Assembly: GCA_018650465.1 (NCBI GenBank)
Contig: JABIFY010000022.1
Location: 1-64,000, forward strand
DNA: 64,000 nucleotides
Reading direction: 5' to 3'
Source of the DNA: Alphaproteobacteria bacterium
GTDB taxonomy: Bacteria > Pseudomonadota > Alphaproteobacteria > UBA2966
How positions within the stretch are numbered: position 1 is the stretch's first letter; every line of letters begins with the position of its first letter. Under the pieces are notes generated by a model. That model did no database searches. It was given only the letters and a program-made list of their open reading frames with translations, and was not told the DNA's origin. A program made the translations under genes and the position numbers. This document shows, piece after piece, positions 1-64,000 of the stretch.

Positions 1-105
1 CAAAGGGGGATGTGCTCTCCTAACGGTGTGGATAAGGCCTTGCCAAGTAATTGCTGCATATTTTGAGACTTTCTTTGGTCGGAGAATCTCAAAGTATGAA
101 TCACT

Positions 106-1101
106 TCAGGGCTTTATCCTATTAAGTCGGGTACTGTGGGGGGGGTGATTAAAATAAGTATGAGTATTGTCAATTTGTTCTTGAGTTAGGCCACCGGCAC
201 TGGATAAATTGGTGCTGTATATTGAGGTTTCATGGAAAATTGCATTCGCTATTCGTGCTCGTGTCAAATCAGCACCGGACAACTTGGCATGCGTTAAATC
301 AGCATCATACAAAGATGCTTGGGTAAGATTGGCACCTACAAAATCACCTTCCGTCAAGTTAGCCCCATCCAGTTTTGCGTTTGTTAAATCGGATCTAATG
401 AAACTCGCCTTAACTAATATGAAATTTCTTAAGTCTATTTCAGACAAATCTGCGCCATCAAATCGGAGCACATAATTTCGATTAGCCATTTGCATTGCAA
501 CATCAAATGAGCTCAATAAATTCATAATAGTTTGAATGTCATTTCTGCGCCCAGGCATCATTTCAAAGTCGTCGATATCCCTTTGGACAGGTGGTTGACG
601 CACAAATGCACAAAGAATGTCCCAAACTGGCTGTTGATCGCGTTCTGGTGAATCGTTGGCAATTCTCCATAAGGCGTAAACTCCTCCAATCCGAACTGTT
701 TGCTCTGAACTTCCCAATTGTTCAACAGCCATATTAAAGCGGTCAGTTAAGTGGCCTTGTTCAGCGATTTCAGCTTGACGGATAGCTGTTGCCGCCTGGT
801 CTTGTGCGGTGATCGTCTGCAAATGCGCGGTCCAGGCGCGCCATATTCCGAAGGCCAGGCCGACAATGCCGACAGCCAATAACCCTAAATTTCTTACAAC
901 TTCACTGAGGGTTGCGCGGTCGTCCTGTTCCGGGATGCCCCAGGTTTTGAAACTGAATACCTCGCCCAAACTCACGATGCTGTTTAGAAGAACCAATCCA
1001 CCCAGCACAACGCCCAGGCTCACGACTATTCGCCAGCGCCGTTCAATCAATCCGAACAAGTCGTCGAGCATTTCCCATATGGCGATGGGCATGGCTTTCA
1101 T
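106..1101 (-). CDS. Pentapeptide-repeat protein with N-terminal membrane segments
   Basis: Seen: a short N-terminal part, two hydrophobic helices (VVSLGVVLGGLVLLNSIVSL and LGLLAVGIVGLAFGIW), a linker with a QLGSSEQTVRIGGVYALWRIA stretch, then about ten A(D/N)LxxA-type pentapeptides in the last third (for example GADLSEIDLRN, DGANLTEGDFVGANL). Known: such repeats fold into a right-handed quadrilateral beta-helix, and this layout of membrane anchor plus cytoplasmic repeat is common in marine proteobacteria with no settled function. The start is uncertain. The reading frame also opens upstream at a TTG (1224) behind GGAG, which would add 41 Pro-rich residues; the ATG at 1101 keeps the start just ahead of the first helix. 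No operon partner is visible, and bases 1-105 hold nothing recognisable. Confidence 0.75.
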   Translation of the reverse strand: MKAMPIAIWEMLDDLFGLIERRWRIVVSLGVVLGGLVLLNSIVSLGEVFSFKTWGIPEQDDRATLSEVVRNLGLLAVGIVGLAFGIWRAWTAHLQTITAQDQAATAIRQAEIAEQGHLTDRFNMAVEQLGSSEQTVRIGGVYALWRIANDSPERDQQPVWDILCAFVRQPPVQRDIDDFEMMPGRRNDIQTIMNLLSSFDVAMQMANRNYVLRFDGADLSEIDLRNFILVKASFIRSDLTNAKLDGANLTEGDFVGANLTQASLYDADLTHAKLSGADLTRARIANAIFHETSIYSTNLSSAGGLTQEQIDNTHTYFNHPPHSTRLNRIKP

Positions 1102-1230
1102 GGGGTGGGGTTCCGGTTGCTGGTTGCGGTTGGGGTAGCATGGCAGTTCGCGGAAAAGATGTGAAGGGATAGTTTGTTCTCTTGGGTGAGCCGGAATGGG
1201 TTGTTGAGGTTTGGTCGCCGTCAAAACGCT

Positions 1231-1335
1231 CCGTCATACTGGCGAAGGCCAGTATCCATGATGAGTTTTAATACGGAAAAACTGTGCTGGTAAAAGACTC
1301 ACTATGGATACTGGCCTTCGCCAGTATGACGGCTA
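1231..1335. repeat. Inverted pair of a dispersed palindromic element
   Basis: The word TACTGGCGAAGGCCAGTATCC at 1237-1257 recurs in inverted orientation at 1306-1326, separated by about 50 bases, so the region can form either two small GGCCAGTA hairpins or one long one. A relative with the same GGATACTGG/CCAGTATCC arms lies at 39812-39847. It sits between the divergent pentapeptide gene and the Rieske gene and overlaps the spurious upstream extension of the latter. Confidence 0.75.
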
Positions 1336-1397
1336 TATTTGGGCCGCTTTACCCTCACTCAAATTATGATAATTTGAAAGCCCGCCATCAAAGGACA

Positions 1398-2759
1398 ATG
1401 CCCCCTATGCTCACCGCCGAGAAAAACGACCTGATCACCCGGACCGACAAGGGCACGCCTTGTGGGGAGATGTTGCGCTCGTACTGGCAACCGGCAGCGC
1501 TGGTGGAGGAATTTGATGCCGAACGGCCGATCGTGCCGGTGCGCTTGTTTGGCGAGGACCTGGTGGCGTTTCGCGATGAAGGCGGTCGTTACGGTTTGTT
1601 CGACCGGCGCTGCACACACCGCGGGGCAGATATGTGTTTTGGGCGCCTGGAGGATGGCGGTTTACGCTGTCCGTTCCATGGCTGGCTGTTTGATGTGGAC
1701 GGGGCTTGTCTCGAGCAACCGGCGGAACCGGAAGAAAGTAATTTCCGCAACAAAGTGCGCCAGACGGCCTATCCCTGTCTTGAGCGCAATGGCGTGGTCT
1801 TTACATATATGGGCCAAATGAATGAGAAGGGAGAGGCTCCACCACTGCCCGATTACGACTGCTTCACAGCTCCGGCGGCCTATACATTTGCCTTCAAGGG
1901 GCATGTGGATTGCAACTGGTTGCAGGCGCTGGAGGTCGGCATTGATCCGGCGCATGCCTCGTACCTGCACCGGTTTTTTGAGGACGAAGACCCGGACGAG
2001 GCTTATGGCAAGCAGTTTCGCGACCGGGCCGATGGTACGGACCTGACGGTCACCGAAGTATTGCGCGAATATGACCGGCCTGAAATTGAAGTTGAAGAAA
2101 CGGCGTCCGGTTTGCGCTTGACCACCTTGCGCGATCTCGATGATCAGCAGCGCCACGTGCGGATCACGAACCTTGTCTTCCCCAACGCCTTTTGCATTCC
2201 CATCAGCAATGACATGGTGATCACCCAATGGCATGTGCCGGTGGATGATGGCGAGAACTATTGGTACGCCATGTTCACCGACTTCAGCAACACGGTTGAT
2301 CAGGTGACCATGCGGACACAACGCCTGGAAAGCTGCACCTTGCCGGACTATAAATCGACCCGCAATCGGGACAACAATTATGGCTTTGATGCGGAAGAAC
2401 AGCGTACCAAGACCTATACGGGCATGGGCATGGACATCAATGTGCACGACCAGTGGGCGGTGGAATCGCTGGGTAAAATCCAGGATCGCACGACCGAGCA
2501 TCTCGGCACCTCGGACAAGGCTATTATCGCCAATCGCAAAATGTTATTCCGGGCCATCGAAGCCGTGCAACAAGGCGAAGACCTGCCTGCCGGTGCCGGA
2601 GAAAACCTGCGCGGCCCTGTGGCCATCGACGCGGTGGGGCCGCCTGCGGAACAGGCGACAATCTGGAAAGAACGCGATCTCAAACGGCGGCATAAATCAG
2701 CCTGGGCGCAAGACCCTTGGTTAAACTCAAAAGGGTTAAAGGTATCTGGGAATGAGTAA
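1398..2759 (+). CDS. Rieske-type aromatic ring-hydroxylating oxygenase, alpha subunit (phthalate 4,5-dioxygenase-like)
   Basis: Oxygenase component of a Rieske non-heme-iron system, expected to hydroxylate or demethylate an aromatic or amine-linked substrate in the cytoplasm using electrons from a separate reductase. Seen: the Rieske motif CTHRGADMC...CPFHGW near residues 70-95 and the mononuclear-iron motif GIDPAHASYLH near residue 185. At 453 residues the length fits the phthalate dioxygenase/LigX group. The frame is open from 1284, but that stretch is a repeat; ATG 1398 (or 1407) follows AAGGA and begins just before the conserved MLTAEKNDLITRT start. The stop overlaps the next gene by 8 bases, so co-translation with the ligase is likely. 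No reductase gene is adjacent. The substrate is unknown. Confidence 0.88.
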   Translation: MPPMLTAEKNDLITRTDKGTPCGEMLRSYWQPAALVEEFDAERPIVPVRLFGEDLVAFRDEGGRYGLFDRRCTHRGADMCFGRLEDGGLRCPFHGWLFDVDGACLEQPAEPEESNFRNKVRQTAYPCLERNGVVFTYMGQMNEKGEAPPLPDYDCFTAPAAYTFAFKGHVDCNWLQALEVGIDPAHASYLHRFFEDEDPDEAYGKQFRDRADGTDLTVTEVLREYDRPEIEVEETASGLRLTTLRDLDDQQRHVRITNLVFPNAFCIPISNDMVITQWHVPVDDGENYWYAMFTDFSNTVDQVTMRTQRLESCTLPDYKSTRNRDNNYGFDAEEQRTKTYTGMGMDINVHDQWAVESLGKIQDRTTEHLGTSDKAIIANRKMLFRAIEAVQQGEDLPAGAGENLRGPVAIDAVGPPAEQATIWKERDLKRRHKSAWAQDPWLNSKGLKVSGNE

Positions 2760-4206
2760 CACAGTCGACCATCGCAGCTTCGTTGAGCGTCACAATTTGC
2801 ACGATGACATGCGCGCCGAAGCCGAGGCCCGTGCCATTCGCATGTGTGAGGACTATGACCTCAGTGTGGTACGCCTGTCTTTTGCCGACCAGCACGGGGT
2901 GCTGCGCGGCAAGACGATCATGGCCCAGGATATTCACGGGGCGCTGGATAACGGCATCACCATGACGACGACTTTGCTGGCCAAGGATACGGCCCACCGC
3001 ACGACCTATCCTGTCTTTACAACAGGTGGTGGTTTTGGCATGGAGCAGATGTCAGGTGGCGGTGACTTTGTTATGATCCCCGACCCGACGACGTTCAAGG
3101 CTTTGCCCTGGGCCTCTAATACAGGCTGGATGCTGTGCGATATTTATTTTCCCAACGGTGATCCCGTGCCGTTTTCGACCCGCCAGATTTTGCGCGATTC
3201 TCTCGGCAAGCTGGCGGACCAGGGTTATGATTATGTCACCGGCCTGGAGGTCGAATTCCATTTGTTTAAACTGGAGGATCCCAAACTATTGCCCCATCAG
3301 GCAGGTGCTCCGGGTGAAGCGCCTGAAGTCAGTTTGCTGAACCAGGGTTATCAGTACCTTACCGAAAGCCGGGCTGATGATCTGGAGCCCTATGTGGAAG
3401 TTCTGCGCGATACCCTGATGGCCATGGACTTGCCGCTGCGTACAACAGAGGTTGAGTTCGGCCCCAGCCAGCTTGAATTCACCTTTCATCCGCAAGGCGG
3501 GCTTGCCTCTGCCGACACCATGATGCTGTTCCGCAGTGCGGTGAAACAAACGGCGCGCCGGGCGGGCCTGCATGCCAGCTTCATGTGTCGTCCGAACCTG
3601 CCCAACATATTTTCCAGTGGCTGGCACCTGCATCAATCGCTTGTGGAACGGGGCACAAGCAATAATGCCTTCATGCCTGCCGAGGGTGAGATTATTTCGC
3701 CCATCGGCAAGCAGTTTGTGGCTGGCCTGCTGGACCACGCCCAGGCGGCCTCGGTCTTTTCAACACCGACTATCAATGGCTACAAGCGTTATCAGCCTTA
3801 TTCCCTCGCCCCGGACCGGGCCTTGTGGGGTTACGATAATCGCGGGGCCATGATCCGGGTGGTCGGCGGGCCAGGCGATGCGGCCTCGCGCATTGAAAAC
3901 AGGGTCGGTGAACCTGCTGCAAACCCTTATCTGTATCTCGCGTCGCAAATCGTATGTGGTCTGGACGGCATGGCACGTCAGCTGGACCCGTCATCGCCGG
4001 TTGATGCGCCGTACGATACCGAAGCGCCTTTATTACCCACCAGCTTGCTGGCTGCGATCTATGCCCTGAAGGAAGACACTTTGTTCCGGCGTGAATTCGG
4101 TGACCAGTTTGTCGATTACATCCTGCATATAAAAGAGGCCGAAGTCAGTCGTTTCCACGCCACAGTGACCGACTGGGAACACAAAGAATATTTCGGGGTG
4201 TTTTAA
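2752..4206 (+). CDS. Glutamine synthetase-family gamma-glutamyl ligase
   Basis: ATP-dependent ligase of the GlnA fold, 484 residues. Seen: metal and substrate motifs EVEFHLFKLEDP, WHLHQSL, NGYKRYQPYSLAPDRALWGYDNRGAMIRV and the glutamate-flap-like NRVGEPAANPYLYLA. The [10 protein letters not shown] adenylylation-loop sequence of the true GlnA at 39923 is absent, so this is a paralogue of the gamma-glutamylamide type (families such as PuuA, IpuC and the aniline-pathway ligase). It overlaps the Rieske oxygenase gene by 8 bases. Known: in aniline and isopropylamine catabolism a GS-like enzyme glutamylates the amine and works with oxygenases. Inference: this pair glutamylates and oxidises an amine. 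The specificity cannot be read from the sequence. Confidence 0.85.
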   Translation: MSNTVDHRSFVERHNLHDDMRAEAEARAIRMCEDYDLSVVRLSFADQHGVLRGKTIMAQDIHGALDNGITMTTTLLAKDTAHRTTYPVFTTGGGFGMEQMSGGGDFVMIPDPTTFKALPWASNTGWMLCDIYFPNGDPVPFSTRQILRDSLGKLADQGYDYVTGLEVEFHLFKLEDPKLLPHQAGAPGEAPEVSLLNQGYQYLTESRADDLEPYVEVLRDTLMAMDLPLRTTEVEFGPSQLEFTFHPQGGLASADTMMLFRSAVKQTARRAGLHASFMCRPNLPNIFSSGWHLHQSLVERGTSNNAFMPAEGEIISPIGKQFVAGLLDHAQAASVFSTPTINGYKRYQPYSLAPDRALWGYDNRGAMIRVVGGPGDAASRIENRVGEPAANPYLYLASQIVCGLDGMARQLDPSSPVDAPYDTEAPLLPTSLLAAIYALKEDTLFRREFGDQFVDYILHIKEAEVSRFHATVTDWEHKEYFGVF

Positions 4207-4220
4207 ATATCCCAACCGTC

Positions 4221-4304
4221 ACCCCGCACTTGATGCGGGGTCATCGCTTATGAATACAGGTATCCCTCTTGGTGTAAGCATGGATGCCGGATCAAGTCCG
4301 GCAT
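4221..4304. terminator. Two hairpins between converging genes (dispersed palindromes)
   Basis: ACCCCGC-acttgat-GCGGGGT (4221-4241) and ATGCCGG-atcaagt-CCGGCAT (4284-4304) share a seven-base loop of the ACTTGAT/ATCAAGT type. A third member lies at 41992-42022. They separate the converging ligase and TetR genes and could act as bidirectional terminators, although neither is followed by a strong T-run. This class of GTCATGCCGGACTTGATCC palindrome is common in alphaproteobacterial genomes. Confidence 0.6.
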
Positions 4305-4318
4305 GACAAAAGCTGCCA

Positions 4319-4909
4319 CTAACGCTTCACGCCACCCACAATAATCCCGGCATATTTGTGGGCGATGTCGGTGATCTCGGTGGCATCACTGCCGCGATAC
4401 CATTGCAGAACCGAATTGCACAGACCCAACATTGCAAGGGTGACGAGGCGGCAATCCAGATCGGGCTGGAAGGTTTTGTCCAGGACGCCTTCTTCGAACA
4501 TGCCTTGCAGGACTTTTTCATAACTCGCCGCCAGCCTGGTTACAGGTTTTGCTGTATCGCTCGACAGATACCGGCGTTCATTCAGGAAAACCTTCACATA
4601 GTCCGGCATTTGGTGAAAGGGCGCCATATGGGCAGCGATGGCCGCTGTAATCTTTTCATCGGCTGTCATGTCGGCGTTGGCTATGTCACGGGCCCGATCA
4701 TGGAATTCTTCTACCCCCATGCGGCAAACTTCGGTCAGGGCCGCGTTCTTGGAGCTGAAATAGTGATAAAGGCCAGCTTGTTTGATGCCGAGGCGATCGG
4801 CGATATCGCGGGTGCTGGCGCCATGAAAGCCCTTTTCCGCAAAGACAGACGCGGCGGCATCCCGTATTTCTTTTAGTCGTTTTGGTTGAGATTTTTCGGC
4901 ACGGGGCAT
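4319..4909 (-). CDS. TetR/AcrR-family transcriptional regulator
   Basis: A 196-residue one-component repressor. Seen: an N-terminal helix-turn-helix (VFAEKGFHGASTRDIADRLG followed by IKQAGLYHYFSSKNAAL, residues 17-55), with the GLYHYF recognition-helix signature typical of TetR, and an all-helical ligand domain behind it. It is transcribed divergently from the second Rieske oxygenase gene, with about 185 bases between the two starts, which suggests that it controls that gene and possibly the Rieske-ligase pair on its other side. The ligand is unknown. Confidence 0.9.
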   Translation of the reverse strand: MPRAEKSQPKRLKEIRDAAASVFAEKGFHGASTRDIADRLGIKQAGLYHYFSSKNAALTEVCRMGVEEFHDRARDIANADMTADEKITAAIAAHMAPFHQMPDYVKVFLNERRYLSSDTAKPVTRLAASYEKVLQGMFEEGVLDKTFQPDLDCRLVTLAMLGLCNSVLQWYRGSDATEITDIAHKYAGIIVGGVKR

Positions 4910-5094
4910 GGCGATCAGAGTTTTCCGGTTTTCTTGATTTGATCAAACCATAGCCTGGTGTCTGCCACGTGTCTGCCGCGATCCAAACCAGGACTTTAAA
5001 TAATCGACGATCCGACGCCTGCAAGTCTCGCATGGACAAGGCGGATATCCATGGGTTAACATTCAGAAATAGTTCGCATACGAAGGATATTTAC

Positions 5095-6219
5095 ATGAGC
5101 TTGCTGCTGGATGACGCCGAAGTTATCGACCGGATCTTTGATCATATCGACGGTAAAAGTACAGATTTGGGCGAAGACGTTTGGCGTGAGCCTGTCGAAA
5201 GCTATTCTTCGCAAGAACGATTTGATGCGGAAATCAATCTGCTGAGGCGCCTGCCGGTGCCTTTTTGCCCCTCAGCCGCCTTGCCCGAGGCCGGATCTTA
5301 TATCGCCCGGACTTCAGCGGGCACACCTTTATTGGTCGTGCGCGGTGATGATGGTGTGGTCCGGGCCTTTCGCAATGCTTGCCGCCATCGCGGCATGGCC
5401 GTGGCGGATGGCAGTGGTTGCCAGCGCAGTTTTGTCTGCCCCTATCACAACTGGGCCTATGATCTGGACGGCAGCCTGAAACATATCACGGACGCTGAAG
5501 GCTTTCCTGGACTGGATAAAGACCAACACGGCCTGGTGCCGGTCACAGCAGAAGAAAAGGGCGGTCTGGTCTTCATTACCCAGGAAGAGCCTGTCTCTGG
5601 CGGTGCGCTGGACTATATGCCGGACCTGATTGCGCCGGATAACATTGTTTTCAATTCCATTGAAATTGTGGATGAGGCCAACTGGAAGCTGATCGGGGAG
5701 ACCTCCATGGAGGGCTACCACATCAAGGCCCTGCACAATAAAACTTTCTTTCCCTACGGTTTCGACAATCTGAACGTGGTGCAGACCTACGGCCCCAACT
5801 CCCGCATTGTCTTTCCCTTCCGCCGGGTCGAAAAGATGCGCGATGTGCCACGTGAGGAACGCTATCTGGATGGCCTGGTGACCGATGTCTATCAGTTTTT
5901 CCCCAATACCCACGTCACCAAACTCTCCAGCCATTCCATGCTGATCATCCTCGAGCCGGTATCACCGACCCGGACGCGTTGGGTGATCTATCAAATGCGG
6001 CCCAAAAAAGAGGGTGAAAGTGATGCCGATGTCGCCGAAGCCAAACGCGACGCCGGTTTTGTCCAGGATTCAGGCCTGAAAGAAGACCGCGACGCTGCCT
6101 GTTCCATTCAGGCCGGTTTGGCCGGTAACGCCAACAGTCACTTCACTTTTGGCCATTTTGAACAGGGGATCGTGCATTTCCACAAGACGTTGCATGAATT
6201 GCTGTCGAAGGTGGGGTAG
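5095..6219 (+). CDS. Rieske 2Fe-2S aromatic/amine oxygenase alpha subunit
   Basis: Second Rieske non-heme-iron oxygenase, 374 residues from the chosen ATG. Seen: CRHRGMAVADGSGC...CPYHNWAYD around residues 95-125, and an iron-binding helix NWKLIGETSMEGYHIKALHN near residue 200. This variant resembles the choline/carnitine monooxygenase and glycine-betaine demethylase branch more than the upstream oxygenase. The frame is open from 4969, but ATG 5095 lies 7 bases after GAAGGA, so the longer form is rejected. It is divergent from the TetR gene. No dedicated reductase is adjacent; the closest candidate is the reductase at 22253, which belongs to another operon. Substrate class is inferred only from similarity. 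Confidence 0.87.
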   Translation: MSLLLDDAEVIDRIFDHIDGKSTDLGEDVWREPVESYSSQERFDAEINLLRRLPVPFCPSAALPEAGSYIARTSAGTPLLVVRGDDGVVRAFRNACRHRGMAVADGSGCQRSFVCPYHNWAYDLDGSLKHITDAEGFPGLDKDQHGLVPVTAEEKGGLVFITQEEPVSGGALDYMPDLIAPDNIVFNSIEIVDEANWKLIGETSMEGYHIKALHNKTFFPYGFDNLNVVQTYGPNSRIVFPFRRVEKMRDVPREERYLDGLVTDVYQFFPNTHVTKLSSHSMLIILEPVSPTRTRWVIYQMRPKKEGESDADVAEAKRDAGFVQDSGLKEDRDAACSIQAGLAGNANSHFTFGHFEQGIVHFHKTLHELLSKVG

Positions 6220-6250
6220 GGCGCCAACTTTTCGTTAACCCAGGAAAAAC

Positions 6251-6375
6251 GGTGCCTGGCATATCTTGTGCCTGGCTCGCTTTTCCGGCCGATTTATGTG
6301 ACTTCTGCCGTTTCGTGAATACATCCGCCAAACGCGGAGCCAGGCAGCTTCGCGTAGGCGCTTGTGCCAGGCACC
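6251..6375. repeat. Nested inverted repeats (possible structured RNA or cruciform)
   Basis: Outer arms GGTGCCTGGC (6251-6260) and GCCAGGCACC (6366-6375) are perfectly complementary. Inner arms GCCTGGCTC (6270-6278) and GAGCCAGGC (6337-6345) are also perfect, so a folded structure of about 125 bases is possible. Because the GTGCCTGGC word occurs twice, the arms can also pair in alternative ways. The element lies in the gap 6220-6530 between the Rieske gene and the small ORF. No T-run follows. Confidence 0.65.
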
Positions 6376-6530
6376 GGATTTGGCTTTGCAGTGCCAAAAA
6401 CCCCATTTACCGACAATTTTAGAAAAATTTATCCAGAAACATCAGGGAAACCTCTTTGTAAGCCGGTGCGCCTATAACTGTTTTCAAGGAAACAAGGCAA
6501 ACCCGCAAAACCGCAAACAGGAGAGTTCAG

Positions 6531-6734
6531 ATGTTCACAACAACAATCATTTTGATGGTCGGTATCGCAGCTCAGACATTGTTCAACCATCTCTTCGGTC
6601 AGAAGACCCCGAGCGGTGTAAACAGTTTCAAGATTGTCAGCAACTCAAACAAGAATTGCAGCAAATCATCCCGCCGCATTACCCAACGCATTGCCCGTCG
6701 CGCACAAAAGTCTTGCAGCCTTGTTCAGGCCTGA
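6531..6734 (+). CDS. Possible small basic protein, unknown
   Basis: A 67-residue frame with a good ribosome site (CAGGAGAG, 5-6 bases before ATG). The N-terminal 22 residues are hydrophobic (MFTTTIILMVGIAAQTLFNH) and could be a membrane segment. The remainder is Ser/Lys/Arg-rich with two isolated Cys (KNCSKSSRRITQRIARRAQKS). I do not recognise a family. The longer frame beginning at 6362 runs through the inverted repeat and is not credible. It could be a small membrane protein or a chance frame. Confidence 0.4.
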   Translation: MFTTTIILMVGIAAQTLFNHLFGQKTPSGVNSFKIVSNSNKNCSKSSRRITQRIARRAQKSCSLVQA

Positions 6735-6773
6735 AGCAGCGTTCTGGATAACAGTTTCAAGACAATTTTCGAG

Positions 6774-6800
6774 AGCTATTCCGGTTTAAACCGAATAGCT
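6774..6800. repeat. Palindrome AGCTATT-cggtttaaaccg-AATAGCT
   Basis: Near-perfect palindrome with a single extra base, between the small ORF and the converging FAD oxidoreductase gene. The core GGTTTAAACC resembles the TTAAAC core of the 104-base repeats at 11394 and 26851, so it may be a truncated relative, and it may also act as a terminator. Confidence 0.5.
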
Positions 6801-6830
6801 TCAGCTTTCATTATCGTTCCCTAATGTGAG

Positions 6831-8450
6831 TTAACGGGAGCGCAGCGTTTCCAACTTCGTCGGAAACGCGCCAGGCTTCTTGTACTTCATGATTTGACGC
6901 CAGTTTCGGAAGAAGCCAAAAGGGCCGGAGAGTACACCGGCTGAAGCGACTCCGGCGATCAGGGCGCCGCCCACGCCAAAGACAAAAGCATCCGCACCGG
7001 TAAGTGTCAGATTTTTCACGGGTGTTTTGACTGCAAGGTTCGGGTTACGATAACGCTCAGGCGTTGACCCCATACCATAGATAGCCCCGTTGGGACTGCC
7101 GGTAAAATGTTCGGTGGTCAGGGGAGATGACAGTTCGCGGTATGCGATCAGGTCGCAAAAGCCTGGATAGGTTTTTTCCACACACGCCAGCAAATTATCT
7201 GCAATATTGTTCTTGAAGTCCTCATATTCCTGGCCGCGCTTTTTCCAGGGCTCGTCCGCCCATTTTCTGAAATGCTCATAGTTTACAAAGCCGATGACCT
7301 CAGCGGTATGGGTTACGGCATCGGGGTTCTTTAGCGACGGAAAAGACAAGTAACACCCCTTGGCCGGACCCGAGACCGCACCCTCGCTGTCAAAATAACG
7401 CTCGTGATCGTAGCTATCGAAAATCCAGTGATTTTCTCCATTAAAACCAAAGACTTCTGGCCCTTTATTAAGCCCCAGGTAAAGAACGACAGTTGTCGTT
7501 GTAGGCACCATGGGTTCCAGCTCGCGGGCAATATCAGCGCCCAGGTGGGGCGGTAAAAACTTGTCATAGGTGAGGTAGGCCCCGGCATTGGAGACGATTT
7601 CCGGCGCATAAAAGCGGGTCAGTTCCCCGCCTTTGCCTTTCTTTTGCAGGACTTCAACGCCGATGGCCCTGTTGCCTTCCGTCAGGATTTGTTTGACCTC
7701 GTGGTTGATCAACACCTTGCCACCTGCGGCTTCGATGGCGGGCACGACATAATCGGCGAGCTTGCTGGCCCCACCAACCGGATACCAGCCACCGTGGATG
7801 TAGTGATTGACGATCAGGGCATGGCTGGCAAAGGCGCTTTTGGATGGCGGCAGGCCGTGATCGCCCCATTGTGAGGCCACAACGGCCTTGATTTTCACAT
7901 CACTGAAATGGCGATTGAGCACATCTGCCGTATACGCCAAGGCCAGATTATCCAGCTTTGCCTGCTGGCGCTTGAAGAACCAGCGCAGGATGCCCGAATT
8001 ACCCTCTGCCAAAAGCCGGAAATAGTTCCACTTTTTCATCAGGTAAAGATCAGCAAAATACCCTTCAATACCAACGACTTCTGCCGGGAACTGCGCAATC
8101 AGGTCCGCCTTGAAGCTTTGGCGGTCGCTTTTCTGGGCAAAGGTCAGGTCGGGGTAGACAAACTTGTCGAACTCGTCGGGCATTTGGGCCCATTCAAGCT
8201 GGTTGTCAGTGATGAAATCAAAGATCGTGCGCATGGTCGAGCCTTTACCGACTTCGCCGATATAGTGGATGCCCACGTCCCATTCCTGATTGCCAGGGCG
8301 CTTGAAGACATGGGTCAGGCCGCCGATAACATAATGACGCTCCAGGACCAGCACCCGCTTGCCCTGCAATTTGGCGAGGATACTGGCCGTTGTCAGGCCA
8401 CCCAGGCCCGATCCGATGACGATAACATCATACTGGTTCTGGTCCGTCAT
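6831..8450 (-). CDS. FAD-dependent oxidoreductase of the phytoene desaturase/RetSat family
   Basis: 539 residues. Seen: N-terminal dinucleotide-binding motif DVIVIGSGLGGLTTASILA (residues 8-26) with a downstream ERHYVIGGLTHVF, and a C-terminal FAD-contact region GADAFVFGVGGALIAGV. The HYIGEVG and MGSTPERY stretches resemble all-trans-retinol 13,14-reductase and carotenoid isomerase (CrtISO) rather than classical CrtI. Known: this family saturates or isomerises polyene bonds. No other carotenoid gene lies in the window, so the polyene substrate is open. It follows the D-2-hydroxyacid dehydrogenase gene by 13 bases on the same strand, suggesting one transcript. A C-terminal hydrophobic patch (PFGFFRNWRQIM) could give membrane contact. 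Confidence 0.85.
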   Translation of the reverse strand: MTDQNQYDVIVIGSGLGGLTTASILAKLQGKRVLVLERHYVIGGLTHVFKRPGNQEWDVGIHYIGEVGKGSTMRTIFDFITDNQLEWAQMPDEFDKFVYPDLTFAQKSDRQSFKADLIAQFPAEVVGIEGYFADLYLMKKWNYFRLLAEGNSGILRWFFKRQQAKLDNLALAYTADVLNRHFSDVKIKAVVASQWGDHGLPPSKSAFASHALIVNHYIHGGWYPVGGASKLADYVVPAIEAAGGKVLINHEVKQILTEGNRAIGVEVLQKKGKGGELTRFYAPEIVSNAGAYLTYDKFLPPHLGADIARELEPMVPTTTTVVLYLGLNKGPEVFGFNGENHWIFDSYDHERYFDSEGAVSGPAKGCYLSFPSLKNPDAVTHTAEVIGFVNYEHFRKWADEPWKKRGQEYEDFKNNIADNLLACVEKTYPGFCDLIAYRELSSPLTTEHFTGSPNGAIYGMGSTPERYRNPNLAVKTPVKNLTLTGADAFVFGVGGALIAGVASAGVLSGPFGFFRNWRQIMKYKKPGAFPTKLETLRSR

Positions 8451-8463
8451 TTAGACCCATCCT

Positions 8464-9474
8464 TCATTTGATAGTAGGCATGAATTCCGCGTTGACCTGA
8501 TTGCGCAAATTCCCGTGCAGCAAATAATCCGCCGCCGTGCGGGCCGCGTCGCGGCGAATGTCATCGAAGGTCGCCGTTGAATACCAGGACGAATGGGGCG
8601 TCAGGCACAGTCGTCCCTTGACCCAGTCTTCGTCCCTGGCCCAGGCCGTCAGCAGGGGATGCGGGGGTGGTGGCTCAAGGGCAAAGGCGTCCAGGGCAGC
8701 GCCAGCGATATTGCCAGAACGAATACCGCCTTCGATGGCGTCCAGGTCCACCAGTTTGCCGCGGGCGCAGTTGGCCACGATCATGCCGGGCTTCATCATG
8801 GCCACGGATTCTGCATTGATCATATTGGTGGTTTCATCATTCAAAGGGGTATGGATACTGACTGCATCCGCCCAACCTAATAAATCAGATAAACTATCGA
8901 AGCGATTGAAATCAAGTGACATTTCGTGTCCGACAGGCAGGTAAGGATCGAAGTAGCCGACCTCCATGCCAAGGGCCCTGGCGCGGGTCAGAACGCCCGT
9001 GCCGATGCGCCCGCAACCGATGACGCCAAAGCGTTGGCCACGCACCCGGCGCAGGGCGGGCGGTCCGTCCCAGACCCAGCCTTCAACAATGTTTTTCTTC
9101 AGGGCTTCGTGATAGCTCAGGAAGCCGCGCATCAAGGTCAGGACCATGCCGATGGTCGAATTGACCACATCCGTCATGTCATAGGTCGGCACGTTACTGA
9201 CAGGAATATTCGACGCGCCACAGGCTTCCAGGTTGATACGGTCGTACCCAATGCCGAGGCGAACGATATGTTTGCAGTTTGTCAGCTTGGCGGCGACCTC
9301 GGGCGTGATGTCGATAATGTGCCACAGCAGGATGCCATCGCAGGCAGTCCAGACATCATCCGGGATATCAGCCGGGGTCAGGGCCCGGTGCACCAGAAAT
9401 TCCGCGTCCGGTAACTGGCTCAGTTCGACTTCAGGGTTACCCTCAAACTGGGCATCGGGGATCAAAATTTTCAT
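8464..9474 (-). CDS. D-isomer-specific 2-hydroxyacid dehydrogenase (CtBP-like)
   Basis: NAD(P)H-dependent reduction of a 2-ketoacid, or the reverse, in the cytoplasm. 336 residues. Seen: Rossmann motif FGVIGCGRIGTGVL (near residue 150) and the family catalytic residues Arg in NCARGKL, Glu in ALDAFALEPPP and His in TPHSSWYS. The HSSWYS pattern is that of the C-terminal-binding-protein-like dehydrogenases. It is first in a two-gene unit with the FAD oxidoreductase and is divergent from the 3-hydroxyisobutyrate-type dehydrogenase, with 79 bases between starts. Substrate unknown. Confidence 0.88.
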   Translation of the reverse strand: MKILIPDAQFEGNPEVELSQLPDAEFLVHRALTPADIPDDVWTACDGILLWHIIDITPEVAAKLTNCKHIVRLGIGYDRINLEACGASNIPVSNVPTYDMTDVVNSTIGMVLTLMRGFLSYHEALKKNIVEGWVWDGPPALRRVRGQRFGVIGCGRIGTGVLTRARALGMEVGYFDPYLPVGHEMSLDFNRFDSLSDLLGWADAVSIHTPLNDETTNMINAESVAMMKPGMIVANCARGKLVDLDAIEGGIRSGNIAGAALDAFALEPPPPHPLLTAWARDEDWVKGRLCLTPHSSWYSTATFDDIRRDAARTAADYLLHGNLRNQVNAEFMPTIK

Positions 9475-9553
9475 GGGGGCTTCTCAAATGGTCAGGGGCA
9501 GGTACGGTAGGTGTGAACCAGAAATATCATCTATCACGACGAGGAGCGCAAGA

Positions 9554-10459
9554 ATGAGTGAGAAGTTTGCTTTTATCGGTCTGGGCGCCATGGGCAGCCC
9601 TTTGGCCTTGCATCTGGCCAAATCTGGCGTTGATTTGACCGTCTATGATGTTAATCCAGCGGCCATGACCCGTATTACCGACGCCGGTGCCAAGGCGGCT
9701 GACAGCCTGGCTGAAGCTGTCTCGGGTCGCGATGTGGTCATCACCTGTCTGCCCGCCTCGAAAGAAGTCCGGGCTGTCATCCTGGGGGCAGGGGGCGTGC
9801 TGGAACATGTCTCGGAAGGTACTTTGATCGTTGATACCAGTACGGTCGACCCGGAAACCACTGACGAGGTCGCCGCCGCCGCCATGGAAGCAGGTTGTGC
9901 CTTCGCCGATTCGCCCATTGGCCGCACCGTTGATTTGGCTGAACAGGGCAACGCCCTGTTTATGGTGGGTGCCACCTCCAACGACTTTGGTCGCCTGAAA
10001 CCGGCTCTCGAGGCCATGGGCTCGACGGTGCATCACTGTGGTGGACCTGGCACAGGCATTCGGACCAAACTGGTGAATAACTTCCTCGCCATCGCCGGGG
10101 CCCAGCTTTCCGCCGAAGCCCTCGCCCTGGGGGCCGGTCTTGGTCTGGATGTGGATGCGGCCCTGAAGGTCGTCAATGATACCACGGCCACCAACGGCCA
10201 TCTCGCCCGCCTGTGGCCGGTCAAGGTCCTGGCTGGAGATATCGAGCCCGGCTTCACCATCGAGCTGGCCTATAAGGACATGTGCCTCGTCACGGATGCG
10301 GCCCGCCAGGCCGGTGTGCCGGTCGTGCTCGGCGGGGCCGCCCGCGAAAGCCTCAACCTCGCCCGTCGCCTGAAAGATTACGGCGGCAAGGACTTTTCAG
10401 CCTTGCTGGATGTGGCAACGGATCATGCGGGTTTGGATGAAGTGCGGTCGAAAAAATGA
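9554..10459 (+). CDS. 3-hydroxyisobutyrate dehydrogenase-family protein
   Basis: NAD(P)-dependent beta-hydroxyacid dehydrogenase, 301 residues. Seen: FIGLGAMGSPLALHL Rossmann motif at residues 6-20, DSPIGRTVDLAEQGNALFMVGA (substrate loop), GPGTGIRTKLVNNFL with the catalytic Lys, and ELAYKDMCLVTDAA. Known substrates of the family include 3-hydroxyisobutyrate, tartronate semialdehyde and related hydroxyacids. The frame is open from 9233, antisense to the neighbouring dehydrogenase; ATG 9554 behind GAGGAG is the real start. It ends 14 bases before the converging cyclase gene. Confidence 0.9.
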   Translation: MSEKFAFIGLGAMGSPLALHLAKSGVDLTVYDVNPAAMTRITDAGAKAADSLAEAVSGRDVVITCLPASKEVRAVILGAGGVLEHVSEGTLIVDTSTVDPETTDEVAAAAMEAGCAFADSPIGRTVDLAEQGNALFMVGATSNDFGRLKPALEAMGSTVHHCGGPGTGIRTKLVNNFLAIAGAQLSAEALALGAGLGLDVDAALKVVNDTTATNGHLARLWPVKVLAGDIEPGFTIELAYKDMCLVTDAARQAGVPVVLGGAARESLNLARRLKDYGGKDFSALLDVATDHAGLDEVRSKK

Positions 10460-10473
10460 TTGTTTGCATGTAG

Positions 10474-11331
10474 TTAGAACCAGTTCTTTACCTTCCGTCC
10501 TTCCTTGTCTTCCATGTCGCCGCCGATCAGCATGGTGATCACATCGTAAAGATACCACAGGCCGGCACCGCCGACGGTGATGGTCATCAGGACTCCGGTT
10601 TTTTTGTGGCCGAGATAGTATCTGTGACCGCCGAAAATGCCCAGGATGATCAACAGCAGGCTGGCGGCAAACCTTTTGCGGGGCGAGATTTCATCGCTGC
10701 TGGTTTCTGCCGGTGTCTGGTCTGGTTTATTCTTTGGGCGGCTGACAAAGATATTGGGGTCATTCGCCGCATGAAATTCAGCGGGCTGGTAGCCGGGTTT
10801 GCCAGGCGGGGCGATCAGCCAGGCGACGATGGGCTCGGCAATGTTCTTGACCTGCTTTTCACCCAGTGACCGGTAGCCCAGATCAAGCTTGTTGCGGATC
10901 TGGCGGAAAACATCACCTGAGATGCAAATGCCGCCGGGTTCGGCCAGGGCCTCCAGACGGGCTGCGATATTAACGCCGTCGCCATGGATATCGTCTGAAT
11001 CGACAACAATATCCCCTAGATTGATGCCCATGCGAAACTCGGCAACCAGGTCTTGCTTTGCATTGAGCTTGTGTTCTGCAAAGGCTTCCTGCATTTCCAG
11101 AGCGCATCTGACGGCACCGGCGATGGTTGAAAACTCCGCCAGAAAGCCGTCGCCCGTGTGCTTGACGATACGCCCCGTATGGCGGGCCACGGTGGGATCA
11201 ATGACATCACGTCGGGCAGTGTGCCAGGCTTTGATGGTCGCATCTTCGTCTGCGTGCATCTGCCCGGTGTAGTTGACCATGTCTGCTGCCAGAATAGCGA
11301 CCAGTCGCCTGGTTACTGCTGCGTCCGTCAT
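10474..11331 (-). CDS. Class III adenylate/guanylate cyclase with C-terminal TM2 domain
   Basis: Makes cAMP or cGMP. Seen: cyclase domain in residues 6-180 with metal-binding Asp in ILAADMVNYT and HTGDGFLAEF, and the transition-state Asn/Arg in GDGVNIAARLE. A linker of about 50 residues is followed by a TM2 domain: RKRFAASLLLIILGIFGGHRYYLG, then GLWYLYDVITMLIGG. Cyclase fused to TM2 is an uncommon layout and would tether the catalytic domain to the inner membrane. The frame extends to 11385, but ATG 11331 behind AGAGGGA matches the conserved start. It lies 2 kb from an operon encoding a protein with two cyclic-nucleotide-binding domains (14473), a possible functional link. It does not look like part of an operon. 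Confidence 0.87.
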   Translation of the reverse strand: MTDAAVTRRLVAILAADMVNYTGQMHADEDATIKAWHTARRDVIDPTVARHTGRIVKHTGDGFLAEFSTIAGAVRCALEMQEAFAEHKLNAKQDLVAEFRMGINLGDIVVDSDDIHGDGVNIAARLEALAEPGGICISGDVFRQIRNKLDLGYRSLGEKQVKNIAEPIVAWLIAPPGKPGYQPAEFHAANDPNIFVSRPKNKPDQTPAETSSDEISPRKRFAASLLLIILGIFGGHRYYLGHKKTGVLMTITVGGAGLWYLYDVITMLIGGDMEDKEGRKVKNWF

Positions 11332-11393
11332 ATTTCCCTCTGAATATTGCCGGTCGATATTCCCATTTTTTCCAATAGCATACAATTACTCAA

Positions 11394-11497
11394 CTAGGGC
11401 GATTTCGACTTAAACGGAATCGCTTCTGCGTTAATTTTTGGCGCAAGCCTTAAGTTTAAAGCATTGCTGCGTTTCCGTTAAACCCGGAAACGCTCTA
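11394..11497. repeat. 104-base dispersed repeat, copy 1
   Basis: Runs from CTAGGG to CGCTCTA. It contains a hairpin GCGATT..AATCGC (11399-11422), an AT-rich centre with CTTAAGTTTAAAG, and a perfect nine-base hairpin GCGTTTCCG-ttaaacc-CGGAAACGC (11469-11493). A second copy of identical length is at 26851-26954. Both lie between divergent gene starts. It could be a MITE-like or REP element, or a transcribed structure. Confidence 0.8.
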
Positions 11498-11633
11498 ATA
11501 ACCGAAAAGTTGACTTATATTTCAGGGCAAGGTCTTGGCGGTCTGGTTTGGCTTTGCCATAGTGTATTGTCGTGTACGAGTATCCCCAATTGACCCTCAG
11601 ATGGGGTCTATATCTAAATATTACGAGGTTGCA

Positions 11634-12884
11634 ATGGATTTTGCCTATTCGCAAAAGAGTCAGGACCTGTGTTTGCAGGTACAGAATTTCTTTGATGACC
11701 ATATTTTGCCGCGCAACGTTGCGTGGCACAAAGAGGTGGCCGAGGGCAAATACCCGGTCTCCTTCATGGATGACCTGAAGGCACTGGCGAAATCAGAGGG
11801 TCTGTGGAACCTGTTTTTGCCAGGTCTAAAGGAAGACGAACCTGGCACCCGATTGACGAACCTGGAATATGCCCCGCTGGCGGAAATCATGGGCAAGCTG
11901 ATGTGGGCCTCTGAGGTCTTCAACTGTAACGCACCTGATACCGGCAATATGGAGCTTTTGCACATGTTCGCCACCCCGGCCCAGCGTGAGCAGTGGCTGA
12001 ACCCCTTGCTGGCAGGTGATATCCGCTCGGCCTTTGTAATGACGGAACCGGACGTGGCCTCATCCGATGCCACCAACGTACAAACCCTGATCCGGCGCGA
12101 GGGGGACGAATACGTCATTAACGGGCGCAAATGGTTCATTACCAATGCGGCCCATCCCAATTGCAAGCTGCTAATCCTGATGGGCAAGACCGACCCGGAC
12201 GCCGCCGCTCATCAGCAACAAAGCATGGTGCTGATCCCCACCGAGACAGAGGGTGTGGATATTGTGCGCAACATTACTGTGTTGAACCATTTTGCCCCGG
12301 AAGGTCATTGTGAAATCGTCTTCCGCGATGTGCGCGTGCCTGTTTCCAGTATCCTTGGCGAAGAGGGGCAGGGCTTTATGTTGGCCCAGGCGCGTCTGGG
12401 GCCGGGTCGTATCCACCACTGCATGCGCTCCATTGGCCAGTCCGAACTGGCGCTTGATCTGATGTGCGAGCGCGCCCAGGAGCGGAAAACCTTTGGCAAA
12501 CACCTGCATGAATACGCCAATGTAGCCGACGATATTGCTGAATCCCGCATTGAAATTGATCAAGCCAGATTGCTGGTGCTGAAGACAGCCTGGATGATTG
12601 ACGAAGTGGGGGCCAAGGCAGCACGCAAGGAAATTTCCATGATCAAGGCCCTTGTGCCGCGCATGCAGTGCAAGATTACGGATCGGGCTATGCAAATCTT
12701 TGGTGCCATGGGTCTGAGCCCGGACACACCCTTGCCCGATCTTTATTCATGGGCCAGGGCCATTCGTTATGCTGACGGGCCCGATGAAGTTCATTTGCGC
12801 GGTGTGGCGCGTCTGGAAATCAGGGCCTCGGCAGAGAATCTGGGCCAGGCAGCACGCTACCTGACCCTGCCGGATCGCTTGTAG
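11634..12884 (+). CDS. Acyl-CoA dehydrogenase
   Basis: FAD-dependent alpha,beta-dehydrogenation of an acyl-CoA, 416 residues. Seen: middle-domain motif FVMTEPDVASSDATN (residues 136-150), NGRKWFITNAAHP, and the C-terminal helical domain with RKTFGKHLHEYANVADDIA and QIFGAMGLSPDTPLPDLYSWARAIRYADGPDEVH. The last segment matches the ACAD10/11-like and FadE-type branch. The frame opens at 11535, but ATG 11634 after ACGAGG precedes the conserved MDFAYS start. It stands alone and is followed by a cupin gene. Chain-length preference cannot be judged. Confidence 0.92.
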   Translation: MDFAYSQKSQDLCLQVQNFFDDHILPRNVAWHKEVAEGKYPVSFMDDLKALAKSEGLWNLFLPGLKEDEPGTRLTNLEYAPLAEIMGKLMWASEVFNCNAPDTGNMELLHMFATPAQREQWLNPLLAGDIRSAFVMTEPDVASSDATNVQTLIRREGDEYVINGRKWFITNAAHPNCKLLILMGKTDPDAAAHQQQSMVLIPTETEGVDIVRNITVLNHFAPEGHCEIVFRDVRVPVSSILGEEGQGFMLAQARLGPGRIHHCMRSIGQSELALDLMCERAQERKTFGKHLHEYANVADDIAESRIEIDQARLLVLKTAWMIDEVGAKAARKEISMIKALVPRMQCKITDRAMQIFGAMGLSPDTPLPDLYSWARAIRYADGPDEVHLRGVARLEIRASAENLGQAARYLTLPDRL

Positions 12885-12994
12885 GTGTTGCTAATGAAAG
12901 CTATTAAGAAATGTATATAAAGTTATATATAACAGGATCTTAAAATGATATCTGAAGGTAAAATAGCAGATGCATTCAAGGCCCGGGTACGATA

Positions 12995-13300
12995 ATGTCT
13001 GATCTTTTGACCAAAGGCTACGTGTCTGCCCCTGTTGATCAAGCCGCCGTGGCCGCAGACTGGGCCGTGCGGGGTTATTCATGCGGTCTGTTTGTCGATC
13101 CACCAGGCCAGGAATGGAATGACTTTGTGCACGGGGTCAATGAATTGGTCATGGTGGCGCAAGGACGGCTGGAGATGTCCGTTGGTGATCAGTCTTTTAT
13201 TGCTGAGGAGGGGGATGAAATATTTATCCCCAAAGGGGCTGTGCATTCCCTGAAAAATATCTCCTCGGGCATAACAAAATGGCTGTATGGTTATGATTGA
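12995..13300 (+). CDS. Small single-domain cupin protein
   Basis: 101 residues. Seen: cupin motif 1-like GVNELVMVAQGRLEMSVG and motif 2-like EEGDEIFIPKGAVHSLKNI, giving one beta-barrel domain. Only a His in motif 2 and scattered Glu are available for metal. Known: such small cupins act as isomerases, dioxygenases or ligand sensors. It lies about 110 bases after the acyl-CoA dehydrogenase gene and just ahead of the promoter of the multiheme operon, with no evidence that it belongs to either. Confidence 0.82.
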   Translation: MSDLLTKGYVSAPVDQAAVAADWAVRGYSCGLFVDPPGQEWNDFVHGVNELVMVAQGRLEMSVGDQSFIAEEGDEIFIPKGAVHSLKNISSGITKWLYGYD

Positions 13301-13340
13301 TTAATTGCTTTCCGGTAGTGTCCGGATGGTTCGCTAGAAC

Positions 13341-13368
13341 TTGACACTAGCTCTCTTAAGACTAAGAT
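13341..13368 (+). promoter_or_regulatory. Candidate sigma70-type promoter of the electron-transfer operon
   Basis: TTGACA at 13341-13346 is a perfect -35 box, with a 16-base spacer and TAAGAT (13363-13368) as -10. It lies about 40 bases ahead of the tetraheme cytochrome ATG, whose ribosome site is CAGGGGGAA. No convincing FNR or NarL box was seen upstream. Confidence 0.5.
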
Positions 13369-13407
13369 TTATAACAATAATAATACCGATATATTCCAGG
13401 GGGAATC

Positions 13408-14355
13408 ATGGAAATCGTTGGCCGCCATTTGTTTGCCGCAGTTCTGACTGCAATTGCCTTTGTCATGCTGACTCCAGCCGTTCAGGCGGCACCTGTCGCC
13501 CTGGGTGACAAGACCTGTCTTGAATGTCACAAGGCGGAGCATGCTGTTTGGTCTGAGACCAAACACTTCAAATCCTTCCGGACAGTTCACAAGAACAAAA
13601 AAGCCAAAGCCATTGTTAAATCGATTGGCGGCAAAAGCATGAAAAAAGAAGCAGCTTGTGCTTTGTGCCACTACACCAGCATTTCGAAAAAAGCTGGCAA
13701 AAAGGCAAAGCCAAAGGCTGGCCCCAGTTGCGAAAGCTGTCATGGCGCCTCTTCTGACTGGATAAAAATTCATAACGATTATGGCGGACCAAACGCCAAG
13801 ATGGCTGACGAAACCCCGGCCCATAAAGTCGAACGCATCGCCAAGGCCACAGCCGCCGGCATGATCTGGTCCAGCAACCACTATGGCATCGTTGAAAATT
13901 GCATGTCTTGCCATGGTCTGAATAATGACGCCCTGGATGGCAAAACCTTGGCTGCCATGCTTGATGCGGATCACCCATTGAACCCGGATTTTGAGCTGGT
14001 GCGCTATTCGCAAGGCTCCATCCGGCATCGCTATTATGCGCCGGACGCTACCAAAAATGCTGAAATGACACCGGCTCAGCTTTCGGAACTGTTTGTTGAA
14101 GGCCAAGCCGCCAAGCTCGTGTCCGCCACAGATGCGCTGACAAAATCTGACAACGCAAAATACCAGGCCGCACAAAAGTTGCGCCTGGAAAAGGCGAAAG
14201 CCGCATTGTCGGCTGTGAAGTCTGTGCCGGAAGTTGCGGCCTTGCTGAGCGCCCCTACCAGAGAAAACGCGCTTAAGCTTATTGAGGCCATCAAGGGTAA
14301 GGATTTGTCTGCTGAAGTTGGTTCCATGATCCCGGCGAAAGCCGACTTCAAATAA
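13408..14355 (+). CDS. Periplasmic tetraheme cytochrome c (c554-like)
   Basis: First gene of the operon, 315 residues. Seen: Sec signal peptide (residues 1-27, ending VQAA) and four CxxCH heme sites CLECH, CALCH, CESCH and CMSCH. The CLECHKAEHAVWSETKHFKSF start is the cytochrome c554 pattern (a CxxCH followed by xxxxxxW and a distal His). The C-terminal 100 residues are helical, Ala/Lys-rich and free of hemes. Known: c554 proteins shuttle electrons in the periplasm, for example from hydroxylamine oxidoreductase. Inference: soluble electron carrier for the operon. Its 3' end is involved in alternative hairpins. Confidence 0.92.
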   Translation: MEIVGRHLFAAVLTAIAFVMLTPAVQAAPVALGDKTCLECHKAEHAVWSETKHFKSFRTVHKNKKAKAIVKSIGGKSMKKEAACALCHYTSISKKAGKKAKPKAGPSCESCHGASSDWIKIHNDYGGPNAKMADETPAHKVERIAKATAAGMIWSSNHYGIVENCMSCHGLNNDALDGKTLAAMLDADHPLNPDFELVRYSQGSIRHRYYAPDATKNAEMTPAQLSELFVEGQAAKLVSATDALTKSDNAKYQAAQKLRLEKAKAALSAVKSVPEVAALLSAPTRENALKLIEAIKGKDLSAEVGSMIPAKADFK

Positions 14356-14397
14356 GAAAATAATAGAAAGTCGGCTTCAAATAAGCGAAAGCCGACT
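14339..14397 (+). promoter_or_regulatory. Three mutually complementary arms: alternative hairpins in the cytochrome/ferredoxin intergenic region
   Basis: Arms AAGCCGACTT (14339-14348), AAGTCGGCTT (14368-14377) and AAGCCGACT (14389-14397). The middle arm can pair with either flanking arm, so two mutually exclusive hairpins are possible. The first arm lies inside the stop end of the tetraheme gene and looks partly duplicated in the third (GCGAAAGCCGACT-x-AAATAA). This could be an RNA stabiliser or attenuator setting the ratio of the first gene to the rest. Confidence 0.55.
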
Positions 14398-14472
14398 ATA
14401 AATAACAATAAATATGGAAGATCCCAGGCTAAACAATAGTCTGGACTTCCCGATCCAGGGAGAGCAGGTCGA

Positions 14473-16161
14473 GTGGCATCAGTTGCGCATCTGAGCAAAC
14501 CCCAGCGTTGGGATTCGCCGTATGATCCGGAAATGCAGGACAGTGACGTCCAGAATTTGCTCACGCGTCCGGAAATTGTGGCGATTGATGCGAATTCCTT
14601 TCCCGACAGCCTGCCGCTTGAAGGCATACTCAAAAACGACACTCGACTGGTGCGCTTTAATCCTGGCGATATTGTGGTCCGCGAAGGTGATTACGGAAAT
14701 TCAGCCTTTGTCATCCTGAAGGGGGACCTCAGGGTCTTTACCGGCGATTATCCGACGGCATTACTGGGTCGTGAGACGGCCAGTAAAAAAGGGCTGTTCG
14801 AAACCCTTGCCCAGGTCTGGACCAACAAACGCACACCGGAAGTCCGGGATACGTCGCGATACGGGGATCAATCCGTTCGCGCCTCAAAACGCGGTGGGCG
14901 GGAAAAAAGGCTGGATTCAGGCTCAAGTGTCTTTGTTCAGGATATCCCCGTTGTGCTGGACAAGTATCGCACAGCCCAAATGTCGGAAGGGGCCTTGTTT
15001 GGCGAACTGGCGGCCTTGGGGCGCATTCCCCGGACAGCAACAATTTTTGCAGAAAATAGCGCGACTTTGCTGGAAATCCGCTGGCAGGGTTTGCGGGAAA
15101 TTCGCCGCTTTGACGACGGTTTCCGCAGAATGATTGATAACCGCTACCGGCAAAATGCCTTGCTGGTTCATTTGCGGGAAACCGAACTGTTTGCCAACCT
15201 GGATGAAGAAGTGCTGGACAAGGTCGCCCAGGCCACATTGTTCGAGACCTATGGCGCTTTTGACTGGCATGTGAGTTATCAGAAGATGCGCTCCAGCGGC
15301 AAAGCCGCATCAACAAATGAGCCAGCCATTGCGCGGCAGGGTGAATATGTCGATGGCCTGTTGATGATCCGGGCGGGTTTTGCGCGGGTTGCCCGTGAAT
15401 ATGGCACCGGCCAGCGCACCCTGACCTATTTGGGGGCGGGCGACAATTTTGGCCTGGAAGAACTTTATCAAGGCTGGAAAGCGGGCGAGACAGTTAATAT
15501 GTCTTCGTCACTGACGGCGCTGGGCTATGTCGATGCCCTGCGGGTACCGGCCCAGGTTCTTGAGGAATATGTCTTTCCTCACCTGGCAGAGGGTGCGATC
15601 AAGCTGACGGAAAAAACCGAACGTACACTGGCAGACGATGCCTTGCTGGAGTTCGCCGTCGAAGAACGTTTTATCAATGCAACGCAGGCCATGCTGATCG
15701 ACCTCGACCGTTGCGTGCGCTGTGATGATTGCGTACGGGCTTGCGCCTCGACCCACGGCGGCAACCCGCGCTTCTTGCGGCATGGCAAAACATTTGACCA
15801 CTGGATGGTGACCAATGCCTGTATGCATTGCACGGATCCGGTCTGCATGATCGGCTGTCCCACCGGCGCCATTCACCGCAGTCAGGTCGGTGGCAGTGTT
15901 GTTATCAATGATGACACCTGTATCGGCTGTTCGACCTGTGCAACGTCTTGTCCCTACAACAATATCCGCATGGTCGAAATTCGCAGCGCGGACAGCCACG
16001 TTGTCGTCGATCCGGACACACAGCAGCCCATCCTCAAGGCTACAAAATGCGATCTTTGTTATACCAACCCTGGTGGCCCGGCCTGTGTGCGGGCTTGCCC
16101 CCATGATGCTCTTAATCGGGTTGATTTCCATTTGGATTCCCTCGCCGAGGGAGATATCTGA
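14473..16161 (+). CDS. Tandem cyclic-nucleotide-binding domains fused to a four-cluster [4Fe-4S] ferredoxin
   Basis: 562 residues, GTG start. Seen: a cNBD around residues 45-220 with VRFNPGDIVVREGDYGNSAF and a near-complete phosphate-binding cassette LFGELAALGRIPRTATIFA (Glu and Arg kept). A long insertion (about residues 95-165) interrupts its beta-roll. A second, degenerate cNBD follows (FANLDEEVLDKVAQ ... GAGDNFGLEELYQG). From residue 405, 16 Cys form four clusters: CVRCDDCVRAC, CMHCTDPVCMIGC, CIGCSTCATSC and CDLCYTNPGGPACVRAC. The ferredoxin part resembles HybA/DmsB-type subunits. No signal peptide, so it should be cytoplasmic. Inference: an electron carrier whose docking or transfer may respond to cAMP or cGMP. 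Its stop overlaps the next start (TGATG). Confidence 0.88.
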   Translation: MASVAHLSKPQRWDSPYDPEMQDSDVQNLLTRPEIVAIDANSFPDSLPLEGILKNDTRLVRFNPGDIVVREGDYGNSAFVILKGDLRVFTGDYPTALLGRETASKKGLFETLAQVWTNKRTPEVRDTSRYGDQSVRASKRGGREKRLDSGSSVFVQDIPVVLDKYRTAQMSEGALFGELAALGRIPRTATIFAENSATLLEIRWQGLREIRRFDDGFRRMIDNRYRQNALLVHLRETELFANLDEEVLDKVAQATLFETYGAFDWHVSYQKMRSSGKAASTNEPAIARQGEYVDGLLMIRAGFARVAREYGTGQRTLTYLGAGDNFGLEELYQGWKAGETVNMSSSLTALGYVDALRVPAQVLEEYVFPHLAEGAIKLTEKTERTLADDALLEFAVEERFINATQAMLIDLDRCVRCDDCVRACASTHGGNPRFLRHGKTFDHWMVTNACMHCTDPVCMIGCPTGAIHRSQVGGSVVINDDTCIGCSTCATSCPYNNIRMVEIRSADSHVVVDPDTQQPILKATKCDLCYTNPGGPACVRACPHDALNRVDFHLDSLAEGDI

Positions 16162-16976
16162 TGGTTGCCAGTCGTATTCGCATTTTGATGGTCCTGCTGG
16201 TCGCGGGTGTGGTTTTCGACCTGTTATTGCTGGAAAGTGATCGGATCAAGGTTTCCCTCGGCAGTGCCGCTGAACTGACGGGATACTGGTTGTTCGGCGT
16301 TATGGTTTTTCTGACGCTGTTTAATTTGCGCAAAAAACTGTCAATGATCCCCTTGGGGTCCGCATCGATCTGGTTAACTTTACACGCCGTTGGTGGCGTT
16401 CTGACATTGGCCCTGTATTGGCTGCATACGGAATCTATCTGGCCTCAGGGTGTCTACGAACAGGTCATTGCCGTCCTTTTTTATCTGACGGTCGCCAGTG
16501 GCATATTCGGCTATGTCACACAAAAAATATATCCACCGCGCCTGACTCAATCCGGCGTTGAAGTTATTTATGAGCGCATCCCCGCCCATATTTTTGAAAT
16601 CAGGGAAGAGGTCGAAGCCCTGGTATTGAAGTGCACCGAGGAAACCCGGGTTGATACCCTTGGACGGCATTATCTGGACACAATGACCTGGTTTTTCCAT
16701 CGGCCGCGGTTTTTTATCAGCCATACAGTCGGTAGCCAGATTGGTCGCCAATGGGTGCGTCAGCAAGATGCCAATGTGCGTCGATACCTGAATGATGAAG
16801 AAGCACTTTATCTCGACAAGATGACGGAACTGGCCCTCCTGAAAAATGGTATTGATCTGCACTACGCCTTGCAAAGTGTCATGAAGCGCTGGTTGCTACT
16901 GCATTTGCCTTTGACCGCAGCCTTGATGACATTGGCGATTTGGCACCTTCTTGTTGTGAATGTGTATGCATTATGA
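16161..16976 (+). CDS. Five-helix membrane protein, predicted di-heme cytochrome b
   Basis: 271 residues. Seen: hydrophobic helices at about 6-24, 40-57, 68-89, 97-120 and 245-268. His75 and His89 (LHAVGG, YWLH) on helix 3 and His248 and His262 (LLHLPL, IWHLLV) on helix 5 are each 14 residues apart, the spacing that ligates two stacked b hemes across a membrane. Between helices 4 and 5 is a soluble domain of about 120 residues rich in charged residues. I do not recognise a named family. Inference: it carries electrons through the inner membrane between the cytoplasmic ferredoxin/reductase and the periplasmic cytochromes. Its end overlaps the decaheme gene by 4 bases (ATGA). Confidence 0.78.
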   Translation: MVASRIRILMVLLVAGVVFDLLLLESDRIKVSLGSAAELTGYWLFGVMVFLTLFNLRKKLSMIPLGSASIWLTLHAVGGVLTLALYWLHTESIWPQGVYEQVIAVLFYLTVASGIFGYVTQKIYPPRLTQSGVEVIYERIPAHIFEIREEVEALVLKCTEETRVDTLGRHYLDTMTWFFHRPRFFISHTVGSQIGRQWVRQQDANVRRYLNDEEALYLDKMTELALLKNGIDLHYALQSVMKRWLLLHLPLTAALMTLAIWHLLVVNVYAL

Positions 16977-18886
16977 GCAATTCATTCGACTATAATTTTG
17001 ATCGAAGTTCCTACGAACGGCCCAACAACTTGTTTGTCTGTGGCCGGGCAACCGAATGGGGCAAGCCCTGTGGCCGGGGACCGAATGGCGACGGCACCTG
17101 TGGCGGTACAGCCGAATGCAAACCATTTGATCGCAATGGCCGCTGGGAATGTCGCAGGCCGCCGCAAGATGGCGGCCCCTGTGCTGACGGGCCGGGCCCG
17201 GATGGAACTTGCGGCTGTTCTTTGCCTCCTTGTGTGCCGCGACGCTCGTTGAGGCAACAGAGGTGGCGTTTGTCTGTCATTCTTGTGGGTGTGGCCATTG
17301 CCCTGATCGCTGTTTTTACCCAGTTGGCGACCAATAATGATATTTTTGCCGGTTCCGCCAGATTGGCAGCCCTTGATGCCGGCGACCTGACCGGATCACA
17401 TTCAGGGTTCACAGGTGCCAAAGGCTGCAAAACCTGTCACGAGGCCCACGACGCCAAGCCCTTACAGTGGCTGGCTGCCGCATTCAGCAAAAATGACCTG
17501 ACGACGCGCTGCGTTGATTGTCACAAATTCGGTGGTCCTGCCAACAGGCCCCATAATGCCATCTTCACATCCACGGTGGGCGGCAAGAGCAACGCCAATC
17601 GCAAGACCGAATGCACCATGTGCCACACGGAACACAAAGGCGAAGGCGCTGACATCTCCGGTCTGGATAATAAACAATGTGCCTCCTGTCACAAAAAGGC
17701 TTTTTCGACCTTTGATCGTGGACACCCCAAATTCTCCAAACAATTCCCCCATTTCCGCCGGGCCTCTATCCGTTTTAATCATGCTTCACACCTGAACAAA
17801 AACTTTCTCAAGCCAGAAGTGAAAGACAAGGCCCCGGCCAGTTGCACCACTTGCCATCAGGCGACATCAGCTGAGCGTTCGGTTGAACCGCTTGGGTTCG
17901 ATAAAAGCTGCGCTGGTTGTCACGCAGACCAAATATCCAAACGTAATCTTGTGGTCTTGCGCCTGCCCGAATTTGAAGAGACTGAAATCGACAAGGATGC
18001 CGTCATCGAAGCCTGCGGCCCCAATGCCGAGGATGAAGAGGAAGACGAGGAATATGAAAGTGTCTCGGCGGAGGAATTGAACTCTGTGGGGGCCTTCCTG
18101 ATGAATGTGACTTCTGATGACGTGGAAGCCTATTCCGAAGCCTTTCAGACCTTGCTGATGGCCATGGCCGAAGAGGGTACCGTGCCTTTGGCTGGTTTGC
18201 TGGAAGAAGCTGGTATCAAGGGCAATCCGGCGACAATGTTTGCTGGTCTGAATCCCGAGGCAGTAAAACGCATGGCCTGTGCCTGGGCTAAAAACCAGGA
18301 ATATGAATTGCCGGCCGATCCTCAGTTCGGCGGTTGGTACGGCGATATTGTGGATTTGATATACCGTCCGGCGGGGCACGGCGACCCGGTCGTCAAAGCC
18401 TGGCTGGAAATGGCGATCTCAGCCAAAAGTGACGACGAAGAAGTTTCTGAGCGCATTTCTGACATGCGCACTGAATTGTTGTCCCCCCGTGAAGGGGCGG
18501 GGGCATGCGTGAAATGTCATGCGGTCAGCCGGGAAACTGAAGAGGGGCCTCTGAAAATTGAGTGGACCTATCACAAAGACAGAGAGCAAAGCTATCAGAC
18601 CTATTCTCACAGTCAGCACCTCAGTCTGGTAAATCCACAAGGTGTGAAGCTGGCGGATCCGACACGGGGCTGTGCCACCTGTCACAAGCTGGACCAGAAA
18701 GCTGATTTCGCCTCCGGATTTAAAGATTTCAACCCGAAGACGTTTTCGAGTAACTTTACTTCGTTAGATAAGCAAGCGTGCGTACAATGTCATACAGAAG
18801 GCCGTGTCCGTCAGGATTGCCAGCTTTGTCATGATTATCACAAGGAGCCCGGGTTTACAGACCGGGTCACACAGAATGAAAACTGA
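16973..18886 (+). CDS. Membrane-anchored decaheme cytochrome c with Cys-rich cytoplasmic head
   Basis: 637 residues from the overlapping ATGA. Seen: residues 23-84 hold nine Cys in a duplicated pattern (GKPCGRGPNGDGTCGGTAEC and GGPCADGPGPDGTCG), then one transmembrane helix (about 98-118). Six CxxCH sites follow (CKTCH at 152, CVDCH, CTMCH, CASCH, CTTCH, CAGCH at 313). A heme-free insert of about 200 residues has an acidic run (AEDEEEDEEYE), and four more sites close the protein (CVKCH at 512, CATCH, CVQCH, CQLCH at 616). Topology inference: Cys-rich head inside, hemes in the periplasm. The head could bind a metal or Fe-S cluster and so accept electrons inside the cell. It overlaps the next gene by 11 bases. 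Confidence 0.9.
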   Translation: MSNSFDYNFDRSSYERPNNLFVCGRATEWGKPCGRGPNGDGTCGGTAECKPFDRNGRWECRRPPQDGGPCADGPGPDGTCGCSLPPCVPRRSLRQQRWRLSVILVGVAIALIAVFTQLATNNDIFAGSARLAALDAGDLTGSHSGFTGAKGCKTCHEAHDAKPLQWLAAAFSKNDLTTRCVDCHKFGGPANRPHNAIFTSTVGGKSNANRKTECTMCHTEHKGEGADISGLDNKQCASCHKKAFSTFDRGHPKFSKQFPHFRRASIRFNHASHLNKNFLKPEVKDKAPASCTTCHQATSAERSVEPLGFDKSCAGCHADQISKRNLVVLRLPEFEETEIDKDAVIEACGPNAEDEEEDEEYESVSAEELNSVGAFLMNVTSDDVEAYSEAFQTLLMAMAEEGTVPLAGLLEEAGIKGNPATMFAGLNPEAVKRMACAWAKNQEYELPADPQFGGWYGDIVDLIYRPAGHGDPVVKAWLEMAISAKSDDEEVSERISDMRTELLSPREGAGACVKCHAVSRETEEGPLKIEWTYHKDREQSYQTYSHSQHLSLVNPQGVKLADPTRGCATCHKLDQKADFASGFKDFNPKTFSSNFTSLDKQACVQCHTEGRVRQDCQLCHDYHKEPGFTDRVTQNEN

Positions 18887-20666
18887 GACTGCAACCCTCA
18901 CTCCCTGGCGTGATTATTCATTACGTACATCTACCTGGCGATCCGTGCTGTTCGCCTCTGCCCTGATGCTGGCCGTGCTGATGTCAGTGTGGCCAACGCT
19001 TGCAGCAGATAAAAAAGTCGCTGACCCCCACGCAGATGTCTTTTCCGAAAGCTCTTATCCTTCGGCAACGGAATGTGCCAAATGTCACCGGGATACTTAT
19101 GAAGAGTGGCGGTCATCCAGCCATGCTTATGCCGCCATCTCGCCGGTTTTTCACAAGTTCGAACAGGCCATCAATAACCTGGCCCCAACGATTGGCGATT
19201 TCTGCGTGCGTTGTCATGCAACGGCTGGCACCCAGATGGGCGAAAAGCGTGAAGCAGCCTTATGGGAGCGCTCACAGGTCTCGCGCGAAGGCATTACCTG
19301 CATTACCTGCCACCGGGTCGATGAAGCCTATCTGAAAGTGAATGGCGAACGCCGGATCGTTCCGGGCGATATCTTCCAGCCGGTTTACGGACCGACCGGT
19401 GGTGAGGGCGTAGCCAAGGTGATCAAGGACAAGGATTTTTATAAGGTCGCCACAAAAGAGGGCGAGCGCGGCAATCAAATCCATCTCTCTGCCATCAAGT
19501 TTGAGCAGTTAGACAAATCGGAATTTTGCGGCGCCTGTCACCAGGTCGCTGTGAACCTTGGGGTCAAGCTGGAAGTGGTTTGGGACCAGTACCGGGCGTC
19601 GCCAGCATATGCTGCGGGTACCACATGCCAGGATTGTCACATGAGCAAGGAGCCGGGCAAGGCAGCTGGTTTCAGGAAGGGTTCTACGGCTGTTGTCGGC
19701 GGCAAGGAAATTAACCCGGAACGCAAGCGTCATAATCACGCCCTGGTTGGACCTGGTTATCCTATCGCCCACCCCGGCATTTTCCCGCACAATGGGGCTG
19801 CCGAAAACTGGACTATTGAAGAATGGCTTCAGTTTGATTATCGCGCTGGCTGGGGCACCGAAGAATTTGAGGAAAAAGTCGACGAAGGCGAGATAGAAGA
19901 TAAATTCCCCGAAGCCTGGGAAGATGTCGCCGATCGGGAAGAAGCCCGCGAGATCATTGAAGACAACCTTGACAAAATTGACGAGAAAAAAGACCTGCGC
20001 CAACAGGTCATGGAAAATGGCTCCCGCATCGACGGTCCGTTTTTTGAAGGCAGCAAGGGCATCGGTCAAAGCCTCGCTTTCTCTTACAAGGTCAGCAATA
20101 TCAATCCCGGCCATAACCTGCCGTCAGGGTCCCTGGGGGCCCAGCCGGAACTTTGGTTGAACGTGGCCCTGATCGATCCGGATGGCAAGAATGTCTGGGA
20201 GTCTGGTTATGTGGATTCAGCCGGTGACATGGCTGACCTGCACAGCCAGGATGTGCTGGATGGCAAGCTGGCACACGATGATCAGTTGTTTAATTTGCAA
20301 ACCAAATTTCTGACAACCAACGTCAAAGGCACAGACCGCGAGATGTATTTACCGGTGAACTTTGATGTGGACCAGCTGCCGTTCTTGCGACCTGCAGCCC
20401 AGCCAACAACTGTGATAAACCATCCACCGTTCGTACGTATGGAAGGCCGCAGTATTCCGCCTCTGGGGTCACGCATGGCAGAATATAAAGTGCCGGGCAA
20501 TCTGATCAGCAAGCCAGGAAAATATCGCCTCGCCGTCCGCATGCGCAGCCGGGCCGAGCCGATCTATTTCATGAAGTTCATTGGGGCCACCCAGGATATG
20601 ATACGATCCATGAATGAATGGATGTTGGATATTCACCCCTATACGGTCGAGTTCGAGGTTAAATAG
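18876..20666 (+). CDS. Pentaheme c554-family cytochrome with long C-terminal domain
   Basis: 596 residues from ATG 18876, which overlaps the upstream stop. Seen: a hydrophobic segment (about 22-44, ending LAAD) that may be a cleaved signal or an anchor, then five CxxCH sites between residues 67 and 251 (CAKCH, CVRCH, CITCH, CGACH, CQDCH). The c554-like ECAKCHRDTYEEW pattern is present. The C-terminal 340 residues carry no heme but include NINPGHNLPSGSLG, a motif seen in multiheme cytochromes with a beta-rich tail, and a very acidic stretch (EEFEEKVDEGEIEDKFPEAWED). Inference: a periplasmic heme protein that may be a reductase or a connector to the outer-membrane protein encoded next, which starts directly after its stop. 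Confidence 0.88.
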   Translation: MKTETATLTPWRDYSLRTSTWRSVLFASALMLAVLMSVWPTLAADKKVADPHADVFSESSYPSATECAKCHRDTYEEWRSSSHAYAAISPVFHKFEQAINNLAPTIGDFCVRCHATAGTQMGEKREAALWERSQVSREGITCITCHRVDEAYLKVNGERRIVPGDIFQPVYGPTGGEGVAKVIKDKDFYKVATKEGERGNQIHLSAIKFEQLDKSEFCGACHQVAVNLGVKLEVVWDQYRASPAYAAGTTCQDCHMSKEPGKAAGFRKGSTAVVGGKEINPERKRHNHALVGPGYPIAHPGIFPHNGAAENWTIEEWLQFDYRAGWGTEEFEEKVDEGEIEDKFPEAWEDVADREEAREIIEDNLDKIDEKKDLRQQVMENGSRIDGPFFEGSKGIGQSLAFSYKVSNINPGHNLPSGSLGAQPELWLNVALIDPDGKNVWESGYVDSAGDMADLHSQDVLDGKLAHDDQLFNLQTKFLTTNVKGTDREMYLPVNFDVDQLPFLRPAAQPTTVINHPPFVRMEGRSIPPLGSRMAEYKVPGNLISKPGKYRLAVRMRSRAEPIYFMKFIGATQDMIRSMNEWMLDIHPYTVEFEVK

Positions 20667-22184
20667 ATGCTGATGTTCAAAATAAAGGCTTCCCGTTCTG
20701 GCATCGCTTCACTGGTTCTGGGGCTTGCCGCTGGTGCATCACTGGCCTTTGCCGCGCAAGCCGCCGATGTCAAAATGGACGAGGGTAGCAAGATCGTTGA
20801 ACATTCATCGACGGTCTTCAAACCCGATCCAGACTACAAGGAAACGCCTTATTCGGCTGAAGCCCAACGGAATATCTATGGCGGCAAGTCAGCTGTGGAA
20901 ACGCCGCGCCCACTTCTGGAACTGGGTCGCAAGCAATATTCTGAAGGGCCGTTTGAAAAAGGCTCTGACTTTTTCGGTAAAAAGAATCTGATGTTTCCCG
21001 GCCTGTCGATCTATGGCGACTGGCGTACAGCTGTGGCCTATAACGACAATGGTGCTGGCGAAGTTGGTCGTGTTGCGACCCGCCTCAATCTTGATATCGA
21101 TTTGAAGCTGACCTCGACGGAGCGCATCCATGCCTTCTTGCGGCCACTGGATCAGGGCGGCAATTTCACCCGCATTGATTTCTCAGGTGATGATGAAGCG
21201 GGTAGCGAGCTTGTTACCGATGCCAATCTGCAAACCTTGTTCTTTGAAGGGGACCTTGGATCCATTGCCACTGGCCTGAGCGATAGTTATTCAGGTTTTG
21301 ACTTACCGTTTTCCTTTGGCTTGATGCCCCTGGTCTTCCAGAACGGTATCTGGATGGATGATGCTTTTTCAGGTGTGGCTTTTTCCATTCCGGCCCGTAA
21401 TTCAGCGGCCCTCGATATATCCAATATGGATTTCACGTTCTTTGCCGGTCTGGATAAAGTAACATCGCCCGCGATCACGGATGGTATCGGGGATCAGGCT
21501 GATCACAACGTCAATATCTATGGTGCGGCTGCCTTTGTTGAAGCCAACAGGGGCTACTGGGAAGCCGGTTACGCCCGCCTTGATGGCCGTGATGGCCTGG
21601 ACGAATTTGATTTTCATAATGTGACTGTGGCCCATACCCGTCGCTTCAGGGCCTTGCTGTCAAACAGTGCCCGTGTGATCTGGAGCTTTGGCCAGAATCG
21701 CGACAATAATGTTCAGCAAACGGCGGATGGCACGATCATTCTCATAGAGAACTCTCTGATCACGTCGAAGCCGTCCACCTATATTCCTTACTTCAACTTC
21801 TTCGCCGGGTTTGACCGGCCGCAATCGGCGGCCCGGGACAATGGTGGGATATTGAAAAATGTCGGTATCAACTTCGAAACCGATGCTCTGACCGGCTATC
21901 CTAAACTGGACGACACTGGCCATGATACTTTTGGCGGTGCTGTCGGTATCAACTATCTGTTTGGCCTTGATCGCCAGATTGTCGCAGAAGTCGCGGGCCT
22001 GAAAATTCGCGGCAGTCAAAATGATGCTGGACGCGCCGCTGCAGGTGATCAGTTTGCAGTCGGTGTGCGTTACCAACAACCGATCAGCAAAACCTGGATT
22101 TTGCGCGGTGATGCCATGGCTGGTTTCCGTGATGCCGCCGATGATTTGCTGGGCGTTCGGTTTGAAGTCCGGCGGAAATTTTAG
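20667..22184 (+). CDS. Outer-membrane beta-barrel protein of the multiheme operon
   Basis: 505 residues. Seen: signal peptide (ends AAQAAD, about residue 33), repeated alternating hydrophobic strands (GLSIYGDWRTAVAYND, RVATRLNLDIDLKLTS, RQIVAEVAGLKIRG) and a C-terminal strand LLGVRFEVRRKF ending in Phe, the usual BAM signal. It is shorter than the MtrB/PioB barrels of known porin-cytochrome conduits and lacks their CxxC. It starts at the base after the pentaheme stop, so it is co-translated. Inference: it could insert a cytochrome into the outer membrane, or be a channel for the substrate. I do not recognise a specific family. Confidence 0.82.
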   Translation: MLMFKIKASRSGIASLVLGLAAGASLAFAAQAADVKMDEGSKIVEHSSTVFKPDPDYKETPYSAEAQRNIYGGKSAVETPRPLLELGRKQYSEGPFEKGSDFFGKKNLMFPGLSIYGDWRTAVAYNDNGAGEVGRVATRLNLDIDLKLTSTERIHAFLRPLDQGGNFTRIDFSGDDEAGSELVTDANLQTLFFEGDLGSIATGLSDSYSGFDLPFSFGLMPLVFQNGIWMDDAFSGVAFSIPARNSAALDISNMDFTFFAGLDKVTSPAITDGIGDQADHNVNIYGAAAFVEANRGYWEAGYARLDGRDGLDEFDFHNVTVAHTRRFRALLSNSARVIWSFGQNRDNNVQQTADGTIILIENSLITSKPSTYIPYFNFFAGFDRPQSAARDNGGILKNVGINFETDALTGYPKLDDTGHDTFGGAVGINYLFGLDRQIVAEVAGLKIRGSQNDAGRAAAGDQFAVGVRYQQPISKTWILRGDAMAGFRDAADDLLGVRFEVRRKF

Positions 22185-22252
22185 GCCAGAGAGATGTCAG
22201 AGAAAAATGTCAGAGAAATGATGGGGCTGAATAAACCAGAGGAGCAACGTTC

Positions 22253-23527
22253 ATGGATGTCTTGATCGATCTTTTTGCCGTCCTGTTTCTGGGCGTTGTC
22301 ACGATCTATACCGGTAGCTGGGCGCTGATGTATAACCGCCGCACTTTGCTGGCCCGGCGCAGCCATGAGCATCAGCAGGAATTGTTGCGGGCGCAAATTG
22401 ATTTGATCGCTGACCGCAGGCGCATGGAGCGAGAGAAAACCGATCTTTCGTGGAACGGCTTTCGTAAATTTGAAGTCCACCGCAAGCAAATCGAGGCGGA
22501 TGGCGTATGCTCGTTCTATCTCGCTCCCCATGATCGCAAAGACTTGCCACCTTTTGAGCCTGGCCAGTTCCTGACATTTGACTTGCCGGTGCCGGGGCAG
22601 CCAAAAAATATTATTCGCTGTTATTCCCTGTCAGACAGTCCCAATCATCCAGACTATTACCGGGTGTCGATCAAGCGTGTGCCGCCGCCGCGGGATCAAC
22701 CAGACCTGCCACCTGGCCTTTCGTCAAACTATTTCCATGACAACCTGGAAGAGGGCGATATCCTGGACGTCAAAGCACCGTCCGGGCACTTCTATCTTGA
22801 TATGTCATCCCACATGCCCGTCGTTCTGATCGGTGGCGGCGTTGGTCTGACACCGGTGTTGAGTATGTTGAACGCCATAGTCGAAGCCGGGTCACAAAGG
22901 GAAACGCATTTTTTCTACGGCGTCGTGAATGGCAAGGATCACGCCTTCAAAGAGCATCTGCACCAAATCGCCCTGGAAAACCAGAATGTGCATTTGCATG
23001 TTTGTTATTCCAAGCCAGCGGATGACGATGTCCTGGGTGAGGATTTCCAACACGACGGCCGGGTCGGTGTGCCCTTGTTCAAGGAACTGCTGGACTCCAA
23101 CAATTACGAATATTACCTATGTGGTCCGCCGCCCATGATGAATTCTGTTGTCGGTGATCTGGGTGAATGGGGTGTCCCGGAAAAGAATATTCATTTTGAA
23201 GCCTTCGGTCCGGCATCAGTTAAAAAACCCAAGGACGATGCTCCCGCCGATCCGGCAGCCACCTCGGTTTCATATGAGGTCAGTTTTGCCCGTTCAAACA
23301 AAAAAGTGACGTGGACGCCAGAAGCAGGATCGTTACTGGAGCTGGCAGAAGACAACGGCATCAACGCCATTAACTCAGGTTGTCGGGCCGGTAACTGCGG
23401 CTCCTGCATTACGGCCATCAAAAAAGGTGAGGTCGATTACGTTAACGAGCCGGGTTCACCGCCAGAAGATGGCTCGTGTCATGCCTGTATCACGGTGCCA
23501 AAGTCCAATATGGAAATTGACGCCTGA
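22253..23527 (+). CDS. Membrane-anchored FAD/[2Fe-2S] NAD(P)H oxidoreductase
   Basis: 424 residues, last gene of the operon. Seen: an N-terminal helix (about 4-25), a short charged coil, an FAD domain with RCYSLSD and SNYFHDNLEEGD (close to flavohemoglobin reductase), an NAD(P) domain with LIGGGVGLTPVLSML and YYLCGPPPMM, and a C-terminal plant-type ferredoxin with CRAGNCGSC (Cys377, 382, 385) and a further Cys at 409 or 412. The layout matches NqrF/phenol hydroxylase-type reductases with the 2Fe-2S domain moved to the C-terminus. Inference: it moves electrons between NAD(P)H and the cNBD-ferredoxin or the cytochrome b. ATG 22253 is preceded by CAGAGGAGC. It ends 7 bases from the converging P450 gene. 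Confidence 0.9.
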   Translation: MDVLIDLFAVLFLGVVTIYTGSWALMYNRRTLLARRSHEHQQELLRAQIDLIADRRRMEREKTDLSWNGFRKFEVHRKQIEADGVCSFYLAPHDRKDLPPFEPGQFLTFDLPVPGQPKNIIRCYSLSDSPNHPDYYRVSIKRVPPPRDQPDLPPGLSSNYFHDNLEEGDILDVKAPSGHFYLDMSSHMPVVLIGGGVGLTPVLSMLNAIVEAGSQRETHFFYGVVNGKDHAFKEHLHQIALENQNVHLHVCYSKPADDDVLGEDFQHDGRVGVPLFKELLDSNNYEYYLCGPPPMMNSVVGDLGEWGVPEKNIHFEAFGPASVKKPKDDAPADPAATSVSYEVSFARSNKKVTWTPEAGSLLELAEDNGINAINSGCRAGNCGSCITAIKKGEVDYVNEPGSPPEDGSCHACITVPKSNMEIDA

Positions 23528-23534
23528 TCTGAAG

Positions 23535-24791
23535 TCAGCTGACATTGGCCTTGATGTGAAGGTGTTTGACACCGCGTGTCAGCAAGGTATCCAGCCACTC
23601 CGGTGCCGGGTCGGCAATGGAGATATCCCGCATGCGGTTCAATAATTTCGGAAAACCGATTTGGCCTTCAACGCGGGCGAGGTTGGCACCCAGACACATG
23701 TGAACACCGTGGCCAAAAGATATCTGGCGGCGGGCATTTTCGCGGGTGAGGTCAAGGTTTTGCGGTTCCGGGAACATGGCGGGGTCGTGATTGGCCGCGC
23801 CATTAAAGGCAAATACCCGTTGGCCCTTTTTCATTGCAACCACACCATTTGATGAAGCCCAGTCAACGTCCTCGGCCAGGACCCGTACGGTTGAAATTGC
23901 AGGACCATCCCAGCGCAGCATTTCTTCTCCGGCATTGCTGACGAAAGAGGCGTCATCACCATGTTGGCGCAACTTTTCCATTTGTGCCGGATGCAAAATC
24001 AGGCTGCGTAATCCGTTGGAGAAAAAATGTGCTGTGGTTTCATGTCCTGCAAAAAGCAACAGAACGCAGGACGCGATTAGCTCCGGCAGGCTGAGAAGTT
24101 CTTCGCCATCATGGGCATTGATCAGGCCATCAATAATTTGCTCGCCAGGTGCGGCCCGGCGCTCATCGATCAACCTTGAAAAATAGTCGTTCATTTCCGC
24201 CAGGCTGGCAGCAGCCCTGTTGTATTTATCCGGATCAATACGCGAGGCCAAAACAAAACTGGCCAGTTCATCGGACCAGTGTTTCAACCGATCAAGGTCA
24301 TCATCCGGAATGCCCAGCATAACAGCAATGACACGTGCCGGTACCAGCCACGAAAAATCTGCCATGAAGTCGAACGTATCGCGGCCTCTTAGACCATCCA
24401 GCTGGTCGTCGATGATTTCCCCGATGCGGGGCGTAAGGGCTGCCACAGCGCGTCGGGTGAAGGCCTTGTTGGCCAGTTTTCTCAGATGGGTATGCTTGGC
24501 GCCGTCGTTGAAAACCATCCATAAACCCAGACAGTCACCCAGCATCTTGATCTGGTCTGAGGCATCAGCACCCTGATGGGTCACAAAGGGCTGAATACGG
24601 TCTGCCGAAAAGCGCGGATCGCGTAAACACAGGGTGACGTCTTCATAACTGGCAAAACACCAGCCACCAATGGAGGTATTCCAGTGGATCTGGTTTTCCG
24701 CCACCAAGGCTCTGAAATGTGGGTAAGGGTCCGCAATGTTGGCAGGGTCGAGAAAGTCGATTTGCTCGACGGCAACTTCGTTCAAAGACAT
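23535..24791 (-). CDS. Cytochrome P450
   Basis: 418 residues, soluble bacterial type. Seen: I-helix oxygen-activation motif LLLFAGHETTAHFF, K-helix-like region EEMLRWDGPAISTVRVLAEDV, and the heme-thiolate loop ISFGHGVHMCLGANLARVEG. Redox partners are not adjacent on its strand, although the FAD/2Fe-2S reductase gene ends 7 bases away on the opposite strand. It is the last gene of a possible P450/RAM-domain unit. Substrate not predictable. Confidence 0.95.
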   Translation of the reverse strand: MSLNEVAVEQIDFLDPANIADPYPHFRALVAENQIHWNTSIGGWCFASYEDVTLCLRDPRFSADRIQPFVTHQGADASDQIKMLGDCLGLWMVFNDGAKHTHLRKLANKAFTRRAVAALTPRIGEIIDDQLDGLRGRDTFDFMADFSWLVPARVIAVMLGIPDDDLDRLKHWSDELASFVLASRIDPDKYNRAAASLAEMNDYFSRLIDERRAAPGEQIIDGLINAHDGEELLSLPELIASCVLLLFAGHETTAHFFSNGLRSLILHPAQMEKLRQHGDDASFVSNAGEEMLRWDGPAISTVRVLAEDVDWASSNGVVAMKKGQRVFAFNGAANHDPAMFPEPQNLDLTRENARRQISFGHGVHMCLGANLARVEGQIGFPKLLNRMRDISIADPAPEWLDTLLTRGVKHLHIKANVS

Positions 24792-24821
24792 ATTTCCAAG
24801 GGGTATCCAGTTTTTTGGCGG

Positions 24822-25064
24822 TCAGGTAAAGGCCTTGAACGTAATAATGGTGAAGGTATCACGGACGCCTGGAATACGCTGAATTTCCTCGGTGACAAAG
24901 TGGCCAATATCAACGCCATCATCCAGAAAACATTTCATCAGCAATTCATACTCGCCGGAAGTTGAATGAACTTCTGACACGGCTTCGATCGACTGGGCAG
25001 CCTGATCCGCGACCTTGTACGTTTCGCCAAGCTCACATTTTACCATGACAAAAATCGTCTGCAC
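24822..25064 (-). CDS. Stand-alone Lrp/AsnC ligand-binding (RAM) domain protein
   Basis: 80 residues. Seen: the whole protein is the RAM fold (VMVKCELGETYKVADQAAQS, VSEVHSTSGEYELLMKCFLDD, then VTEEIQRIPGVRDTFTIITF) without the usual N-terminal helix-turn-helix. Known: such single-domain proteins form rings that bind amino acids, and they may modulate full-length Lrp proteins or enzymes. It lies 30 bases upstream of the P450 start on the same strand. Its own partner is not visible. Confidence 0.87.
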   Translation of the reverse strand: MQTIFVMVKCELGETYKVADQAAQSIEAVSEVHSTSGEYELLMKCFLDDGVDIGHFVTEEIQRIPGVRDTFTIITFKAFT

Positions 25065-25110
25065 CGTTTGTCTCCAGTTTATCGCTGTTTATTTATTGGA
25101 AGGTTCCAGA

Positions 25111-26817
25111 TCAGGATGATTTGTCTGGTTTACTTGGCAATGAAAAAGGGCGTGCCAGGAAGGCGGGCATGTGATCGCCCATACCCACGACAACCTTGTC
25201 ATCATCTCGGTCACGGCGCTGGCCGCGTTTGTTGTCAGCCGAACGGGTTGATCTGCCGCGGTCAGGCTTGTTTTGAGACGTCTTGTTCTGGGCCGTCTTG
25301 TTCTGGGCCGTCTTGTTCTGGGCACCCTTGTTGCGAGCGGGTCGGCTGCGCGCAGATTTTTGCGGGGCAGGTTTTGCGCTCGTCACATCCTCTGGCGCGG
25401 CAGGCTGTGCCGCTACAACGCCTTGCGCAACCTGTTCTGTAGCAACTTGTTCTGTGACAACTTGTTCTGTGACAACTTGTTCCGTCGCTGGTGTGGCCTC
25501 TGCTTCAACGCCTGACTGAACCGGATCGGCACTGACGACTTCGCCAGCTTGGCTATCTGATTTTTTAGTGCTTGCTCTGCGTCTGGTTTTTGCAGCCGGT
25601 TTGTCGGAAGTATCGCCAGAAGGCTTGGCCGCAGCCTTGCCACGTCCGCGTCCACGAGTTGGAGCCGGAGCAGCTTCTTCCGGTTTTTGCTCTTCATCAC
25701 CCGTTGGGACAAAACGGGGAATGGGTTTGCCAATCAGGTTTTCGATGCCTTTGACATATTTGGTGTCCTGCGACGTGGCCAGACTGATGGCTGTGCCTTG
25801 TTGTCCGGCGCGACCTGTGCGGCCGATACGGTGGATATAATCTTCAGGGTGTGTCGGCATGTCAAAATTGAAAACATAAGGCAGGCCGGAAACATCCAGG
25901 CCACGGGCGGCCACATCACTGGCAACCAGAAAGGCCAATTCACCGGCTTTAAATTTTTCCAGGGTTTCCATGCGGGCAGGTTGGCTCATGTCACCATGCA
26001 ACGCTCCGGCGTCATAGCCGTGTTTTTTCAGGGAATTGGCGACCACGTCTACATCACGTTTGCGGTTACAGAAGATGATGCCCGATTTGGCGTCTTCCGA
26101 GCGGATGATCTTGCGCAGAGCTTCGCGTTTGGCCGGGCCAGAAGCCACCGTAGCCAAGGCCTGGCGTACTGTTTCAGCAGGCGAGGCAGGCGGGGCAACG
26201 GTCACTTCACGCGGGTTGCTGAGGAACTTGTCAGCAAGACGGCGAATTTCTTTTGGCATGGTTGCCGAGAAAAACAGGGTCTGGCGCAACGGCGGCAGCA
26301 ATTTAACAATTCGTTCGATATCAGGGATGAAACCCATATCCAGCATCCGATCCGCTTCGTCGATAACCAATACATTTGTTCCGGTCAGCATCAGCTGGCC
26401 ACGCTCAACATGATCAAGCAGACGGCCAGGCGTTGCGATCAGAACATCGACACCACGGTCAATTTTTTTGGCTTGTTCAGCGAAAGACACACCGCCGATT
26501 AACAAGGCCATGGAAAGCTTCTGGTACTTGCCGTATTTTTCGAAGTTCTCGGCTACCTGAAAAGCCAGTTCGCGTGTGGGTTCAAGAATCAGGGCGCGCG
26601 GCATGCGGGCGCGGGCGCGGCCCGTGGCCAGGATGTCCAACATGGGCAGCACAAAACTCGCGGTTTTGCCTGTTCCCGTTTGTGCACAACCCAAAACATC
26701 CCGCCCTTGCAGAACGTAAGGAATCGCTTTTTCCTGAATCGGGGTAGGGGTTTCGTAACCCGTTTCTTCAACTGCCCGCAAAACTTCCGGGCCCAAACCA
26801 ATATCGCTAAATTTCAT
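25111..26817 (-). CDS. DEAD-box ATP-dependent RNA helicase (RhlE-like)
   Basis: 568 residues. Seen: Q-motif GYETPTPIQEKAIP, Walker A AQTGTGKT, PTRELA, DEAD in VIDEADRMLDMGF, SAT, and HRIGRTGRAG. The helicase core ends near residue 375. The C-terminal 190 residues are low-complexity: Arg/Lys/Ala segments with two runs of five-residue repeats (TEQVV-type and NKTAQ-type), encoded by 15-base tandem repeats. Known: RhlE-like helicases act in ribosome assembly and mRNA decay, and cold induction is frequent. The disordered tail is probably for RNA or protein contacts. A 104-base repeat lies just upstream of the start. Confidence 0.95.
   Translation of the reverse strand: MKFSDIGLGPEVLRAVEETGYETPTPIQEKAIPYVLQGRDVLGCAQTGTGKTASFVLPMLDILATGRARARMPRALILEPTRELAFQVAENFEKYGKYQKLSMALLIGGVSFAEQAKKIDRGVDVLIATPGRLLDHVERGQLMLTGTNVLVIDEADRMLDMGFIPDIERIVKLLPPLRQTLFFSATMPKEIRRLADKFLSNPREVTVAPPASPAETVRQALATVASGPAKREALRKIIRSEDAKSGIIFCNRKRDVDVVANSLKKHGYDAGALHGDMSQPARMETLEKFKAGELAFLVASDVAARGLDVSGLPYVFNFDMPTHPEDYIHRIGRTGRAGQQGTAISLATSQDTKYVKGIENLIGKPIPRFVPTGDEEQKPEEAAPAPTRGRGRGKAAAKPSGDTSDKPAAKTRRRASTKKSDSQAGEVVSADPVQSGVEAEATPATEQVVTEQVVTEQVATEQVAQGVVAAQPAAPEDVTSAKPAPQKSARSRPARNKGAQNKTAQNKTAQNKTSQNKPDRGRSTRSADNKRGQRRDRDDDKVVVGMGDHMPAFLARPFSLPSKPDKSS
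25267..25335. repeat. 15-base tandem repeats inside the helicase tail (NKTAQ units)
   Basis: About four units of TTGTTCTGGGCCGTC on the plus strand, encoding NKTAQ-type pentapeptides on the minus strand. The unit length keeps the frame, so the repeats can vary in number without disrupting the gene. Confidence 0.85.
25429..25488. repeat. 15-base tandem repeats inside the helicase tail (TEQVV units)
   Basis: Four units of CAACTTGTTCTGTGA with small changes, encoding TEQVV/TEQVA pentapeptides on the minus strand. This array differs in sequence from the NKTAQ array about 160 bases away. Confidence 0.85.
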
Positions 26818-26850
26818 CTATTTTCCGGCCAGTGCAAATCGTTTGATAAG

Positions 26851-26954
26851 CTAGGGTGATACCGTTTAAAACGGAATTACTACTGTTCCAATTGTAAACG
26901 CAGACCTTAAATTTAAGGCAGCGCTGCATTTCCGTGAAACCCGGAAACGCTCTA
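26851..26954. repeat. 104-base dispersed repeat, copy 2
   Basis: Same length and boundaries (CTAGGG ... CGCTCTA) as the copy at 11394. Shared blocks include AAACGGAAT, CCTTAA-TTTAA and TTTCCGT-AAACCCGGAAACGCTCTA, while the middle has diverged. The inverted arms TTTCCG and CGGAAA are kept. It sits between the divergent helicase and hydrolase genes. Confidence 0.8.
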
Positions 26955-27196
26955 AATCAGGCATCTGTACAGCCACAAACCGGCTGTTGGGAACAACTAA
27001 AGCTTTCCCTTGCCGCGTCGGAATACCTGAGACACAGGCAAATGTCAACTTTTCCGTGGCTTTCGGCCCTTTTTCCGTAGCTTGCGACACTTTACCGGAA
27101 TATCCGGACGATTTCGTCAAAGCCGTAATCACTCTGGTGCCGGACTACGGTTACGCTATTGTTGGACCTGATCCAGTTTCCCCGGAGCGTATTTAC

Positions 27197-27898
27197 ATGT
27201 CAAACAGCAATAACCTGATCCTGCTTCCGGGACTTCTGTGTACGCGTGCCCTTTGGGCACCGCAGATCGACGCCCTGTCAGGGACACATGATATCACTGT
27301 GCCAGACCTTGGACAGCATGACACAATCGCTGGCATGGCGGCCCATGTGTTATCGCAAGCACCGGACAGATTTTCCCTCGCAGGTCTGTCCATGGGCGGT
27401 TATGTGGCCTTTGAGATATTCCGCCAGGCCAGTGAGAGGGTAGAACGCATTGCCTTCCTCGATACATCGTCCCGGCCCGATGATGAAACCAAACGGATCC
27501 GGCGCCAGGATTTGATCGACTTGGCCAAACGCGGCAATTTCAAAGGTGTATCACCACAATTGATGCCCTTGTTCATCCATCCGGACCGGGCTGAAGATAC
27601 GGTTTTGACCGGCATTATCACCGCCATGGCAATGGATATTGGCTCGGAAGGTTTTGTTCGCCAGCAAATAGCCATATCCAGCCGCGTCGATAGCGCCCCG
27701 ACCCTGGCCAAAATCAAGTGTCCGGCCCTGGTGATTGTGGGTGAACACGATATCCTGACGCCACCGGAACTGGCTGAAGAAATCGCAGCTGGGATCAAGG
27801 GGGCGAAACTGGAATATATTGCTGGTGCGGCCCACCTGCCGACCCTGGAGGAGCCAGAGGCCACCAACGAGGTCATGAAGGCCTGGCTGCGCTCTTAA
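27197..27898 (+). CDS. Alpha/beta hydrolase
   Basis: 233 residues. Seen: NLILLPGLLCTRALW (oxyanion region), the nucleophile elbow LAGLSMGGY, the acid in VIVGEHDILTPP, and His in AGAAHLPTLEEP, completing a Ser-Asp-His triad. The frame is open from 26987, but that part runs out of the intergenic region behind a dispersed repeat; ATG 27197 after GGAGCG is chosen. Close to esterases and 3-oxoadipate enol-lactonase-like enzymes. Substrate unknown. Not in an obvious operon. Confidence 0.9.
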   Translation: MSNSNNLILLPGLLCTRALWAPQIDALSGTHDITVPDLGQHDTIAGMAAHVLSQAPDRFSLAGLSMGGYVAFEIFRQASERVERIAFLDTSSRPDDETKRIRRQDLIDLAKRGNFKGVSPQLMPLFIHPDRAEDTVLTGIITAMAMDIGSEGFVRQQIAISSRVDSAPTLAKIKCPALVIVGEHDILTPPELAEEIAAGIKGAKLEYIAGAAHLPTLEEPEATNEVMKAWLRS

Positions 27899-27919
27899 GC
27901 GCTTAAGGGGGTAACGATC

Positions 27920-28483
27920 TTATCCACAGGGTGAGGCCTGACAATCTGTGGTGTCGTGATCGGAGTTTTTGATCGGCATGATCTCAGTCATCAGATAATT
28001 GAGCAACTGGATAAATAACGGGTCTTGCAGGCTGGCTGTAACGTCACCCTCGGCCGTTGCACGTGTAACATTCCTGGACCCATGGCACAGGGCGGCAATT
28101 ATTTTCATATGGCTGCCGGGCTTGTTCGTTTTTGGTGCCGGATCAGCGCACAGGGTGTCACCATCGGTCAATATATTGGACGGATTAAACACCATCACCA
28201 GTCGATGTCCCTGGCCTCGCTCATCCGGAGGCAACTGACGCAGGTTTTGGGCGGAAATCCAGTTCGGAATTTGCAGGGCATCCATCAGCTTTTGCCCGGC
28301 CAGTTGCGATTTCCCCAATGGGTTGCCTGAAATCTCAAGCGGCAAGATACCATCAGTCGAAGCGTAATTGACGTATTCCGGAGAATACAACAGCTCCTGT
28401 TTTACGGTATGCACCATCAGACAACCAGCCAATCCAAGGCTGAGGCCAGTAATTACCGCTATTGATTTGATGGTCGAAAGCAT
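27920..28483 (-). CDS. Putative lipoprotein, unknown function
   Basis: 187 residues from ATG 28483, which follows GGAG by 6 bases (the frame also has ATG 28495 and TTG 28501). Seen: signal peptide with lipobox LGLAGC, so the mature protein starts with an acylated Cys. The rest includes QELLYSPEYVNYASTDGILPLEISGNP and HRLVMVFNPSN and is predicted periplasmic. Two Cys pairs (LCADP, ALCHG) and two C-terminal Cys may form disulfides. I do not recognise a family. Confidence 0.7.
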   Translation of the reverse strand: MLSTIKSIAVITGLSLGLAGCLMVHTVKQELLYSPEYVNYASTDGILPLEISGNPLGKSQLAGQKLMDALQIPNWISAQNLRQLPPDERGQGHRLVMVFNPSNILTDGDTLCADPAPKTNKPGSHMKIIAALCHGSRNVTRATAEGDVTASLQDPLFIQLLNYLMTEIMPIKNSDHDTTDCQASPCG

Positions 28484-28575
28484 TCGGTTCTCCATACACA
28501 ATTGTGTCCGTCCACATCTTTATGTGTGCACGACCTGAGGTCAAATCAATCTGCCGTTAAAAAATGCTGACCCCT

Positions 28576-29211
28576 TCAGACGTAGGGGGCTTCAATTTGT
28601 TCCTGATCAAAGGCTGCCACAATTGTCGGATGTTTTGACAGACGCTCAAGGTATGGGCCCAGATTTTTGAGTGCGCGGGGTGGGTGGGCGAAATTGCGGC
28701 CCCAGCGACACACCATGAGCAAATAGGGGTCCAGAACCGTAAACTGATCGCCCATCATATAAGGGCCATCGCCCAGTGCATCATTCATGATCGTATACAT
28801 CTCACCGAGACGGGCTTCGGCCGCGGCCTTGACGGCGGCGGTTCCTTCTTCATTGATGGCATGGCGGTCGCCATAATAATAAAGCAGGATTTCAGGCTGG
28901 ATGGTGGTGGCCATATAGAACAGCCATTTGTGGAATTCAGACCGTTCTGGCGTGCCGACCGTCGGGGCCAGGCCGGATTCGGGATATTTATCGGCTATGT
29001 GCAGACAAACGGCCGCCGTTTCAAACAACACCTGATCACCATCGATCAGGGCCGGAATTCGGCCCGACGGGTTCAGGGCAAGATAGTCAGCAGTTTTATT
29101 GGCACCTGCGCCGCGATCCACCAGCACCAGTTCATAATCTGCGCCGGTTTCTTCCAGCAAGACATGAGGCGCAAAGCTGGCATTGCCGGGAAAATAATAA
29201 AGTTTCATCAT
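28576..29211 (-). CDS. Glutathione S-transferase family protein
   Basis: 211 residues. Seen: thioredoxin-like N-terminal domain MKLYYFPGNASFAPHVLLEETG with the cis-Pro region NPSGRIPALIDGDQVLFETAAVCLHIAD (residues 50-75), then an all-helical C-terminal domain with DQFTVLDPYLLMVCRW. Known: detoxifying or isomerising thiol transferases. It is 11 bases downstream of a GNAT gene, which itself follows parE, so the three may share a transcript. Confidence 0.92.
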   Translation of the reverse strand: MMKLYYFPGNASFAPHVLLEETGADYELVLVDRGAGANKTADYLALNPSGRIPALIDGDQVLFETAAVCLHIADKYPESGLAPTVGTPERSEFHKWLFYMATTIQPEILLYYYGDRHAINEEGTAAVKAAAEARLGEMYTIMNDALGDGPYMMGDQFTVLDPYLLMVCRWGRNFAHPPRALKNLGPYLERLSKHPTIVAAFDQEQIEAPYV

Positions 29212-29222
29212 GGGGAAGTACC

Positions 29223-29708
29223 TTAAACGAGGGATTTAACAAGATAGACGACAGCCTTGGCACCAGGCTCGAACACCTGTTCACCGACTTCCTCAAAACC
29301 CAGACGTTTGTGAAAACGCAGAGAACCAGGATTGGGCGGCAACGTATTGACCTCGCAGGCCAATACGGGGCGACTATCCGCAACATGGACCTCCAGCGCC
29401 TCATATAACCTGGCCCCAACGCCACTACCCTGAAACGCCGCATCAACAGCGATCCGGTCCACATAGGCGAAGGAGGGGTAGCGTTCGCTAAGCCAGGTGT
29501 AATTCGGACTGCCGTAATCAGCGCCTTCCACCAGGCCCAACAGAAACCCACCAATTCGACCATTGTCCTCAGCCACGAAAGTCGCATTTGAACCGGCGAC
29601 GAGGCCGTCTAGTTCAGCAACCGTCACGGTGCCGACGGCAGGTACATTCTCTTCATTGATCCGGTGTAAATCAGCAAGATCAGAAGGTTGGCAAAGTCTT
29701 ATCTTCAT
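29223..29708 (-). CDS. GNAT-family N-acetyltransferase
   Basis: 161 residues. Seen: acetyl-CoA-binding motif A around DRIAVDAAFQGSGVGARLYEALE (residues 85-107), an N-terminal RLCQPSDLADLHRIN typical of GNAT, and a C-terminal RFHKRLGFEEVGEQ. The acceptor is unknown. It lies between parE and the GST gene with gaps of 18 and 11 bases. Confidence 0.9.
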   Translation of the reverse strand: MKIRLCQPSDLADLHRINEENVPAVGTVTVAELDGLVAGSNATFVAEDNGRIGGFLLGLVEGADYGSPNYTWLSERYPSFAYVDRIAVDAAFQGSGVGARLYEALEVHVADSRPVLACEVNTLPPNPGSLRFHKRLGFEEVGEQVFEPGAKAVVYLVKSLV

Positions 29709-29726
29709 GGAAAGGTTCGCTCCGGA

Positions 29727-31766
29727 TCAGACATCAAGATCGGCAATATCGGTGGCGTGCTCCTGGATGAAGGCAAGACGCAGTTCCGGTTTACGGCCCA
29801 TCAAGTGCTCAACCAGTGTTTCCGTATCTTTTTCAGCGATTTCCGGTATGACGACACGCAACAGGGTGCGATTTTTCGGGTTCATGGTGGTTTCGCGCAG
29901 TTGTGCCGGTGGCATCTCACCCAGGCCCTTAAAGCGGCTGATTTCGACTTTGCCCCGGCCCTGGAAATCAGATTCCATCAGAGCTTCGCGGTCGGCATCA
30001 TCACGTGCGTAGATTGTCTTGCCGCCCTGGGAAATACGATACAGGGGCGGTACGGCCAAATACAGATGACCGTCATCAATCAGGCCCGGCATCTGGCGAT
30101 AGAAAAAAGTCATTAACAGTGAGGCGATATGGGCTCCGTCGACGTCCGCATCGGTCATGATGATGACCCGGTCATAGCGTAAATCGCTGGATGAATATTT
30201 GTCCTGCAAGCCACAGCCCAGGGCCTGGATCAGATCGGAAATTTCCTGATTGGCGCGCATTTTGTCGATACCGGCGCTGGCCACGTTGAGGATTTTACCG
30301 CGCAGGGGCAAAATGGCCTGGGTTTTCCGGTTTCGCGCTTGCTTTGCGGAACCACCAGCGGAATCACCCTCGACGATAAAAATTTCCGTGCCTTGCGTGC
30401 CACCACGGGCGCAGTCAGACAACTTGCCTGGCAGGCGCAAACGTTGGGTGGCAGATTTACGGGAAACCTCTTTTTCCTGACGTCGACGCAGGCGTTCCTC
30501 AGCCCGTGATATGACAAAGGCCAACAGTTTGTCAGCCGCCGCCGGATCACCCGACAACCAGTGATCAAAATGGTCGCGAACGACGCTTTCAACCAGTTTT
30601 GTGGCCGAGATCGTCGACAGTTTTTCCTTGGTCTGGCCCTGAAACTGCGGGTCACTGATGAAAATTGACAGCACAGCACCGGCGGGCGCCAGGATATCCT
30701 CGGCGTTTATCTGACCGGCTCCCTTGACCTTGACCATTTCGCCATAGGCTTTCAGACCCTTGGTCAGGGCACTGCGCAAGCCGGCTTCATGCGAGCCACC
30801 TTCCGGTGTCGGCACGGTATTACAATAAGAGTTCAAAAAAGCCCCGCCACCGCCCGTCCAGGCAATGGCCCACTCAACCCGTCCGCCCTTGCCGTTCAGG
30901 GAAACATGCCCAACAAAGGGTTTGGCCGTGACGGTTGGTTCTTCGCCGATTTGCAGGGCAAGGAAATCTTCGATTCCATTGGGAAAGTGAAGCTTTTCTT
31001 CGGCAGGTGTCTGGTCCTTGCCCGTGATCAAATCAGGTGCACAGGTCCAGCGAATTTCTACGCCGCCATAAAGATAGGCCTTCGAGCGAGCCATACGATA
31101 AAGAGCGGCAGGACGAAAGTGCAGGTCGGGGCCGAATATCTCCGGGTCTGGATGAAAGCTGACACGGGTGCCGCGCCGGTTGTTGATCGATCCGGTATTC
31201 TCCAGCTTGCCCTGGGGTTCACCTCTGGAATAATGCTGACGCCAAAGAACCTTGTCGCGGGCCACCTCGATTTCCAGTCGATCCGAGAGGGCGTTCACAA
31301 CCGAAATACCCACACCGTGCAGACCGCCCGCCGTGGAATAGACCTTGTCAGAAAACTTGCCGCCCGAATGCAGGGTTGTCAGGATGACTTCCAGGGCGGA
31401 TTTGTTTTTGAACTTTGGGTGGGGGTCAACAGGGACCCCACGACCATTATCTTCGACGGCAAGCGAGCCATCTGCCAACAGCTCAATTGAAATGCGGCTG
31501 GCGTGTCCAGCCACGGCTTCATCCATGGAGTTGTCCAGAACTTCGGCCGCCAGGTGGTGCAGTGCCCCATCGTCCGTGCCGCCAATATACATGCCAGGGC
31601 GACGACGAACCGGTTCCAGCCCTTCAAGAACTTCGATGTCCTTGGCCGAATAATCACCTCCACTGGTTTGACCACTGGTGGAAGATGACTTGTCTTTGCC
31701 TTTTGCAGCCGGCTTTTTGCTTGCTTTTTTGGCTGCAGGGCTTGTCTGCTGGAAAAGATCGTCCAT
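29727..31766 (-). CDS. parE: DNA topoisomerase IV subunit B
   Basis: ATPase subunit of topoisomerase IV, which decatenates chromosomes together with ParC. 679 residues. Seen: GHKL ATPase motifs (EVLDNSMDEAVAGHA, VEDNGRGVPVDPHP, GGLHGVGISVVNALS), then the TOPRIM domain (EIFIVEGDSAGGSAKQARNR, IIMTDADVDGAHI) and the C-terminal RYKGLGEMP-like SRFKGLGEMPPAQL. The N-terminal 30 residues are Lys/Ala/Ser-rich and probably disordered. Lack of the GyrB-specific insert and the HPDPEIFGPDLHF-type transducer region favour ParE over GyrB. Confidence 0.93.
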   Translation of the reverse strand: MDDLFQQTSPAAKKASKKPAAKGKDKSSSTSGQTSGGDYSAKDIEVLEGLEPVRRRPGMYIGGTDDGALHHLAAEVLDNSMDEAVAGHASRISIELLADGSLAVEDNGRGVPVDPHPKFKNKSALEVILTTLHSGGKFSDKVYSTAGGLHGVGISVVNALSDRLEIEVARDKVLWRQHYSRGEPQGKLENTGSINNRRGTRVSFHPDPEIFGPDLHFRPAALYRMARSKAYLYGGVEIRWTCAPDLITGKDQTPAEEKLHFPNGIEDFLALQIGEEPTVTAKPFVGHVSLNGKGGRVEWAIAWTGGGGAFLNSYCNTVPTPEGGSHEAGLRSALTKGLKAYGEMVKVKGAGQINAEDILAPAGAVLSIFISDPQFQGQTKEKLSTISATKLVESVVRDHFDHWLSGDPAAADKLLAFVISRAEERLRRRQEKEVSRKSATQRLRLPGKLSDCARGGTQGTEIFIVEGDSAGGSAKQARNRKTQAILPLRGKILNVASAGIDKMRANQEISDLIQALGCGLQDKYSSSDLRYDRVIIMTDADVDGAHIASLLMTFFYRQMPGLIDDGHLYLAVPPLYRISQGGKTIYARDDADREALMESDFQGRGKVEISRFKGLGEMPPAQLRETTMNPKNRTLLRVVIPEIAEKDTETLVEHLMGRKPELRLAFIQEHATDIADLDV

Positions 31767-31830
31767 GCGCTCTAACTGTCTTTAGGGGGATCGCCGCGAA
31801 CAGGCGATCCTGAATATGATTGGGTCCAGC

Positions 31831-31895
31831 CCGTAAAACGAGTCGGTAAAACGGGTCGGTAAAACGGGTCGGTGAAACGGGTGGTAAAATGGCCG
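31831..31895. repeat. 13-base tandem repeat upstream of parE
   Basis: About five units of GGTAAAACGGGTC with point changes, in the gap between parE and the thioesterase gene (31767-32001). The rest of the gap is AT-rich. It could hold promoters or protein-binding sites for parE. Confidence 0.75.
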
Positions 31896-32001
31896 AAACG
31901 GCGACCATTGAAGATTTACGGCTATTCTTTTTACATGTTTACACGCATTATAAGGTGTAATCGAGTGCTACAACACCAAAATCTGGTAGAGAGTGGATAA
32001 A

Positions 32002-32409
32002 ATGGGTTTTCTGGCAACAAAAGACGGGGAACGGGGTGAACCTGCTGTACGGACTGTCCCCATGCCCTCGGATGCGAATTCAAACGGTGATATTTTTGGT
32101 GGCTGGGTCTTGTCACAAATGGATATTGCCGGCGGCATTATTGCCACAAGGCAGGCCAAGGGGCGGGTTGTGACTGTGACGATTGACGCCATGACATTTG
32201 ATCGACCCATTCAGGTCGGTGATCTGGTCAGTATTTATGGCCATGTATCTGCCACCGGCACATCCTCGATCACCGTGGAAATGGAAACTATTGTCCAGCG
32301 CCAGTACAGTGAGGAAGAAATCAAGGTAACGGGCGGGCAGTTCAAGTTCGTTGCCATCGACAGTGAAGGGCGGCCCAGGCCCTTGCCTGGATCGTCAAAC
32401 TCATCTTAA
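32002..32409 (+). CDS. Acyl-CoA thioesterase, YciA-type hotdog
   Basis: 135 residues. Seen: hotdog-fold start VPMPSDANSNGDIFGGWVLSQMD with the catalytic Asn/Asp region, TIDAMTFDRPIQVGDLVSIYG and ITVEMET. Known: YciA-family enzymes hydrolyse a wide range of acyl-CoAs and form hexamers. ATG 32002 is chosen; a GTG at 31993 in the same frame is possible. It stands alone upstream of the histidine kinase gene. Confidence 0.9.
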   Translation: MGFLATKDGERGEPAVRTVPMPSDANSNGDIFGGWVLSQMDIAGGIIATRQAKGRVVTVTIDAMTFDRPIQVGDLVSIYGHVSATGTSSITVEMETIVQRQYSEEEIKVTGGQFKFVAIDSEGRPRPLPGSSNSS

Positions 32410-32480
32410 CATTGTTCAAGTTGCCTTGGTTGACAAGTTCATGTTGAAACGGGCAGGATTTCAGTCCTTCTAAAAGTAGT

Positions 32481-34955
32481 ATGCAGAGAGCGGGGGCGAT
32501 CTCTGCAAAAGGTGAATTTGTGAATAACAAGCAACAGCCCTCAGGTCTTTTAGTGGAAACAATCGCGTCGTCCCTGTCGGACGGTGTCATTGTATTTGCA
32601 GACGAAAAACATATTCGCTTTGCCAATCAAAGTGCTCGACATCTGATGTCTCACTTTGTGGTCGTTAAAGAAAATATGAAAACCAATTCCATATTTTCCC
32701 CGATCATTTCACAAGCTGTATCAAATCTATTGTCATCCCCGCCGGGCGAGACCCTGGAATTCAACGACGGGATTTGGCCCGATGGCATTGAATTTAGCTT
32801 GCCAGTGTCGATGACATTAATTGCTGACAATTCCGATCAGCAAAACGTTGTTATTGCTATAATGCGCAAATCTGTACCGTCTGATTTTGCCAGTGAATTT
32901 GTTGAGCGTAAAAGTCAGTTATTGGAACTTGTCGGTCTTATGGGAACCATTGCTCATAAGGTCAAAAATCAAAACGATGTTCTGCATGTGGGCTTAAGTG
33001 AAATCGGAAAGTGCCTTGGCTGGGAACTGGGGCATGTCTATCGGCACGAGGGACAGTCAGACAAATTGACGCCATCAGGAATTTGGTACGAAAAAACACC
33101 GGGTCGGCACAGCGATTTCACGACGGCTACAAATTCAATGGATTTTTTGCGCGGCGTGGGACTGCCCGGCAGGGTTTTGCAAACAGGTAAACCCGCCTGG
33201 ATCAAAGATATCAGGTTAGACGATAGTTTTCTGCGCAATCAAAATATTGCGGACCGGAATCTGGCCGCAGCGATTGCCATCCCTGTTCTGGCTTTTGATC
33301 AGGTCGTTGCCGTGATGGAATTCTTCTCTGAACATGTCGAAGAAGAAGATCTGCGATTGCAGGAACTGTTAACACAGGTTTGTGCCCAGATTGGTCACGC
33401 GCACGAGCGCAACAGCGCCGTTAAATCGGCCTACCGGGAACAACGTCGTTTTGACGTATTCCTGGAAGCAACATCAGACTGGTTCTGGACGATGGGACCT
33501 GATCTGCGTTTCACCGACTGGAAGTTCAGCGACCGTCCGTCAGGTGAAATGCCCCCTGCGGGGAATACACGTTGGGAAATGGCCGCACCTGAAGAGCAGG
33601 AGAATGAAGAAAAATGGCGACTTCATCGCGCGGACCTTGAGGCGCGCAAACCTTTCCGGAATTTTGAATATGTTTTCGTAAACATGGAGGGAGAAAAGCT
33701 TTGGCTGAGCAGCACAGGTATTCCTCTGTTTGGTGACGACGGCACATTTGAAGGTTATTGGGGCGCGACCTCGAATATTACCCAGCACAAGCTGCTGGAA
33801 TCGCAATTTTTGCAAGCACGAAAAATGGATGCTGTTGGCAAACTGACGGGTGGCGTTGCCCATGATTTCAATAATCTTTTGTCAGTCGTTATCTGGAACC
33901 TGGACATGGCTCTTGAGGAGCTGGAGTTGGATGAGATGTCAAGGGAGGTAATCGAGCGGGCCCAGAATTCCGCCGAACGTGGTGTGGCGTTGACCAACAG
34001 ATTGCTGGCCTTTTCCAGAAAGCAAATCCTCCATCCGGCGATTGTGGATGCCTCCGATACAATCAGTGAATTCACTGGCTTGCTGGACCGGACTCTGGGT
34101 GAGAATGTCACCATTAATACCTATCTTGTCCAAGATGTCTGGCCTGTTGAGGTTGATAAGTCGGAACTGGAAAATTCAATTCTCAATCTTGCGATCAATG
34201 CCCGGGATGCTTTTGATGGGTCCGGGGAAATTACTATTTCGACCAGAAATATAGTTTTGGAACAGGATAGCATCGCTAATATTTCGGTCACGGAACCCGG
34301 TGATTTTGTCCAGTTGTCGGTGCGCGACAATGGCCGGGGCATGACTGAAGAAGTTGCCCTGCAAGCCTGTGAACCTTTTTTCACCACCAAGGTTTCCGGC
34401 CTGGGCACTGGCTTGGGTTTAAGCACAATTTATGGCTTTGCCAAACAGTCCAAAGGATACATTGATATTACCTCCGTCGTTGATGAAGGCACGACGGTGG
34501 ACCTTTATTTACCGCGCTACGTAGGCGACAAGGTCGAAACTGAAGTTGAGCACGAAAGTGACGAGATTCCACGAGGAAACGGCGAAAAGATTCTTGTGGT
34601 CGAAGACAACGATGAGGTTCGCTTCAGTGTCACAGCAATTCTGGGCGGCCTTGGTTATATCATTGACAGTGTCGCATCAGGGAGAGCGGGGTTGGATCAG
34701 CTTGAATCAGGCGAGAAATATGATGCTTTGCTAACAGATGTTATTCTGGGTGGCGATATGTCGGGCCGGGATCTTTCAAGAATTGTCGAAAAGCGTTTTC
34801 CCGATGTTGCCGTCCTGCATATGTCAGGTTATGCCGAAAGCCATGTCGTCCATAACGGTGTTGTCGAAGACGGTGTCGTTTTGCTGCATAAACCCTTTAC
34901 CAAGGTGCAATTGGCACAGCATATGAAAGCCCTGTTCGTCGATCCCGAAACCTGA
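32481..34955 (+). CDS. Hybrid sensor histidine kinase (PAS-GAF-PAS-HisKA-HATPase-REC)
   Basis: 824 residues. Seen: an N-terminal PAS-like segment, a GAF-like domain (about 140-300) with AAIAIPVLAFDQVVAVMEFFSE, a PAS/PAC region ending GYWGATSNITQHK, HisKA with GGVAHDFNNLLSVV (phospho-His), HATPase motifs NLAINARDAF, VRDNGRGM and GTGLGLSTIYG, and a C-terminal receiver ILVVEDNDEVRFSV with the phospho-Asp in ALLTDVILGG and a conserved HKPFT. No transmembrane segment is evident, so it should sense a cytosolic signal. A GTG at 32520 behind AAAGGTGA is an alternative start. No partner regulator is adjacent. Confidence 0.92.
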   Translation: MQRAGAISAKGEFVNNKQQPSGLLVETIASSLSDGVIVFADEKHIRFANQSARHLMSHFVVVKENMKTNSIFSPIISQAVSNLLSSPPGETLEFNDGIWPDGIEFSLPVSMTLIADNSDQQNVVIAIMRKSVPSDFASEFVERKSQLLELVGLMGTIAHKVKNQNDVLHVGLSEIGKCLGWELGHVYRHEGQSDKLTPSGIWYEKTPGRHSDFTTATNSMDFLRGVGLPGRVLQTGKPAWIKDIRLDDSFLRNQNIADRNLAAAIAIPVLAFDQVVAVMEFFSEHVEEEDLRLQELLTQVCAQIGHAHERNSAVKSAYREQRRFDVFLEATSDWFWTMGPDLRFTDWKFSDRPSGEMPPAGNTRWEMAAPEEQENEEKWRLHRADLEARKPFRNFEYVFVNMEGEKLWLSSTGIPLFGDDGTFEGYWGATSNITQHKLLESQFLQARKMDAVGKLTGGVAHDFNNLLSVVIWNLDMALEELELDEMSREVIERAQNSAERGVALTNRLLAFSRKQILHPAIVDASDTISEFTGLLDRTLGENVTINTYLVQDVWPVEVDKSELENSILNLAINARDAFDGSGEITISTRNIVLEQDSIANISVTEPGDFVQLSVRDNGRGMTEEVALQACEPFFTTKVSGLGTGLGLSTIYGFAKQSKGYIDITSVVDEGTTVDLYLPRYVGDKVETEVEHESDEIPRGNGEKILVVEDNDEVRFSVTAILGGLGYIIDSVASGRAGLDQLESGEKYDALLTDVILGGDMSGRDLSRIVEKRFPDVAVLHMSGYAESHVVHNGVVEDGVVLLHKPFTKVQLAQHMKALFVDPET

Positions 34956-35092
34956 GAATTTCTTATCCGGCAAGTTGGTCGGACTAAAGATTTACGTCCG
35001 TTGAATTTTACCTGTGGGGCCATGGCGTTGGCGGCTGACTATCTGCTAACCTTATAATCAGAATTTGTGCCTTTGTTGTTTACCGGAAAAAA

Positions 35093-36325
35093 ATGAATAG
35101 TTCATCGACGCACCTGGGCGGGCATGTTGCGGGCCTGGGGACCGGCGGCAAATGGGCCATGCTCGTCTTGCTGATGGTTGCGCGCACGAACATGGGGCTT
35201 CAGTTCCAGACAGTTGCCGATGCCTCGGAACAGCTGGTCAGCAGTATGGGTATTTCCTGGCATGAAATTGGCCGCCTGATTGGCCTGTATATGTTGCCGG
35301 GTATTTGCATTGCTTTGCTGGGGGCTTTGCTGGGACGGAAGTTTGGCGACAAAAACCTTGTTGTATTTTCACTTTTCCTGATGGCGCTGGGCGGCGCCTT
35401 GATGGCCGTCGCGAACAGTTATGGTTTGCTCTCCTCCGGGCGTATTCTCAGCGGTGTCGGTGGTGTCGTCGTCAACGTTCTGATGACCAAGATGATCGCG
35501 GATTGGTTCCCCGGTAAACAGGTTGCATTTGCCATGGCGATTCTGATCGTCAGCTGGCCTTTGGGGCTTGCGCTGGGCCTTGTAATCAACGGGCAATTGC
35601 TGACCATTACAACCTGGCCTGCCGTGATGTGGCTGGCTGCCGGCGTGTCTCTTGTCTCCATGGCGCTGGTCTGGCTTTTCTATCGTAACCCACCGGCTCT
35701 TGAGGCTGTCGATAACCGGGCTGGTGGTTTCAAAATGAACCTGAGCCGACAGGAAGTCATCTTATGTTGCCTCGCGGGATGTGTCTGGTCCGTCTATAAC
35801 GTCGGTTTTATCATGTTGCCAAGTTTCGGTGGAAACTTCTTCATCTCGCTTGGATTCGGCAAGGTCGAAGCGGCCTGGCTTGTCAGCATCGCTGGCTGGC
35901 TATTGATTCTCCTGGTGCCGGTTGGCGGTTATATTGGCGCGCGCTGGGGACATCAAAACCTGATCCTGTTTGCTTGCTTTGCCGTCGGCATTGTTGGCAT
36001 GGCCTGGATCCCACTGGCGTCGTCGCCGGTGCTGGTCTTTATTGTGACAGGCAGCATAGCAGTCTTGCCCGCCGGATTGATCATGTCTTTGCCCGCACAG
36101 TTCCTGAGACCCCAATCCAGGGGCGCTGGTATGGGGCTATTTTTTACCATGTATTATGTGGGCTTTGCGACTTTGCCAGAAATTGGTGGCTGGGCCCGTG
36201 ATGTAACCGGCGATGCCGGTGCGCCCATTCAATTTGGTGCCACGATGTTTTTTGCTGCTGGTATTTTCCTGGTCTTGTTTTTGATTTTCAAACGCAAGTT
36301 TGAAACCGCTGAGGCAGCAATATGA
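35093..36325 (+). CDS. Major facilitator superfamily transporter
   Basis: 410 residues with about twelve hydrophobic helices. Seen: a loop GRKFGDKNLVV between helices 2 and 3 and a central loop with NRAGGFKMNLSRQE. First gene of a run with overlapping ends: its stop overlaps the next ATG (ATGA). The CynX/NIMT or nitrate/cyanate-like branch is a guess; the substrate is unknown. Confidence 0.85.
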   Translation: MNSSSTHLGGHVAGLGTGGKWAMLVLLMVARTNMGLQFQTVADASEQLVSSMGISWHEIGRLIGLYMLPGICIALLGALLGRKFGDKNLVVFSLFLMALGGALMAVANSYGLLSSGRILSGVGGVVVNVLMTKMIADWFPGKQVAFAMAILIVSWPLGLALGLVINGQLLTITTWPAVMWLAAGVSLVSMALVWLFYRNPPALEAVDNRAGGFKMNLSRQEVILCCLAGCVWSVYNVGFIMLPSFGGNFFISLGFGKVEAAWLVSIAGWLLILLVPVGGYIGARWGHQNLILFACFAVGIVGMAWIPLASSPVLVFIVTGSIAVLPAGLIMSLPAQFLRPQSRGAGMGLFFTMYYVGFATLPEIGGWARDVTGDAGAPIQFGATMFFAAGIFLVLFLIFKRKFETAEAAI

Positions 36326-37227
36326 CCCGTATGCCTGTCCAGGCCTTTGTTGTCATTATACTGATCCAGATTTTGTGGGGCGGAAATCCTGTTGCGGTCA
36401 AGTTTGGCCTCGAAGCTTTCCCACCCTTGTGGAGTGGTTTCTTGCGGTTTGCCGCGGCGATTTGTTGTCTGCTGGCCTGGGCCTGGATTCGGAAAATTTC
36501 CATGTGGCCGCAAAGGGGCGAATGGAAACCACTGGCCATCCTGGGAACGGTTTTCTTCATTCAGATATGGGCCATGAATTATGGTTTTGACCTCTCGACG
36601 GGGGCGATATCTTCTATTCTGATTTCAACCCATCCATTGTTTGCGGCCTTGTTTGCACATCTGTTGGTCAAAGGGGACCGGCTGACCGGGATCAAAATCG
36701 TCGGCATGGCGGTCGCCTTTGCGGGGACAGCCCTGATCATCCTGCGCGGCGGTGGTCTCAGTGCCGACGACTTTTCCTTGTTCGGGGCCAGCGTCATTAT
36801 GTTCAGTGCCATCATTCTCGGCTGGCGTCTGATCTTTGCCTCGCAAATGGCACGCCGACTTGAAACGACAAAAGTGGTTTGTTGGCAAATGTTGATGCCC
36901 CTGTGGGCTTTTGCCCTGGGCGGTTTTCTGTTTGAGGACATCACCTGGCAGAACGACGTCTTGGGCAGTGTGGGTTGGTTGGCGATAGCCGGTATATTGT
37001 ATCAGGGTGTCGTCATTGCCGGACTGGGTTTCATGGTGAACACCTGGATGCTGAGCACCTACAGCCCATCGGTTGTTGTCAGCTTTGGGTTTATTGCGCC
37101 TTTGTCGGGTGTGGCCTTCTCCATCTGGTTATTGGGTGAGCCCTTCACATGGGTAATCGCCATTGGTGTTGTCTGCGTCGGTGCCGGATTGTTATTAATA
37201 GCGCGCAAGCCGAAAGAAGCCTCCTGA
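36322..37227 (+). CDS. EamA/DMT-family transporter
   Basis: 301 residues, ten predicted helices in two EamA repeats. Seen: ILWGGNPVAVKFGLEAFPPLWSGFLRF at the start of repeat 1 and WLAIAGILYQGVVIAGLGFMV with the SYxxPVxA-like PLSGVAFSIWLLGEP in repeat 2. Known: drug/metabolite exporters, often of amino acids or related solutes. It shares ATGA with the upstream MFS gene and TGATG with the downstream one, so three transporters are co-translated. Confidence 0.9.
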   Translation: MTRMPVQAFVVIILIQILWGGNPVAVKFGLEAFPPLWSGFLRFAAAICCLLAWAWIRKISMWPQRGEWKPLAILGTVFFIQIWAMNYGFDLSTGAISSILISTHPLFAALFAHLLVKGDRLTGIKIVGMAVAFAGTALIILRGGGLSADDFSLFGASVIMFSAIILGWRLIFASQMARRLETTKVVCWQMLMPLWAFALGGFLFEDITWQNDVLGSVGWLAIAGILYQGVVIAGLGFMVNTWMLSTYSPSVVVSFGFIAPLSGVAFSIWLLGEPFTWVIAIGVVCVGAGLLLIARKPKEAS

Positions 37228-38462
37228 TGATGTCAGTAAACAAGTCCAGCGCTCCACAGGACGAACGTTACGGCTGGGTCATGGTTGGCGTGACCTTTGT
37301 GCTCTCGGGTCTGGCCTTTGGCAGTCTGGGCTCGGTCGGTATTTTCCTCAAACCCCTGATCGCAGATTTCGGCTGGACCCGTGGTGAAGCCTCCGCCGGG
37401 TACACCACCATGGCTGTGGCCTCAGGTATTTGTGGTATTTTCTGGGGCATCGCGGCGGATCGTTTTCCCTTGCGTTATCTGGTGTTGACCGGTGTCCTGG
37501 CCATGTCCGGGTCTTTGTTGTTGCTGGGCAATCTGACCACGCTCTGGCAATATTATTTGTTCTATTTCCTCTTCGGTGCGGTTGGTCACGGTGCCCTTGT
37601 GGGGCCTTTATACGCCACGACCGGCCATTGGTTTCGCCGCAATCCAGGCATCGCCCTTGGTATCATGACGGCCGGGTCCGGTGTGGGGCAGGGGATCGTT
37701 CCCTTTGTTGCGCGCATGTTGATCACTGAAGGTGGCTGGCAAAGTGCCTATACCATCCTTGGCATCAGTTATCTGATCATTGGTTTGCCCATAGTCTTTC
37801 TGGTACGCGAATCCTCGGCCCGCCTTCAAGCCATGTCGAATTCTGGCAAGGTGGCGGACGAAGATGCCTTTGTCTTGCCACCAAAAGAAGTTGTCGCCTG
37901 GCTCAGCTTCGCCGTGATTTTTTGCTGCATCTGTATGGCCGTGCCCATCGTGCAACTGGTGCCCCTGGTCAGCGACCGGGGCGTTGATCCAAAACTGGCC
38001 GCTGGTGTCATCATGGTGCTGATGTTGTCCGGGGCCGTAGGCCGTGTTTTCGCCGGTCGCCTGGCCGACAAGATCGGGGCTTTGCAGTCCTATATCATCA
38101 TGGGCTTTGGCCAGGCTGTGCTGGTCGTCTGGTTTCCTTTCGTGACCTCGGTTGCCGGCACCTATATTTTGGCCGCGGCCTTTGGCCTGATCTATTCCGG
38201 CGTCATGGCCAACATCATCATCTGCCTGCGGATCATGGTCCCGGCCCGCTTCGCTGGCAGGGCCATGGGGGTCGGCGGTGCCTTTGCCTTGGGTGGCATG
38301 GGCTTTGGCGGTTTCTTCGGCGGCTATTTGTTTGACGTCACGGGCAGTTACGTTTGGTCCTTCACCATGGCGGGTGCCATTGGCCTGATTAATGTCGTCG
38401 TCACTCTGGCCTTCCTCGCCCGCGTCAGGCGGCAGGAGCGCGTGGTTGCCGCAGCTGCATAA
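37227..38462 (+). CDS. MFS transporter, monocarboxylate-porter-like
   Basis: 411 residues from ATG 37227, which overlaps the DMT stop by one base (TGATG); the longer frame from 37149 lies inside the DMT gene. Seen: twelve helices, GIFLKPLIADFGWTRGEASAGYTT before helix 2 and GRVFAGRLADKIGALQSYI in the second half, as in MCT/oxalate-formate-type MFS proteins. Inference: uptake or export of an organic acid. The gene is followed after 18 bases by the TTC38-like gene. Confidence 0.9.
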   Translation: MMSVNKSSAPQDERYGWVMVGVTFVLSGLAFGSLGSVGIFLKPLIADFGWTRGEASAGYTTMAVASGICGIFWGIAADRFPLRYLVLTGVLAMSGSLLLLGNLTTLWQYYLFYFLFGAVGHGALVGPLYATTGHWFRRNPGIALGIMTAGSGVGQGIVPFVARMLITEGGWQSAYTILGISYLIIGLPIVFLVRESSARLQAMSNSGKVADEDAFVLPPKEVVAWLSFAVIFCCICMAVPIVQLVPLVSDRGVDPKLAAGVIMVLMLSGAVGRVFAGRLADKIGALQSYIIMGFGQAVLVVWFPFVTSVAGTYILAAAFGLIYSGVMANIIICLRIMVPARFAGRAMGVGGAFALGGMGFGGFFGGYLFDVTGSYVWSFTMAGAIGLINVVVTLAFLARVRRQERVVAAAA

Positions 38463-38480
38463 TTTTGGGGAAAGAAAAAC

Positions 38481-39803
38481 ATGAACACCGACTGGTTGGG
38501 CAATCCGGTAAGCACTGACAATCCGGCAACCCTGCAAGGCATCAACGATTTTGGCCATGGCTTCCTGGCTTATGAAGAAAAGGCCCTGAACATTCTCGGT
38601 GCTGCCGATGCGGACCCCGACTGTGTGCTGGCCAATGCCTACGCGGCCATGTTGTTTATGTTTTCCGAAAACCGCCAGGGACCTGATCTGGCAAAACCTT
38701 ACATGGAAAAAGCCGAAGCAGGCCTGAAAGGCGTGACCGATCAAGAAAAACAAGTCACCGCCGCCATCCGTGCCTGGGTCGATAACGACATCCTGCGCGC
38801 CATCGCCTTAACCGAAGATATCGCCAACACCTGGCCGCATGAGCTGGCCATCATCAAGGCCGGGCAATATCACCAGTTCAATCTGGGTAATTCCCCCGGC
38901 ATGTTACGATTGATCAATCCCGTGATGGACGCCAACGCCGATAATCCCTACGTCCATGGCATGCAGGCCTTCGCCCTGGAACAATGCCACCAGCTGGACG
39001 CCGCCGAAGCCGCCGCCTGGAAAGCCGTTGAGCTGCAACGCAAGGAACCCTGGGCCCATCATGCCCTGGCCCACGTCATGCTGACGCAGGGTCGCATCGA
39101 TGAAGGCATACGTTTTTTTGACGACGTGCGTGACACCTGGACCGACCTCAACAGTTTTATGTACACCCACAACTGGTGGCACGACGCCGTCTTCCAGATA
39201 TCCCGTGGCCACTATGATGCCGCCCTGAAAATGTATGACACTGAAATATGGGGCAAGCTGAAAGACTACAGCCAGGACCAGATCGGTGCCGTCAGTTTAC
39301 TGGCCCGGCTCGAGCTGGTCGGCGTCGACGTCGGCGACCGCTGGCAAGATGTCGCTGAATGCATGAAGCCCCGCGTCGACGACCACGTGCAGCCTTTCCT
39401 GACCATGCAATACGCCTACGGCCTCGCCCGTGCAGGCCGCGATGAAGCCGACCAGTTGTTGAAAAGCCTCGGCGACTTCGCCCCAAACGCCCCAGCCTTC
39501 CAGCGCCAGGCCTGGCTCGACGTCGCCTTGCCCGCCTGCAAAGGCCTGGTCGCCCACGCTAAGGGCGACTGGCAAAGCGCCGTCGAATACTTACGCCCCC
39601 TCACAGGCCGCTGGCTCGAAATCGGCGGCAGCCACGCCCAGCGCGACCTGTTCGATTTGGTCTACCTCGACGCCCTGATCAAGTCGGGTGGGTATGTAGC
39701 GGCGTACGATATTCTGGAACTACGCAAAGGTTGGGACGTGGACAGTGTGCCGAATAATGAAGCCTTGGCGGCGATGTCCAAAGAACTAAACATCAGTGCT
39801 TAA
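38481..39803 (+). CDS. TPR-containing protein of the TTC38 family
   Basis: 440 residues. Seen: helical pairs with TPR character (DADPDCVLANAYAAML, VHGMQAFALEQCHQLDAAEAAAWKAVEL, PWAHHALAHVMLTQGRIDEGIRF), and the characteristic NSFMYTHNWWHDAVF segment of tetratricopeptide repeat protein 38 homologues, found in bacteria and animals with no firm function. Its place after three transporter genes suggests a role with an imported solute, but that is inference. The bases 39260-39650 are visibly richer in CGCC codons than the flanks. Confidence 0.82.
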   Translation: MNTDWLGNPVSTDNPATLQGINDFGHGFLAYEEKALNILGAADADPDCVLANAYAAMLFMFSENRQGPDLAKPYMEKAEAGLKGVTDQEKQVTAAIRAWVDNDILRAIALTEDIANTWPHELAIIKAGQYHQFNLGNSPGMLRLINPVMDANADNPYVHGMQAFALEQCHQLDAAEAAAWKAVELQRKEPWAHHALAHVMLTQGRIDEGIRFFDDVRDTWTDLNSFMYTHNWWHDAVFQISRGHYDAALKMYDTEIWGKLKDYSQDQIGAVSLLARLELVGVDVGDRWQDVAECMKPRVDDHVQPFLTMQYAYGLARAGRDEADQLLKSLGDFAPNAPAFQRQAWLDVALPACKGLVAHAKGDWQSAVEYLRPLTGRWLEIGGSHAQRDLFDLVYLDALIKSGGYVAAYDILELRKGWDVDSVPNNEALAAMSKELNISA

Positions 39804-39811
39804 TCCCGATT

Positions 39812-39847
39812 CATGATGGATACTGGTGCAGGCCAGTATCCATGATG
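39812..39847. repeat. Dispersed palindrome GGATACTGG-tgcagg-CCAGTATCC
   Basis: A hairpin with nine perfect base pairs and partly matching flanks (CATGAT / ATGATG). Same family as the pair at 1231-1335. It sits at the end of the TTC38 gene. Confidence 0.7.
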
Positions 39848-39860
39848 CATCAGTTTAAAC

Positions 39861-39890
39861 AAAAAAAGGCCGGGAATTTCTTCCCGGCCT
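39861..39890 (-). terminator. Rho-independent terminator of glnA
   Basis: Stem AGGCCGGGAA-tttc-TTCCCGGCCT (39867-39890), bordered on the plus strand by a run of seven A, that is, a T-run on the minus strand where glnA ends. It may also stop the TTC38 transcript from the other side. Confidence 0.85.
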
Positions 39891-39922
39891 TCTTCGTTTC
39901 GGCTTGGTAAAACCTTTGCAGG

Positions 39923-41332
39923 TTAAACCGAGTAGTACATGGCAAATTCGATCGGATGTGGTGCTTGTTCAAAAGCAATCACTTCGCCCCATTTGAGCTC
40001 CAGGTAACCATCGATCTGGTCGTCGGTGAAGACGTCGCCTTTTTTCAGGAAGTCACGATCAGCGTCGAGGCTGTCGAGGGCTTCGCGCAGAGACCCGGAA
40101 ACGGTCGGGATATCGGCCAGTTCTTCTGGTGGCAGGTCATAGAGGTTTTTGTCCATGGCTTCGCCGGGATGGATTTTGTTTTCGATACCGTCGATACCGG
40201 CCATCAGCATGGCAGCAAAAGCCAGGTATGGGTTCGCACCGGGATCAGGGAAACGGACTTCAACGCGCTTGCCTTTGGGTGATGTGGCAAACGGAATGCG
40301 GCAAGACGCTGAACGGTTGCGGGCTGAGTAAGCCAGCAGCACAGGGGCTTCAAAACCGGGCACCAATCGTTTGTAAGAATTGGTCAGTGGGTTGGTGAAG
40401 GCGTTCAGGGCTTTGGCGTGTTTGATGATACCGCCGATATAATAAAGAGCGGTCTCACTGAGATCGGCATATCCTGAACCGGCAAAGGTTGGGATGCCGT
40501 CTTTCCAGATGGACTGGTGAACGTGCATGCCTGAGCCGTTATCGTCGGCAACAGGTTTCGGCATGAAGGTCGCCGTTTTGCCATAGGAATGTGCAACGTT
40601 ATGCACGACATATTTCTGAATCTGCATCTCGTCAGCCATACGCAGCAGGGTGCCGAATTCGGTGCCGAGCTCGTTCTGTGACGGGGCCACTTCGTGGTGA
40701 TGCTTTTCTGTTTTCAAGCCCATTTCGCGCATGATGGTGAGCATTTCGGCGCGAATGTCGGACATGCTGTCAACAGGCGGAACCGGGAAGTAACCACCTT
40801 TAAGAGCAGGGCGGTGACCCAGGTTGCCGCCATCATAATGACGACCTGTGTTGTATGGGCCTTCTTCCTGATCGATGGAGAAGAACATGTTGTGTGACGA
40901 GGTATCGAACCGCACGTCATCAAAGACAAAAAATTCGGCTTCCGGACCGACATAGGCGGTGTCGCCAATGCCAGTGAAGTTCAGGTAGTTTTCGGCGCGT
41001 TTGGCAGTCGAGCGTGGATCACGGCTGTAGCCTTCACCGGTTGACGGCTCGACCACGTCACAGAAAATAATCATGGAGGATTGGGCCGCAAACGGATCCA
41101 TAACGGCAGAAGTAACGTCAGGCATCAGGGTCATGTCTGATTCGTTGATAGCCTTCCAGCCTTCGATGGAGGAGCCGTCAAACATCACGCCATCGGCGAA
41201 CATGTCTTCGTCCATAACACGAACGTCCATGGCCAGGTGCTGCCACTTGCCGCGTGGGTCGGTGAAACGCAGGTCAATATACTGAACGTCGTTGTCCTTG
41301 ATTTCTTGCAGAATTGTTTTTACGTCGGACAT
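39923..41332 (-). CDS. glnA: Glutamine synthetase type I
   Basis: Main ammonia-assimilating enzyme (glutamate + NH4 + ATP), dodecameric, cytoplasmic. 469 residues, the standard length. Seen: [65 protein letters not shown], and the adenylylation loop [12 protein letters not shown] with its Tyr, which implies GlnE control. It lies 90 bases downstream of glnB in the standard alphaproteobacterial glnBA order. Transcription is probably nitrogen-regulated through the sigma54-like site at 41855. Confidence 0.97.
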
Positions 41333-41422
41333 CTTTTCTTTTCCTGTATTAAGTGCCGGTCTTGATGTATCTCGTTTGGCCAGCGGGTCTGAAAGGGATT
41401 AATGTTGTGTGCGCAAGTGGGA

Positions 41423-41818
<396 letters not shown>

Positions 41819-41854
41819 TCAGGTCACGAGTGACTTAACTATTACTCCGTCTAT

Positions 41855-41870
41855 AGCAGTCTTCATGCCA
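41855..41870 (-). promoter_or_regulatory. Candidate sigma54 promoter of glnBA
   Basis: On the minus strand the sequence TGGCATGAAGACTGCT keeps GG and GC at the exact 12-base offset of the sigma54 consensus TGGCACGNNNNTTGCW, with two mismatches. The start of transcription would fall about 80 bases ahead of glnB. Confidence 0.55.
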
Positions 41871-41934
41871 ACTTTTGAGGGTGAGGGAAGTGGCGGGAAA
41901 TAGGGGAAATATCCACTGCTTTGTCATGAAACGA

Positions 41935-41980
41935 GCACAATATTGCCTATTATTTGTGCAAAATGCCTGAAATATAGGCA
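41935..41980. promoter_or_regulatory. Two inverted repeats upstream of the glnBA promoter
   Basis: GCACAA ... TTGTGC (41935-41959, 13-base spacer) and TGCCT ... AGGCA (41964-41980, 7-base spacer). They lie 65-125 bases upstream of the sigma54-like site, where an enhancer-binding activator such as NtrC would sit, but the spacing of the first one differs from the classical GCAC-N7-GTGC NtrC site. Confidence 0.4.
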
Positions 41981-41991
41981 GTCTCATATAT

Positions 41992-42022
41992 CGTCATACC
42001 TGGATCAAGTCCGGGCATGACG
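41992..42022. repeat. Dispersed palindrome with ATCAAGT loop
   Basis: CGTCATACCTGG-atcaagt-CCGGGCATGACG. Eleven of twelve arm positions can pair if the one G-T pair is counted. Same family as the hairpins at 4221-4304. It lies between the aminotransferase end and the glnB upstream region and may serve as a terminator. Confidence 0.7.
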
Positions 42023-42049
42023 AAGTTGGAGTTCTATCCTATCGTTCTC

Positions 42050-43213
42050 TTACCCCAAAACCTCCTTGATGCGCCGCACAGCTTCGCGGATATTGTCGGT
42101 GGAATTGGCGTAGGAAAACCTGAGGTAACCCTCACCAAATTCGCCAAAGCTGGTGCCGGAAACAGTTGCAACACCGACTTTTTCAAGGAACAGATCCTGC
42201 AATTCGCGGGATGATTTGCCAGTGCCTGTAATATTGGGGAAAGTATAGAACGCCCCGCCCGGCATGGGGCACTCAAAGCCGGGAATGGAATTCAGTTCCT
42301 CCACGATCACGCCGCGGCGCTCATCGAATGCCGCGACCATGGTGTCGACTTCGCCCTGTGGCCCGGTCAGGGCTTCCATGGCGGCATATTGTGTGGCCGC
42401 GTTGACGCAGGAATGATCGTTGATACACAGGCGGGTGGCCAGATCAATCAGGCTTTCCGGCCAGACGCTATAGCCAATGCGCCAGCCGGTCATGGCATAC
42501 GTCTTGGACCAGCCATCCAGCAAAATCAGGCGATCCCGCAAATGTTCGTAGATCATCATGGAATGATGCGGCTGATTGTCATAGACCATGCGGCTGTAAA
42601 TTTCGTCCGACATGATGGCCACGTCGGGGTGTGATTGCAAGCCAAAGGCGAGCTTTTCCAGCTCCTGTTGTGGCACAACGCCGCCGGTTGGATTGGCTGG
42701 GGAATTCAGGATAATCAGCCGGGTCCGGGGTGTGATGGCAGACAAAACCTCATTGGCATCAAAGGCATAACCATTTTTTTCGTGCAACTTGATCGGCACG
42801 GGCGTGGCCCCGGCGAAACGAATGGCGCTCTCGTAAATGGGAAAGCCCGGATTGGGATACATGATTTCTGCACCCGGCTCACCAAACATCAGACAGGCAA
42901 AGAACATGGTGGGCTTGCCACCCGGTACCACCAGCACATGATCGGGATTAACCTCAACCCCGCGCCGTTTATGAATATCGGCGGCCACGGCTTCGCGTAA
43001 GGGCAGGATACCGTTGGCCGGGGTGTAGCCATGATGACCATCCGCCAACGCCTTGCGCCCGGCTTCGACAATATTTTGCGGTGTGGCAAAATCTGGCTGA
43101 CCGATACCCAGATTGATGATGCTTTGGCCTTTCTGGGCCAGTGCGGCAGCGCGTGCGAGAACCTCGAAGGCGCTTTCCGTGCCCAGTCGGGCCATTCTTT
43201 CTGCAATAAACAT
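42050..43213 (-). CDS. Class I/II PLP aminotransferase (aspartate aminotransferase-like)
   Basis: 387 residues. Seen: NLGIGQPDFATPQNI, NSPANPTGGVV, the acidic DEIYSRMVYD and the PLP-Lys in LDGWSKTYAMTGWRIGY. Known: fold-type I enzymes that transfer amino groups between an amino acid and a 2-oxo acid; the AspC/AlaA-like branch fits best. It is divergent from the tandem SDR genes. Substrate undefined. Confidence 0.92.
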   Translation of the reverse strand: MFIAERMARLGTESAFEVLARAAALAQKGQSIINLGIGQPDFATPQNIVEAGRKALADGHHGYTPANGILPLREAVAADIHKRRGVEVNPDHVLVVPGGKPTMFFACLMFGEPGAEIMYPNPGFPIYESAIRFAGATPVPIKLHEKNGYAFDANEVLSAITPRTRLIILNSPANPTGGVVPQQELEKLAFGLQSHPDVAIMSDEIYSRMVYDNQPHHSMMIYEHLRDRLILLDGWSKTYAMTGWRIGYSVWPESLIDLATRLCINDHSCVNAATQYAAMEALTGPQGEVDTMVAAFDERRGVIVEELNSIPGFECPMPGGAFYTFPNITGTGKSSRELQDLFLEKVGVATVSGTSFGEFGEGYLRFSYANSTDNIREAVRRIKEVLG

Positions 43214-43325
43214 GGGAAACTATATGCCACGTGGCGCAATTCATCGCAATTGCGCAAGCGTGCTATCACTGCGGTAACATCATGTGATAAATGGTCAAAA
43301 ACATTTCCAGGGGAGTTACAGGTCG

Positions 43326-44093
43326 ATGGCATTTTCACTCAAGGGCAAAAGAATACTCATTACCGGCGGCACGGCAGGCATCGGTTACGCCGTCGCCAAA
43401 CGTTTTGTTGATAACGGTGCTGATGTCGTGATCAGTGGTCGCCGTGATGCCGGAAAAGACATTGCCAGCGATATTGGTGCACGCTTTATCCGCGCCGACA
43501 TGATGATGGATGACGATATCGTCGCCCTGGTGGAGCAAGCGGTAAAGCTGCTGGGCGGCCTGGACGTTGTGGTCAACAATGCCGGCATTGCAGAATCAAA
43601 CGGGGGCGTTGAAAAATCCGGACCTGAGGAATATGACAACCAAATGGATGTGAACCTGAAAGGGGTCTATCGCATCTTGCAATTGGTACCACGCCACATG
43701 TGTGCTGGGGGCAGCATAATCAACACAGCTTCTATCTCGGGGACGTGGGGGGAGCCAAACCTTGCGATTTACGGGGCAACCAAGGCCGCTGTAATCAGCC
43801 TGACCAAAAGTGCTGCCCTTGATCTGGCGCGACAGAACATCCGTGTTAATGCGGTTAACCCGGGCTATATTTATTCCGAGATCTGGTCCCACGGCGCACC
43901 TGATGAACTCAGTAAAACCCTGGTCCCCATGGGGCGGATCGGAGAGGCCGACGAGGCTGCGGCTGCCTATCATTTCCTCGCAGCAGACGATTCCAGTTAC
44001 ATGACCGGATCGTGCATGACGGTCGATGGAGGCTTAACAGTGGGGCCATCTATCAAAACCATGAAGTTTTTACGTGACAATACCGGCGAATAA
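43326..44093 (+). CDS. SDR-family oxidoreductase, copy 1 (intact)
   Basis: 255 residues from ATG 43326 (frame open from 43284). Seen: cofactor motif TGGTAGIGYAVAKRF (residues 12-26), NNAG, the catalytic Ser in NTASISG, YGATK (Tyr-x3-Lys) and a C-terminal MTGSCMTVDGGLTVG. Known: classical SDRs oxidise or reduce hydroxy/keto groups with NAD(P). A tandem paralogue of about 60 percent similar sequence follows after 33 bases. Ribosome site AGGGGAG precedes the start. Confidence 0.92.
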   Translation: MAFSLKGKRILITGGTAGIGYAVAKRFVDNGADVVISGRRDAGKDIASDIGARFIRADMMMDDDIVALVEQAVKLLGGLDVVVNNAGIAESNGGVEKSGPEEYDNQMDVNLKGVYRILQLVPRHMCAGGSIINTASISGTWGEPNLAIYGATKAAVISLTKSAALDLARQNIRVNAVNPGYIYSEIWSHGAPDELSKTLVPMGRIGEADEAAAAYHFLAADDSSYMTGSCMTVDGGLTVGPSIKTMKFLRDNTGE

Positions 44094-44126
44094 AACCAAT
44101 TCATTTGAGTAAACAAGGAGGTTTAC

Positions 44127-44855
44127 GTGGCATTTTCATTGCAGGGAAAAAAATCACTTGTAACTGGTGGTACGGCCGGAATTGGTCTCGCTGTTGCGAA
44201 ACGGTTTGTTGATAACGGGGCCGATGTCGTCATCAGCGGGCGGCGAGAAGCGGGCGCAGAAATTGCCGCTAAAATCGGGGCCAGATTTATCCGCGCCGAC
44301 ATGATGGTCGAGACGGACGTCGTAAACCTGGTTGATCAAACCGTTGAGACGCTGGGCGGCCTCGATGTCGTCGTCAACAATGCAGGTATTGCCGAAGCGG
44401 CTGGTCCGATTACTGAGACCGGCCTGGAAAATTATGACAGCCAGTTTGGCATTAACGTACGCGCCGCTTTTCAAATCCTCAGCCTGGTGCCACAGCATAT
44501 GCAGGCGGGTGGCTCAATCATCAACACAGCCTCTATTTCCGGCACCAAGGGCGAACCAGGGGCGTCAGCCTATGGCGCAACCAAGGCCGCCTTGATTAGC
44601 CTGACAAAAACCTCTGCCCTTGAACTGGCGGCCCGCAATATTCGAGTCAATGCGGTCAATCCCGGCCCCATATTTTCTGAAATCTGGAGCGAAGGCGCAC
44701 CTGTGGACGCGGCAAAATATTCCGTCCCCCTGGGCCGCGTTGGCGAGGCCGATGAGGCTGCCGCGCCCTTTCATTTCCTGGCTTCAGACGACGCCAGCTA
44801 CATCACCGGTGCCCAGTGGCGGGCTTTGCGCCGGCAAATCCATCAGGCTCAATGA
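44127..44855 (+). CDS. SDR-family oxidoreductase, copy 2, frameshifted C-terminus
   Basis: 242 residues, GTG start after CAAGGAGG. Cofactor and catalytic motifs are intact (TGGTAGIGLAVAKRF, NNAG, NTASISG, YGATKAA). After ITGA the frame changes: the protein ends AQWRALRRQIHQAQ instead of the family xMTVDGG. In the +1 frame the DNA encodes SGGLCAGKSIRLNELVNDKIS and stops at 44880, a normal SDR ending. Comparison with copy 1 suggests that about 11 bases are missing near 44813-44816. The gene is either recently damaged or carries an assembly error. The truncated part forms the substrate-binding end and dimer contacts. Confidence 0.8.
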   Translation: MAFSLQGKKSLVTGGTAGIGLAVAKRFVDNGADVVISGRREAGAEIAAKIGARFIRADMMVETDVVNLVDQTVETLGGLDVVVNNAGIAEAAGPITETGLENYDSQFGINVRAAFQILSLVPQHMQAGGSIINTASISGTKGEPGASAYGATKAALISLTKTSALELAARNIRVNAVNPGPIFSEIWSEGAPVDAAKYSVPLGRVGEADEAAAPFHFLASDDASYITGAQWRALRRQIHQAQ

Positions 44856-44966
44856 ACTCGTCAATGACAAAATCAGCTAGCGCCGTGCCGGTATTTTACA
44901 ACTTGTCTTGTCATTGGCCCGTCGTTTTGGGAAGCTCCTGTAAGTCGGCTTCCAGGAGATAAGCAA

Positions 44967-46127
44967 GTGAAATCTGCAAACAGTGTTTTATCGAGTTATG
45001 GCACCACCGTCTTTGAAGTGATGAGCCGGCTGGCGATTGAACATGGTTCGATCAATCTGGGTCAGGGCTTCCCCGACGGCAACGGGCCGGACGATGTACG
45101 GGCCGTGGCGCATGAGGCCCTGGACAGCAGCCCCAATCAGTATCCGCCAATGATGGGTGTGCCAGAATTGCGCCAGGCTGTGGCCGCCCACGGCAAGCGC
45201 TTTTATGACATCGAGGCTGACTGGCAAACCGAAACCATTGTCACTTGCGGCGCGACCGAAGCCCTGGCGGCCAGTTTGTTTGGCCTGATTGAGCCGGGCG
45301 ACGAAGTGGTGCTGATTGAACCTCTTTATGATTGTTATATGCCGATCATTCAACGGGCAGGGGGTATTGCCAAGCTTGTCCGGGTGGAGCCACCGCACTG
45401 GGAGCTACCGCGTAAGGAACTGGCAGCAGCTTTTTCCAAAAAAACCAAACTGTTGTTGTTAAACAATCCGCAGAACCCGACAGGCAAAGTCTTTGATGAA
45501 GACGAGTTGGCCTTTATTGCCGATCTGGTTTGCGGGTTTGATGCCTACGCCATTTGCGACGAAGTCTATGAACATCTGGTTTTTGATGGCCTCAAACACA
45601 GCCCTCTGATGAACCAACCGGGCATGCGCGAGCGTTGCATCAAAATCGGCTCTGCGGGCAAGACCTTTTCGCTGACCGGTTGGAAAGTGGGCTATGCCAT
45701 AGCGTCACCTGAATTGATGGCCCCCATTGCCAAGGCGCACCAGTTCCTGACCTTCACCACGGCCCCCAACCTGCAAAAAGCCACGGCGTTTGGTTTGGGT
45801 AAAGATGATGCCTATTTTGCCAGCCTGGCGGGCGATTTACAGGCCAAGCGGGACCTGATCAAAAATGGTCTCGAAGGCATCGGTTTTACGGCCATGGATT
45901 GCAGCGGCACCTATTTCCTGAATGCCGATTTCAGCGCCTTGGGATTTAAGGGAAATGACGAGGAATTCTGCCGCATGATCACGCTGGAAGCGGGGGTGAC
46001 AGCCGTTCCCGTCAGCGCCTTCTATTCCGGTCCCGGCATCGACACTGTGGCGCGGTTTTGCTTTTGCAAAGAGGATGAAATCCTTGAAGAAGCCATTGCC
46101 CGGCTGGAAAAACACTTCGGTGGCTAA
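44967..46127 (+). CDS. Class I/II PLP aminotransferase (methionine/kynurenine aminotransferase-like)
   Basis: 386 residues. Seen: SINLGQGFPDGNGPDDV, CGATEALAASLFGLIEPGDEVVLIEP, LNNPQNPTGKVF, CDEVYEHLVFDG and the PLP-Lys in SAGKTFSLTGWKVGYA. The GQGFPD start and YEHLVFDG are typical of the YbdL and KAT branch. ATG or GTG 44967 is preceded by CAGGAG. It is followed by the tRNA-His gene. Confidence 0.93.
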   Translation: MKSANSVLSSYGTTVFEVMSRLAIEHGSINLGQGFPDGNGPDDVRAVAHEALDSSPNQYPPMMGVPELRQAVAAHGKRFYDIEADWQTETIVTCGATEALAASLFGLIEPGDEVVLIEPLYDCYMPIIQRAGGIAKLVRVEPPHWELPRKELAAAFSKKTKLLLLNNPQNPTGKVFDEDELAFIADLVCGFDAYAICDEVYEHLVFDGLKHSPLMNQPGMRERCIKIGSAGKTFSLTGWKVGYAIASPELMAPIAKAHQFLTFTTAPNLQKATAFGLGKDDAYFASLAGDLQAKRDLIKNGLEGIGFTAMDCSGTYFLNADFSALGFKGNDEEFCRMITLEAGVTAVPVSAFYSGPGIDTVARFCFCKEDEILEEAIARLEKHFGG

Positions 46128-46217
46128 TGTCAGCACTTGACGATATCATTGGCGCGGTCTAAACAAACCCACTCTGAACGTCAGGCGTCAGCGAATAGAT
46201 GATTTCTGACGCTCTAT

Positions 46218-46294
46218 GGTGGTCGTAGCTCAGTTGGTAGAGCCCTGGCTTGTGGTGCCGGTTGTCGCGGGTTCGAGTCCCGTCGATCACCCCA
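46218..46294 (+). tRNA. tRNA-His (GTG)
   Basis: Cloverleaf readable by hand: acceptor GTGGTCG/CGATCAC with the extra G at position -1 (46218) facing C73, D-arm TAGCTCAGTTGGTAGAGC, anticodon arm CTGGC-TTGTGGT-GCCGG with anticodon GTG, T-arm CGGGTTCGAGTCCCG, and CCA encoded (46292-46294). The G-1 is diagnostic for histidine tRNA. Confidence 0.97.
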
Positions 46295-46304
46295 GATACC
46301 AAGA

Positions 46305-46339
46305 AAAGGATCAGTGCCTTGTGCCCTGGTCCTTTTTTT
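46305..46339 (+). terminator. Rho-independent terminator after tRNA-His
   Basis: Stem AAAGGATCAG (46305-46314) and CTGGTCCTTT (46326-46335), one G-T pair, with the T-run continuing to 46339. Located 10 bases after the tRNA. Confidence 0.85.
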
Positions 46340-46431
46340 GTGCGCAAACCCCACCGAACCTCGCGTTTTAGTGAGTGGCAACAACGGTCTGTGTGTGCTT
46401 TTCTGGGTTTATAATTACACATGAGAGAACC

Positions 46432-46665
46432 ATGACGAATTCAGGCATGTTAAAAACGGGTATTATTGGCACCATCATTACCGGGTTGTGTTGTTTCACG
46501 CCGGTCCTGGTCATTCTGTTTTCGGCCCTTGGCATCAGCGCCGCCGTTAGTTATCTCGACCTGATCCTGCTGCCAGCCCTGGCAGTCTTTCTGGGCATTA
46601 CCTTTTACGCCTGGAAACGGCGAACCAACCCGTTAATGCCAACCGTTGAACAGGACCCGTCATGA
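46432..46665 (+). CDS. MerF-like small membrane protein
   Basis: 77 residues, two helices. Seen: GIIGTIITGLCCFTPVLVILFSALGISA with the vicinal Cys pair of MerF helix 1, then YLDLILLPALAVFLGITFYAWKRR. The usual second Cys pair near the C-terminus is missing (the tail is NPLMPTVEQDPS). Known: MerF imports Hg(II). No merR, merP or merA is nearby, so another metal or thiol role is possible. ATG 46432 is chosen over an upstream extension that begins close to the tRNA. Its stop overlaps the next gene (ATGA). Confidence 0.85.
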   Translation: MTNSGMLKTGIIGTIITGLCCFTPVLVILFSALGISAAVSYLDLILLPALAVFLGITFYAWKRRTNPLMPTVEQDPS

Positions 46666-46895
46666 GCCAGGTGTCTGAAGCAAAAATTACCGTCGAACTG
46701 CGGTCTACAATCACCTGCCCAACATGTGGCCACGTGGAAACCGAAACCATGCCCACTGACGCCTGCCAGTTCTTTTATGACTGCAAAGGCTGTGGTGAAA
46801 TTCTAAAGCCGCTGGCAGGGGACTGCTGTGTTTATTGCTCCTATGCCGACGTGCCGTGCCCACCGGTCCAGGAAAACGGCAAGGGCTGTTGTTAG
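46662..46895 (+). CDS. Cys-rich GDCC-domain protein, partner of MerF
   Basis: 77 residues. Seen: a zinc-ribbon-like CPTCGH, CKGCGEILKPLAGDCCVYCSYADVPCPP and a terminal CC. Known: GDCC(V)xC proteins commonly sit beside MerF-like genes and are thought to bind metal. With MerF lacking its second Cys pair, this soluble protein has the Cys groups that could take over the ion. The start is coupled to merF by ATGA. Confidence 0.82.
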   Translation: MSQVSEAKITVELRSTITCPTCGHVETETMPTDACQFFYDCKGCGEILKPLAGDCCVYCSYADVPCPPVQENGKGCC

Positions 46896-46901
46896 TTTCC
46901 T

Positions 46902-49184
46902 TTAGTCGGGCTTGTCTTTCTTTTCCTGCTCTTGCTGGGCGACGACTTCACCAGCAACACCGGCGATGATGGCTTTTTGTTCGTCTGTTACGTCCTGGGC
47001 TTTTTCCAGGCCAGGGATGGCGACACGGACTTCGCGTCGGGCAAAGTCAATTCCAGCGGCTTCAAATTCGGCTTTGACGCGGTTATAAATTTCCTTGCGG
47101 GCCATGAATTGTTTGCCCGGTTTGGCCATGAACTTACCGCGCATGATCATACCAACATCATCAAAATCAAAGACACCTTGTGATTTGAAGGGCTGCAGGA
47201 AGTCGTCTTTCCAGGCTTCATCATTGATCATTTCGTTGCCGATTTTCTTGAAGATCTTTTTGACCTTGTTTGGATCGGTGTTGAAGGGCACCGTGAATTT
47301 CAGCTTCATGATGACCCAGTCCCGGCTGTAGTTCGTGATCTTAGGGATCTCGCCATAGGGGATTGTATGCACGGGTCCGCGATGATGGCGCAGCTGCATG
47401 GAACGGATTGATATTTTTTCAACAGTGCCAAGGGTGCCTTCTATGGCCACGTATTCACCGGTCCGAAAGGCATCGTCGATCAGGAAGAAAATGCCTGATA
47501 CAATGTCCGCCACCAGTTTTTGCGCACCGAAACCGATGGCCAAACCAAGAATACCGGCACCAGCCAACAGGGGGGTGATATCGATGCCAATGTTGCCCAG
47601 AGCTATCAGCCCGAAAACGGCGATAATGCCAAACTTGGCGATACCAAGAACCAACGGCAACACCGTCGACAGCCGAGAGCCACCAGCACCACCGCCTTCA
47701 CCACCGCCTGGTTCATCTTCCGTTAGGTCAAACCCCAGGGCCGTTTGTTCCGCGGCCAGTTTTCTATTGACCCACAAGGTGACCAACTCCCAGGCCAGAT
47801 AGCCGACAGCTATGATCATCAGAATTTCGATAAAGCGTCCGGCAAATTGGGCCCCAAGACCGGCGGCTGCAATCGTTTGCGGGTCCATTCCCCAAAAGCC
47901 GGCAACGACCATGACCAAAGTGGCAAAAACCAGAACGCGGCCAACCCGTGTGTAGCTTTTTTTGGTCAGCAAATGTGCACGTTCAGCAACAGCACCTTCC
48001 CCCGTCATGGGTGGTGTGAGATGGCGAACGAGACCACGAAGCAAGGTGTCGAAGACAGGCAGAACGGTCAGGACCAAAATGGTTTTGAACTGTGGCGATG
48101 ACGCCAGAATATCGTACCGCTCAAACCCGATCAAAACTTCAGTTAATGTCCACGTCGCGATGACCACGCAGATCGTATAAACCGGATAAAATTGAGCCAC
48201 TTTTTCTTCGACCGGTGAAATGTCACTATCAGCGCCACGCATGATAACAATCAACGGATCCCACAAGCGCCAGATGACATAAATCATGTAGACGTGGACA
48301 AGAAGATTGAGCCAGAAACCCAGCCGGGATTGTTCCATAGGGACGCCGTTAATTTCGCCAAAGGCGGAAATGGCGACCGACATGCCCATCACGACAATGA
48401 TCGTAACCTGAAACCTGAACATTCTGGCAGCATCGGCATTGTCAATGTTGAGCAAACGAAATTCCGGACGCCCCGGTGCCAGAATAAGTCTGAAAACAGC
48501 AGCGCCCAGACGCGGAATAACGACCAGATTTATCATCAGGGTTTCGGCGAAAATCAGATAGTCATCTGGAATGAGGGAGGTTGCCATATTTCGTGTCACC
48601 ACAAAAAATGCCACCAGACCCAGCAATTCAATCGTCAAACGCACGAACAGGAACCGCGAGGTCTCAAGTAAAGTGTCTGACCGTTCCTTGAGCAACAACG
48701 CGTTAAATCGTCGGCGCATGAACATGTTGATAAATTTCTCGACGGTGAAGCCGACCGCCATGCTCAGCAATAAAGCGCCGAACAGGGACCCAATTCCATC
48801 CCATCCCAACTTGTCATGAAACGTTTTGAAACTCTTCTTTTGATTTTCCCACAGCAAGGGCGCAACCTTGACTGAACTGACAACAGAATTTGAGACAGAA
48901 GAGGCCGCAATTTTAACAAATTCGAAAAAAGAAATGCCCTGCAACGTCGCGGGCTGTTCGCTGGCGATTGCTTCCAACTGGTCCAATAGCAAGGCGCGGA
49001 CTTCAGTTTCTGACAATCGGGAGACAAGTGCGTTTACCGCTTCAGTTGTCAGAGGTTGGGGTAGCGTGATCTTGCCCTCATCACCGGAAGAGGTTGAGGG
49101 GAGCATCTGGGCAGAGGCAACGGGTGTAAATGCCAAAAGCACAGCAAAAACAATTGCCATGGAAAAAAGTCGCTTACGGTTCAT
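46902..49184 (-). CDS. Large MscS-family mechanosensitive ion channel
   Basis: 760 residues. Seen: signal peptide (MAIVFAVLLAFTPVASA), a periplasmic region, several membrane helices from about residue 140 to 560, then the conserved MscS core: pore helix GAGILGLAIGFGAQKLVADIVSGIFFLIDDAFRTGEYVAI, the beta domain GTVEKISIRSMQLRHHRGPVHTIPYGEI and a C-terminal cytoplasmic alpha/beta cage. The extra N-terminal helices resemble YbiO/MscM-type channels. Known: releases solutes on hypo-osmotic shock. It is downstream of the agmatinase gene on the same strand. Confidence 0.93.
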   Translation of the reverse strand: MNRKRLFSMAIVFAVLLAFTPVASAQMLPSTSSGDEGKITLPQPLTTEAVNALVSRLSETEVRALLLDQLEAIASEQPATLQGISFFEFVKIAASSVSNSVVSSVKVAPLLWENQKKSFKTFHDKLGWDGIGSLFGALLLSMAVGFTVEKFINMFMRRRFNALLLKERSDTLLETSRFLFVRLTIELLGLVAFFVVTRNMATSLIPDDYLIFAETLMINLVVIPRLGAAVFRLILAPGRPEFRLLNIDNADAARMFRFQVTIIVVMGMSVAISAFGEINGVPMEQSRLGFWLNLLVHVYMIYVIWRLWDPLIVIMRGADSDISPVEEKVAQFYPVYTICVVIATWTLTEVLIGFERYDILASSPQFKTILVLTVLPVFDTLLRGLVRHLTPPMTGEGAVAERAHLLTKKSYTRVGRVLVFATLVMVVAGFWGMDPQTIAAAGLGAQFAGRFIEILMIIAVGYLAWELVTLWVNRKLAAEQTALGFDLTEDEPGGGEGGGAGGSRLSTVLPLVLGIAKFGIIAVFGLIALGNIGIDITPLLAGAGILGLAIGFGAQKLVADIVSGIFFLIDDAFRTGEYVAIEGTLGTVEKISIRSMQLRHHRGPVHTIPYGEIPKITNYSRDWVIMKLKFTVPFNTDPNKVKKIFKKIGNEMINDEAWKDDFLQPFKSQGVFDFDDVGMIMRGKFMAKPGKQFMARKEIYNRVKAEFEAAGIDFARREVRVAIPGLEKAQDVTDEQKAIIAGVAGEVVAQQEQEKKDKPD

Positions 49185-49234
49185 AACAGTCCCCTGGGGC
49201 CTCAGATTGAGATCGTGGATCAGTTCGTAAAGCT

Positions 49235-50266
49235 TTAACCGTCTGACTGCGCTACATTCATCGCCATCAAACAGAAAATTTCGAACAGCAACTGCCCACC
49301 AACCTGGGCAGTTGTCGTATTGGCGTCATATTGTGGGGCGACTTCGACGACATCGCCACCGATGACAGGTAGGCCTTTCAGGCCGCATAACAAGGCCAGG
49401 GCTTCACGTGAGGTCAGGCCACCAACTTCGGGGGTGCCGGTGCCTGGGGCGAAGGCAGGATCCAGAGCGTCGACATCGAAGGTGATATAGACCGGCATAT
49501 CGCCAACGACTGCACGGGCTTTGGCGATGACGGCATCAACGCCCATACGTTCAAATTCTTCGGCATGGATCACGGTCATGCCAGACTCATAGGAGAACTC
49601 CCAAAGGAATTCTGCACTGCCGCGTATACCGATCTGGATAGTGTGCTCCGGATCGATCAGTCCATCCAGGGTGGCCATACGAAAGGGGGCACCGTGATGA
49701 AACTTACTGCCGTCGTATTCGCCTGAGGTATCGCAATGGGCGTCGATGTGGATCAGGGCCACTGGTTCCTTTTCCGCAACAGCCTTGAGAATGGGATAGG
49801 TGATGGAATGATCGCCACCGACGGACAGTACCCTGGCCCCTGTCGCCAGCACTTCACGATAAAAGTTGGTTATGTCTTCAATGCTGTCATCCAGGCTGAA
49901 GCGACTGCGGAAGGGCACGTCTCCGATATCGGCTGCCTTGCATAATGTTTGTGGCGAAACTTCAAGCACATGGTTGTAAGGGCCGATACGTTCAATTTGA
50001 CGCACAGCACGTGGTCCAAAGCGGGCACCAGGTCTGTTGGTGACGCCCAGATCCATGGGCACACCGATCAAGGCGATATCCAGGCCTGCAGCGGTTTCCT
50101 GAACGGGTAGATCCAGAAGAGAAGATATCCCGGCATAGGGTTTGGCCCTGGAATTATCCTCGGAAAACAGGGCGTCGGCGATTTCTTTGAATTTGCCTGA
50201 AAATCCCTCCGCCCCTTTGGCATTGGCATATTTTTCGCGCAATGCTTTGAGTTTCTCTTCGTTCAT
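49235..50266 (-). CDS. Agmatinase/ureohydrolase family enzyme
   Basis: 343 residues. Seen: Mn-binding motifs GGDHSITYPI, HIDAHCDTS and FDVDALDPAFAPGTGTPEVGG with the conserved His and Asp ligands. Known: hydrolyses agmatine (to putrescine and urea), guanidinobutyrate or related guanidino compounds; bacterial members of this length belong to the speB-like group, but specificity differs among close homologues. Its upstream gap is short. Confidence 0.93.
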   Translation of the reverse strand: MNEEKLKALREKYANAKGAEGFSGKFKEIADALFSEDNSRAKPYAGISSLLDLPVQETAAGLDIALIGVPMDLGVTNRPGARFGPRAVRQIERIGPYNHVLEVSPQTLCKAADIGDVPFRSRFSLDDSIEDITNFYREVLATGARVLSVGGDHSITYPILKAVAEKEPVALIHIDAHCDTSGEYDGSKFHHGAPFRMATLDGLIDPEHTIQIGIRGSAEFLWEFSYESGMTVIHAEEFERMGVDAVIAKARAVVGDMPVYITFDVDALDPAFAPGTGTPEVGGLTSREALALLCGLKGLPVIGGDVVEVAPQYDANTTTAQVGGQLLFEIFCLMAMNVAQSDG

Positions 50267-50302
50267 TTGAAGTCTCTTGTATGCGTATCGGGTTTTTGCA
50301 GG

Positions 50303-50578
50303 TCAGCTTTCGGACTTGTGGCGTAACGAATCGTTATCGTCGCCGTCTTCGTTTTGAGATTTTGCTTCTTCGTCCTTGTAGATATTGTTGCGGCGAAAAC
50401 TTTCGGAATTTTCGGCGTCAAACTCATCGCCATTTGATAATCGTCGATCGTGGACGACGGCATTCTCTTCTATCAATGACTGATAAATAAGGTCGAGGCG
50501 TTTTGCGACCTCACCCCGGCCCTGTTCCCAGGCCGTTTCAAGTGCATCCAGCAATTTGTCAGCCAAACGGCGCTTCAT
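50303..50578 (-). CDS. Small acidic protein, unknown
   Basis: 91 residues. Seen: a helical N-terminus MKRRLADKLLDALETAWEQG and LIYQSLIEENAV, then a charged, Asp/Glu/Asn-rich probably disordered tail (KSQNEDGDDND). Upstream on the minus strand is GGGGGGAAACAGGGA. I do not recognise a named family, but the helical block with RLADKLLDALETAWEQGR looks like a conserved small alphaproteobacterial protein. It is 36 bases upstream of the agmatinase gene. Confidence 0.62.
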   Translation of the reverse strand: MKRRLADKLLDALETAWEQGRGEVAKRLDLIYQSLIEENAVVHDRRLSNGDEFDAENSESFRRNNIYKDEEAKSQNEDGDDNDSLRHKSES

Positions 50579-50784
50579 TCCCTGTTTCCCCCCGGGTTCA
50601 AGCGTATCAAACCACCAGAACTAAATACGCCTTTGTCCATCAATTCCAGTCTGAAACATAATGTCTACGCTTGTCCATTGAATTTGCCGAAACAGATTTA
50701 CACGGCCCGGGCGTAAACATCTTTCCTGGCGGCAGGAATTGGCGTTACAATTCAACCATGAACCAGACGGTCATGGGGAGCGAG

Positions 50785-53676
50785 ATGACGACGTCCGATG
50801 TTATAGAGCCGGTCTCGGGGACCACAAAGGTAACCGGTCCAGGCGGCAAAGTTATTACGTCGACCGAAGTGATCGAAATCACCCGGACGCTGGCCGTGGA
50901 AATGCATCCGCACAAGGCAGACAATCTGGAGATCTCGCTCGATAGCTCCCTGGAGCTGGATGTGGGGCTCGACAGTCTGGGGCGGGTTGAGCTGTTGATG
51001 CGCCTGGAGAAGGCCTTCGATGTACATTTGCCGGAACAGATGCTGGCGAATGCAGAATCACCACGCGACCTGATGCGGGAAGTCTCCAATGCCAGCGGCC
51101 GTGCACCTGTCGCCGAACTGCCAGCAGAAGTTCGTGTTGCCGGGCTGGACAGAACGTCTGCCTTGCCCCATGGGGCAACGACTTTGGTTGAGGTGTTGGA
51201 CTGGCATGTGCTGACCCATCCGGATCGCCCGCACATGATTTTTCTCGACGAAGACAATGTCGAAAATGAACTGACCTATGGCCAGTTGCGTCAGCGTGCC
51301 CGCGAGGTGGCCCACGGCTTGCGGACACGGGGCGTGGCGCCGGGGGACACGGTTGCCATCATGCTGCCAACAGGACTCGATTTTTTCTATGCCTTTTTTG
51401 GTATTCTGATTGCGGGTGCGACACCGGTACCGATTTATCCACCAGCCCGTCTCAGCCAACTGGAAGATCATTTGCGACGTCAGGCTGGTATCCTCGCCAA
51501 TGCCAGGGTCAAGGTCCTGGCCACTGTGCCACAAGCCAAACAACTGGCGCGTTTTCTGATGGCCAAGGTAGACGAGCTGGCGCATGTGGAAACCGTGACG
51601 GACTTGCGCGAGGAATACCCTGAAGAAACGGCCTGGCCCGTGCCACGGGCAAACGATCTGGCCTTTCTGCAATACACGTCCGGCAGTACCGGCAATCCCA
51701 AGGGGGTGATGCTCAGTCACGCAAATCTGGTGGCAAATGTACGGGCAATGGGCCTTGCACTGAAAGCAGATTCCACAGACGTTTTTGTCAGCTGGTTGCC
51801 ATTGTATCACGACATGGGATTGATCGGGGCCTGGATGGGCAGTCTCTATCATGCGGTGAAGTTGGTGGTGATGTCGCCACTGACATTTCTGGCCAGGCCT
51901 GATCGATGGTTGTGGGCGATCCATCGTTATGGCGGGACATTATCCGCGGCACCAAATTTCGCTTACGAGCTTTGTCAAAAACGTATTAAGGCCGAAGATA
52001 TCGAGGGCCTGGATTTGTCAACCTGGCGGGTCGCGGCCAATGGCGCGGAGCCGGTTATTCCGGATACCATGCGCGCCTTCACCGAGCGCTTTGAAAGTTA
52101 TGGTTTTAAACAGGATTCCATGAAGCCGGTTTATGGTCTGGCTGAATCTTCCGTTGGACTGGCCTTTCCACCGTTCGGGCGGGAGCCAATTATTGACCGG
52201 GTCAAAAGACGCGCCTTTACGTCAGGTGGTGAAGCCCGTCCGGCAGAAGATCACGATCAAACAGCCCTTGAATTTGTCGCTTGTGGCTGGCCTTTGCCGG
52301 GCCATGAATTTCGTGTGGTCGATGATGCCAATCGGGAATTACCAGACCGACGGGAAGGGCGTCTGCAATTCCGGGGACCATCGTCGACGATGGGTTATTT
52401 TCGCAATATTGAAGCCACGGCAAAACTGTTTGTCGACGACTGGTTGGATTCTGGCGACTTCGCCTATTTGCATGGCGGTGATGTTTTTCTGACCGGCCGG
52501 GCCAAGGACATCATCATCAAAGCCGGGCGAAATATTTATCCGCAAGAAATTGAACGAGCTGTGGGTGATATCGATGGTGTGCGCACGGGCTGCGTGGCAG
52601 TCTTTGGCAGCCTGAACGAAGAAAACGGCACAGAACGCCTGGTTGTCATGGCCGAAACCAGGACCCGGGACGAAAACGAGCGTCTGGAAATTCGTCGTCG
52701 TATCGAAGAAGCCACCAGCAATATTCTGGGCGCGCCGCCGGATGATGTGCATCTGGTCGACGCCCAGGCAGTATTGAAAACCAGCAGTGGTAAAATTCGC
52801 CGTGATGCCAATCGCATTGCCTGGGAGACCGGTGCCGCGTCACCAGCCCGCCGGGCTGTCTGGATGCAAATCGCCCGGCTTGGCTTGTCGACGGTAATCC
52901 CCGAAACCAGACGTCTGGTAAGGAAATTTGGTGAGTATCTTTTTGCCGGTTGGTGGTGGCTGCATGTGGGCATTGCCGCTGTGATTGCCTGGCCACTTGT
53001 TACTTTGGTGCCAGGTCGTTGGTTTGGACATGGTCTGGTGCGGTTGGCCGGCAAATACATTTTCACCATGACTTTTACGAGGCCAAAAATAAGAGGCCTG
53101 GAAAACCTTGCGCCGGGGGCCAAGGTAATTGTGGCCAATCATTCATCCTTTATTGATCCCCTGTTGATGTGGGCCTGTCTGCCCGGTGATTTAGCCTTTG
53201 CTGCCAAAGCAGAGTTACGTCAGTCCTGGCTGACACATTCCTTCGTTAAACATGTGGGTGCCTTGTTCGTCGAACGCTTCGAAACCCAGCGCAGCGTTGA
53301 GGATTCCGCGCGTCTGTTTGACGCCCTCAAGGCCGGGCGCACAGTGGCTGTTTTTCCTGAAGGGACATTTGGTCGCATGCCAGGGCTTTTACCATTTCGC
53401 ATGGGTGCCTTTATGGTTGGCGCCGAAGCCCGCGTGCCGGTCGTGCCCGTCGCCATTCGTGGTGCCAGGGGAACATTGCGGGATGGTTCTTGGTTTCCAA
53501 GGCGCATGGATCTGTCGATAACTGTTCTGCCGCCAATTTCAGCCCAGGGTAACGACTGGTCGGCAGCCATCCAGCTGCGAGATCAGGTTCGGGTTGGTAT
53601 GCTGGAGGCAACAGCGGAACCGGACCTGGCCCACGAAACAACCAGGTACGAAGCCTTGAAACATAACAGGGAGTAA
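50785..53676 (+). CDS. Acyl carrier protein - AMP-dependent acyl ligase - PlsC acyltransferase fusion
   Basis: 963 residues from the ATG behind GGGGAG (an in-frame ATG at 50758 is possible). Seen in order: an ACP domain with the phosphopantetheine Ser in GLDSLGRVELLMRLE; an AMP-binding domain with YTSGSTGNPKGVMLSH, YHDMGLIGAWMG, YGLAESSVGLAFPP and SGDFAYL...GRAKDIIIKAGRNIYPQE; a membrane-touching helix (WWWLHVGIAAVIAWPLVT); and a PlsC domain with NHSSFIDPL (HX4D) and FPEGTFGR. Known: FAAL-type ligases load acyl-AMP on ACPs, and PlsC domains acylate lysolipids. Inference: a self-contained machine that activates fatty acids, loads them on its own ACP and transfers them to a lipid. It is coupled to the next gene (4-base gap). 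Confidence 0.9.
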   Translation: MTTSDVIEPVSGTTKVTGPGGKVITSTEVIEITRTLAVEMHPHKADNLEISLDSSLELDVGLDSLGRVELLMRLEKAFDVHLPEQMLANAESPRDLMREVSNASGRAPVAELPAEVRVAGLDRTSALPHGATTLVEVLDWHVLTHPDRPHMIFLDEDNVENELTYGQLRQRAREVAHGLRTRGVAPGDTVAIMLPTGLDFFYAFFGILIAGATPVPIYPPARLSQLEDHLRRQAGILANARVKVLATVPQAKQLARFLMAKVDELAHVETVTDLREEYPEETAWPVPRANDLAFLQYTSGSTGNPKGVMLSHANLVANVRAMGLALKADSTDVFVSWLPLYHDMGLIGAWMGSLYHAVKLVVMSPLTFLARPDRWLWAIHRYGGTLSAAPNFAYELCQKRIKAEDIEGLDLSTWRVAANGAEPVIPDTMRAFTERFESYGFKQDSMKPVYGLAESSVGLAFPPFGREPIIDRVKRRAFTSGGEARPAEDHDQTALEFVACGWPLPGHEFRVVDDANRELPDRREGRLQFRGPSSTMGYFRNIEATAKLFVDDWLDSGDFAYLHGGDVFLTGRAKDIIIKAGRNIYPQEIERAVGDIDGVRTGCVAVFGSLNEENGTERLVVMAETRTRDENERLEIRRRIEEATSNILGAPPDDVHLVDAQAVLKTSSGKIRRDANRIAWETGAASPARRAVWMQIARLGLSTVIPETRRLVRKFGEYLFAGWWWLHVGIAAVIAWPLVTLVPGRWFGHGLVRLAGKYIFTMTFTRPKIRGLENLAPGAKVIVANHSSFIDPLLMWACLPGDLAFAAKAELRQSWLTHSFVKHVGALFVERFETQRSVEDSARLFDALKAGRTVAVFPEGTFGRMPGLLPFRMGAFMVGAEARVPVVPVAIRGARGTLRDGSWFPRRMDLSITVLPPISAQGNDWSAAIQLRDQVRVGMLEATAEPDLAHETTRYEALKHNRE

Positions 53677-53680
53677 CCTG

Positions 53681-54724
53681 ATGAGCATTTTTGAATCTCC
53701 TGCTTTTGATGACCATGAAGACGTGCGGTTTTTCTGTGATCCCGTATCCGGCTTGCGTGCCATCATCGCTATTCATTCAACTGCCCTGGGGCCAGCGGCA
53801 GGGGGCTGTCGTATGTTTCCCTATGCCACTGAAGATGACGCTATTTTTGATGCCCTGCGCTTGTCCAAAGGTATGAGTTATAAAAGTGCCCTGGCAAATG
53901 TTCCCATGGGCGGTGGCAAGTCTGTAATTATCGGAGATCCGTCAACGGACAAAACCCAAGCTTTGTTCGAAGCCTTTGGCCGGGCGGTAAACAGCTTTCA
54001 GGGCGGTTACCATACCGGCGAAGATTCCGGGACAGCTGTACAGGATATGGATTGGGCGGCGGGCGTCAGTAAATTTATTCACGGCACATCAACAGAGGAT
54101 GCTGGTGATCCATCACCTGCAACTTCCGTGGGCGTCGTTGCGGGTATTGAAGCTGCCGTCCGGCACAAACTGGGACGCGATGACCTGCAAGGAATGATCG
54201 TTGCTATTCAAGGGGTTGGCGCTGTGGGATATGGCGCTGCAGAAATCCTGCACCAAAAAGGGGCCCGGTTGATTGTGGCGGACGTCAATGATCAAGCTGT
54301 TCGGGAATGTGTTGAAAGGTTCGGAGCTGAAGCGGTAAGTACGGATCAAATAATTTTGGCTGATGCGGAAGTTTTTGCACCTTGCGCCTTTGGTGCTGGC
54401 ATCAATGACGAGACTCTGCCGCGTTTTAATTGTGATATTATTGCCGGGTCAGCCAATAACCAGCTGCTGGAAGATCGCCACGGTGCTGCACTGGTGGAAC
54501 GCGGCATTCTCTATGCGCCGGATTACGTAATTAATGCTGGCGGTATCATCTGGATTTCGGATGCCATGGAAGCCGCGTATGATCCGGACCGGGCGACAAC
54601 GCGGCTACATGCGATCGGGGACACGCTGACAGCCATCTTCCAGCGTGCAGATCAAGAAGGCCGTGGCACGAATGAAATAGCCGACGTCATGGCCGCCGAA
54701 AAAATCGCTTCAGTAGCCGGGTAG
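53681..54724 (+). CDS. Leu/Phe/Val dehydrogenase family protein
   Basis: 347 residues, oxidative deamination of a branched or aromatic amino acid with NAD. Seen: STALGPAAGGCRMFPYATEDD and SKGMSYKSALANVPMGGGKSVI (catalytic Lys), HTGEDSGT, PATSVGVVAG, the NAD motif IQGVGAVGYGAAEIL and VINAGGIIW. The size and motifs are close to leucine dehydrogenase; phenylalanine or valine dehydrogenases cannot be excluded. It starts 4 bases after the stop of the acyl ligase fusion. Confidence 0.9.
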   Translation: MSIFESPAFDDHEDVRFFCDPVSGLRAIIAIHSTALGPAAGGCRMFPYATEDDAIFDALRLSKGMSYKSALANVPMGGGKSVIIGDPSTDKTQALFEAFGRAVNSFQGGYHTGEDSGTAVQDMDWAAGVSKFIHGTSTEDAGDPSPATSVGVVAGIEAAVRHKLGRDDLQGMIVAIQGVGAVGYGAAEILHQKGARLIVADVNDQAVRECVERFGAEAVSTDQIILADAEVFAPCAFGAGINDETLPRFNCDIIAGSANNQLLEDRHGAALVERGILYAPDYVINAGGIIWISDAMEAAYDPDRATTRLHAIGDTLTAIFQRADQEGRGTNEIADVMAAEKIASVAG

Positions 54725-54736
54725 AATAATTTTACG

Positions 54737-55048
54737 TTATTGACCCGGAGACGGGTTGGGTAAAGGCCAGGGCCACCAACCCTTGCGCGGCCAGGCCAAA
54801 CGTGACGGGAAGGGGATCGGGTTGCCGTTTTTGTCATGTTCAATGGCATTCGCCGTATTAAAAGGCTGAATAAATCTTTTACCCATATAATCATCGCGCA
54901 CTTTGGGGATGATCCAGGTCGGCATGGCCTGGTCAAAAAAGGTGTCCGAATCGTAGGACAAAATATCTGAACTGCCACACCCGGCGAGGAAAATTGACAG
55001 CAAAAGGGCTGTTGCCATGGGGCGGCAATATTGTGGCAGGGCTTTCAT
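54737..55048 (-). CDS. Small lipoprotein, unknown
   Basis: 103 residues. Seen: signal peptide with lipobox FLAGC at residue 24, then a Pro/Trp-rich mature part (KGWWPWPLPNPSPGQ at the end). Periplasmic, probably outer-membrane associated. Convergent with the dehydrogenase gene, 12 bases apart. Family not recognised. Confidence 0.65.
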   Translation of the reverse strand: MKALPQYCRPMATALLLSIFLAGCGSSDILSYDSDTFFDQAMPTWIIPKVRDDYMGKRFIQPFNTANAIEHDKNGNPIPFPSRLAWPRKGWWPWPLPNPSPGQ

Positions 55049-55220
55049 GGCCTATAGGTACCGCGCCGGGGCCTGTTCGTCGAGACAGAATTTGCTTTCA
55101 TCGCACGAAATAATGAATCCGGTGTTCGCATTTGCTTGCATCACTGCTGCAGGATGAAGACAATAGCAAAAACCCGTTCAGGATTGACGGGCAAAATCTG
55201 GATATTTTAAGGGGTGAGCT

Positions 55221-56627
55221 GTGACCGACGAAATCGCTTATATGACGGCAACTCAAGTTATCAAAGCCTATGCGGACAAAGACCTGTCACCTGTCGAAGT
55301 CACCGGTGCGGCGCTCGACCGGATTGAAAAACACAATAGCAAGGTGAATGCCTTTTGTTTTTTGGCAGCCGAAGAGGCCATTGCAGCCGCCCATCGATCA
55401 GAAGAACGCTGGGCCGCCGGAGAACCATTGGGTTTGATGGACGGTGTGCCGACATCAATCAAGGATTTAAATTACGTCAAAGGCTGGCCCACGGGCCGCG
55501 GTTCTCTGACAACTGAAGGTGATCCGGTTGCCGACGAAGACGCGCCTTTGGTGGCGCGCTTCCGGGAATCCGGTGCGGTACTGTTGGGCAAAACAACAAC
55601 GCCGGAATTTGGCTGGAAGGGCGTGACCGACAGTCCCTTGACTGGCATTACCCGCAATCCCTGGAATCTCGAAAAAACGCCAGGTGGATCAAGCGGTGGG
55701 GCTTCAGCAGCACTGGCTTCCGGCATGGGTCAATTGGCCCAAGGGTCAGACGGCGGTGGTTCCATCCGTATTCCCTGCGGCTTTACCGGTTTGCCGGGGT
55801 TGAAGCCGTCTTATGGCCGGGCGCCAGTTTATCCCGCCAGCCCTTTTGGTACGCTTAGCCATGTGGGTCCTATGGCGCGGTCTGTGGAAGACCTCGCCCT
55901 GATGCTGAATGTCATGTCCATGCCGGACAGCCGCGACTGGTTGGCCCTGCCGTGGCTTGATCAGGACTGGAATGCGGGCATCAACGATGGCATCAAAGGA
56001 TTGCGCATCGCCTGGAGCCCGGATTTGGGCTATGCCGATGTTGATCCGGAAATTGCACAAATCGTGGCCAAGGCTGTGCCGGTCTTTTCTGATCTGGGGG
56101 CAAATGTGGAAGCATGTGATCCCGGCTTTGATGATCCTACGCCCATATTCCGCGTACTCTGGTGGGCGGGCAGCATGGCCGCCACATCGGCCATGACGGA
56201 TGACCAAAAAGCTAAATTGGAACCGGCGCTGCAAGGCATTATCAAAGAAGGGGAAGGCATCGCCCTGAAAGATTTCCTGCATGCTACCCAGGCTCGGGCG
56301 GCTCTTGGTCAGGTGATGAATTTGTTCCACGATCAGTTTGATTTGCTGGTCACACCTACACTGGCCGTACCTGCCTTTGATGCCGGGCAGCTTGATCCAG
56401 AAGGTGACGACGATCCGCTGCGCTGGTTGCGCTGGACGCCGTTCAGCTATCCTTTCAACATGACGGGGCAACCCGCCGCAACCGTGCCATGTGGCTTTAC
56501 AGCAGATGGTCTGCCGGTTGGTTTGCATATCGTCGGTCCCATGCATCGGGATGATCTGGTTTTGCGGGCGGCGCGGGCTTTTGAGGCTGCCAGTCCACAA
56601 AACATGCGACCAACCTTTGCCGACTGA
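55221..56627 (+). CDS. Amidase of the amidase-signature family
   Basis: 468 residues. Seen: catalytic Ser-cisSer-Lys set as PTSIKDLNYVKGW (Lys), TPGGSSGGASAALASGMG and GSDGGGSIRIPCGFTGLPGLKP. The GQPAATVPCGFTADGLPVGLHIVG end is typical of soluble amidases (GatA-like fold, non-tRNA). Substrate unknown; a role with the NAD(P)HX repair gene, which starts at the very next base, is not obvious. ATG or GTG 55221 follows GGGGTGAG. Confidence 0.92.
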   Translation: MTDEIAYMTATQVIKAYADKDLSPVEVTGAALDRIEKHNSKVNAFCFLAAEEAIAAAHRSEERWAAGEPLGLMDGVPTSIKDLNYVKGWPTGRGSLTTEGDPVADEDAPLVARFRESGAVLLGKTTTPEFGWKGVTDSPLTGITRNPWNLEKTPGGSSGGASAALASGMGQLAQGSDGGGSIRIPCGFTGLPGLKPSYGRAPVYPASPFGTLSHVGPMARSVEDLALMLNVMSMPDSRDWLALPWLDQDWNAGINDGIKGLRIAWSPDLGYADVDPEIAQIVAKAVPVFSDLGANVEACDPGFDDPTPIFRVLWWAGSMAATSAMTDDQKAKLEPALQGIIKEGEGIALKDFLHATQARAALGQVMNLFHDQFDLLVTPTLAVPAFDAGQLDPEGDDDPLRWLRWTPFSYPFNMTGQPAATVPCGFTADGLPVGLHIVGPMHRDDLVLRAARAFEAASPQNMRPTFAD

Positions 56628-58163
56628 ATGGTCATTCCTGTGACCTCCATTCCTGTGAACTCGATGATCCCCACAGAACTGTTGTCAGTTGCACAAATGT
56701 ACGAAGCTGACAAAACCACAATTGCATTCGGTGTCACGGGTGAAGCTTTGATGGAAGCGGCGGGCGCAAGTGTGGTGTCGGCAATCCTGGCACGCTGGCC
56801 TGTCGAGCAACAGGCGGAACAAAGGGCTGTAATCCTGTGTGGTCCCGGCAATAACGGGGGCGACGGTTTTGTTGTCGCCAGGATGTTGGTCGACGCCGGT
56901 TGGCAAGTGCAATTGGGTTTATTGGGTGCGCCTGGCAACCTGAAAGGGGACGCGGCCTTGATGGCGGCGAAATGGACCGGTTCTGTTGAAGCCCTGTCGC
57001 CACAGCTGATCACGCCAGACACAGACCTCATCGTCGATGCGATTTTTGGCGCTGGACTGAGCCAAGAAATTGAGGGTGTCGTTCGTGAAACCCTGAAGGC
57101 CGTGGCCGCGTGTCCTGCCCCTTGTGTTGCCATTGATGTACCCAGTGGCGTCAATGGGGATAGTGGCAGAACGCAGGGTTATGTGGCATCGGCGACCCTG
57201 ACGGTGACTTTTTTCAGGGCCAAACCCGGACATTTCCTGTTGCCCGGAAGGGCCTTGCGGGGTGAACTGGTCGTGGCGGATATTGGTATTCCTGACCGTG
57301 TTTTGTTAACGATTACCCCCGGGGTGATGCTCAATGGACCAGACCTTTGGCTGGAGTCATTTCCTTTGCCCGGAACATCGACACACAAATATATGCGTGG
57401 TCATGTGATTGTTGACAGCGGCGGGGTCTCCGCCACCGGGGCAGCACGTCTGGCCGCCATGGCGGCACTCAGGGTTGGGGCCGGGCTGGTGACAGTCAGT
57501 TGCCCGAAATCAGCCTTGCTGGTCCATGCCGCCCATCTGACATCCATCATGCTTCAGTCTTGCGAGACGCTGGAGGATTTCCACAAATTCCTGCCGGAGC
57601 GCAAGCACAATGTGGCCATCCTGGGGCCTGGCAACGGACGGAGCCAACGCACGCAGGGGCGTACCCTGGCGGCGTTACAAAGTGGTTTGGGTTGCGTGCT
57701 TGATGCAGATGCGCTGAGCTCTTTTGAGGACGATCCGGACCGGCTGTTCGAGACCATCGACGGACCTTGTATCCTGACGCCTCATGATGGGGAGTTTGCC
57801 CGCTTGTTCGGCGAGGAAATTGCTGAGACGCCTGAGGGCAAAGCAGCGCGGACCCTGCTGGCTGCTGAACGCGCCGGTGCCGTTGTTATTCTCAAGGGCC
57901 TCGATACTGTTATTGCCGCACCAGACGGGCGCGTTGCCATCAATACAAATGCACCAGCCTGGCTGGCGACAGCCGGGTCGGGTGATGTCCTGGCTGGATT
58001 GGCGGGCGGTCTGATGGCGCAAGGTATGACGGCATTCGACGCAGCCTGTGCTGCCGTGTGGCTGCATGGTGCCTGTGCGGCGACCTTTGGTCCGGGATTA
58101 ATTGCCGAAGACCTGCCGGGTCTGATCCCGGCAGAACTTCGCTCTATGTTGCAGCCGGATTAA
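56628..58163 (+). CDS. nnr: Bifunctional NAD(P)H-hydrate repair enzyme
   Basis: 511 residues. Seen: N-terminal epimerase (NnrE, YjeF_N) with AAGASVVSAIL, CGPGNNGGDGFVVARMLV and VDAIFGAGLSQEIEG (residues 25-150), then the ADP-dependent dehydratase (NnrD) with ILGPGNGRSQRTQ, ILTPHDGEFARLFG and NAPAWLATAGSGDVLAGLAGGLMAQGM. Known: repairs damaged NAD(P)HX. The ATG directly after the amidase TGA may allow coupling; a start at 56664 (MIPTELLSVAQ) is also plausible and closer to the usual length. Confidence 0.92.
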   Translation: MVIPVTSIPVNSMIPTELLSVAQMYEADKTTIAFGVTGEALMEAAGASVVSAILARWPVEQQAEQRAVILCGPGNNGGDGFVVARMLVDAGWQVQLGLLGAPGNLKGDAALMAAKWTGSVEALSPQLITPDTDLIVDAIFGAGLSQEIEGVVRETLKAVAACPAPCVAIDVPSGVNGDSGRTQGYVASATLTVTFFRAKPGHFLLPGRALRGELVVADIGIPDRVLLTITPGVMLNGPDLWLESFPLPGTSTHKYMRGHVIVDSGGVSATGAARLAAMAALRVGAGLVTVSCPKSALLVHAAHLTSIMLQSCETLEDFHKFLPERKHNVAILGPGNGRSQRTQGRTLAALQSGLGCVLDADALSSFEDDPDRLFETIDGPCILTPHDGEFARLFGEEIAETPEGKAARTLLAAERAGAVVILKGLDTVIAAPDGRVAINTNAPAWLATAGSGDVLAGLAGGLMAQGMTAFDAACAAVWLHGACAATFGPGLIAEDLPGLIPAELRSMLQPD

Positions 58164-58254
58164 CGACCCAGGTCAGCATGGCGTTGTCTTGTAGATCGAG
58201 AATTTGCTTGCCGATATTGATGACTACCAACCCAAATAGAATGATTGTTGCGAC

Positions 58255-58390
58255 TTGCATAAAATTGTAATTAAATTTTATTCAAATAAACATAAATAAT
58301 AAACTAAGTTAAAAACGATAAATATAAGTAAATACAATTTTATACTTGTAAATACTTATTGATCTCCCAAATATAATATCTAGACAAATT
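58255..58390. other. Very AT-rich tract
   Basis: This stretch, within the gap 58164-58436, consists almost entirely of A and T in long runs, unlike the roughly 55 percent GC flanks. No ORF or clear terminator. Possibly an H-NS-type silencing or curved promoter region for the gene at 58437. Confidence 0.6.
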
Positions 58391-58436
58391 CCTGATTTGT
58401 GGAATTGACCTGATAATTATTAGAAGGGATGACAAA

Positions 58437-58763
58437 ATGTATGCGAAATCAGCGATAATTGGTAATTCCGAGAATACAGCCATAGAAGTCGGTGGCCTGT
58501 TCAGTCGTATGCATGAGCTCAACATTTCGGAAACAGCCGAGGTGGTTGCTTTGAACGATGATCATGCGGGTGTGCAGCATGTGCGCTTTAACCTGATCAC
58601 CTCACTTGGTCACAAAGTCATGGACTGCGGCATCAAAACGCTGGCCGTCAAAGCCTTTTTGCAAAACTATGCGCCCTATACCAAACCTGAGACAGCAGGA
58701 CGCCCGGACCGCGAAAAAAAGGCGCAGCGATCAAATGTCACTCATCTGAAATCACATATCTAG
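58437..58763 (+). CDS. Small protein of unknown function
   Basis: 108 residues. Start ATG 58437 is preceded by AGAAGGGATGAC. Seen: MYAKSAIIGNSENTAIEVGGLF, then MHELNISETAEVVALNDDHAGVQHVRFNLITSLGHKVMDCGIKTLAVKAFLQNYAPYT, and a basic tail. No signal peptide or helix for a membrane. I do not recognise a family. Codon use is in line with the flanks even though the DNA immediately upstream is extremely AT-rich. Confidence 0.6.
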   Translation: MYAKSAIIGNSENTAIEVGGLFSRMHELNISETAEVVALNDDHAGVQHVRFNLITSLGHKVMDCGIKTLAVKAFLQNYAPYTKPETAGRPDREKKAQRSNVTHLKSHI

Positions 58764-58767
58764 AGTT

Positions 58768-58836
58768 AACCTCCCGCACCGCGAACAAAGGGGAGGTTGC
58801 CGGGCTGTACCCTCGGGGGATGTGGTACAGCCCGGC
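58768..58836 (+). terminator. Two consecutive hairpins after the small gene
   Basis: AACCTCCC/GGGAGGTT (58768-58798) and, immediately after, GCCGGGCTGTACC (58799-58811) with GGTACAGCCCGGC (58824-58836), 13 perfect base pairs. No T-run follows, so Rho-type termination or mRNA protection is as likely as intrinsic termination. Confidence 0.6.
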
Positions 58837-58914
58837 CCAAATACTCCAGACCCTGAGCGACAATTTGCCTCAGGTGGCGGGCCTGGTTAATTCTGGAAAT
58901 TGCACAATATCACT

Positions 58915-58950
58915 TGTAACACTGTATTGATGTAACACTGTATTGATGTA
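58915..58950. repeat. 16-base direct repeat ahead of the porin
   Basis: TGTAACACTGTATTGA twice in tandem plus a partial third copy, 27 bases ahead of the porin ATG. It includes an inverted TGTAACA-like core and may be an operator. Confidence 0.7.
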
Positions 58951-58976
58951 AATCTGAATTTTCAGGAGTAGGCTCC

Positions 58977-60248
58977 ATGAACCTCGCCCGTAATCTGTTT
59001 TCGCTGGCAACGTTGCTGGCATTTATGCTCGTAGCAGCGCCGCCAACGTTCGCCGCAGATAACATGGCCCGGATGGCTGAACTGGAACGTGTGATCAAGG
59101 CGCAGCAGGCCCAACTGGCTGCCCAGGCCAAAATCCTCGAAAAAATGCAAAAAGAAATTGGCTCGCTTGCTAAATCCGATGGCGGCAAGGGCTTTGTTAC
59201 CACTGGCCTGGCGAAATCCGGCAACGATAAAGTTGGCTTGAAAATTTACGGACAGGTCAACCGGGGCGTACTGCTGGTGGACGATGGCCACAACGCCAAG
59301 GCCTTCAGTGTCGACAACGATTCATCTTCCACCCGGATCGGCCTGGTTGGAAATGTTGAAGCCACGGATGATCTGACGATCGGGACCAAGATCGAGGTGC
59401 AGTTCGAATCCAATTCAACCGGCAACGTCAATCAGGCGAACAACAGCTCCACAATTGCTTCCAACAGTTTCACGGAACGCCATCTCGATCTTTTCTTCGC
59501 TCACAAACAAATTGGCACCCTGTGGCTCGGGCAGGGCTCAACTGCGTCGGATGCCATGGCCAGTACTGATTTATCCGGCACCACACTGGTGGGTTATTCT
59601 TCGGTTTCGGACATTGCCGGCGGCATCTCTTTTGCCACCAGCGGCACGGGTGCCATTACAGGCAATCCTGCCGTGGGTGATGTTTTCAGCGACATGACTG
59701 GTCTCGGCCGGGATGACCGGGTGCGCTATGACACGCCGGACATGGCTGGCTTCCAATTGGGAACATCGCTGGTTGACGGCGGAGAATGGGACCTGGCAGG
59801 TAGCTACAACAGGGAATTTGAGTCCCTGCAACTGTCCGTAGGCGGTGGCTATTCCAACCCGTCGGGAACATCAACAACAACTTCGTCAATCACCCATGGC
59901 TCTCTTTCCATGATGATGAAAAATGGCTTCAACGCGACAGTGGCCGCAGGTAAATCAAAAATGAAATCTGCAGCCCGTAATGATCCCGGCTTTCAGTATC
60001 TGAAACTGGGTTACATGGCGTCATGGACAAAACTCGGGAAAACAGCTTTTGCCGTGGACTATGGCCAATATGACGACGTGGCCCAGAATAGTGATGAAGC
60101 CGATGCCTGGGCCCTGATGTTGGTGCAAAATTTCACCGACTGGGGCACGGAGGTCTACGGTGTATATCGCAACTATGGTTTGAAGCGGTCGGGTTCAAAT
60201 CTTGATGATATTGATGCCGTGCTGATGGGTGCCAGGGTCAAGTTCTGA
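58977..60248 (+). CDS. Gram-negative porin
   Basis: 423 residues. Seen: signal peptide (MNLARNLFSLATLLAFMLVAAPPTFAAD), a coiled-coil stretch (ARMAELERVIKAQQAQLAAQAKILEKMQKEIG) typical of periplasmic trimer-linked porins, then a barrel with KLIYGQVNRGVLLVDD-like strands (VGLKIYGQVNR), loop-3-like Ser/Thr/Gly-rich insertions and a last strand ending IDAVLMGARVKF with terminal Phe. Known: trimeric diffusion channel of the outer membrane. Ribosome site TTTTCAGGAG. Followed after 13 bases by a small lipoprotein. Confidence 0.92.
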   Translation: MNLARNLFSLATLLAFMLVAAPPTFAADNMARMAELERVIKAQQAQLAAQAKILEKMQKEIGSLAKSDGGKGFVTTGLAKSGNDKVGLKIYGQVNRGVLLVDDGHNAKAFSVDNDSSSTRIGLVGNVEATDDLTIGTKIEVQFESNSTGNVNQANNSSTIASNSFTERHLDLFFAHKQIGTLWLGQGSTASDAMASTDLSGTTLVGYSSVSDIAGGISFATSGTGAITGNPAVGDVFSDMTGLGRDDRVRYDTPDMAGFQLGTSLVDGGEWDLAGSYNREFESLQLSVGGGYSNPSGTSTTTSSITHGSLSMMMKNGFNATVAAGKSKMKSAARNDPGFQYLKLGYMASWTKLGKTAFAVDYGQYDDVAQNSDEADAWALMLVQNFTDWGTEVYGVYRNYGLKRSGSNLDDIDAVLMGARVKF

Positions 60249-60261
60249 CCGGGGCTTTATC

Positions 60262-60441
60262 GTGAAACAAACGTTCAGTCAAAAAGCCGTTGTCGGGGTG
60301 ATTCTGGCAACGGCTTTACTTGTGCTTGGCGCATGTGGTGGAAAACCTTTTACGCCCGAGAAAATCGGCGAGGTCAAATCAGGGCCAGGTTTGTTCACCG
60401 GCAAGAAAGGCGGCATCGTCATCTCACCTTCGGCCGATTGA
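60262..60441 (+). CDS. Small lipoprotein downstream of the porin
   Basis: 59 residues, GTG start. Seen: signal peptide with lipobox VLGAC followed by GGKPFTPEKIGEVKSGPGLFTGKKGGIVISPSAD, a short Gly/Lys-rich mature chain. Predicted outer-membrane lipoprotein. The frame extends to 60229 inside the porin end, so the GTG at 60262 is preferred because it begins right before the hydrophobic segment. Role unknown; the gap suggests cotranscription with the porin. Confidence 0.72.
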   Translation: MKQTFSQKAVVGVILATALLVLGACGGKPFTPEKIGEVKSGPGLFTGKKGGIVISPSAD

Positions 60442-60456
60442 TGGCAGAATCAAAAA

Positions 60457-60504
60457 CCCCCTTCCAGCCGGTTACGCAAATTTGCATTTGAGGCGGGAAG
60501 GGGG
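60457..60504 (+). terminator. Terminator-like hairpin after the lipoprotein
   Basis: CCCCCTTCC (60457-60465) pairs with GGAAGGGGG (60496-60504); the 30-base loop has its own ATTTGCATTTG. The A-run before the stem would be a T-run on the minus strand, so it also could end the RTX-like remnant from the other side. Confidence 0.6.
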
Positions 60505-60526
60505 CGTTGAACTTCAGGCCAGACGA

Positions 60527-60988
60527 TCAGATGACATCATCGCCGCCGTTTGCCAGCTCATCGATTTGAGCAAGGGCATCAGCCACAGCAACCGCATCAC
60601 CCGGGTCCATTTGTCCTGCTTCGTCGATGGCAGCGTCCAGGTTTGATCCGTCAGCATTGCCAATGGATTGGTAAAGGGCTTGAGCAAAGCCTTCATCAAC
60701 CTGGGCCAAAGCCAGCGCACCAGCACCACTGGTAACCAGGATATCGTCACCCGCTCCACCGATCATAGTCCCGTCATTGCCAGCCAACGCGATATGATCG
60801 ACACCTGAACCGCCTTCGATAATGCTGCTGCTGCCCCTTATTTCGATTTAGTCCTGACCTGTGCCGCCATCAACTAGTTTTTAATTGCCGCAGACATAAA
60901 CCGTGTCGTCTATGGGTTGTTCTGGTGCCCAAGAGGCTTCCCCAATGTTTCCGGGGTTATTATTCTGAATATTCTGAAAAATCAGCCC
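60527..60988 (-). pseudogene. Decayed RTX/calcium-binding repeat fragment
   Basis: The intact part (60527-60787, 86 residues) starts AGNDGTMIGGAGDDILVTSG and continues as an acidic helical tail. Upstream in the same frame lie GGSGVDHIAL, GGTGQD and DDTVYVCGN, three more decayed repeats, but separated by in-frame TAA stops at 60848-60850 and 60881-60883. Known: GGxGxDxLx nonapeptides bind calcium in secreted RTX proteins. The absence of a start and the stops indicate a remnant of a longer gene; the ORF from 60787 may be expressed or not. No type I secretion gene is visible. Confidence 0.65.
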
Positions 60989-61118
60989 CTAAAGCCTTCG
61001 AGCGGTCAATTCAGCAACAAGAGTTTGCTCCAGGTGCTTGCCGCCGGGCTGCGACATTGATATAGAGTGCGCTTCTGTTCACCGGTCTTCTTTTGAGGCG
61101 ACCGGCATTTGACGTATT

Positions 61119-61203
<85 letters not shown>

Positions 61204-61295
61204 CGTCAAGTAACGGAAACAAAAGGATTTTTCACCGGTTTGTGGGTGTGCACGCCTCGGATCTGGTTCACTTTAGATAGACGGACGAACGTTCC

Positions 61296-62771
61296 ATGCA
61301 GGTTACAGAAACAGGCTCTGAGGGTCTGAAGCGCGAATTCACCATTGTTGTCGAAGCCAGCGAAATCGAAAGCAAAGTCGATGCACGCATCGCCGAGCTC
61401 GCCAAAACGGCAAATATGCAGGGTTTCCGCCCTGGTAAAGTGCCGCAATCGTTGTTGCGCCAGCGTTATGGCGACAGCGTAATGGGCGAAGTGCTGGAAG
61501 AAGCCGTCAATAACGGCACCACGCAGGCCTTGAGCGACAATGATTTGCGCCCGGCCATGCAGCCCAAAGTCGACGTCAAGGAATTCGACAAGGGCAAGGA
61601 CCTGGAATACACCGTCGAAGTCGAGATTCTGCCAACCATCGAGCCCACTGATTTCTCGAAAATCAAGCTGGAGCGCATGAAGGCCGAGCCTGCCAAGACA
61701 GAAGTTCAAGACGCTATCCAGCGTTTGGCTGATGCCCAGAAAACTTTCGAAGCTGATGCCAAGCGTAAATCTGAAAACGGCGATGCCGTTGTCATCGATT
61801 TTGTTGGCTCGGTTGATGGCGTTGAATTCGAAGGCGGCAAGGGCGACGACTATAACCTTGAGCTGGGTTCAAACTCTTTCATTCCTGGTTTTGAAGAGCA
61901 GCTGGTTGGTAAAAAGACCGGCGACCACGTCAAGGTCGAAGTCGAATTCCCGGCTGAATACGGCTCCGCTGAGCTGGCTGGTAAAGCCGCTGTATTTGAA
62001 GTCGACGTCAAGGAAGTCAAAGTTGCAAGTGCAGCCGAGATCAACGACGCCCTTGCAGAACGTGTCGGCCTTGAGAACCTAGAAGCCCTGACCACCGCGA
62101 TCACCGAGCAAATGAGCGGCGATTATGATGGCATGGCTCGTCAGCGCCTGAAGCGCGAATTGCTGGATATCCTGGCAGACAGCCACGATTTCGACGTGCC
62201 ACAAGGCATGGTCGATCAGGAATTTGACGGTATCTGGCAGCAAGTTGAACAGCAGCGCGCCCAGGAAGGTGATGATGCTGAAGGCGAAGATGCCGGTAAG
62301 ACTGATGACGAACTTAAAGAAGAGTATCGCGAAATCGCCGTTCGGCGTGTTCGCCTTGGTCTTTTACTGTCCGACATCGGCACGACCAACAACATCGAAG
62401 TGCAACAGGACGAAGTGAACCGGGCCATGGCTGAGCAAGCCCGCCAGTTCCCGGGTCAGGAGCAGATGCTGGTTGAGTATTACCAGAAGAACCCTGATGC
62501 CCTGAACAGTCTTCGCGCGCCGATCTACGAAGACAAGGTTGTCGACTTTATTCTGGAGCTGGCTTCTGTCAGCGAAAAGAAGGTTTCAGTTGATGATCTG
62601 ATGGCTGAGCCAGAAGCAGAAGAGAAGCCAAAGAAAAAGGCTGCTGCCAAGAAGAAGGCGGCACCAAAGAAAAAAGTCGCTGCCAAGGCAGATGATGCAG
62701 ACGAAAAGCCTGCGGCTAAAAAGAAAACTGCACCGAAGAAAAAAGCGGCTGCCAAGAAAGAAGCCGAATAA
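61296..62771 (+). CDS. tig: Trigger factor with a Lys/Ala-rich C-terminal tail
   Basis: Ribosome-associated chaperone and prolyl isomerase, 491 residues (the usual length is about 430-450). Seen: ribosome-binding GFRPGKVPQSLLRQRYG (residues 45-62), an FKBP-type PPIase with GDAVVIDFVGSVDGVEFEGGKGDDYNLELGSNSFIPGFEEQL, and a C-terminal helical arm. The last 50 residues are histone-H1-like (KKKAAAKKKAAPKKK), strongly basic and repetitive, absent from E. coli tig. Order tRNA-Leu, tig, clpP, clpX is a classical bacterial arrangement. Confidence 0.96.
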   Translation: MQVTETGSEGLKREFTIVVEASEIESKVDARIAELAKTANMQGFRPGKVPQSLLRQRYGDSVMGEVLEEAVNNGTTQALSDNDLRPAMQPKVDVKEFDKGKDLEYTVEVEILPTIEPTDFSKIKLERMKAEPAKTEVQDAIQRLADAQKTFEADAKRKSENGDAVVIDFVGSVDGVEFEGGKGDDYNLELGSNSFIPGFEEQLVGKKTGDHVKVEVEFPAEYGSAELAGKAAVFEVDVKEVKVASAAEINDALAERVGLENLEALTTAITEQMSGDYDGMARQRLKRELLDILADSHDFDVPQGMVDQEFDGIWQQVEQQRAQEGDDAEGEDAGKTDDELKEEYREIAVRRVRLGLLLSDIGTTNNIEVQQDEVNRAMAEQARQFPGQEQMLVEYYQKNPDALNSLRAPIYEDKVVDFILELASVSEKKVSVDDLMAEPEAEEKPKKKAAAKKKAAPKKKVAAKADDADEKPAAKKKTAPKKKAAAKKEAE

Positions 62772-62790
62772 TCAAGTTGATCTTGCAAGG

Positions 62791-62823
62791 CCGGGACACC
62801 AGCTAACACTGGTGCCCGGTTTT
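62791..62823 (+). terminator. Intrinsic terminator after tig
   Basis: Stem CCGGGaCACCAG ... CTGGTGCCCGG (one bulged A) with TTTT following, then T-rich repeats of TTTTCAGG-type words to 62860. It separates tig from clpP by 119 bases. Confidence 0.75.
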
Positions 62824-62890
62824 CCAGGTTTTTCAAGTTTTTCAGGTTTTCCAAGTCATTCATAACAATCCAGCGTCAAGAGCGAGGAAC

Positions 62891-63553
62891 ATGAGCGAAA
62901 CATACATGCAAGGCTTGATCCCCATGGTGGTCGAACAGACCAACCGTGGCGAACGTTCATACGACATCTATTCCCGTCTTCTGAAAGAACGCATTATCTT
63001 TCTGTCTGGCGGCGTCGACGATCATGTTGCCTCAGTGATCTGCGCCCAGCTGTTGTTCCTTGAAGCTGAAAACCCCGACAAAGACATCGCCTTTTATATT
63101 AATTCACCGGGCGGGATCGTATCATCCGGCATGGCGATTTACGACACCATGCAATATGTAAAACCTGACATCACAACGCTGTGCATGGGGCAGGCTGCTT
63201 CCATGGGATCGCTGCTGCTGTGTGCCGGTGCCAAAGGCAAACGTTTTGCCTTGCCGAACTCCCGCGTGATGGTTCACCAGCCTTCGGGCGGCGCTCAAGG
63301 GCAGGCCACGGATATCGAAATTCAGGCGCGGGAAATCCTCGCCCTGCGCGCCCGTCTCAACCAGATTTATGTCGATCATACCGGACAAGACCTGGAAACC
63401 ATTGAAAACGCTGTTGAACGCGATAACTTTATGACAGCTGAAGAAGCCAAAACCTTTGGCCTGATTGATGATGTTGTTTCCAGTCGTCCGGTTATCGAAG
63501 ATGACACCAAGGCATTGGATGCAGACAAGTCCGAGCCGGAAGACAAGGGCTGA
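62891..63553 (+). CDS. clpP: ATP-dependent Clp protease, proteolytic subunit
   Basis: Tetradecameric serine protease fed by ClpX or ClpA, 220 residues. Seen: INSPGG oxyanion region, catalytic Ser in [11 protein letters not shown], His in [10 protein letters not shown] and Asp in [12 protein letters not shown]. The N-terminal [17 protein letters not shown] part is the standard propeptide/loop. Ribosome site AGCGAGGAAC. It lies between tig and clpX in the conserved order. Confidence 0.97.
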
Positions 63554-63770
63554 CAACAGGCATTTGATCGATAGAATTCGGAGCCTTTTGGACCCGGGCC
63601 ATCATTATTAACGAAATATTGAGTGGTTTCGGGTCATAAAAGAAACCATATTGATCACGAGCATGTCTTGATTTTCGGGGCAAAATCCCCGATTGTTTCT
63701 ACATTGAGTGCGTAACCCAGCTCCATACCCCTATATTTTGGGTTGTCGTCAGGGAGCTGGAGCGTCTAGG

Positions 63771-63795
63771 GTGTTTCAGTTTCTTGCTGAAACAC
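63771..63795. repeat. Hairpin GTGTTTCAG-tttcttg-CTGAAACAC
   Basis: Perfect nine-base arms with a seven-base loop in the clpP-clpX gap (63554-63934). It begins after GAGCGTCTAGG, which recalls the boundary words of the 104-base repeats. Confidence 0.6.
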
Positions 63796-63881
63796 AGTTA
63801 TTCAGTATAGCATTGGTAAGCAATGCAGATATGAAGCGTGGCGGTTCGGATAAATCTGAACAGCTTTAACATAGGTGGCAG

Positions 63882-63906
63882 GATTTCAGGCATCGCGCCT
63901 GAAATC
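63882..63906 (+). promoter_or_regulatory. Hairpin GATTTCAGGC-atcgc-GCCTGAAATC ahead of clpX
   Basis: Ten perfect base pairs with a five-base loop, ending 28 bases before the clpX ATG. Not followed by T, so it is probably a 5'-leader structure or operator rather than a terminator. A TTCAGG word also occurs in the hairpin at 63771. Confidence 0.6.
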
Positions 63907-63934
63907 AGTGTTTTGAGTGAGGAACGGGGCCAAA

Positions 63935-64000
63935 ATGAGCAAGTCCGGCGGCGGTGACGCCAAGAATACCCTTTATTGTTCCTTTTGCGGCAAGAGCCAG
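63935..64000 (+). CDS. clpX: ClpX ATPase subunit, N-terminal fragment
   Basis: The first 22 codons are in the window. Seen: MSKSGGGDAKNTLYCSFCGKSQ, the N-terminal C4 zinc-binding domain start (CSFCGKSQ) of ClpX. ATG 63935 follows GAGGAACGGGG. Cut by the window end. Confidence 0.93.
   Translation, partial: MSKSGGGDAKNTLYCSFCGKSQ

Follow-up and report, generated by a model that had tools for sequence, protein, structure and literature searches.

Most of what is known of trans-envelope electron transfer comes from a small number of metal-respiring bacteria, whose systems take their electrons from quinol. In MtrCAB, PioAB and MtoAB, multiheme c-type cytochromes are encoded together with an outer-membrane barrel, and conduits of the MtrB type have 26 or more strands in about 650–700 residues. 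In Geobacter, selenite and tellurite are fully reduced only with a cluster of the ExtI porin and the ExtKL pentaheme cytochrome (PMC5877670), and ExtHIJKL, a porin and pentaheme cluster without an outer-surface cytochrome, contributes to Fe(III)/Mn(IV) reduction (PMC6148476). A 2025 paper places ExtKL and cytochrome c552 together in a family of pentaheme cytochromes that have an Ig-like domain (PMC11976967).

Here we describe a cassette of seven genes (g1–g7) at positions 13408–23527 of the window, the whole 64,000-nucleotide stretch of alphaproteobacterial DNA that was analyzed. Its parts are relatives of known families, and multiheme transfer across the envelope is itself known; the assembly is provisionally new, as no description of the cassette was found in open-access PMC full text, subscription papers being outside the scope of the search. 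The reading we favor, with a little less than even confidence, is a two-module electron-export machine in which NAD(P)H would feed an inner module that reduces the periplasmic g5, electrons would leave on a soluble acceptor admitted by g6, and the flow would be conditional on the first cyclic nucleotide-binding domain (cNBD1) of g2.

Table 1. Features of the cassette and the evidence used to annotate them
Feature	Position	Strand	Basis
Promoter-like site TTGACA-16-TAAGAT	13341..13368	+	consensus match only, 10/12; precedes g1 directly
g1: exported tetraheme cytochrome c, c554-like, 315 aa	13408..14355	+	PF13435, 1bvb, four heme motifs
g2: cytoplasmic cNBD-cNBD-4x[4Fe-4S] protein, 562 aa, GTG start	14473..16161	+	PF00027, Fer4
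g3: five-helix di-heme b-type membrane cytochrome, 271 aa	16161..16976	+	invariant His, hydropathy
g4: membrane-anchored decaheme cytochrome, 637 aa	16973..18886	+	ten heme motifs, hydropathy
g5: exported pentaheme cytochrome, 596 aa from ATG 18876	18876..20666	+	5ze8 profile match, model
g6: outer-membrane beta barrel, ~18 strands, OprD/MOMP-type porin fold, 505 aa	20667..22184	+	model
g7: membrane-anchored NAD(P)H:FAD:2Fe-2S reductase, 424 aa	22253..23527	+	Pfam domains, motifs

An ORF check recovered all seven genes, co-directional on the + strand, and the preliminary description was right about their types: cytochromes with 4 (g1), 10 (g4) and 5 (g5) CXXCH heme motifs, numbers that are nearly constant and kept in almost all homologs, together with a cNBD-cNBD-4x[4Fe-4S] protein, a five-helix di-heme b-type cytochrome and an FAD/2Fe-2S NAD(P)H reductase, whose matches and residues are given below. 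It had also reported overlapping or abutting ends, which is true of g2/g3 (1 bp), g3/g4 (4 bp, ATGA), g4/g5 (11 bp, with g5 read from its ATG) and g5/g6 (abutting), but not of g1/g2 and g6/g7, where gaps of 117 and 68 bp are found, the former partly taken up by a short, degenerate repeat of the 3′ end of g1. The ATGA overlap sets the start of g4 at 16973 and not at 16940, and g5 probably starts at ATG 18876 rather than at the GTG (18804) of its longest ORF. The site ahead of g1 is the top-scoring + strand promoter-like match within 12800–24000. The window has a sister contig in Alphaproteobacteria bacterium SI054_bin61.

As bait for relatives we chose g3, a member of no known family. It was found in 4 of the 7 genomes of the family and, at E <= 0.001, in 48 of the 385 class genomes, about half of these matches being strong, while a broader profile detected it in 54 of 398 genomes of the phylum. 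Named MAGs with g3 are from Rhodospirillaceae, Rhodospirillales and Nitrospinota/Nitrospinaceae, plus one Verrucomicrobiia bin, and the cassette recurs in many alphaproteobacterial families as well as in MAGs labelled Nitrospinota and Verrucomicrobiia. Genes run in the order g1-g2-g3-g4-g5-g6-g7 in the window and six further loci (L007, L052, L057, L062, L063 and L066), g5-g6-g7-g1-g2-g3-g4 in three (L068, L073 and L075), and g5-g6-g1-g2-g3-g4-g7 in the Nitrospinota loci; genomes from other classes of the phylum have g7-g1-g2-g3-g4 as a single run. Genes were called crudely for this locus table, in which single absent genes are often calling artefacts. Unrelated genomes share both the gene set and its order, so the cassette is far beyond chance and, judged by these comparisons, is a conserved system, which is what the preliminary description had expected if unrelated alphaproteobacteria shared it. 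On plasmids we found only distant relatives of the Sphingobium type, and the viral contigs scanned gave no cassette matches.

The flanks offer no substrate genes that are consistent across loci, and a conserved respiratory terminal enzyme is absent beside the cassette. Taken with its frequency in marine and sphingomonad-type genomes, where it is not confined to known metal respirers, this absence would suit a housekeeping supply of periplasmic reducing power in mostly aerobic cells, serving assimilatory iron reduction or the repair of oxidised periplasmic or surface molecules, with the porin used for nutrient uptake. We consider such a role improbable, as 19 c and 2 b hemes and many Fe-S clusters would be a costly outlay for a low-flux task.

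The preliminary description had treated the seven genes as a single unit. When the pairwise distances within one gene family were set against those of another across the loci they share, the genes split into two: a five-gene inner module (g1, g2, g3, g4 and g7), with rho of 0.59–0.91 among its members, and a two-gene outer module (g5 and g6), with rho of 0.89. Between inner and outer genes rho is only 0.00–0.34. This tight covariation within modules and low covariation between them suggests that lineages have swapped the two parts as whole units. They are nevertheless inherited together: in the class sample of 385 genomes, a strong g5 match occurs in 29, and 28 of these 29 also have g3 (Fisher p 1.5e-28, uncorrected for relatedness). 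In a Verrucomicrobiia MAG the inner module stands alone, with g5 at a different place in that genome. This unlinked g5 and the 28/29 co-occurrence suggest that the modules are mutually dependent yet need not be linked. Inner modules of the distant kind, those of Sphingobium megaplasmids among them, occur without a reductase of the window type, and some of these relatives lie near other, larger multiheme proteins, very large decaheme proteins among them.

Each carrier-to-carrier step of the export reading is placed by location and cofactor type. The entry point would be g7, taking hydride from NAD(P)H and passing electrons through FAD and 2Fe-2S to g2. PF00970, PF00175 and PF00111 (FAD, NAD and 2Fe-2S domains) all score over their Pfam cut-offs in g7, the motifs RCYSLS and GGGxGlTP and the 2Fe-2S cysteines are conserved, and hydropathy shows an N-terminal hydrophobic anchor. 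From the four 4Fe-4S clusters of g2, electrons would reach the two b hemes of g3 and so cross the inner membrane. Hydropathy gives g3 five hydrophobic segments, and H75, H89, H248 and H262 are invariant across 23 homologs with identity down to 21%. The first pair lies in predicted TM3 and the second in predicted TM5, each spaced by 14 residues, a placement that would put one heme near each membrane face. The g3 of the window belongs to no Pfam family. Assignment to the ferric reductase/NOX family (PF01794) was rejected: the profile has no match to this protein and matches 2 of the 23 homologs weakly, hhalign gives a probability of 2%, and only the histidine geometry is shared.

The relay protein g2 combines a cyclic nucleotide-binding match (PF00027, 75.6 bits against a cut-off of 27.5) with several Fer4 matches. 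Its ferredoxin part, from about residue 406, is closest to four-cluster ferredoxins of the DmsB/HydN/HycB type, and all 58 homologs retain the 16 cluster cysteines. The preliminary description recognised the cNBD and missed that its putative ligand-binding motif is intact. In cNBD1 (residues ~60–205) the phosphate-binding cassette reads FGELAALGRIPRTA, with E178 and R187, and the motif FGE..(8)..R(T/S) is maintained among homologs down to ~28% identity, Glu178 in 57 of 58 and Arg187 in all 58; the homolog at locus L076 has Met in place of the Glu. The equivalent Glu and Arg of CRP, PKA and PKG hold the ribose and phosphate of the nucleotide. In cNBD2 the phosphate-binding residues are lost in the window type and retained in the distant type. 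This conservation is strong evidence that the ligand site in cNBD1 is under selection, and since cNBD1 keeps its phosphate-binding Glu and Arg, the hypothesis that cAMP or cGMP regulates the ferredoxin relay deserves to be taken seriously. Under it, cNBD1 would bind one of these nucleotides and make electron flow conditional on the level of the second messenger.

A ligand for g2 is plausible given the 29 class III nucleotide cyclase matches in the host genome. One cyclase, at 10474–11385 on the - strand and 2 kb upstream, was considered as a dedicated partner and rejected, since, besides the window, just one sister genome has it in that place; with 29 matches in the genome, its proximity may be chance. 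No cyclase beside the cassette is conserved across loci outside the genus of the window. A stronger version of the regulatory reading is possible, although we would not call it probable: binding of cAMP or cGMP at cNBD1 of the 4x[4Fe-4S] relay would open or close the flow from NAD(P)H to the periplasm, making this a post-translational, ligand-gated respiratory circuit found in several phyla and fitted with interchangeable outer-membrane outlets. We know of no other electron-transfer chain that a second messenger controls directly. Should the site work as a switch, its fusion to the relay would be categorically new, and the first such case.

On the periplasmic side, g3 would reduce the membrane-anchored decaheme g4, and g4 the soluble tetraheme g1. 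Pfam and NCBIfam profiles group g4, like g5, with the multiheme c cytochromes. Hydropathy places a single TM helix at 100–118 of g4, followed by a periplasmic 10-heme domain. The conserved, Cys-rich N-terminal domain before the helix is predicted on the cytoplasmic side by adjoining arginines; no family matched this stretch, which could hold a further metal site. As a c554-like protein, g1 is well placed in its family, with 45.6 bits against a PF13435 (Cytochrome_C554) cut-off of 20.8, four CXXCH motifs and a match to cytochrome c554 (PDB 1bvb) at E 7.9e-9. It covaries with the inner module (rho 0.84 with g2), and for this reason is more likely a shuttle leaving the inner membrane than a part of the outlet.

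Membership of g1 in this Pfam family, along with weak NapC/NrfB-type matches of g5, could instead point to a nitrogen-oxide system in which g1 and g5 help to convert NO, hydroxylamine or nitrite. We regard this as very unlikely. An HAO/c554 module was rejected as a family assignment: g1 scores 51.8 bits against a cut-off of 400 for Nitrosomonas CycA, and the cassette has neither octaheme HAO nor NrfA. The histidines outside the heme motifs also argue against it. There are four invariant ones for the four hemes of g1, ten near-invariant ones matching the ten of g4 and at least five for the five of g5, the pattern expected of bis-His transfer hemes, and by these counts no clear open catalytic heme site is left in the three cytochromes. 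Compared with cytochrome c554 of Nitrosomonas, likewise a tetraheme protein with a Cytochrome_C554 domain, g1 differs by its long lysine-rich C-terminal extension, its four candidate distal histidines and the absence of an HAO partner.

In the export reading, g1 would pass electrons on to the periplasmic pentaheme g5, which would discharge at exposed low-potential hemes. The five-heme region of g5 aligns with pentaheme c552 of Thermochromatium tepidum (5ze8) at E 1.3e-15, with all five motifs in register, and the C-terminal domain matches more weakly. In its AlphaFold model the heme domain is unreliable and residues 383–596 form an Ig-like beta-sandwich; the Foldseek list was used solely for the latter on account of that unreliable domain. 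g5 thus has the architecture of the c552/ExtKL class, a homologous five-heme domain followed by an Ig-like beta domain. T. tepidum c552 is shorter (about 435 aa versus 596 aa), and against ExtKL (NF040886) g5 scores 44.6 bits with a cut-off of 250, which makes it a relative and not a member. The partner barrel g6 is modeled with ~18 strands in ~400 residues (pLDDT 62), closest to OprD/Occ channels and Campylobacter MOMP. At that model confidence, structural alignment supports the 18-strand OprD/MOMP-type fold (Z 24.8, rmsd 3.1, 318 residues aligned); by sequence g6 does not fall among OprD/MOMP-type porins and has only a sub-cut-off YfaZ match. ExtI/ExtKL is the best precedent for this outer module.

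The preliminary description held that cofactors could link the cytoplasm to the outer membrane. That they could link cytoplasm and periplasm is supported; hemes continuing through the outer membrane are not, given a barrel modeled as an 18-strand porin and the lack of an MtrB/PioB barrel in this genome and 20 relatives. With ~400 residues, the g6 barrel cannot be built like an MtrB-type conduit, and its model appears too small for an Mtr-like cytochrome plug. PF11854, the MtrB/PioB family, has no match in g6, in this genome or in 20 relatives, and the VIA-align list for g6 contains no large multiheme-conduit barrel, an absence that does not by itself exclude one. The profile of MtrA/DmsE-type decahemes (TIGR03508) gives at best 25.6 against a cut-off of 192.2, on g5, and nothing on g4. 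Barrel and decaheme therefore rule out assignment to Mtr/Pio, and the absence of PF11854, TIGR03508 and CycA/HAO membership bears out the earlier statement that the composition is unlike Mtr, Pio, Mto or Hao. Since g6 is modeled as a porin too small for a plug, electrons probably end on the periplasmic g5, which would meet soluble acceptors there.

True extracellular electron transfer would place g5 on or in the g6 barrel, or at the outer surface, and deliver electrons to metal oxides, electrodes or partner cells as a porin-cytochrome conduit. Several observations suit it: the strict pairing and covariation of barrel and pentaheme, the Fe(III)/Mn(IV) role of ExtHIJKL although it has no outer-surface cytochrome (PMC6148476), and the very large decaheme proteins near distant inner-module relatives. 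In the Nitrospinota loci, moreover, g5 is a predicted lipoprotein with a lipobox-like LYSC and might sit at the outer membrane surface. The porin-like model of g6, the lack of an MtrB/PioB barrel in all 21 genomes and the lack of an extracellular multiheme lipoprotein in the cassette make this unlikely, though it is the alternative we take most seriously. We prefer periplasmic discharge onto porin-admitted soluble acceptors to a chain of hemes spanning the outer membrane. The acceptor would enter through g6 as a dedicated OprD-like porin and would be small and soluble: a metal chelate, an oxyanion, a flavin or a quinone-like compound. The cassette shows no obvious acceptor gene or catalytic heme.

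All cofactors of the chain are reversible carriers, and NAD(P)H could equally be its product. Electron uptake, in which a periplasmic or extracellular donor is oxidised and the chain runs inwards to NAD(P)+ through g7, nevertheless strikes us as quite improbable: the closest pentaheme class is described as low-potential in the title of a published work, g7 belongs to the common flavoproteins that oxidise NAD(P)H, and no donor-oxidising enzyme (HAO, Cyc2 or Sox) is seen in the cassette.

Set beside described systems, the cassette differs from MtrCAB, PioAB and MtoAB in its barrel, which has ~18 strands and lies outside the MtrB/PioB family, in having no extracellular cytochrome, and in an inner side formed by an NAD(P)H reductase-ferredoxin-cytochrome b chain instead of a CymA-type quinol dehydrogenase. 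With ferric reductases and NADPH oxidases it shares an FAD/NAD(P)H domain that would feed two b hemes and send electrons outwards, and His pairs in TM3 and TM5 that are 13–14 residues apart; in the cassette these functions are divided among separate proteins with 2Fe-2S and 4x[4Fe-4S] relays, and the chain would go on into decaheme and pentaheme carriers. As in ExtHIJKL of Geobacter sulfurreducens, a porin-like outer-membrane protein adjoins a periplasmic Ig-domain pentaheme and there is no surface cytochrome (PMC6148476, PMC11976967), whereas the rhodanese lipoprotein and selenocysteine split of that cluster are missing, and porin and pentaheme are joined to an inner module of their own, which has a cNBD-ferredoxin and would be fed by NAD(P)H. 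The cassette differs from known trans-envelope systems in its probable start from NAD(P)H, in its occurrence in many unrelated marine and other proteobacteria, in its interchangeable inner and outer modules, and in having a cyclic-nucleotide site built into the Fe-S relay on the cytoplasmic side, and it would provide a sequence handle for unrecognised electron-export capacity in ocean genomes.

The N-terminal part of g4, the membrane-anchored decaheme protein, carries a conserved Cys-rich domain in which the pattern G-x-P-C-x-x-GP-x-x-DG-x-C is present twice, and for which no Pfam family was found. This domain is possibly a new metal or Fe-S site. The three degenerate repeat copies between the tetraheme and cNBD-ferredoxin genes (g1 and g2) look like a small tandem duplication.

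Features in and around the cassette
Feature	Position	Strand	Remarks
Class III adenylate/guanylate cyclase domain protein	10474-11385	minus	C-terminal TM2-like domain
Small cupin	12995-13300		single domain; immediately 5' of cassette
g1 3'-end repeat, GCGAAAGCCGACTTCAAATAAGAA	14335-14408		g1/g2 gap
g4 Cys-rich domain	16973-17240		ahead of membrane helix
Tandem repeat, 30-base unit	17038-17118		g4 N-terminal coding part
Gyrase-B-like gene	29727-31766	minus	
13-base tandem repeat, GTAAAACGGGTCG	31833-31889		4.5 copies; adjoins gyrase-B-like gene start

Upstream of the cassette, at a distance of ~2 kb, lies the class III cyclase gene, an arrangement shared by the window and the sister genome SI054_bin61 (locus L007, ~1002) and absent at every other locus compared. 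The cupin is not kept as a neighbour in the cassette loci checked.

In SI054_bin61 the system is present twice (loci L008/L047 [G003:C133] and L039), with the window gene order in one copy and the outer module (pentaheme and barrel) divergently transcribed in the other. Among related loci, one pentaheme subgroup (L048, L050-L054) has an insertion of ~170 residues separating the heme domain from the Ig-like domain.

A distantly related inner module, consisting of a cNBD-FeS protein, a b cytochrome and a decaheme, is found at L077-L084, L118-L128 and L085, in one instance on a Sphingobium megaplasmid. Its cNBD-FeS protein is ~800 aa long with intact nucleotide sites in both cNBDs, some of its decahemes have an FHA-like N-terminus, and very large decaheme proteins (about 870-1375 aa) lie nearby in some cases.

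Follow-up and report, generated by a model that had tools for sequence, protein, structure and literature searches.

The gene at 14473..16161 (+) of the window, a 64,000-nucleotide stretch of alphaproteobacterial DNA analysed here, encodes a fusion of two cyclic nucleotide-binding domains (cNBD-1 and cNBD-2) with a ferredoxin, and this cNBD-ferredoxin is a subunit of a conserved seven-gene transmembrane system. The protein is very probably the cytosolic subunit of a multi-cytochrome electron system, and the explanation that we favour as a whole, at a probability of roughly 0.58, is a multi-protein electron conduit gated by a ligand, of which it would be the iron-sulfur subunit. A reductase carrying FAD and [2Fe-2S] would oxidise NAD(P)H and pass electrons through the four [4Fe-4S] clusters of the fusion to a membrane cytochrome b, from which they would travel by way of a membrane-anchored 10-heme cytochrome to 4-heme and 5-heme cytochromes and a porin, and so to a final acceptor, either periplasmic or outside the cell. 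When cAMP or cGMP binds to cNBD-1, the packing of cNBD-1, cNBD-2 and ferredoxin would change, by which electron transfer would be switched or tuned. The observed basis of this model is the architecture, the conservation of cassette and operon, the heme counts and a sister fusion; the order and direction of electron flow, the identity of the ligand and the gating itself we infer. That ligand binding controls electron flow has about an even chance of being right, and the sharper proposal, that a second messenger directly opens or closes the conduit, whether respiratory or extracellular, with cAMP or cGMP on a cNBD gating the entry of NAD(P)H electrons into the chain of b- and c-type cytochromes, is put forward a little more tentatively still.

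Electron export in bacteria is known to be set mainly by transcription. A conserved subunit able to bind a cyclic nucleotide while holding an iron-sulfur wire would allow flow to be switched within seconds and, if this is true, gating of the conduit would be a post-translational counterpart of CRP control and the electron analogue of cyclic-nucleotide-gated channels. Multi-cytochrome conduits are a known kind of system; the mode of control is potentially new. A search of open-access PMC papers for the window-type fusion brought up none on a cNBD-ferredoxin within a cytochrome operon, and the system is apparently undescribed so far.

Domains of the fusion protein

The open reading frame starts at a GTG codon, from which the homologues also align, and encodes 562 amino acids with no signal peptide, as fits a cytosolic protein. 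Pfam cNMP_binding matches it in three stretches (3e-21), PF00027 scoring 75.6 bits on the whole protein against a cut-off of 27.5, and several Fer4 families match as well; the order is cNBD-1, cNBD-2 and a 16-Cys ferredoxin. The conservation figures given here come from an alignment of 47 distinct homologues, and the AF2 model has a pLDDT mostly of 70-92 in both cNBDs and of ~40-75 in the ferredoxin, where it is too weak to trace the passage of a signal to the clusters. The earlier note, made from the letters of the DNA, described the protein correctly in every main point, including a near-complete phosphate-binding cassette in cNBD-1, a long insertion in the same domain, a degenerate second cNBD and 16 Cys as ligands of four [4Fe-4S] clusters.

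cNBD-1 (residues 19-229, 14527..15159, +) has the canonical cNMP-binding fold and finds PKG and PKA by phmmer; its model aligns with the cGMP-bound MloK1 CNBD at Z 16.0 and an rmsd of 1.9 A over 129 of 130 MloK1 residues (VIA-align). In its phosphate-binding cassette, FGELAALGRIPRTAT (residues 176-190, 14998..15042, +), F176, G177 and R184 are present in 47/47 homologues and E178 and R187 in 46/47 each, compared with a mean top-residue frequency of 63% across the domain. Alignment with the PKA cassette places both the Glu and the Arg that hold the ribose 2'-OH and the phosphate, and the spacing, with Arg nine residues after Glu, and the pattern FGELA..x..PRTAT match both PKA and PKG. cNBD-1 probably binds a cyclic nucleotide, and it can be expected to be the sole domain of the protein that binds a ligand, cNBD-2 being without the Arg. 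Thr188 resembles the cGMP-selective sites of PKG; since the family is mixed at this position (Thr in 23 homologues, Ser in 14), a preference for cAMP or cGMP cannot be called from it. Because cassettes with both Glu and Arg are common in the window genome, occurring in about 10 or 11 of its 17 other cNBD matches, the cassette is to be read as a sign of a binding site and not of gating.

The insertion of cNBD-1 occupies the beta4-beta5 loop (about residues 97-160, 14761..14952, +), flanked by a strand ending at about residue 90 and by one at 167-170; it is variable in length, poorly conserved (mean top-residue frequency 0.37 in the 47 homologues) and predicted to be disordered, with pLDDT below 50. 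The engineered cAMP sensor G-Flamp1 has its cpGFP in the MloK1 domain at Pro285/Asn286 (PMC9468011), a site which by alignment appears to fall in the equivalent loop, and since cpGFP is carried there, a large insert in cNBD-1 would be compatible with ligand binding. In one clade (L044-L046) the insertion is shortened and the 10-heme partner lacks its Cys-rich cytosolic domain, which is likewise missing from the 10-heme partner in L048. The idea that the insertion is an interaction module for that domain was set aside as weak: in the tree L044-L046 form one derived, fast clade, which makes the joint change a single event and a contact between the two parts only a suggestion.

cNBD-2 (about residues 223-390, 15139..15642, +) keeps the fold, its model matching CNB-B of PKG II at Z 14.5, and has a degenerate cassette from which the Arg is absent in all 34 homologues examined; the domain is most likely a relay or scaffold. 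Its family-wide loss of the Arg lends something to the alternative that both cNBDs are scaffolds, docking the ferredoxin on cytochrome b and the reductase, with any ligand they hold being constitutive or something other than a cyclic nucleotide. There are many CRP/FNR-type folds that bind no cyclic nucleotide, and the fold matches include trypanosome PKA regulatory subunits, which bind nucleosides. We nevertheless regard this alternative as unlikely, considering that E178 and R187 and the pattern FGE..A..R..PR stay unchanged in homologues down to 36-40% identity and that both cassettes are canonical in the sister family described below.

The ferredoxin domain (residues 405-552, 15685..16128, +) has four [4Fe-4S] motifs of the HycB/DmsB/NrfC type, and all 16 Cys are 98-100% conserved in the 47 homologues. 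Among solved proteins it is closest to HycB3 of the hydrogen-dependent CO2 reductase (6e-20), HycB4 and formate hydrogenlyase subunit 2. The four-cluster ferredoxins HycB/HydN, DmsB and NrfC have their 16 Cys in the same order, whereas the window protein has N-terminal cNBDs and its operon contains no molybdoenzyme or hydrogenase gene; all matches of the protein to NCBIfam equivalogs are below the curated cut-offs, the best at 69.2 bits against 1003 (AegA), with DmsB at 63.9 against 214.1. Individual Cys are replaced in two homologues, each a single copy, Cys420 by Phe and Cys462 by Tyr in L042:8977-10671 and Cys453 by Gly in L024:8091-9752 (window numbering throughout), which may reflect sequencing error or cluster loss.

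Like the PKA regulatory subunit and PKG, which have tandem cNBDs, and the MloK1 and SthK channels, the window protein has the cNBD fold, and the likeness extends to tandem order and to the spacing and residues of the cassette; it differs from them in that its output is a four-cluster ferredoxin and not a kinase or channel, and that cNBD-2 is degenerate. The earlier remark that cNBDs normally control transcription, channels or kinases was too narrow, as solved bacterial fusions of cNBDs to other effectors, the Rv0998 acetyltransferase and PycTIR, are among the matches.

The seven-gene operon and its distribution

The fusion is not a free-standing electron carrier, the gene being part of an operon whose members all lie on the + strand of the window. 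Upstream is a 4-heme c554-like cytochrome with a signal peptide (13408..14355). Downstream are a membrane cytochrome b (16161..16976) with two H-x13-H pairs, from which two hemes are expected; a 10-heme cytochrome (16973..18886) with a cytosolic Cys-rich N-terminus (~ten Cys), one TM helix and periplasmic hemes; a 5-heme ExtKL-like cytochrome with a signal peptide (18876..20666, the start placed at Met 18876); a porin-like outer-membrane protein, also with a signal peptide (20667..22184); and an NAD(P)H reductase with an N-terminal TM anchor, FAD and NAD domains and a C-terminal [2Fe-2S] domain (22253..23527). Few-base overlaps join the cNBD-ferredoxin, cytochrome b and 10-heme genes in the window. 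When gene neighbourhoods were compared in 42 loci, the cytochrome b gene was found directly 3' of the cNBD-ferredoxin gene and was followed by the 10-heme gene, the 4-heme gene was upstream in most, and the reductase gene and the pair of 5-heme and porin genes were nearby, on either strand. Counts of 4, 10 and 5 hemes recur in nearly all complete copies of the operon.

In cytochrome b, His75 and His89 never vary and the conservation of His248 and His262 is at least 90%; its Pfam matches are limited to weak ones to b561, DUF4405 and ferric reductase, and Foldseek, run on its model (pLDDT 92), brought up nothing at E <0.1. The size and signal peptide of the porin-like protein fit an outer-membrane barrel, and a YfaZ match below the cut-off is seen in one of 16 homologues (the window protein), so weak a Pfam support that the protein is called a putative porin from signal peptide, size and operon only. 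As minor features of the window, the stretch between the 4-heme and cNBD-ferredoxin genes (14340-14475) contains a second, GCCGACTTCAAATAA-like copy of the end of the upstream gene and gives a far stronger fold than its shuffles (z -4.55), possibly as a processing or attenuation hairpin, and at 1284-6219 two Rieske ring-hydroxylating oxygenase subunits flank a glutamine-synthetase-like gene, possibly a degradation cluster of the aromatic amine/aniline type.

The extHIJKLMNOPQS cluster of Geobacter sulfurreducens encodes a porin-like protein, the 5-heme ExtKL, 10-heme and 4-heme cytochromes and an inner-membrane cytochrome b (PMC5877670, PMC6148476), and the window operon has this same gene set, a likeness of composition. 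All 15 of the 15 homologues of the 5-heme protein that were scanned match the ExtKL model (best 9e-13), but the window protein scores 44.6 bits against a curated 250. The Geobacter cluster as described has a Rieske protein and no cNBD-ferredoxin (PMC5877670), whereas the window operon is without the 12-heme ExtM, the Rieske ExtO and the rhodanese ExtH, and has the cNBD-ferredoxin and NAD(P)H reductase instead. With an ExtKL score so much below the curated threshold and the other parts likened by composition only, the system is not filed as an Ext member; by analogy, it would work as a transmembrane electron conduit of the ext kind with cytosolic entry of NAD(P)H electrons.

A resemblance to MtrCAB/Pcc systems lies in a short match of the window decaheme (1.8e-4, profile positions 139-270) to 6r2q chain A, which we take to be MtrA of the MtrCAB structure, and in the adjoining porin-like gene; the window decaheme is, in contrast, anchored in the inner membrane, and its operon holds cytosolic NAD(P)H and Fe-S subunits. 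No further cytochrome gene that could encode a surface multiheme cytochrome of the MtrC/OmcA type is present within 13408-23527, and the matches to MtrC/MtrF-like domains cover short parts of the 10-heme and 5-heme proteins. The reductase has FAD, NAD and [2Fe-2S] domains in common with NqrF, flavohemoglobin and phthalate dioxygenase reductase, but scores 114 bits on the NqrF model against a curated 295, and the operon contains no other Nqr subunit (NqrA-E) and no oxygenase.

Full-length homologues of the window protein, at 36-93% identity, were found at 31 loci in the genome collection, and since they occur in several phyla, nearly always with the same two genes after them, a fusion by chance is excluded. 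The distribution is patchy, with homologues in 12 of 143 relatives, in 13 of the 398 phylum-sample genomes and in 2 of 52 from the phylum SAR324, and takes in Alphaproteobacteria, other classes of Pseudomonadota, Nitrospinota, Planctomycetota, Verrucomicrobiota and SAR324. The Nitrospinota sequences nest among alphaproteobacterial ones (support 100/98 for their own clade, 100/100 for the wider clade), which is consistent with transfer between phyla; no match to the window-type protein was found in plasmids. The nearest relative (G001) has two copies of the system (L010, L022), one in the gene order of the window and another whose 4-heme, porin and 5-heme proteins are encoded on the other strand. 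A copy on a contig filed under Chloroflexi (L025) has as its partner in the tree, at 100/100, a Proteobacteria-filed copy, and the contig is probably misbinned.

The known Nitrospinota are lithotrophic nitrite oxidisers, and their homologues would suit a conduit that runs inward, in which a periplasmic or extracellular donor reduces NAD(P)+ or ferredoxin by means of the membrane potential, as lithotrophic uptake under the control of the cNBDs; the direction of flow is not readable from sequence. Carriers also include Roseibium and Breoghania, and Sphingobium for the sister type, all of them heterotrophs, and the transfer of electrons from NAD(P)H to heme c is downhill and its reverse uphill, which makes inward flow distinctly improbable. 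The preferred reading, of NAD(P)H electrons leaving the cytosol under control of a ligand, can be tested at the bench as far as gating is concerned, since cultured carriers exist in Roseibium aggregatum and, for the sister type, Sphingobium herbicidovorans.

A sister family with a fused reductase

A profile of the cytochrome b finds matches in 21 of the 143 relatives, 10 of them distant, and all 10 genomes with a distant match encode a sister protein of ~800 aa in which Pyr_redox FAD/NAD domains, two cNBDs and a four-[4Fe-4S] ferredoxin follow one another; each of the 21 relatives that have this cytochrome b thus also has a cNBD-ferredoxin, which is of the window type in 11 and of the sister type in 10. 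Most of the loci read encode, 3' of the sister gene, cytochrome b and then a 10-heme cytochrome with an FHA-like cytosolic N-terminus, and two loci have adjacent genes for the 5-heme protein and the porin of the window system, at 59-62% and 50-56% identity, respectively. One genome (G133) has the cytochromes and porin (L091) without an adjoining sister gene, the sister protein being encoded on another contig.

The best argument for the separate reductase of the window serving the cNBD-ferredoxin comes from the sister protein, a single chain that joins a reductase of the NAD(P)H type to cNBDs and ferredoxin. The reductase families differ, with a TrxR-like Pyr_redox module in the fusion and a separate FAD/NAD/[2Fe-2S] gene in the window. 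The system is found in several phyla with two reductase solutions, a separate or a fused one. Both sister cNBDs have canonical cassettes, e.g. FGEMGLISGRRRTAT and VGEMALLTKQHRSAT, which suggests, on an unrooted comparison, an ancestor with two binding sites and the loss of one of them in cNBD-2 of the window type. Taken together, the sister fusion supports an electron path from NAD(P)H to the periplasm that would include a regulatory unit able to bind cyclic nucleotides.

The FHA-like domain (FHA and Yop-YscD matches) precedes one TM helix and a multiheme periplasmic cytochrome in L092:6719-8416, L096:90-1136 and L091:5274-7406; in the window family the Cys-rich domain takes its place.

Possible supply and removal of the ligand

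A possible source of the ligand is encoded 3 kb upstream (10474..11385, -), a protein that resembles class III nucleotide cyclases and has a membrane segment at its C-terminus. Its gene is found beside the operon only within the same genus (sister species), and a local cyclase was rejected as an obligatory partner. The window genome has 29 class III cyclase matches, and such cyclases are present in 35 of 36 carrier genomes compared with 82 of 116 relatives sampled, a weak enrichment which is confounded with genome size and kinship.

A candidate for removal of the ligand is a metallophosphoesterase gene that lies 3' of the sister genes in Sphingobium TomMM7A and in Sphingobium herbicidovorans MH (plasmid pMSHV), whose sister protein is WP_231568103. 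The metallophosphoesterase is related to the phosphodiesterases SpdA/CpdA (NCBIfam, 1.9e-38 and 8e-22) and Rv0805 (PDB, 5.8e-23), with scores under the curated cut-offs. No such gene was seen beside the operon outside Sphingobium among the loci examined, and its general membership of the operon was rejected. The proposal of a ligand-controlled electron carrier is still the best reading and is strengthened by the Glu/Arg cassette, the CNBD fold, the sister fusion and this phosphodiesterase-like gene; the corrections to it are that the protein is no lone carrier and that cNBD-2, lacking the Arg, is not expected to bind. The wealth of cyclases and the phosphodiesterase-like gene would also suit the reverse coupling, in which the redox state of the clusters sets ligand affinity and the protein serves cyclic-nucleotide signalling as a sink or sensor that responds to redox state, not exclusive of gating because both directions of coupling are thermodynamically linked, but highly improbable given a four-cluster ferredoxin, a fused sister reductase and a cytochrome operon that point to electron through-flow.

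Other genes recur near the sister operon, among them HbpS-like or 'heme-binding' proteins of 640-700 aa (L104:24995-26493, L094:1396-3312, L095:800-2911 and L097:2075-4093), and in Sphingobium an unusually large multiheme cytochrome of ~1330 aa is encoded close by.
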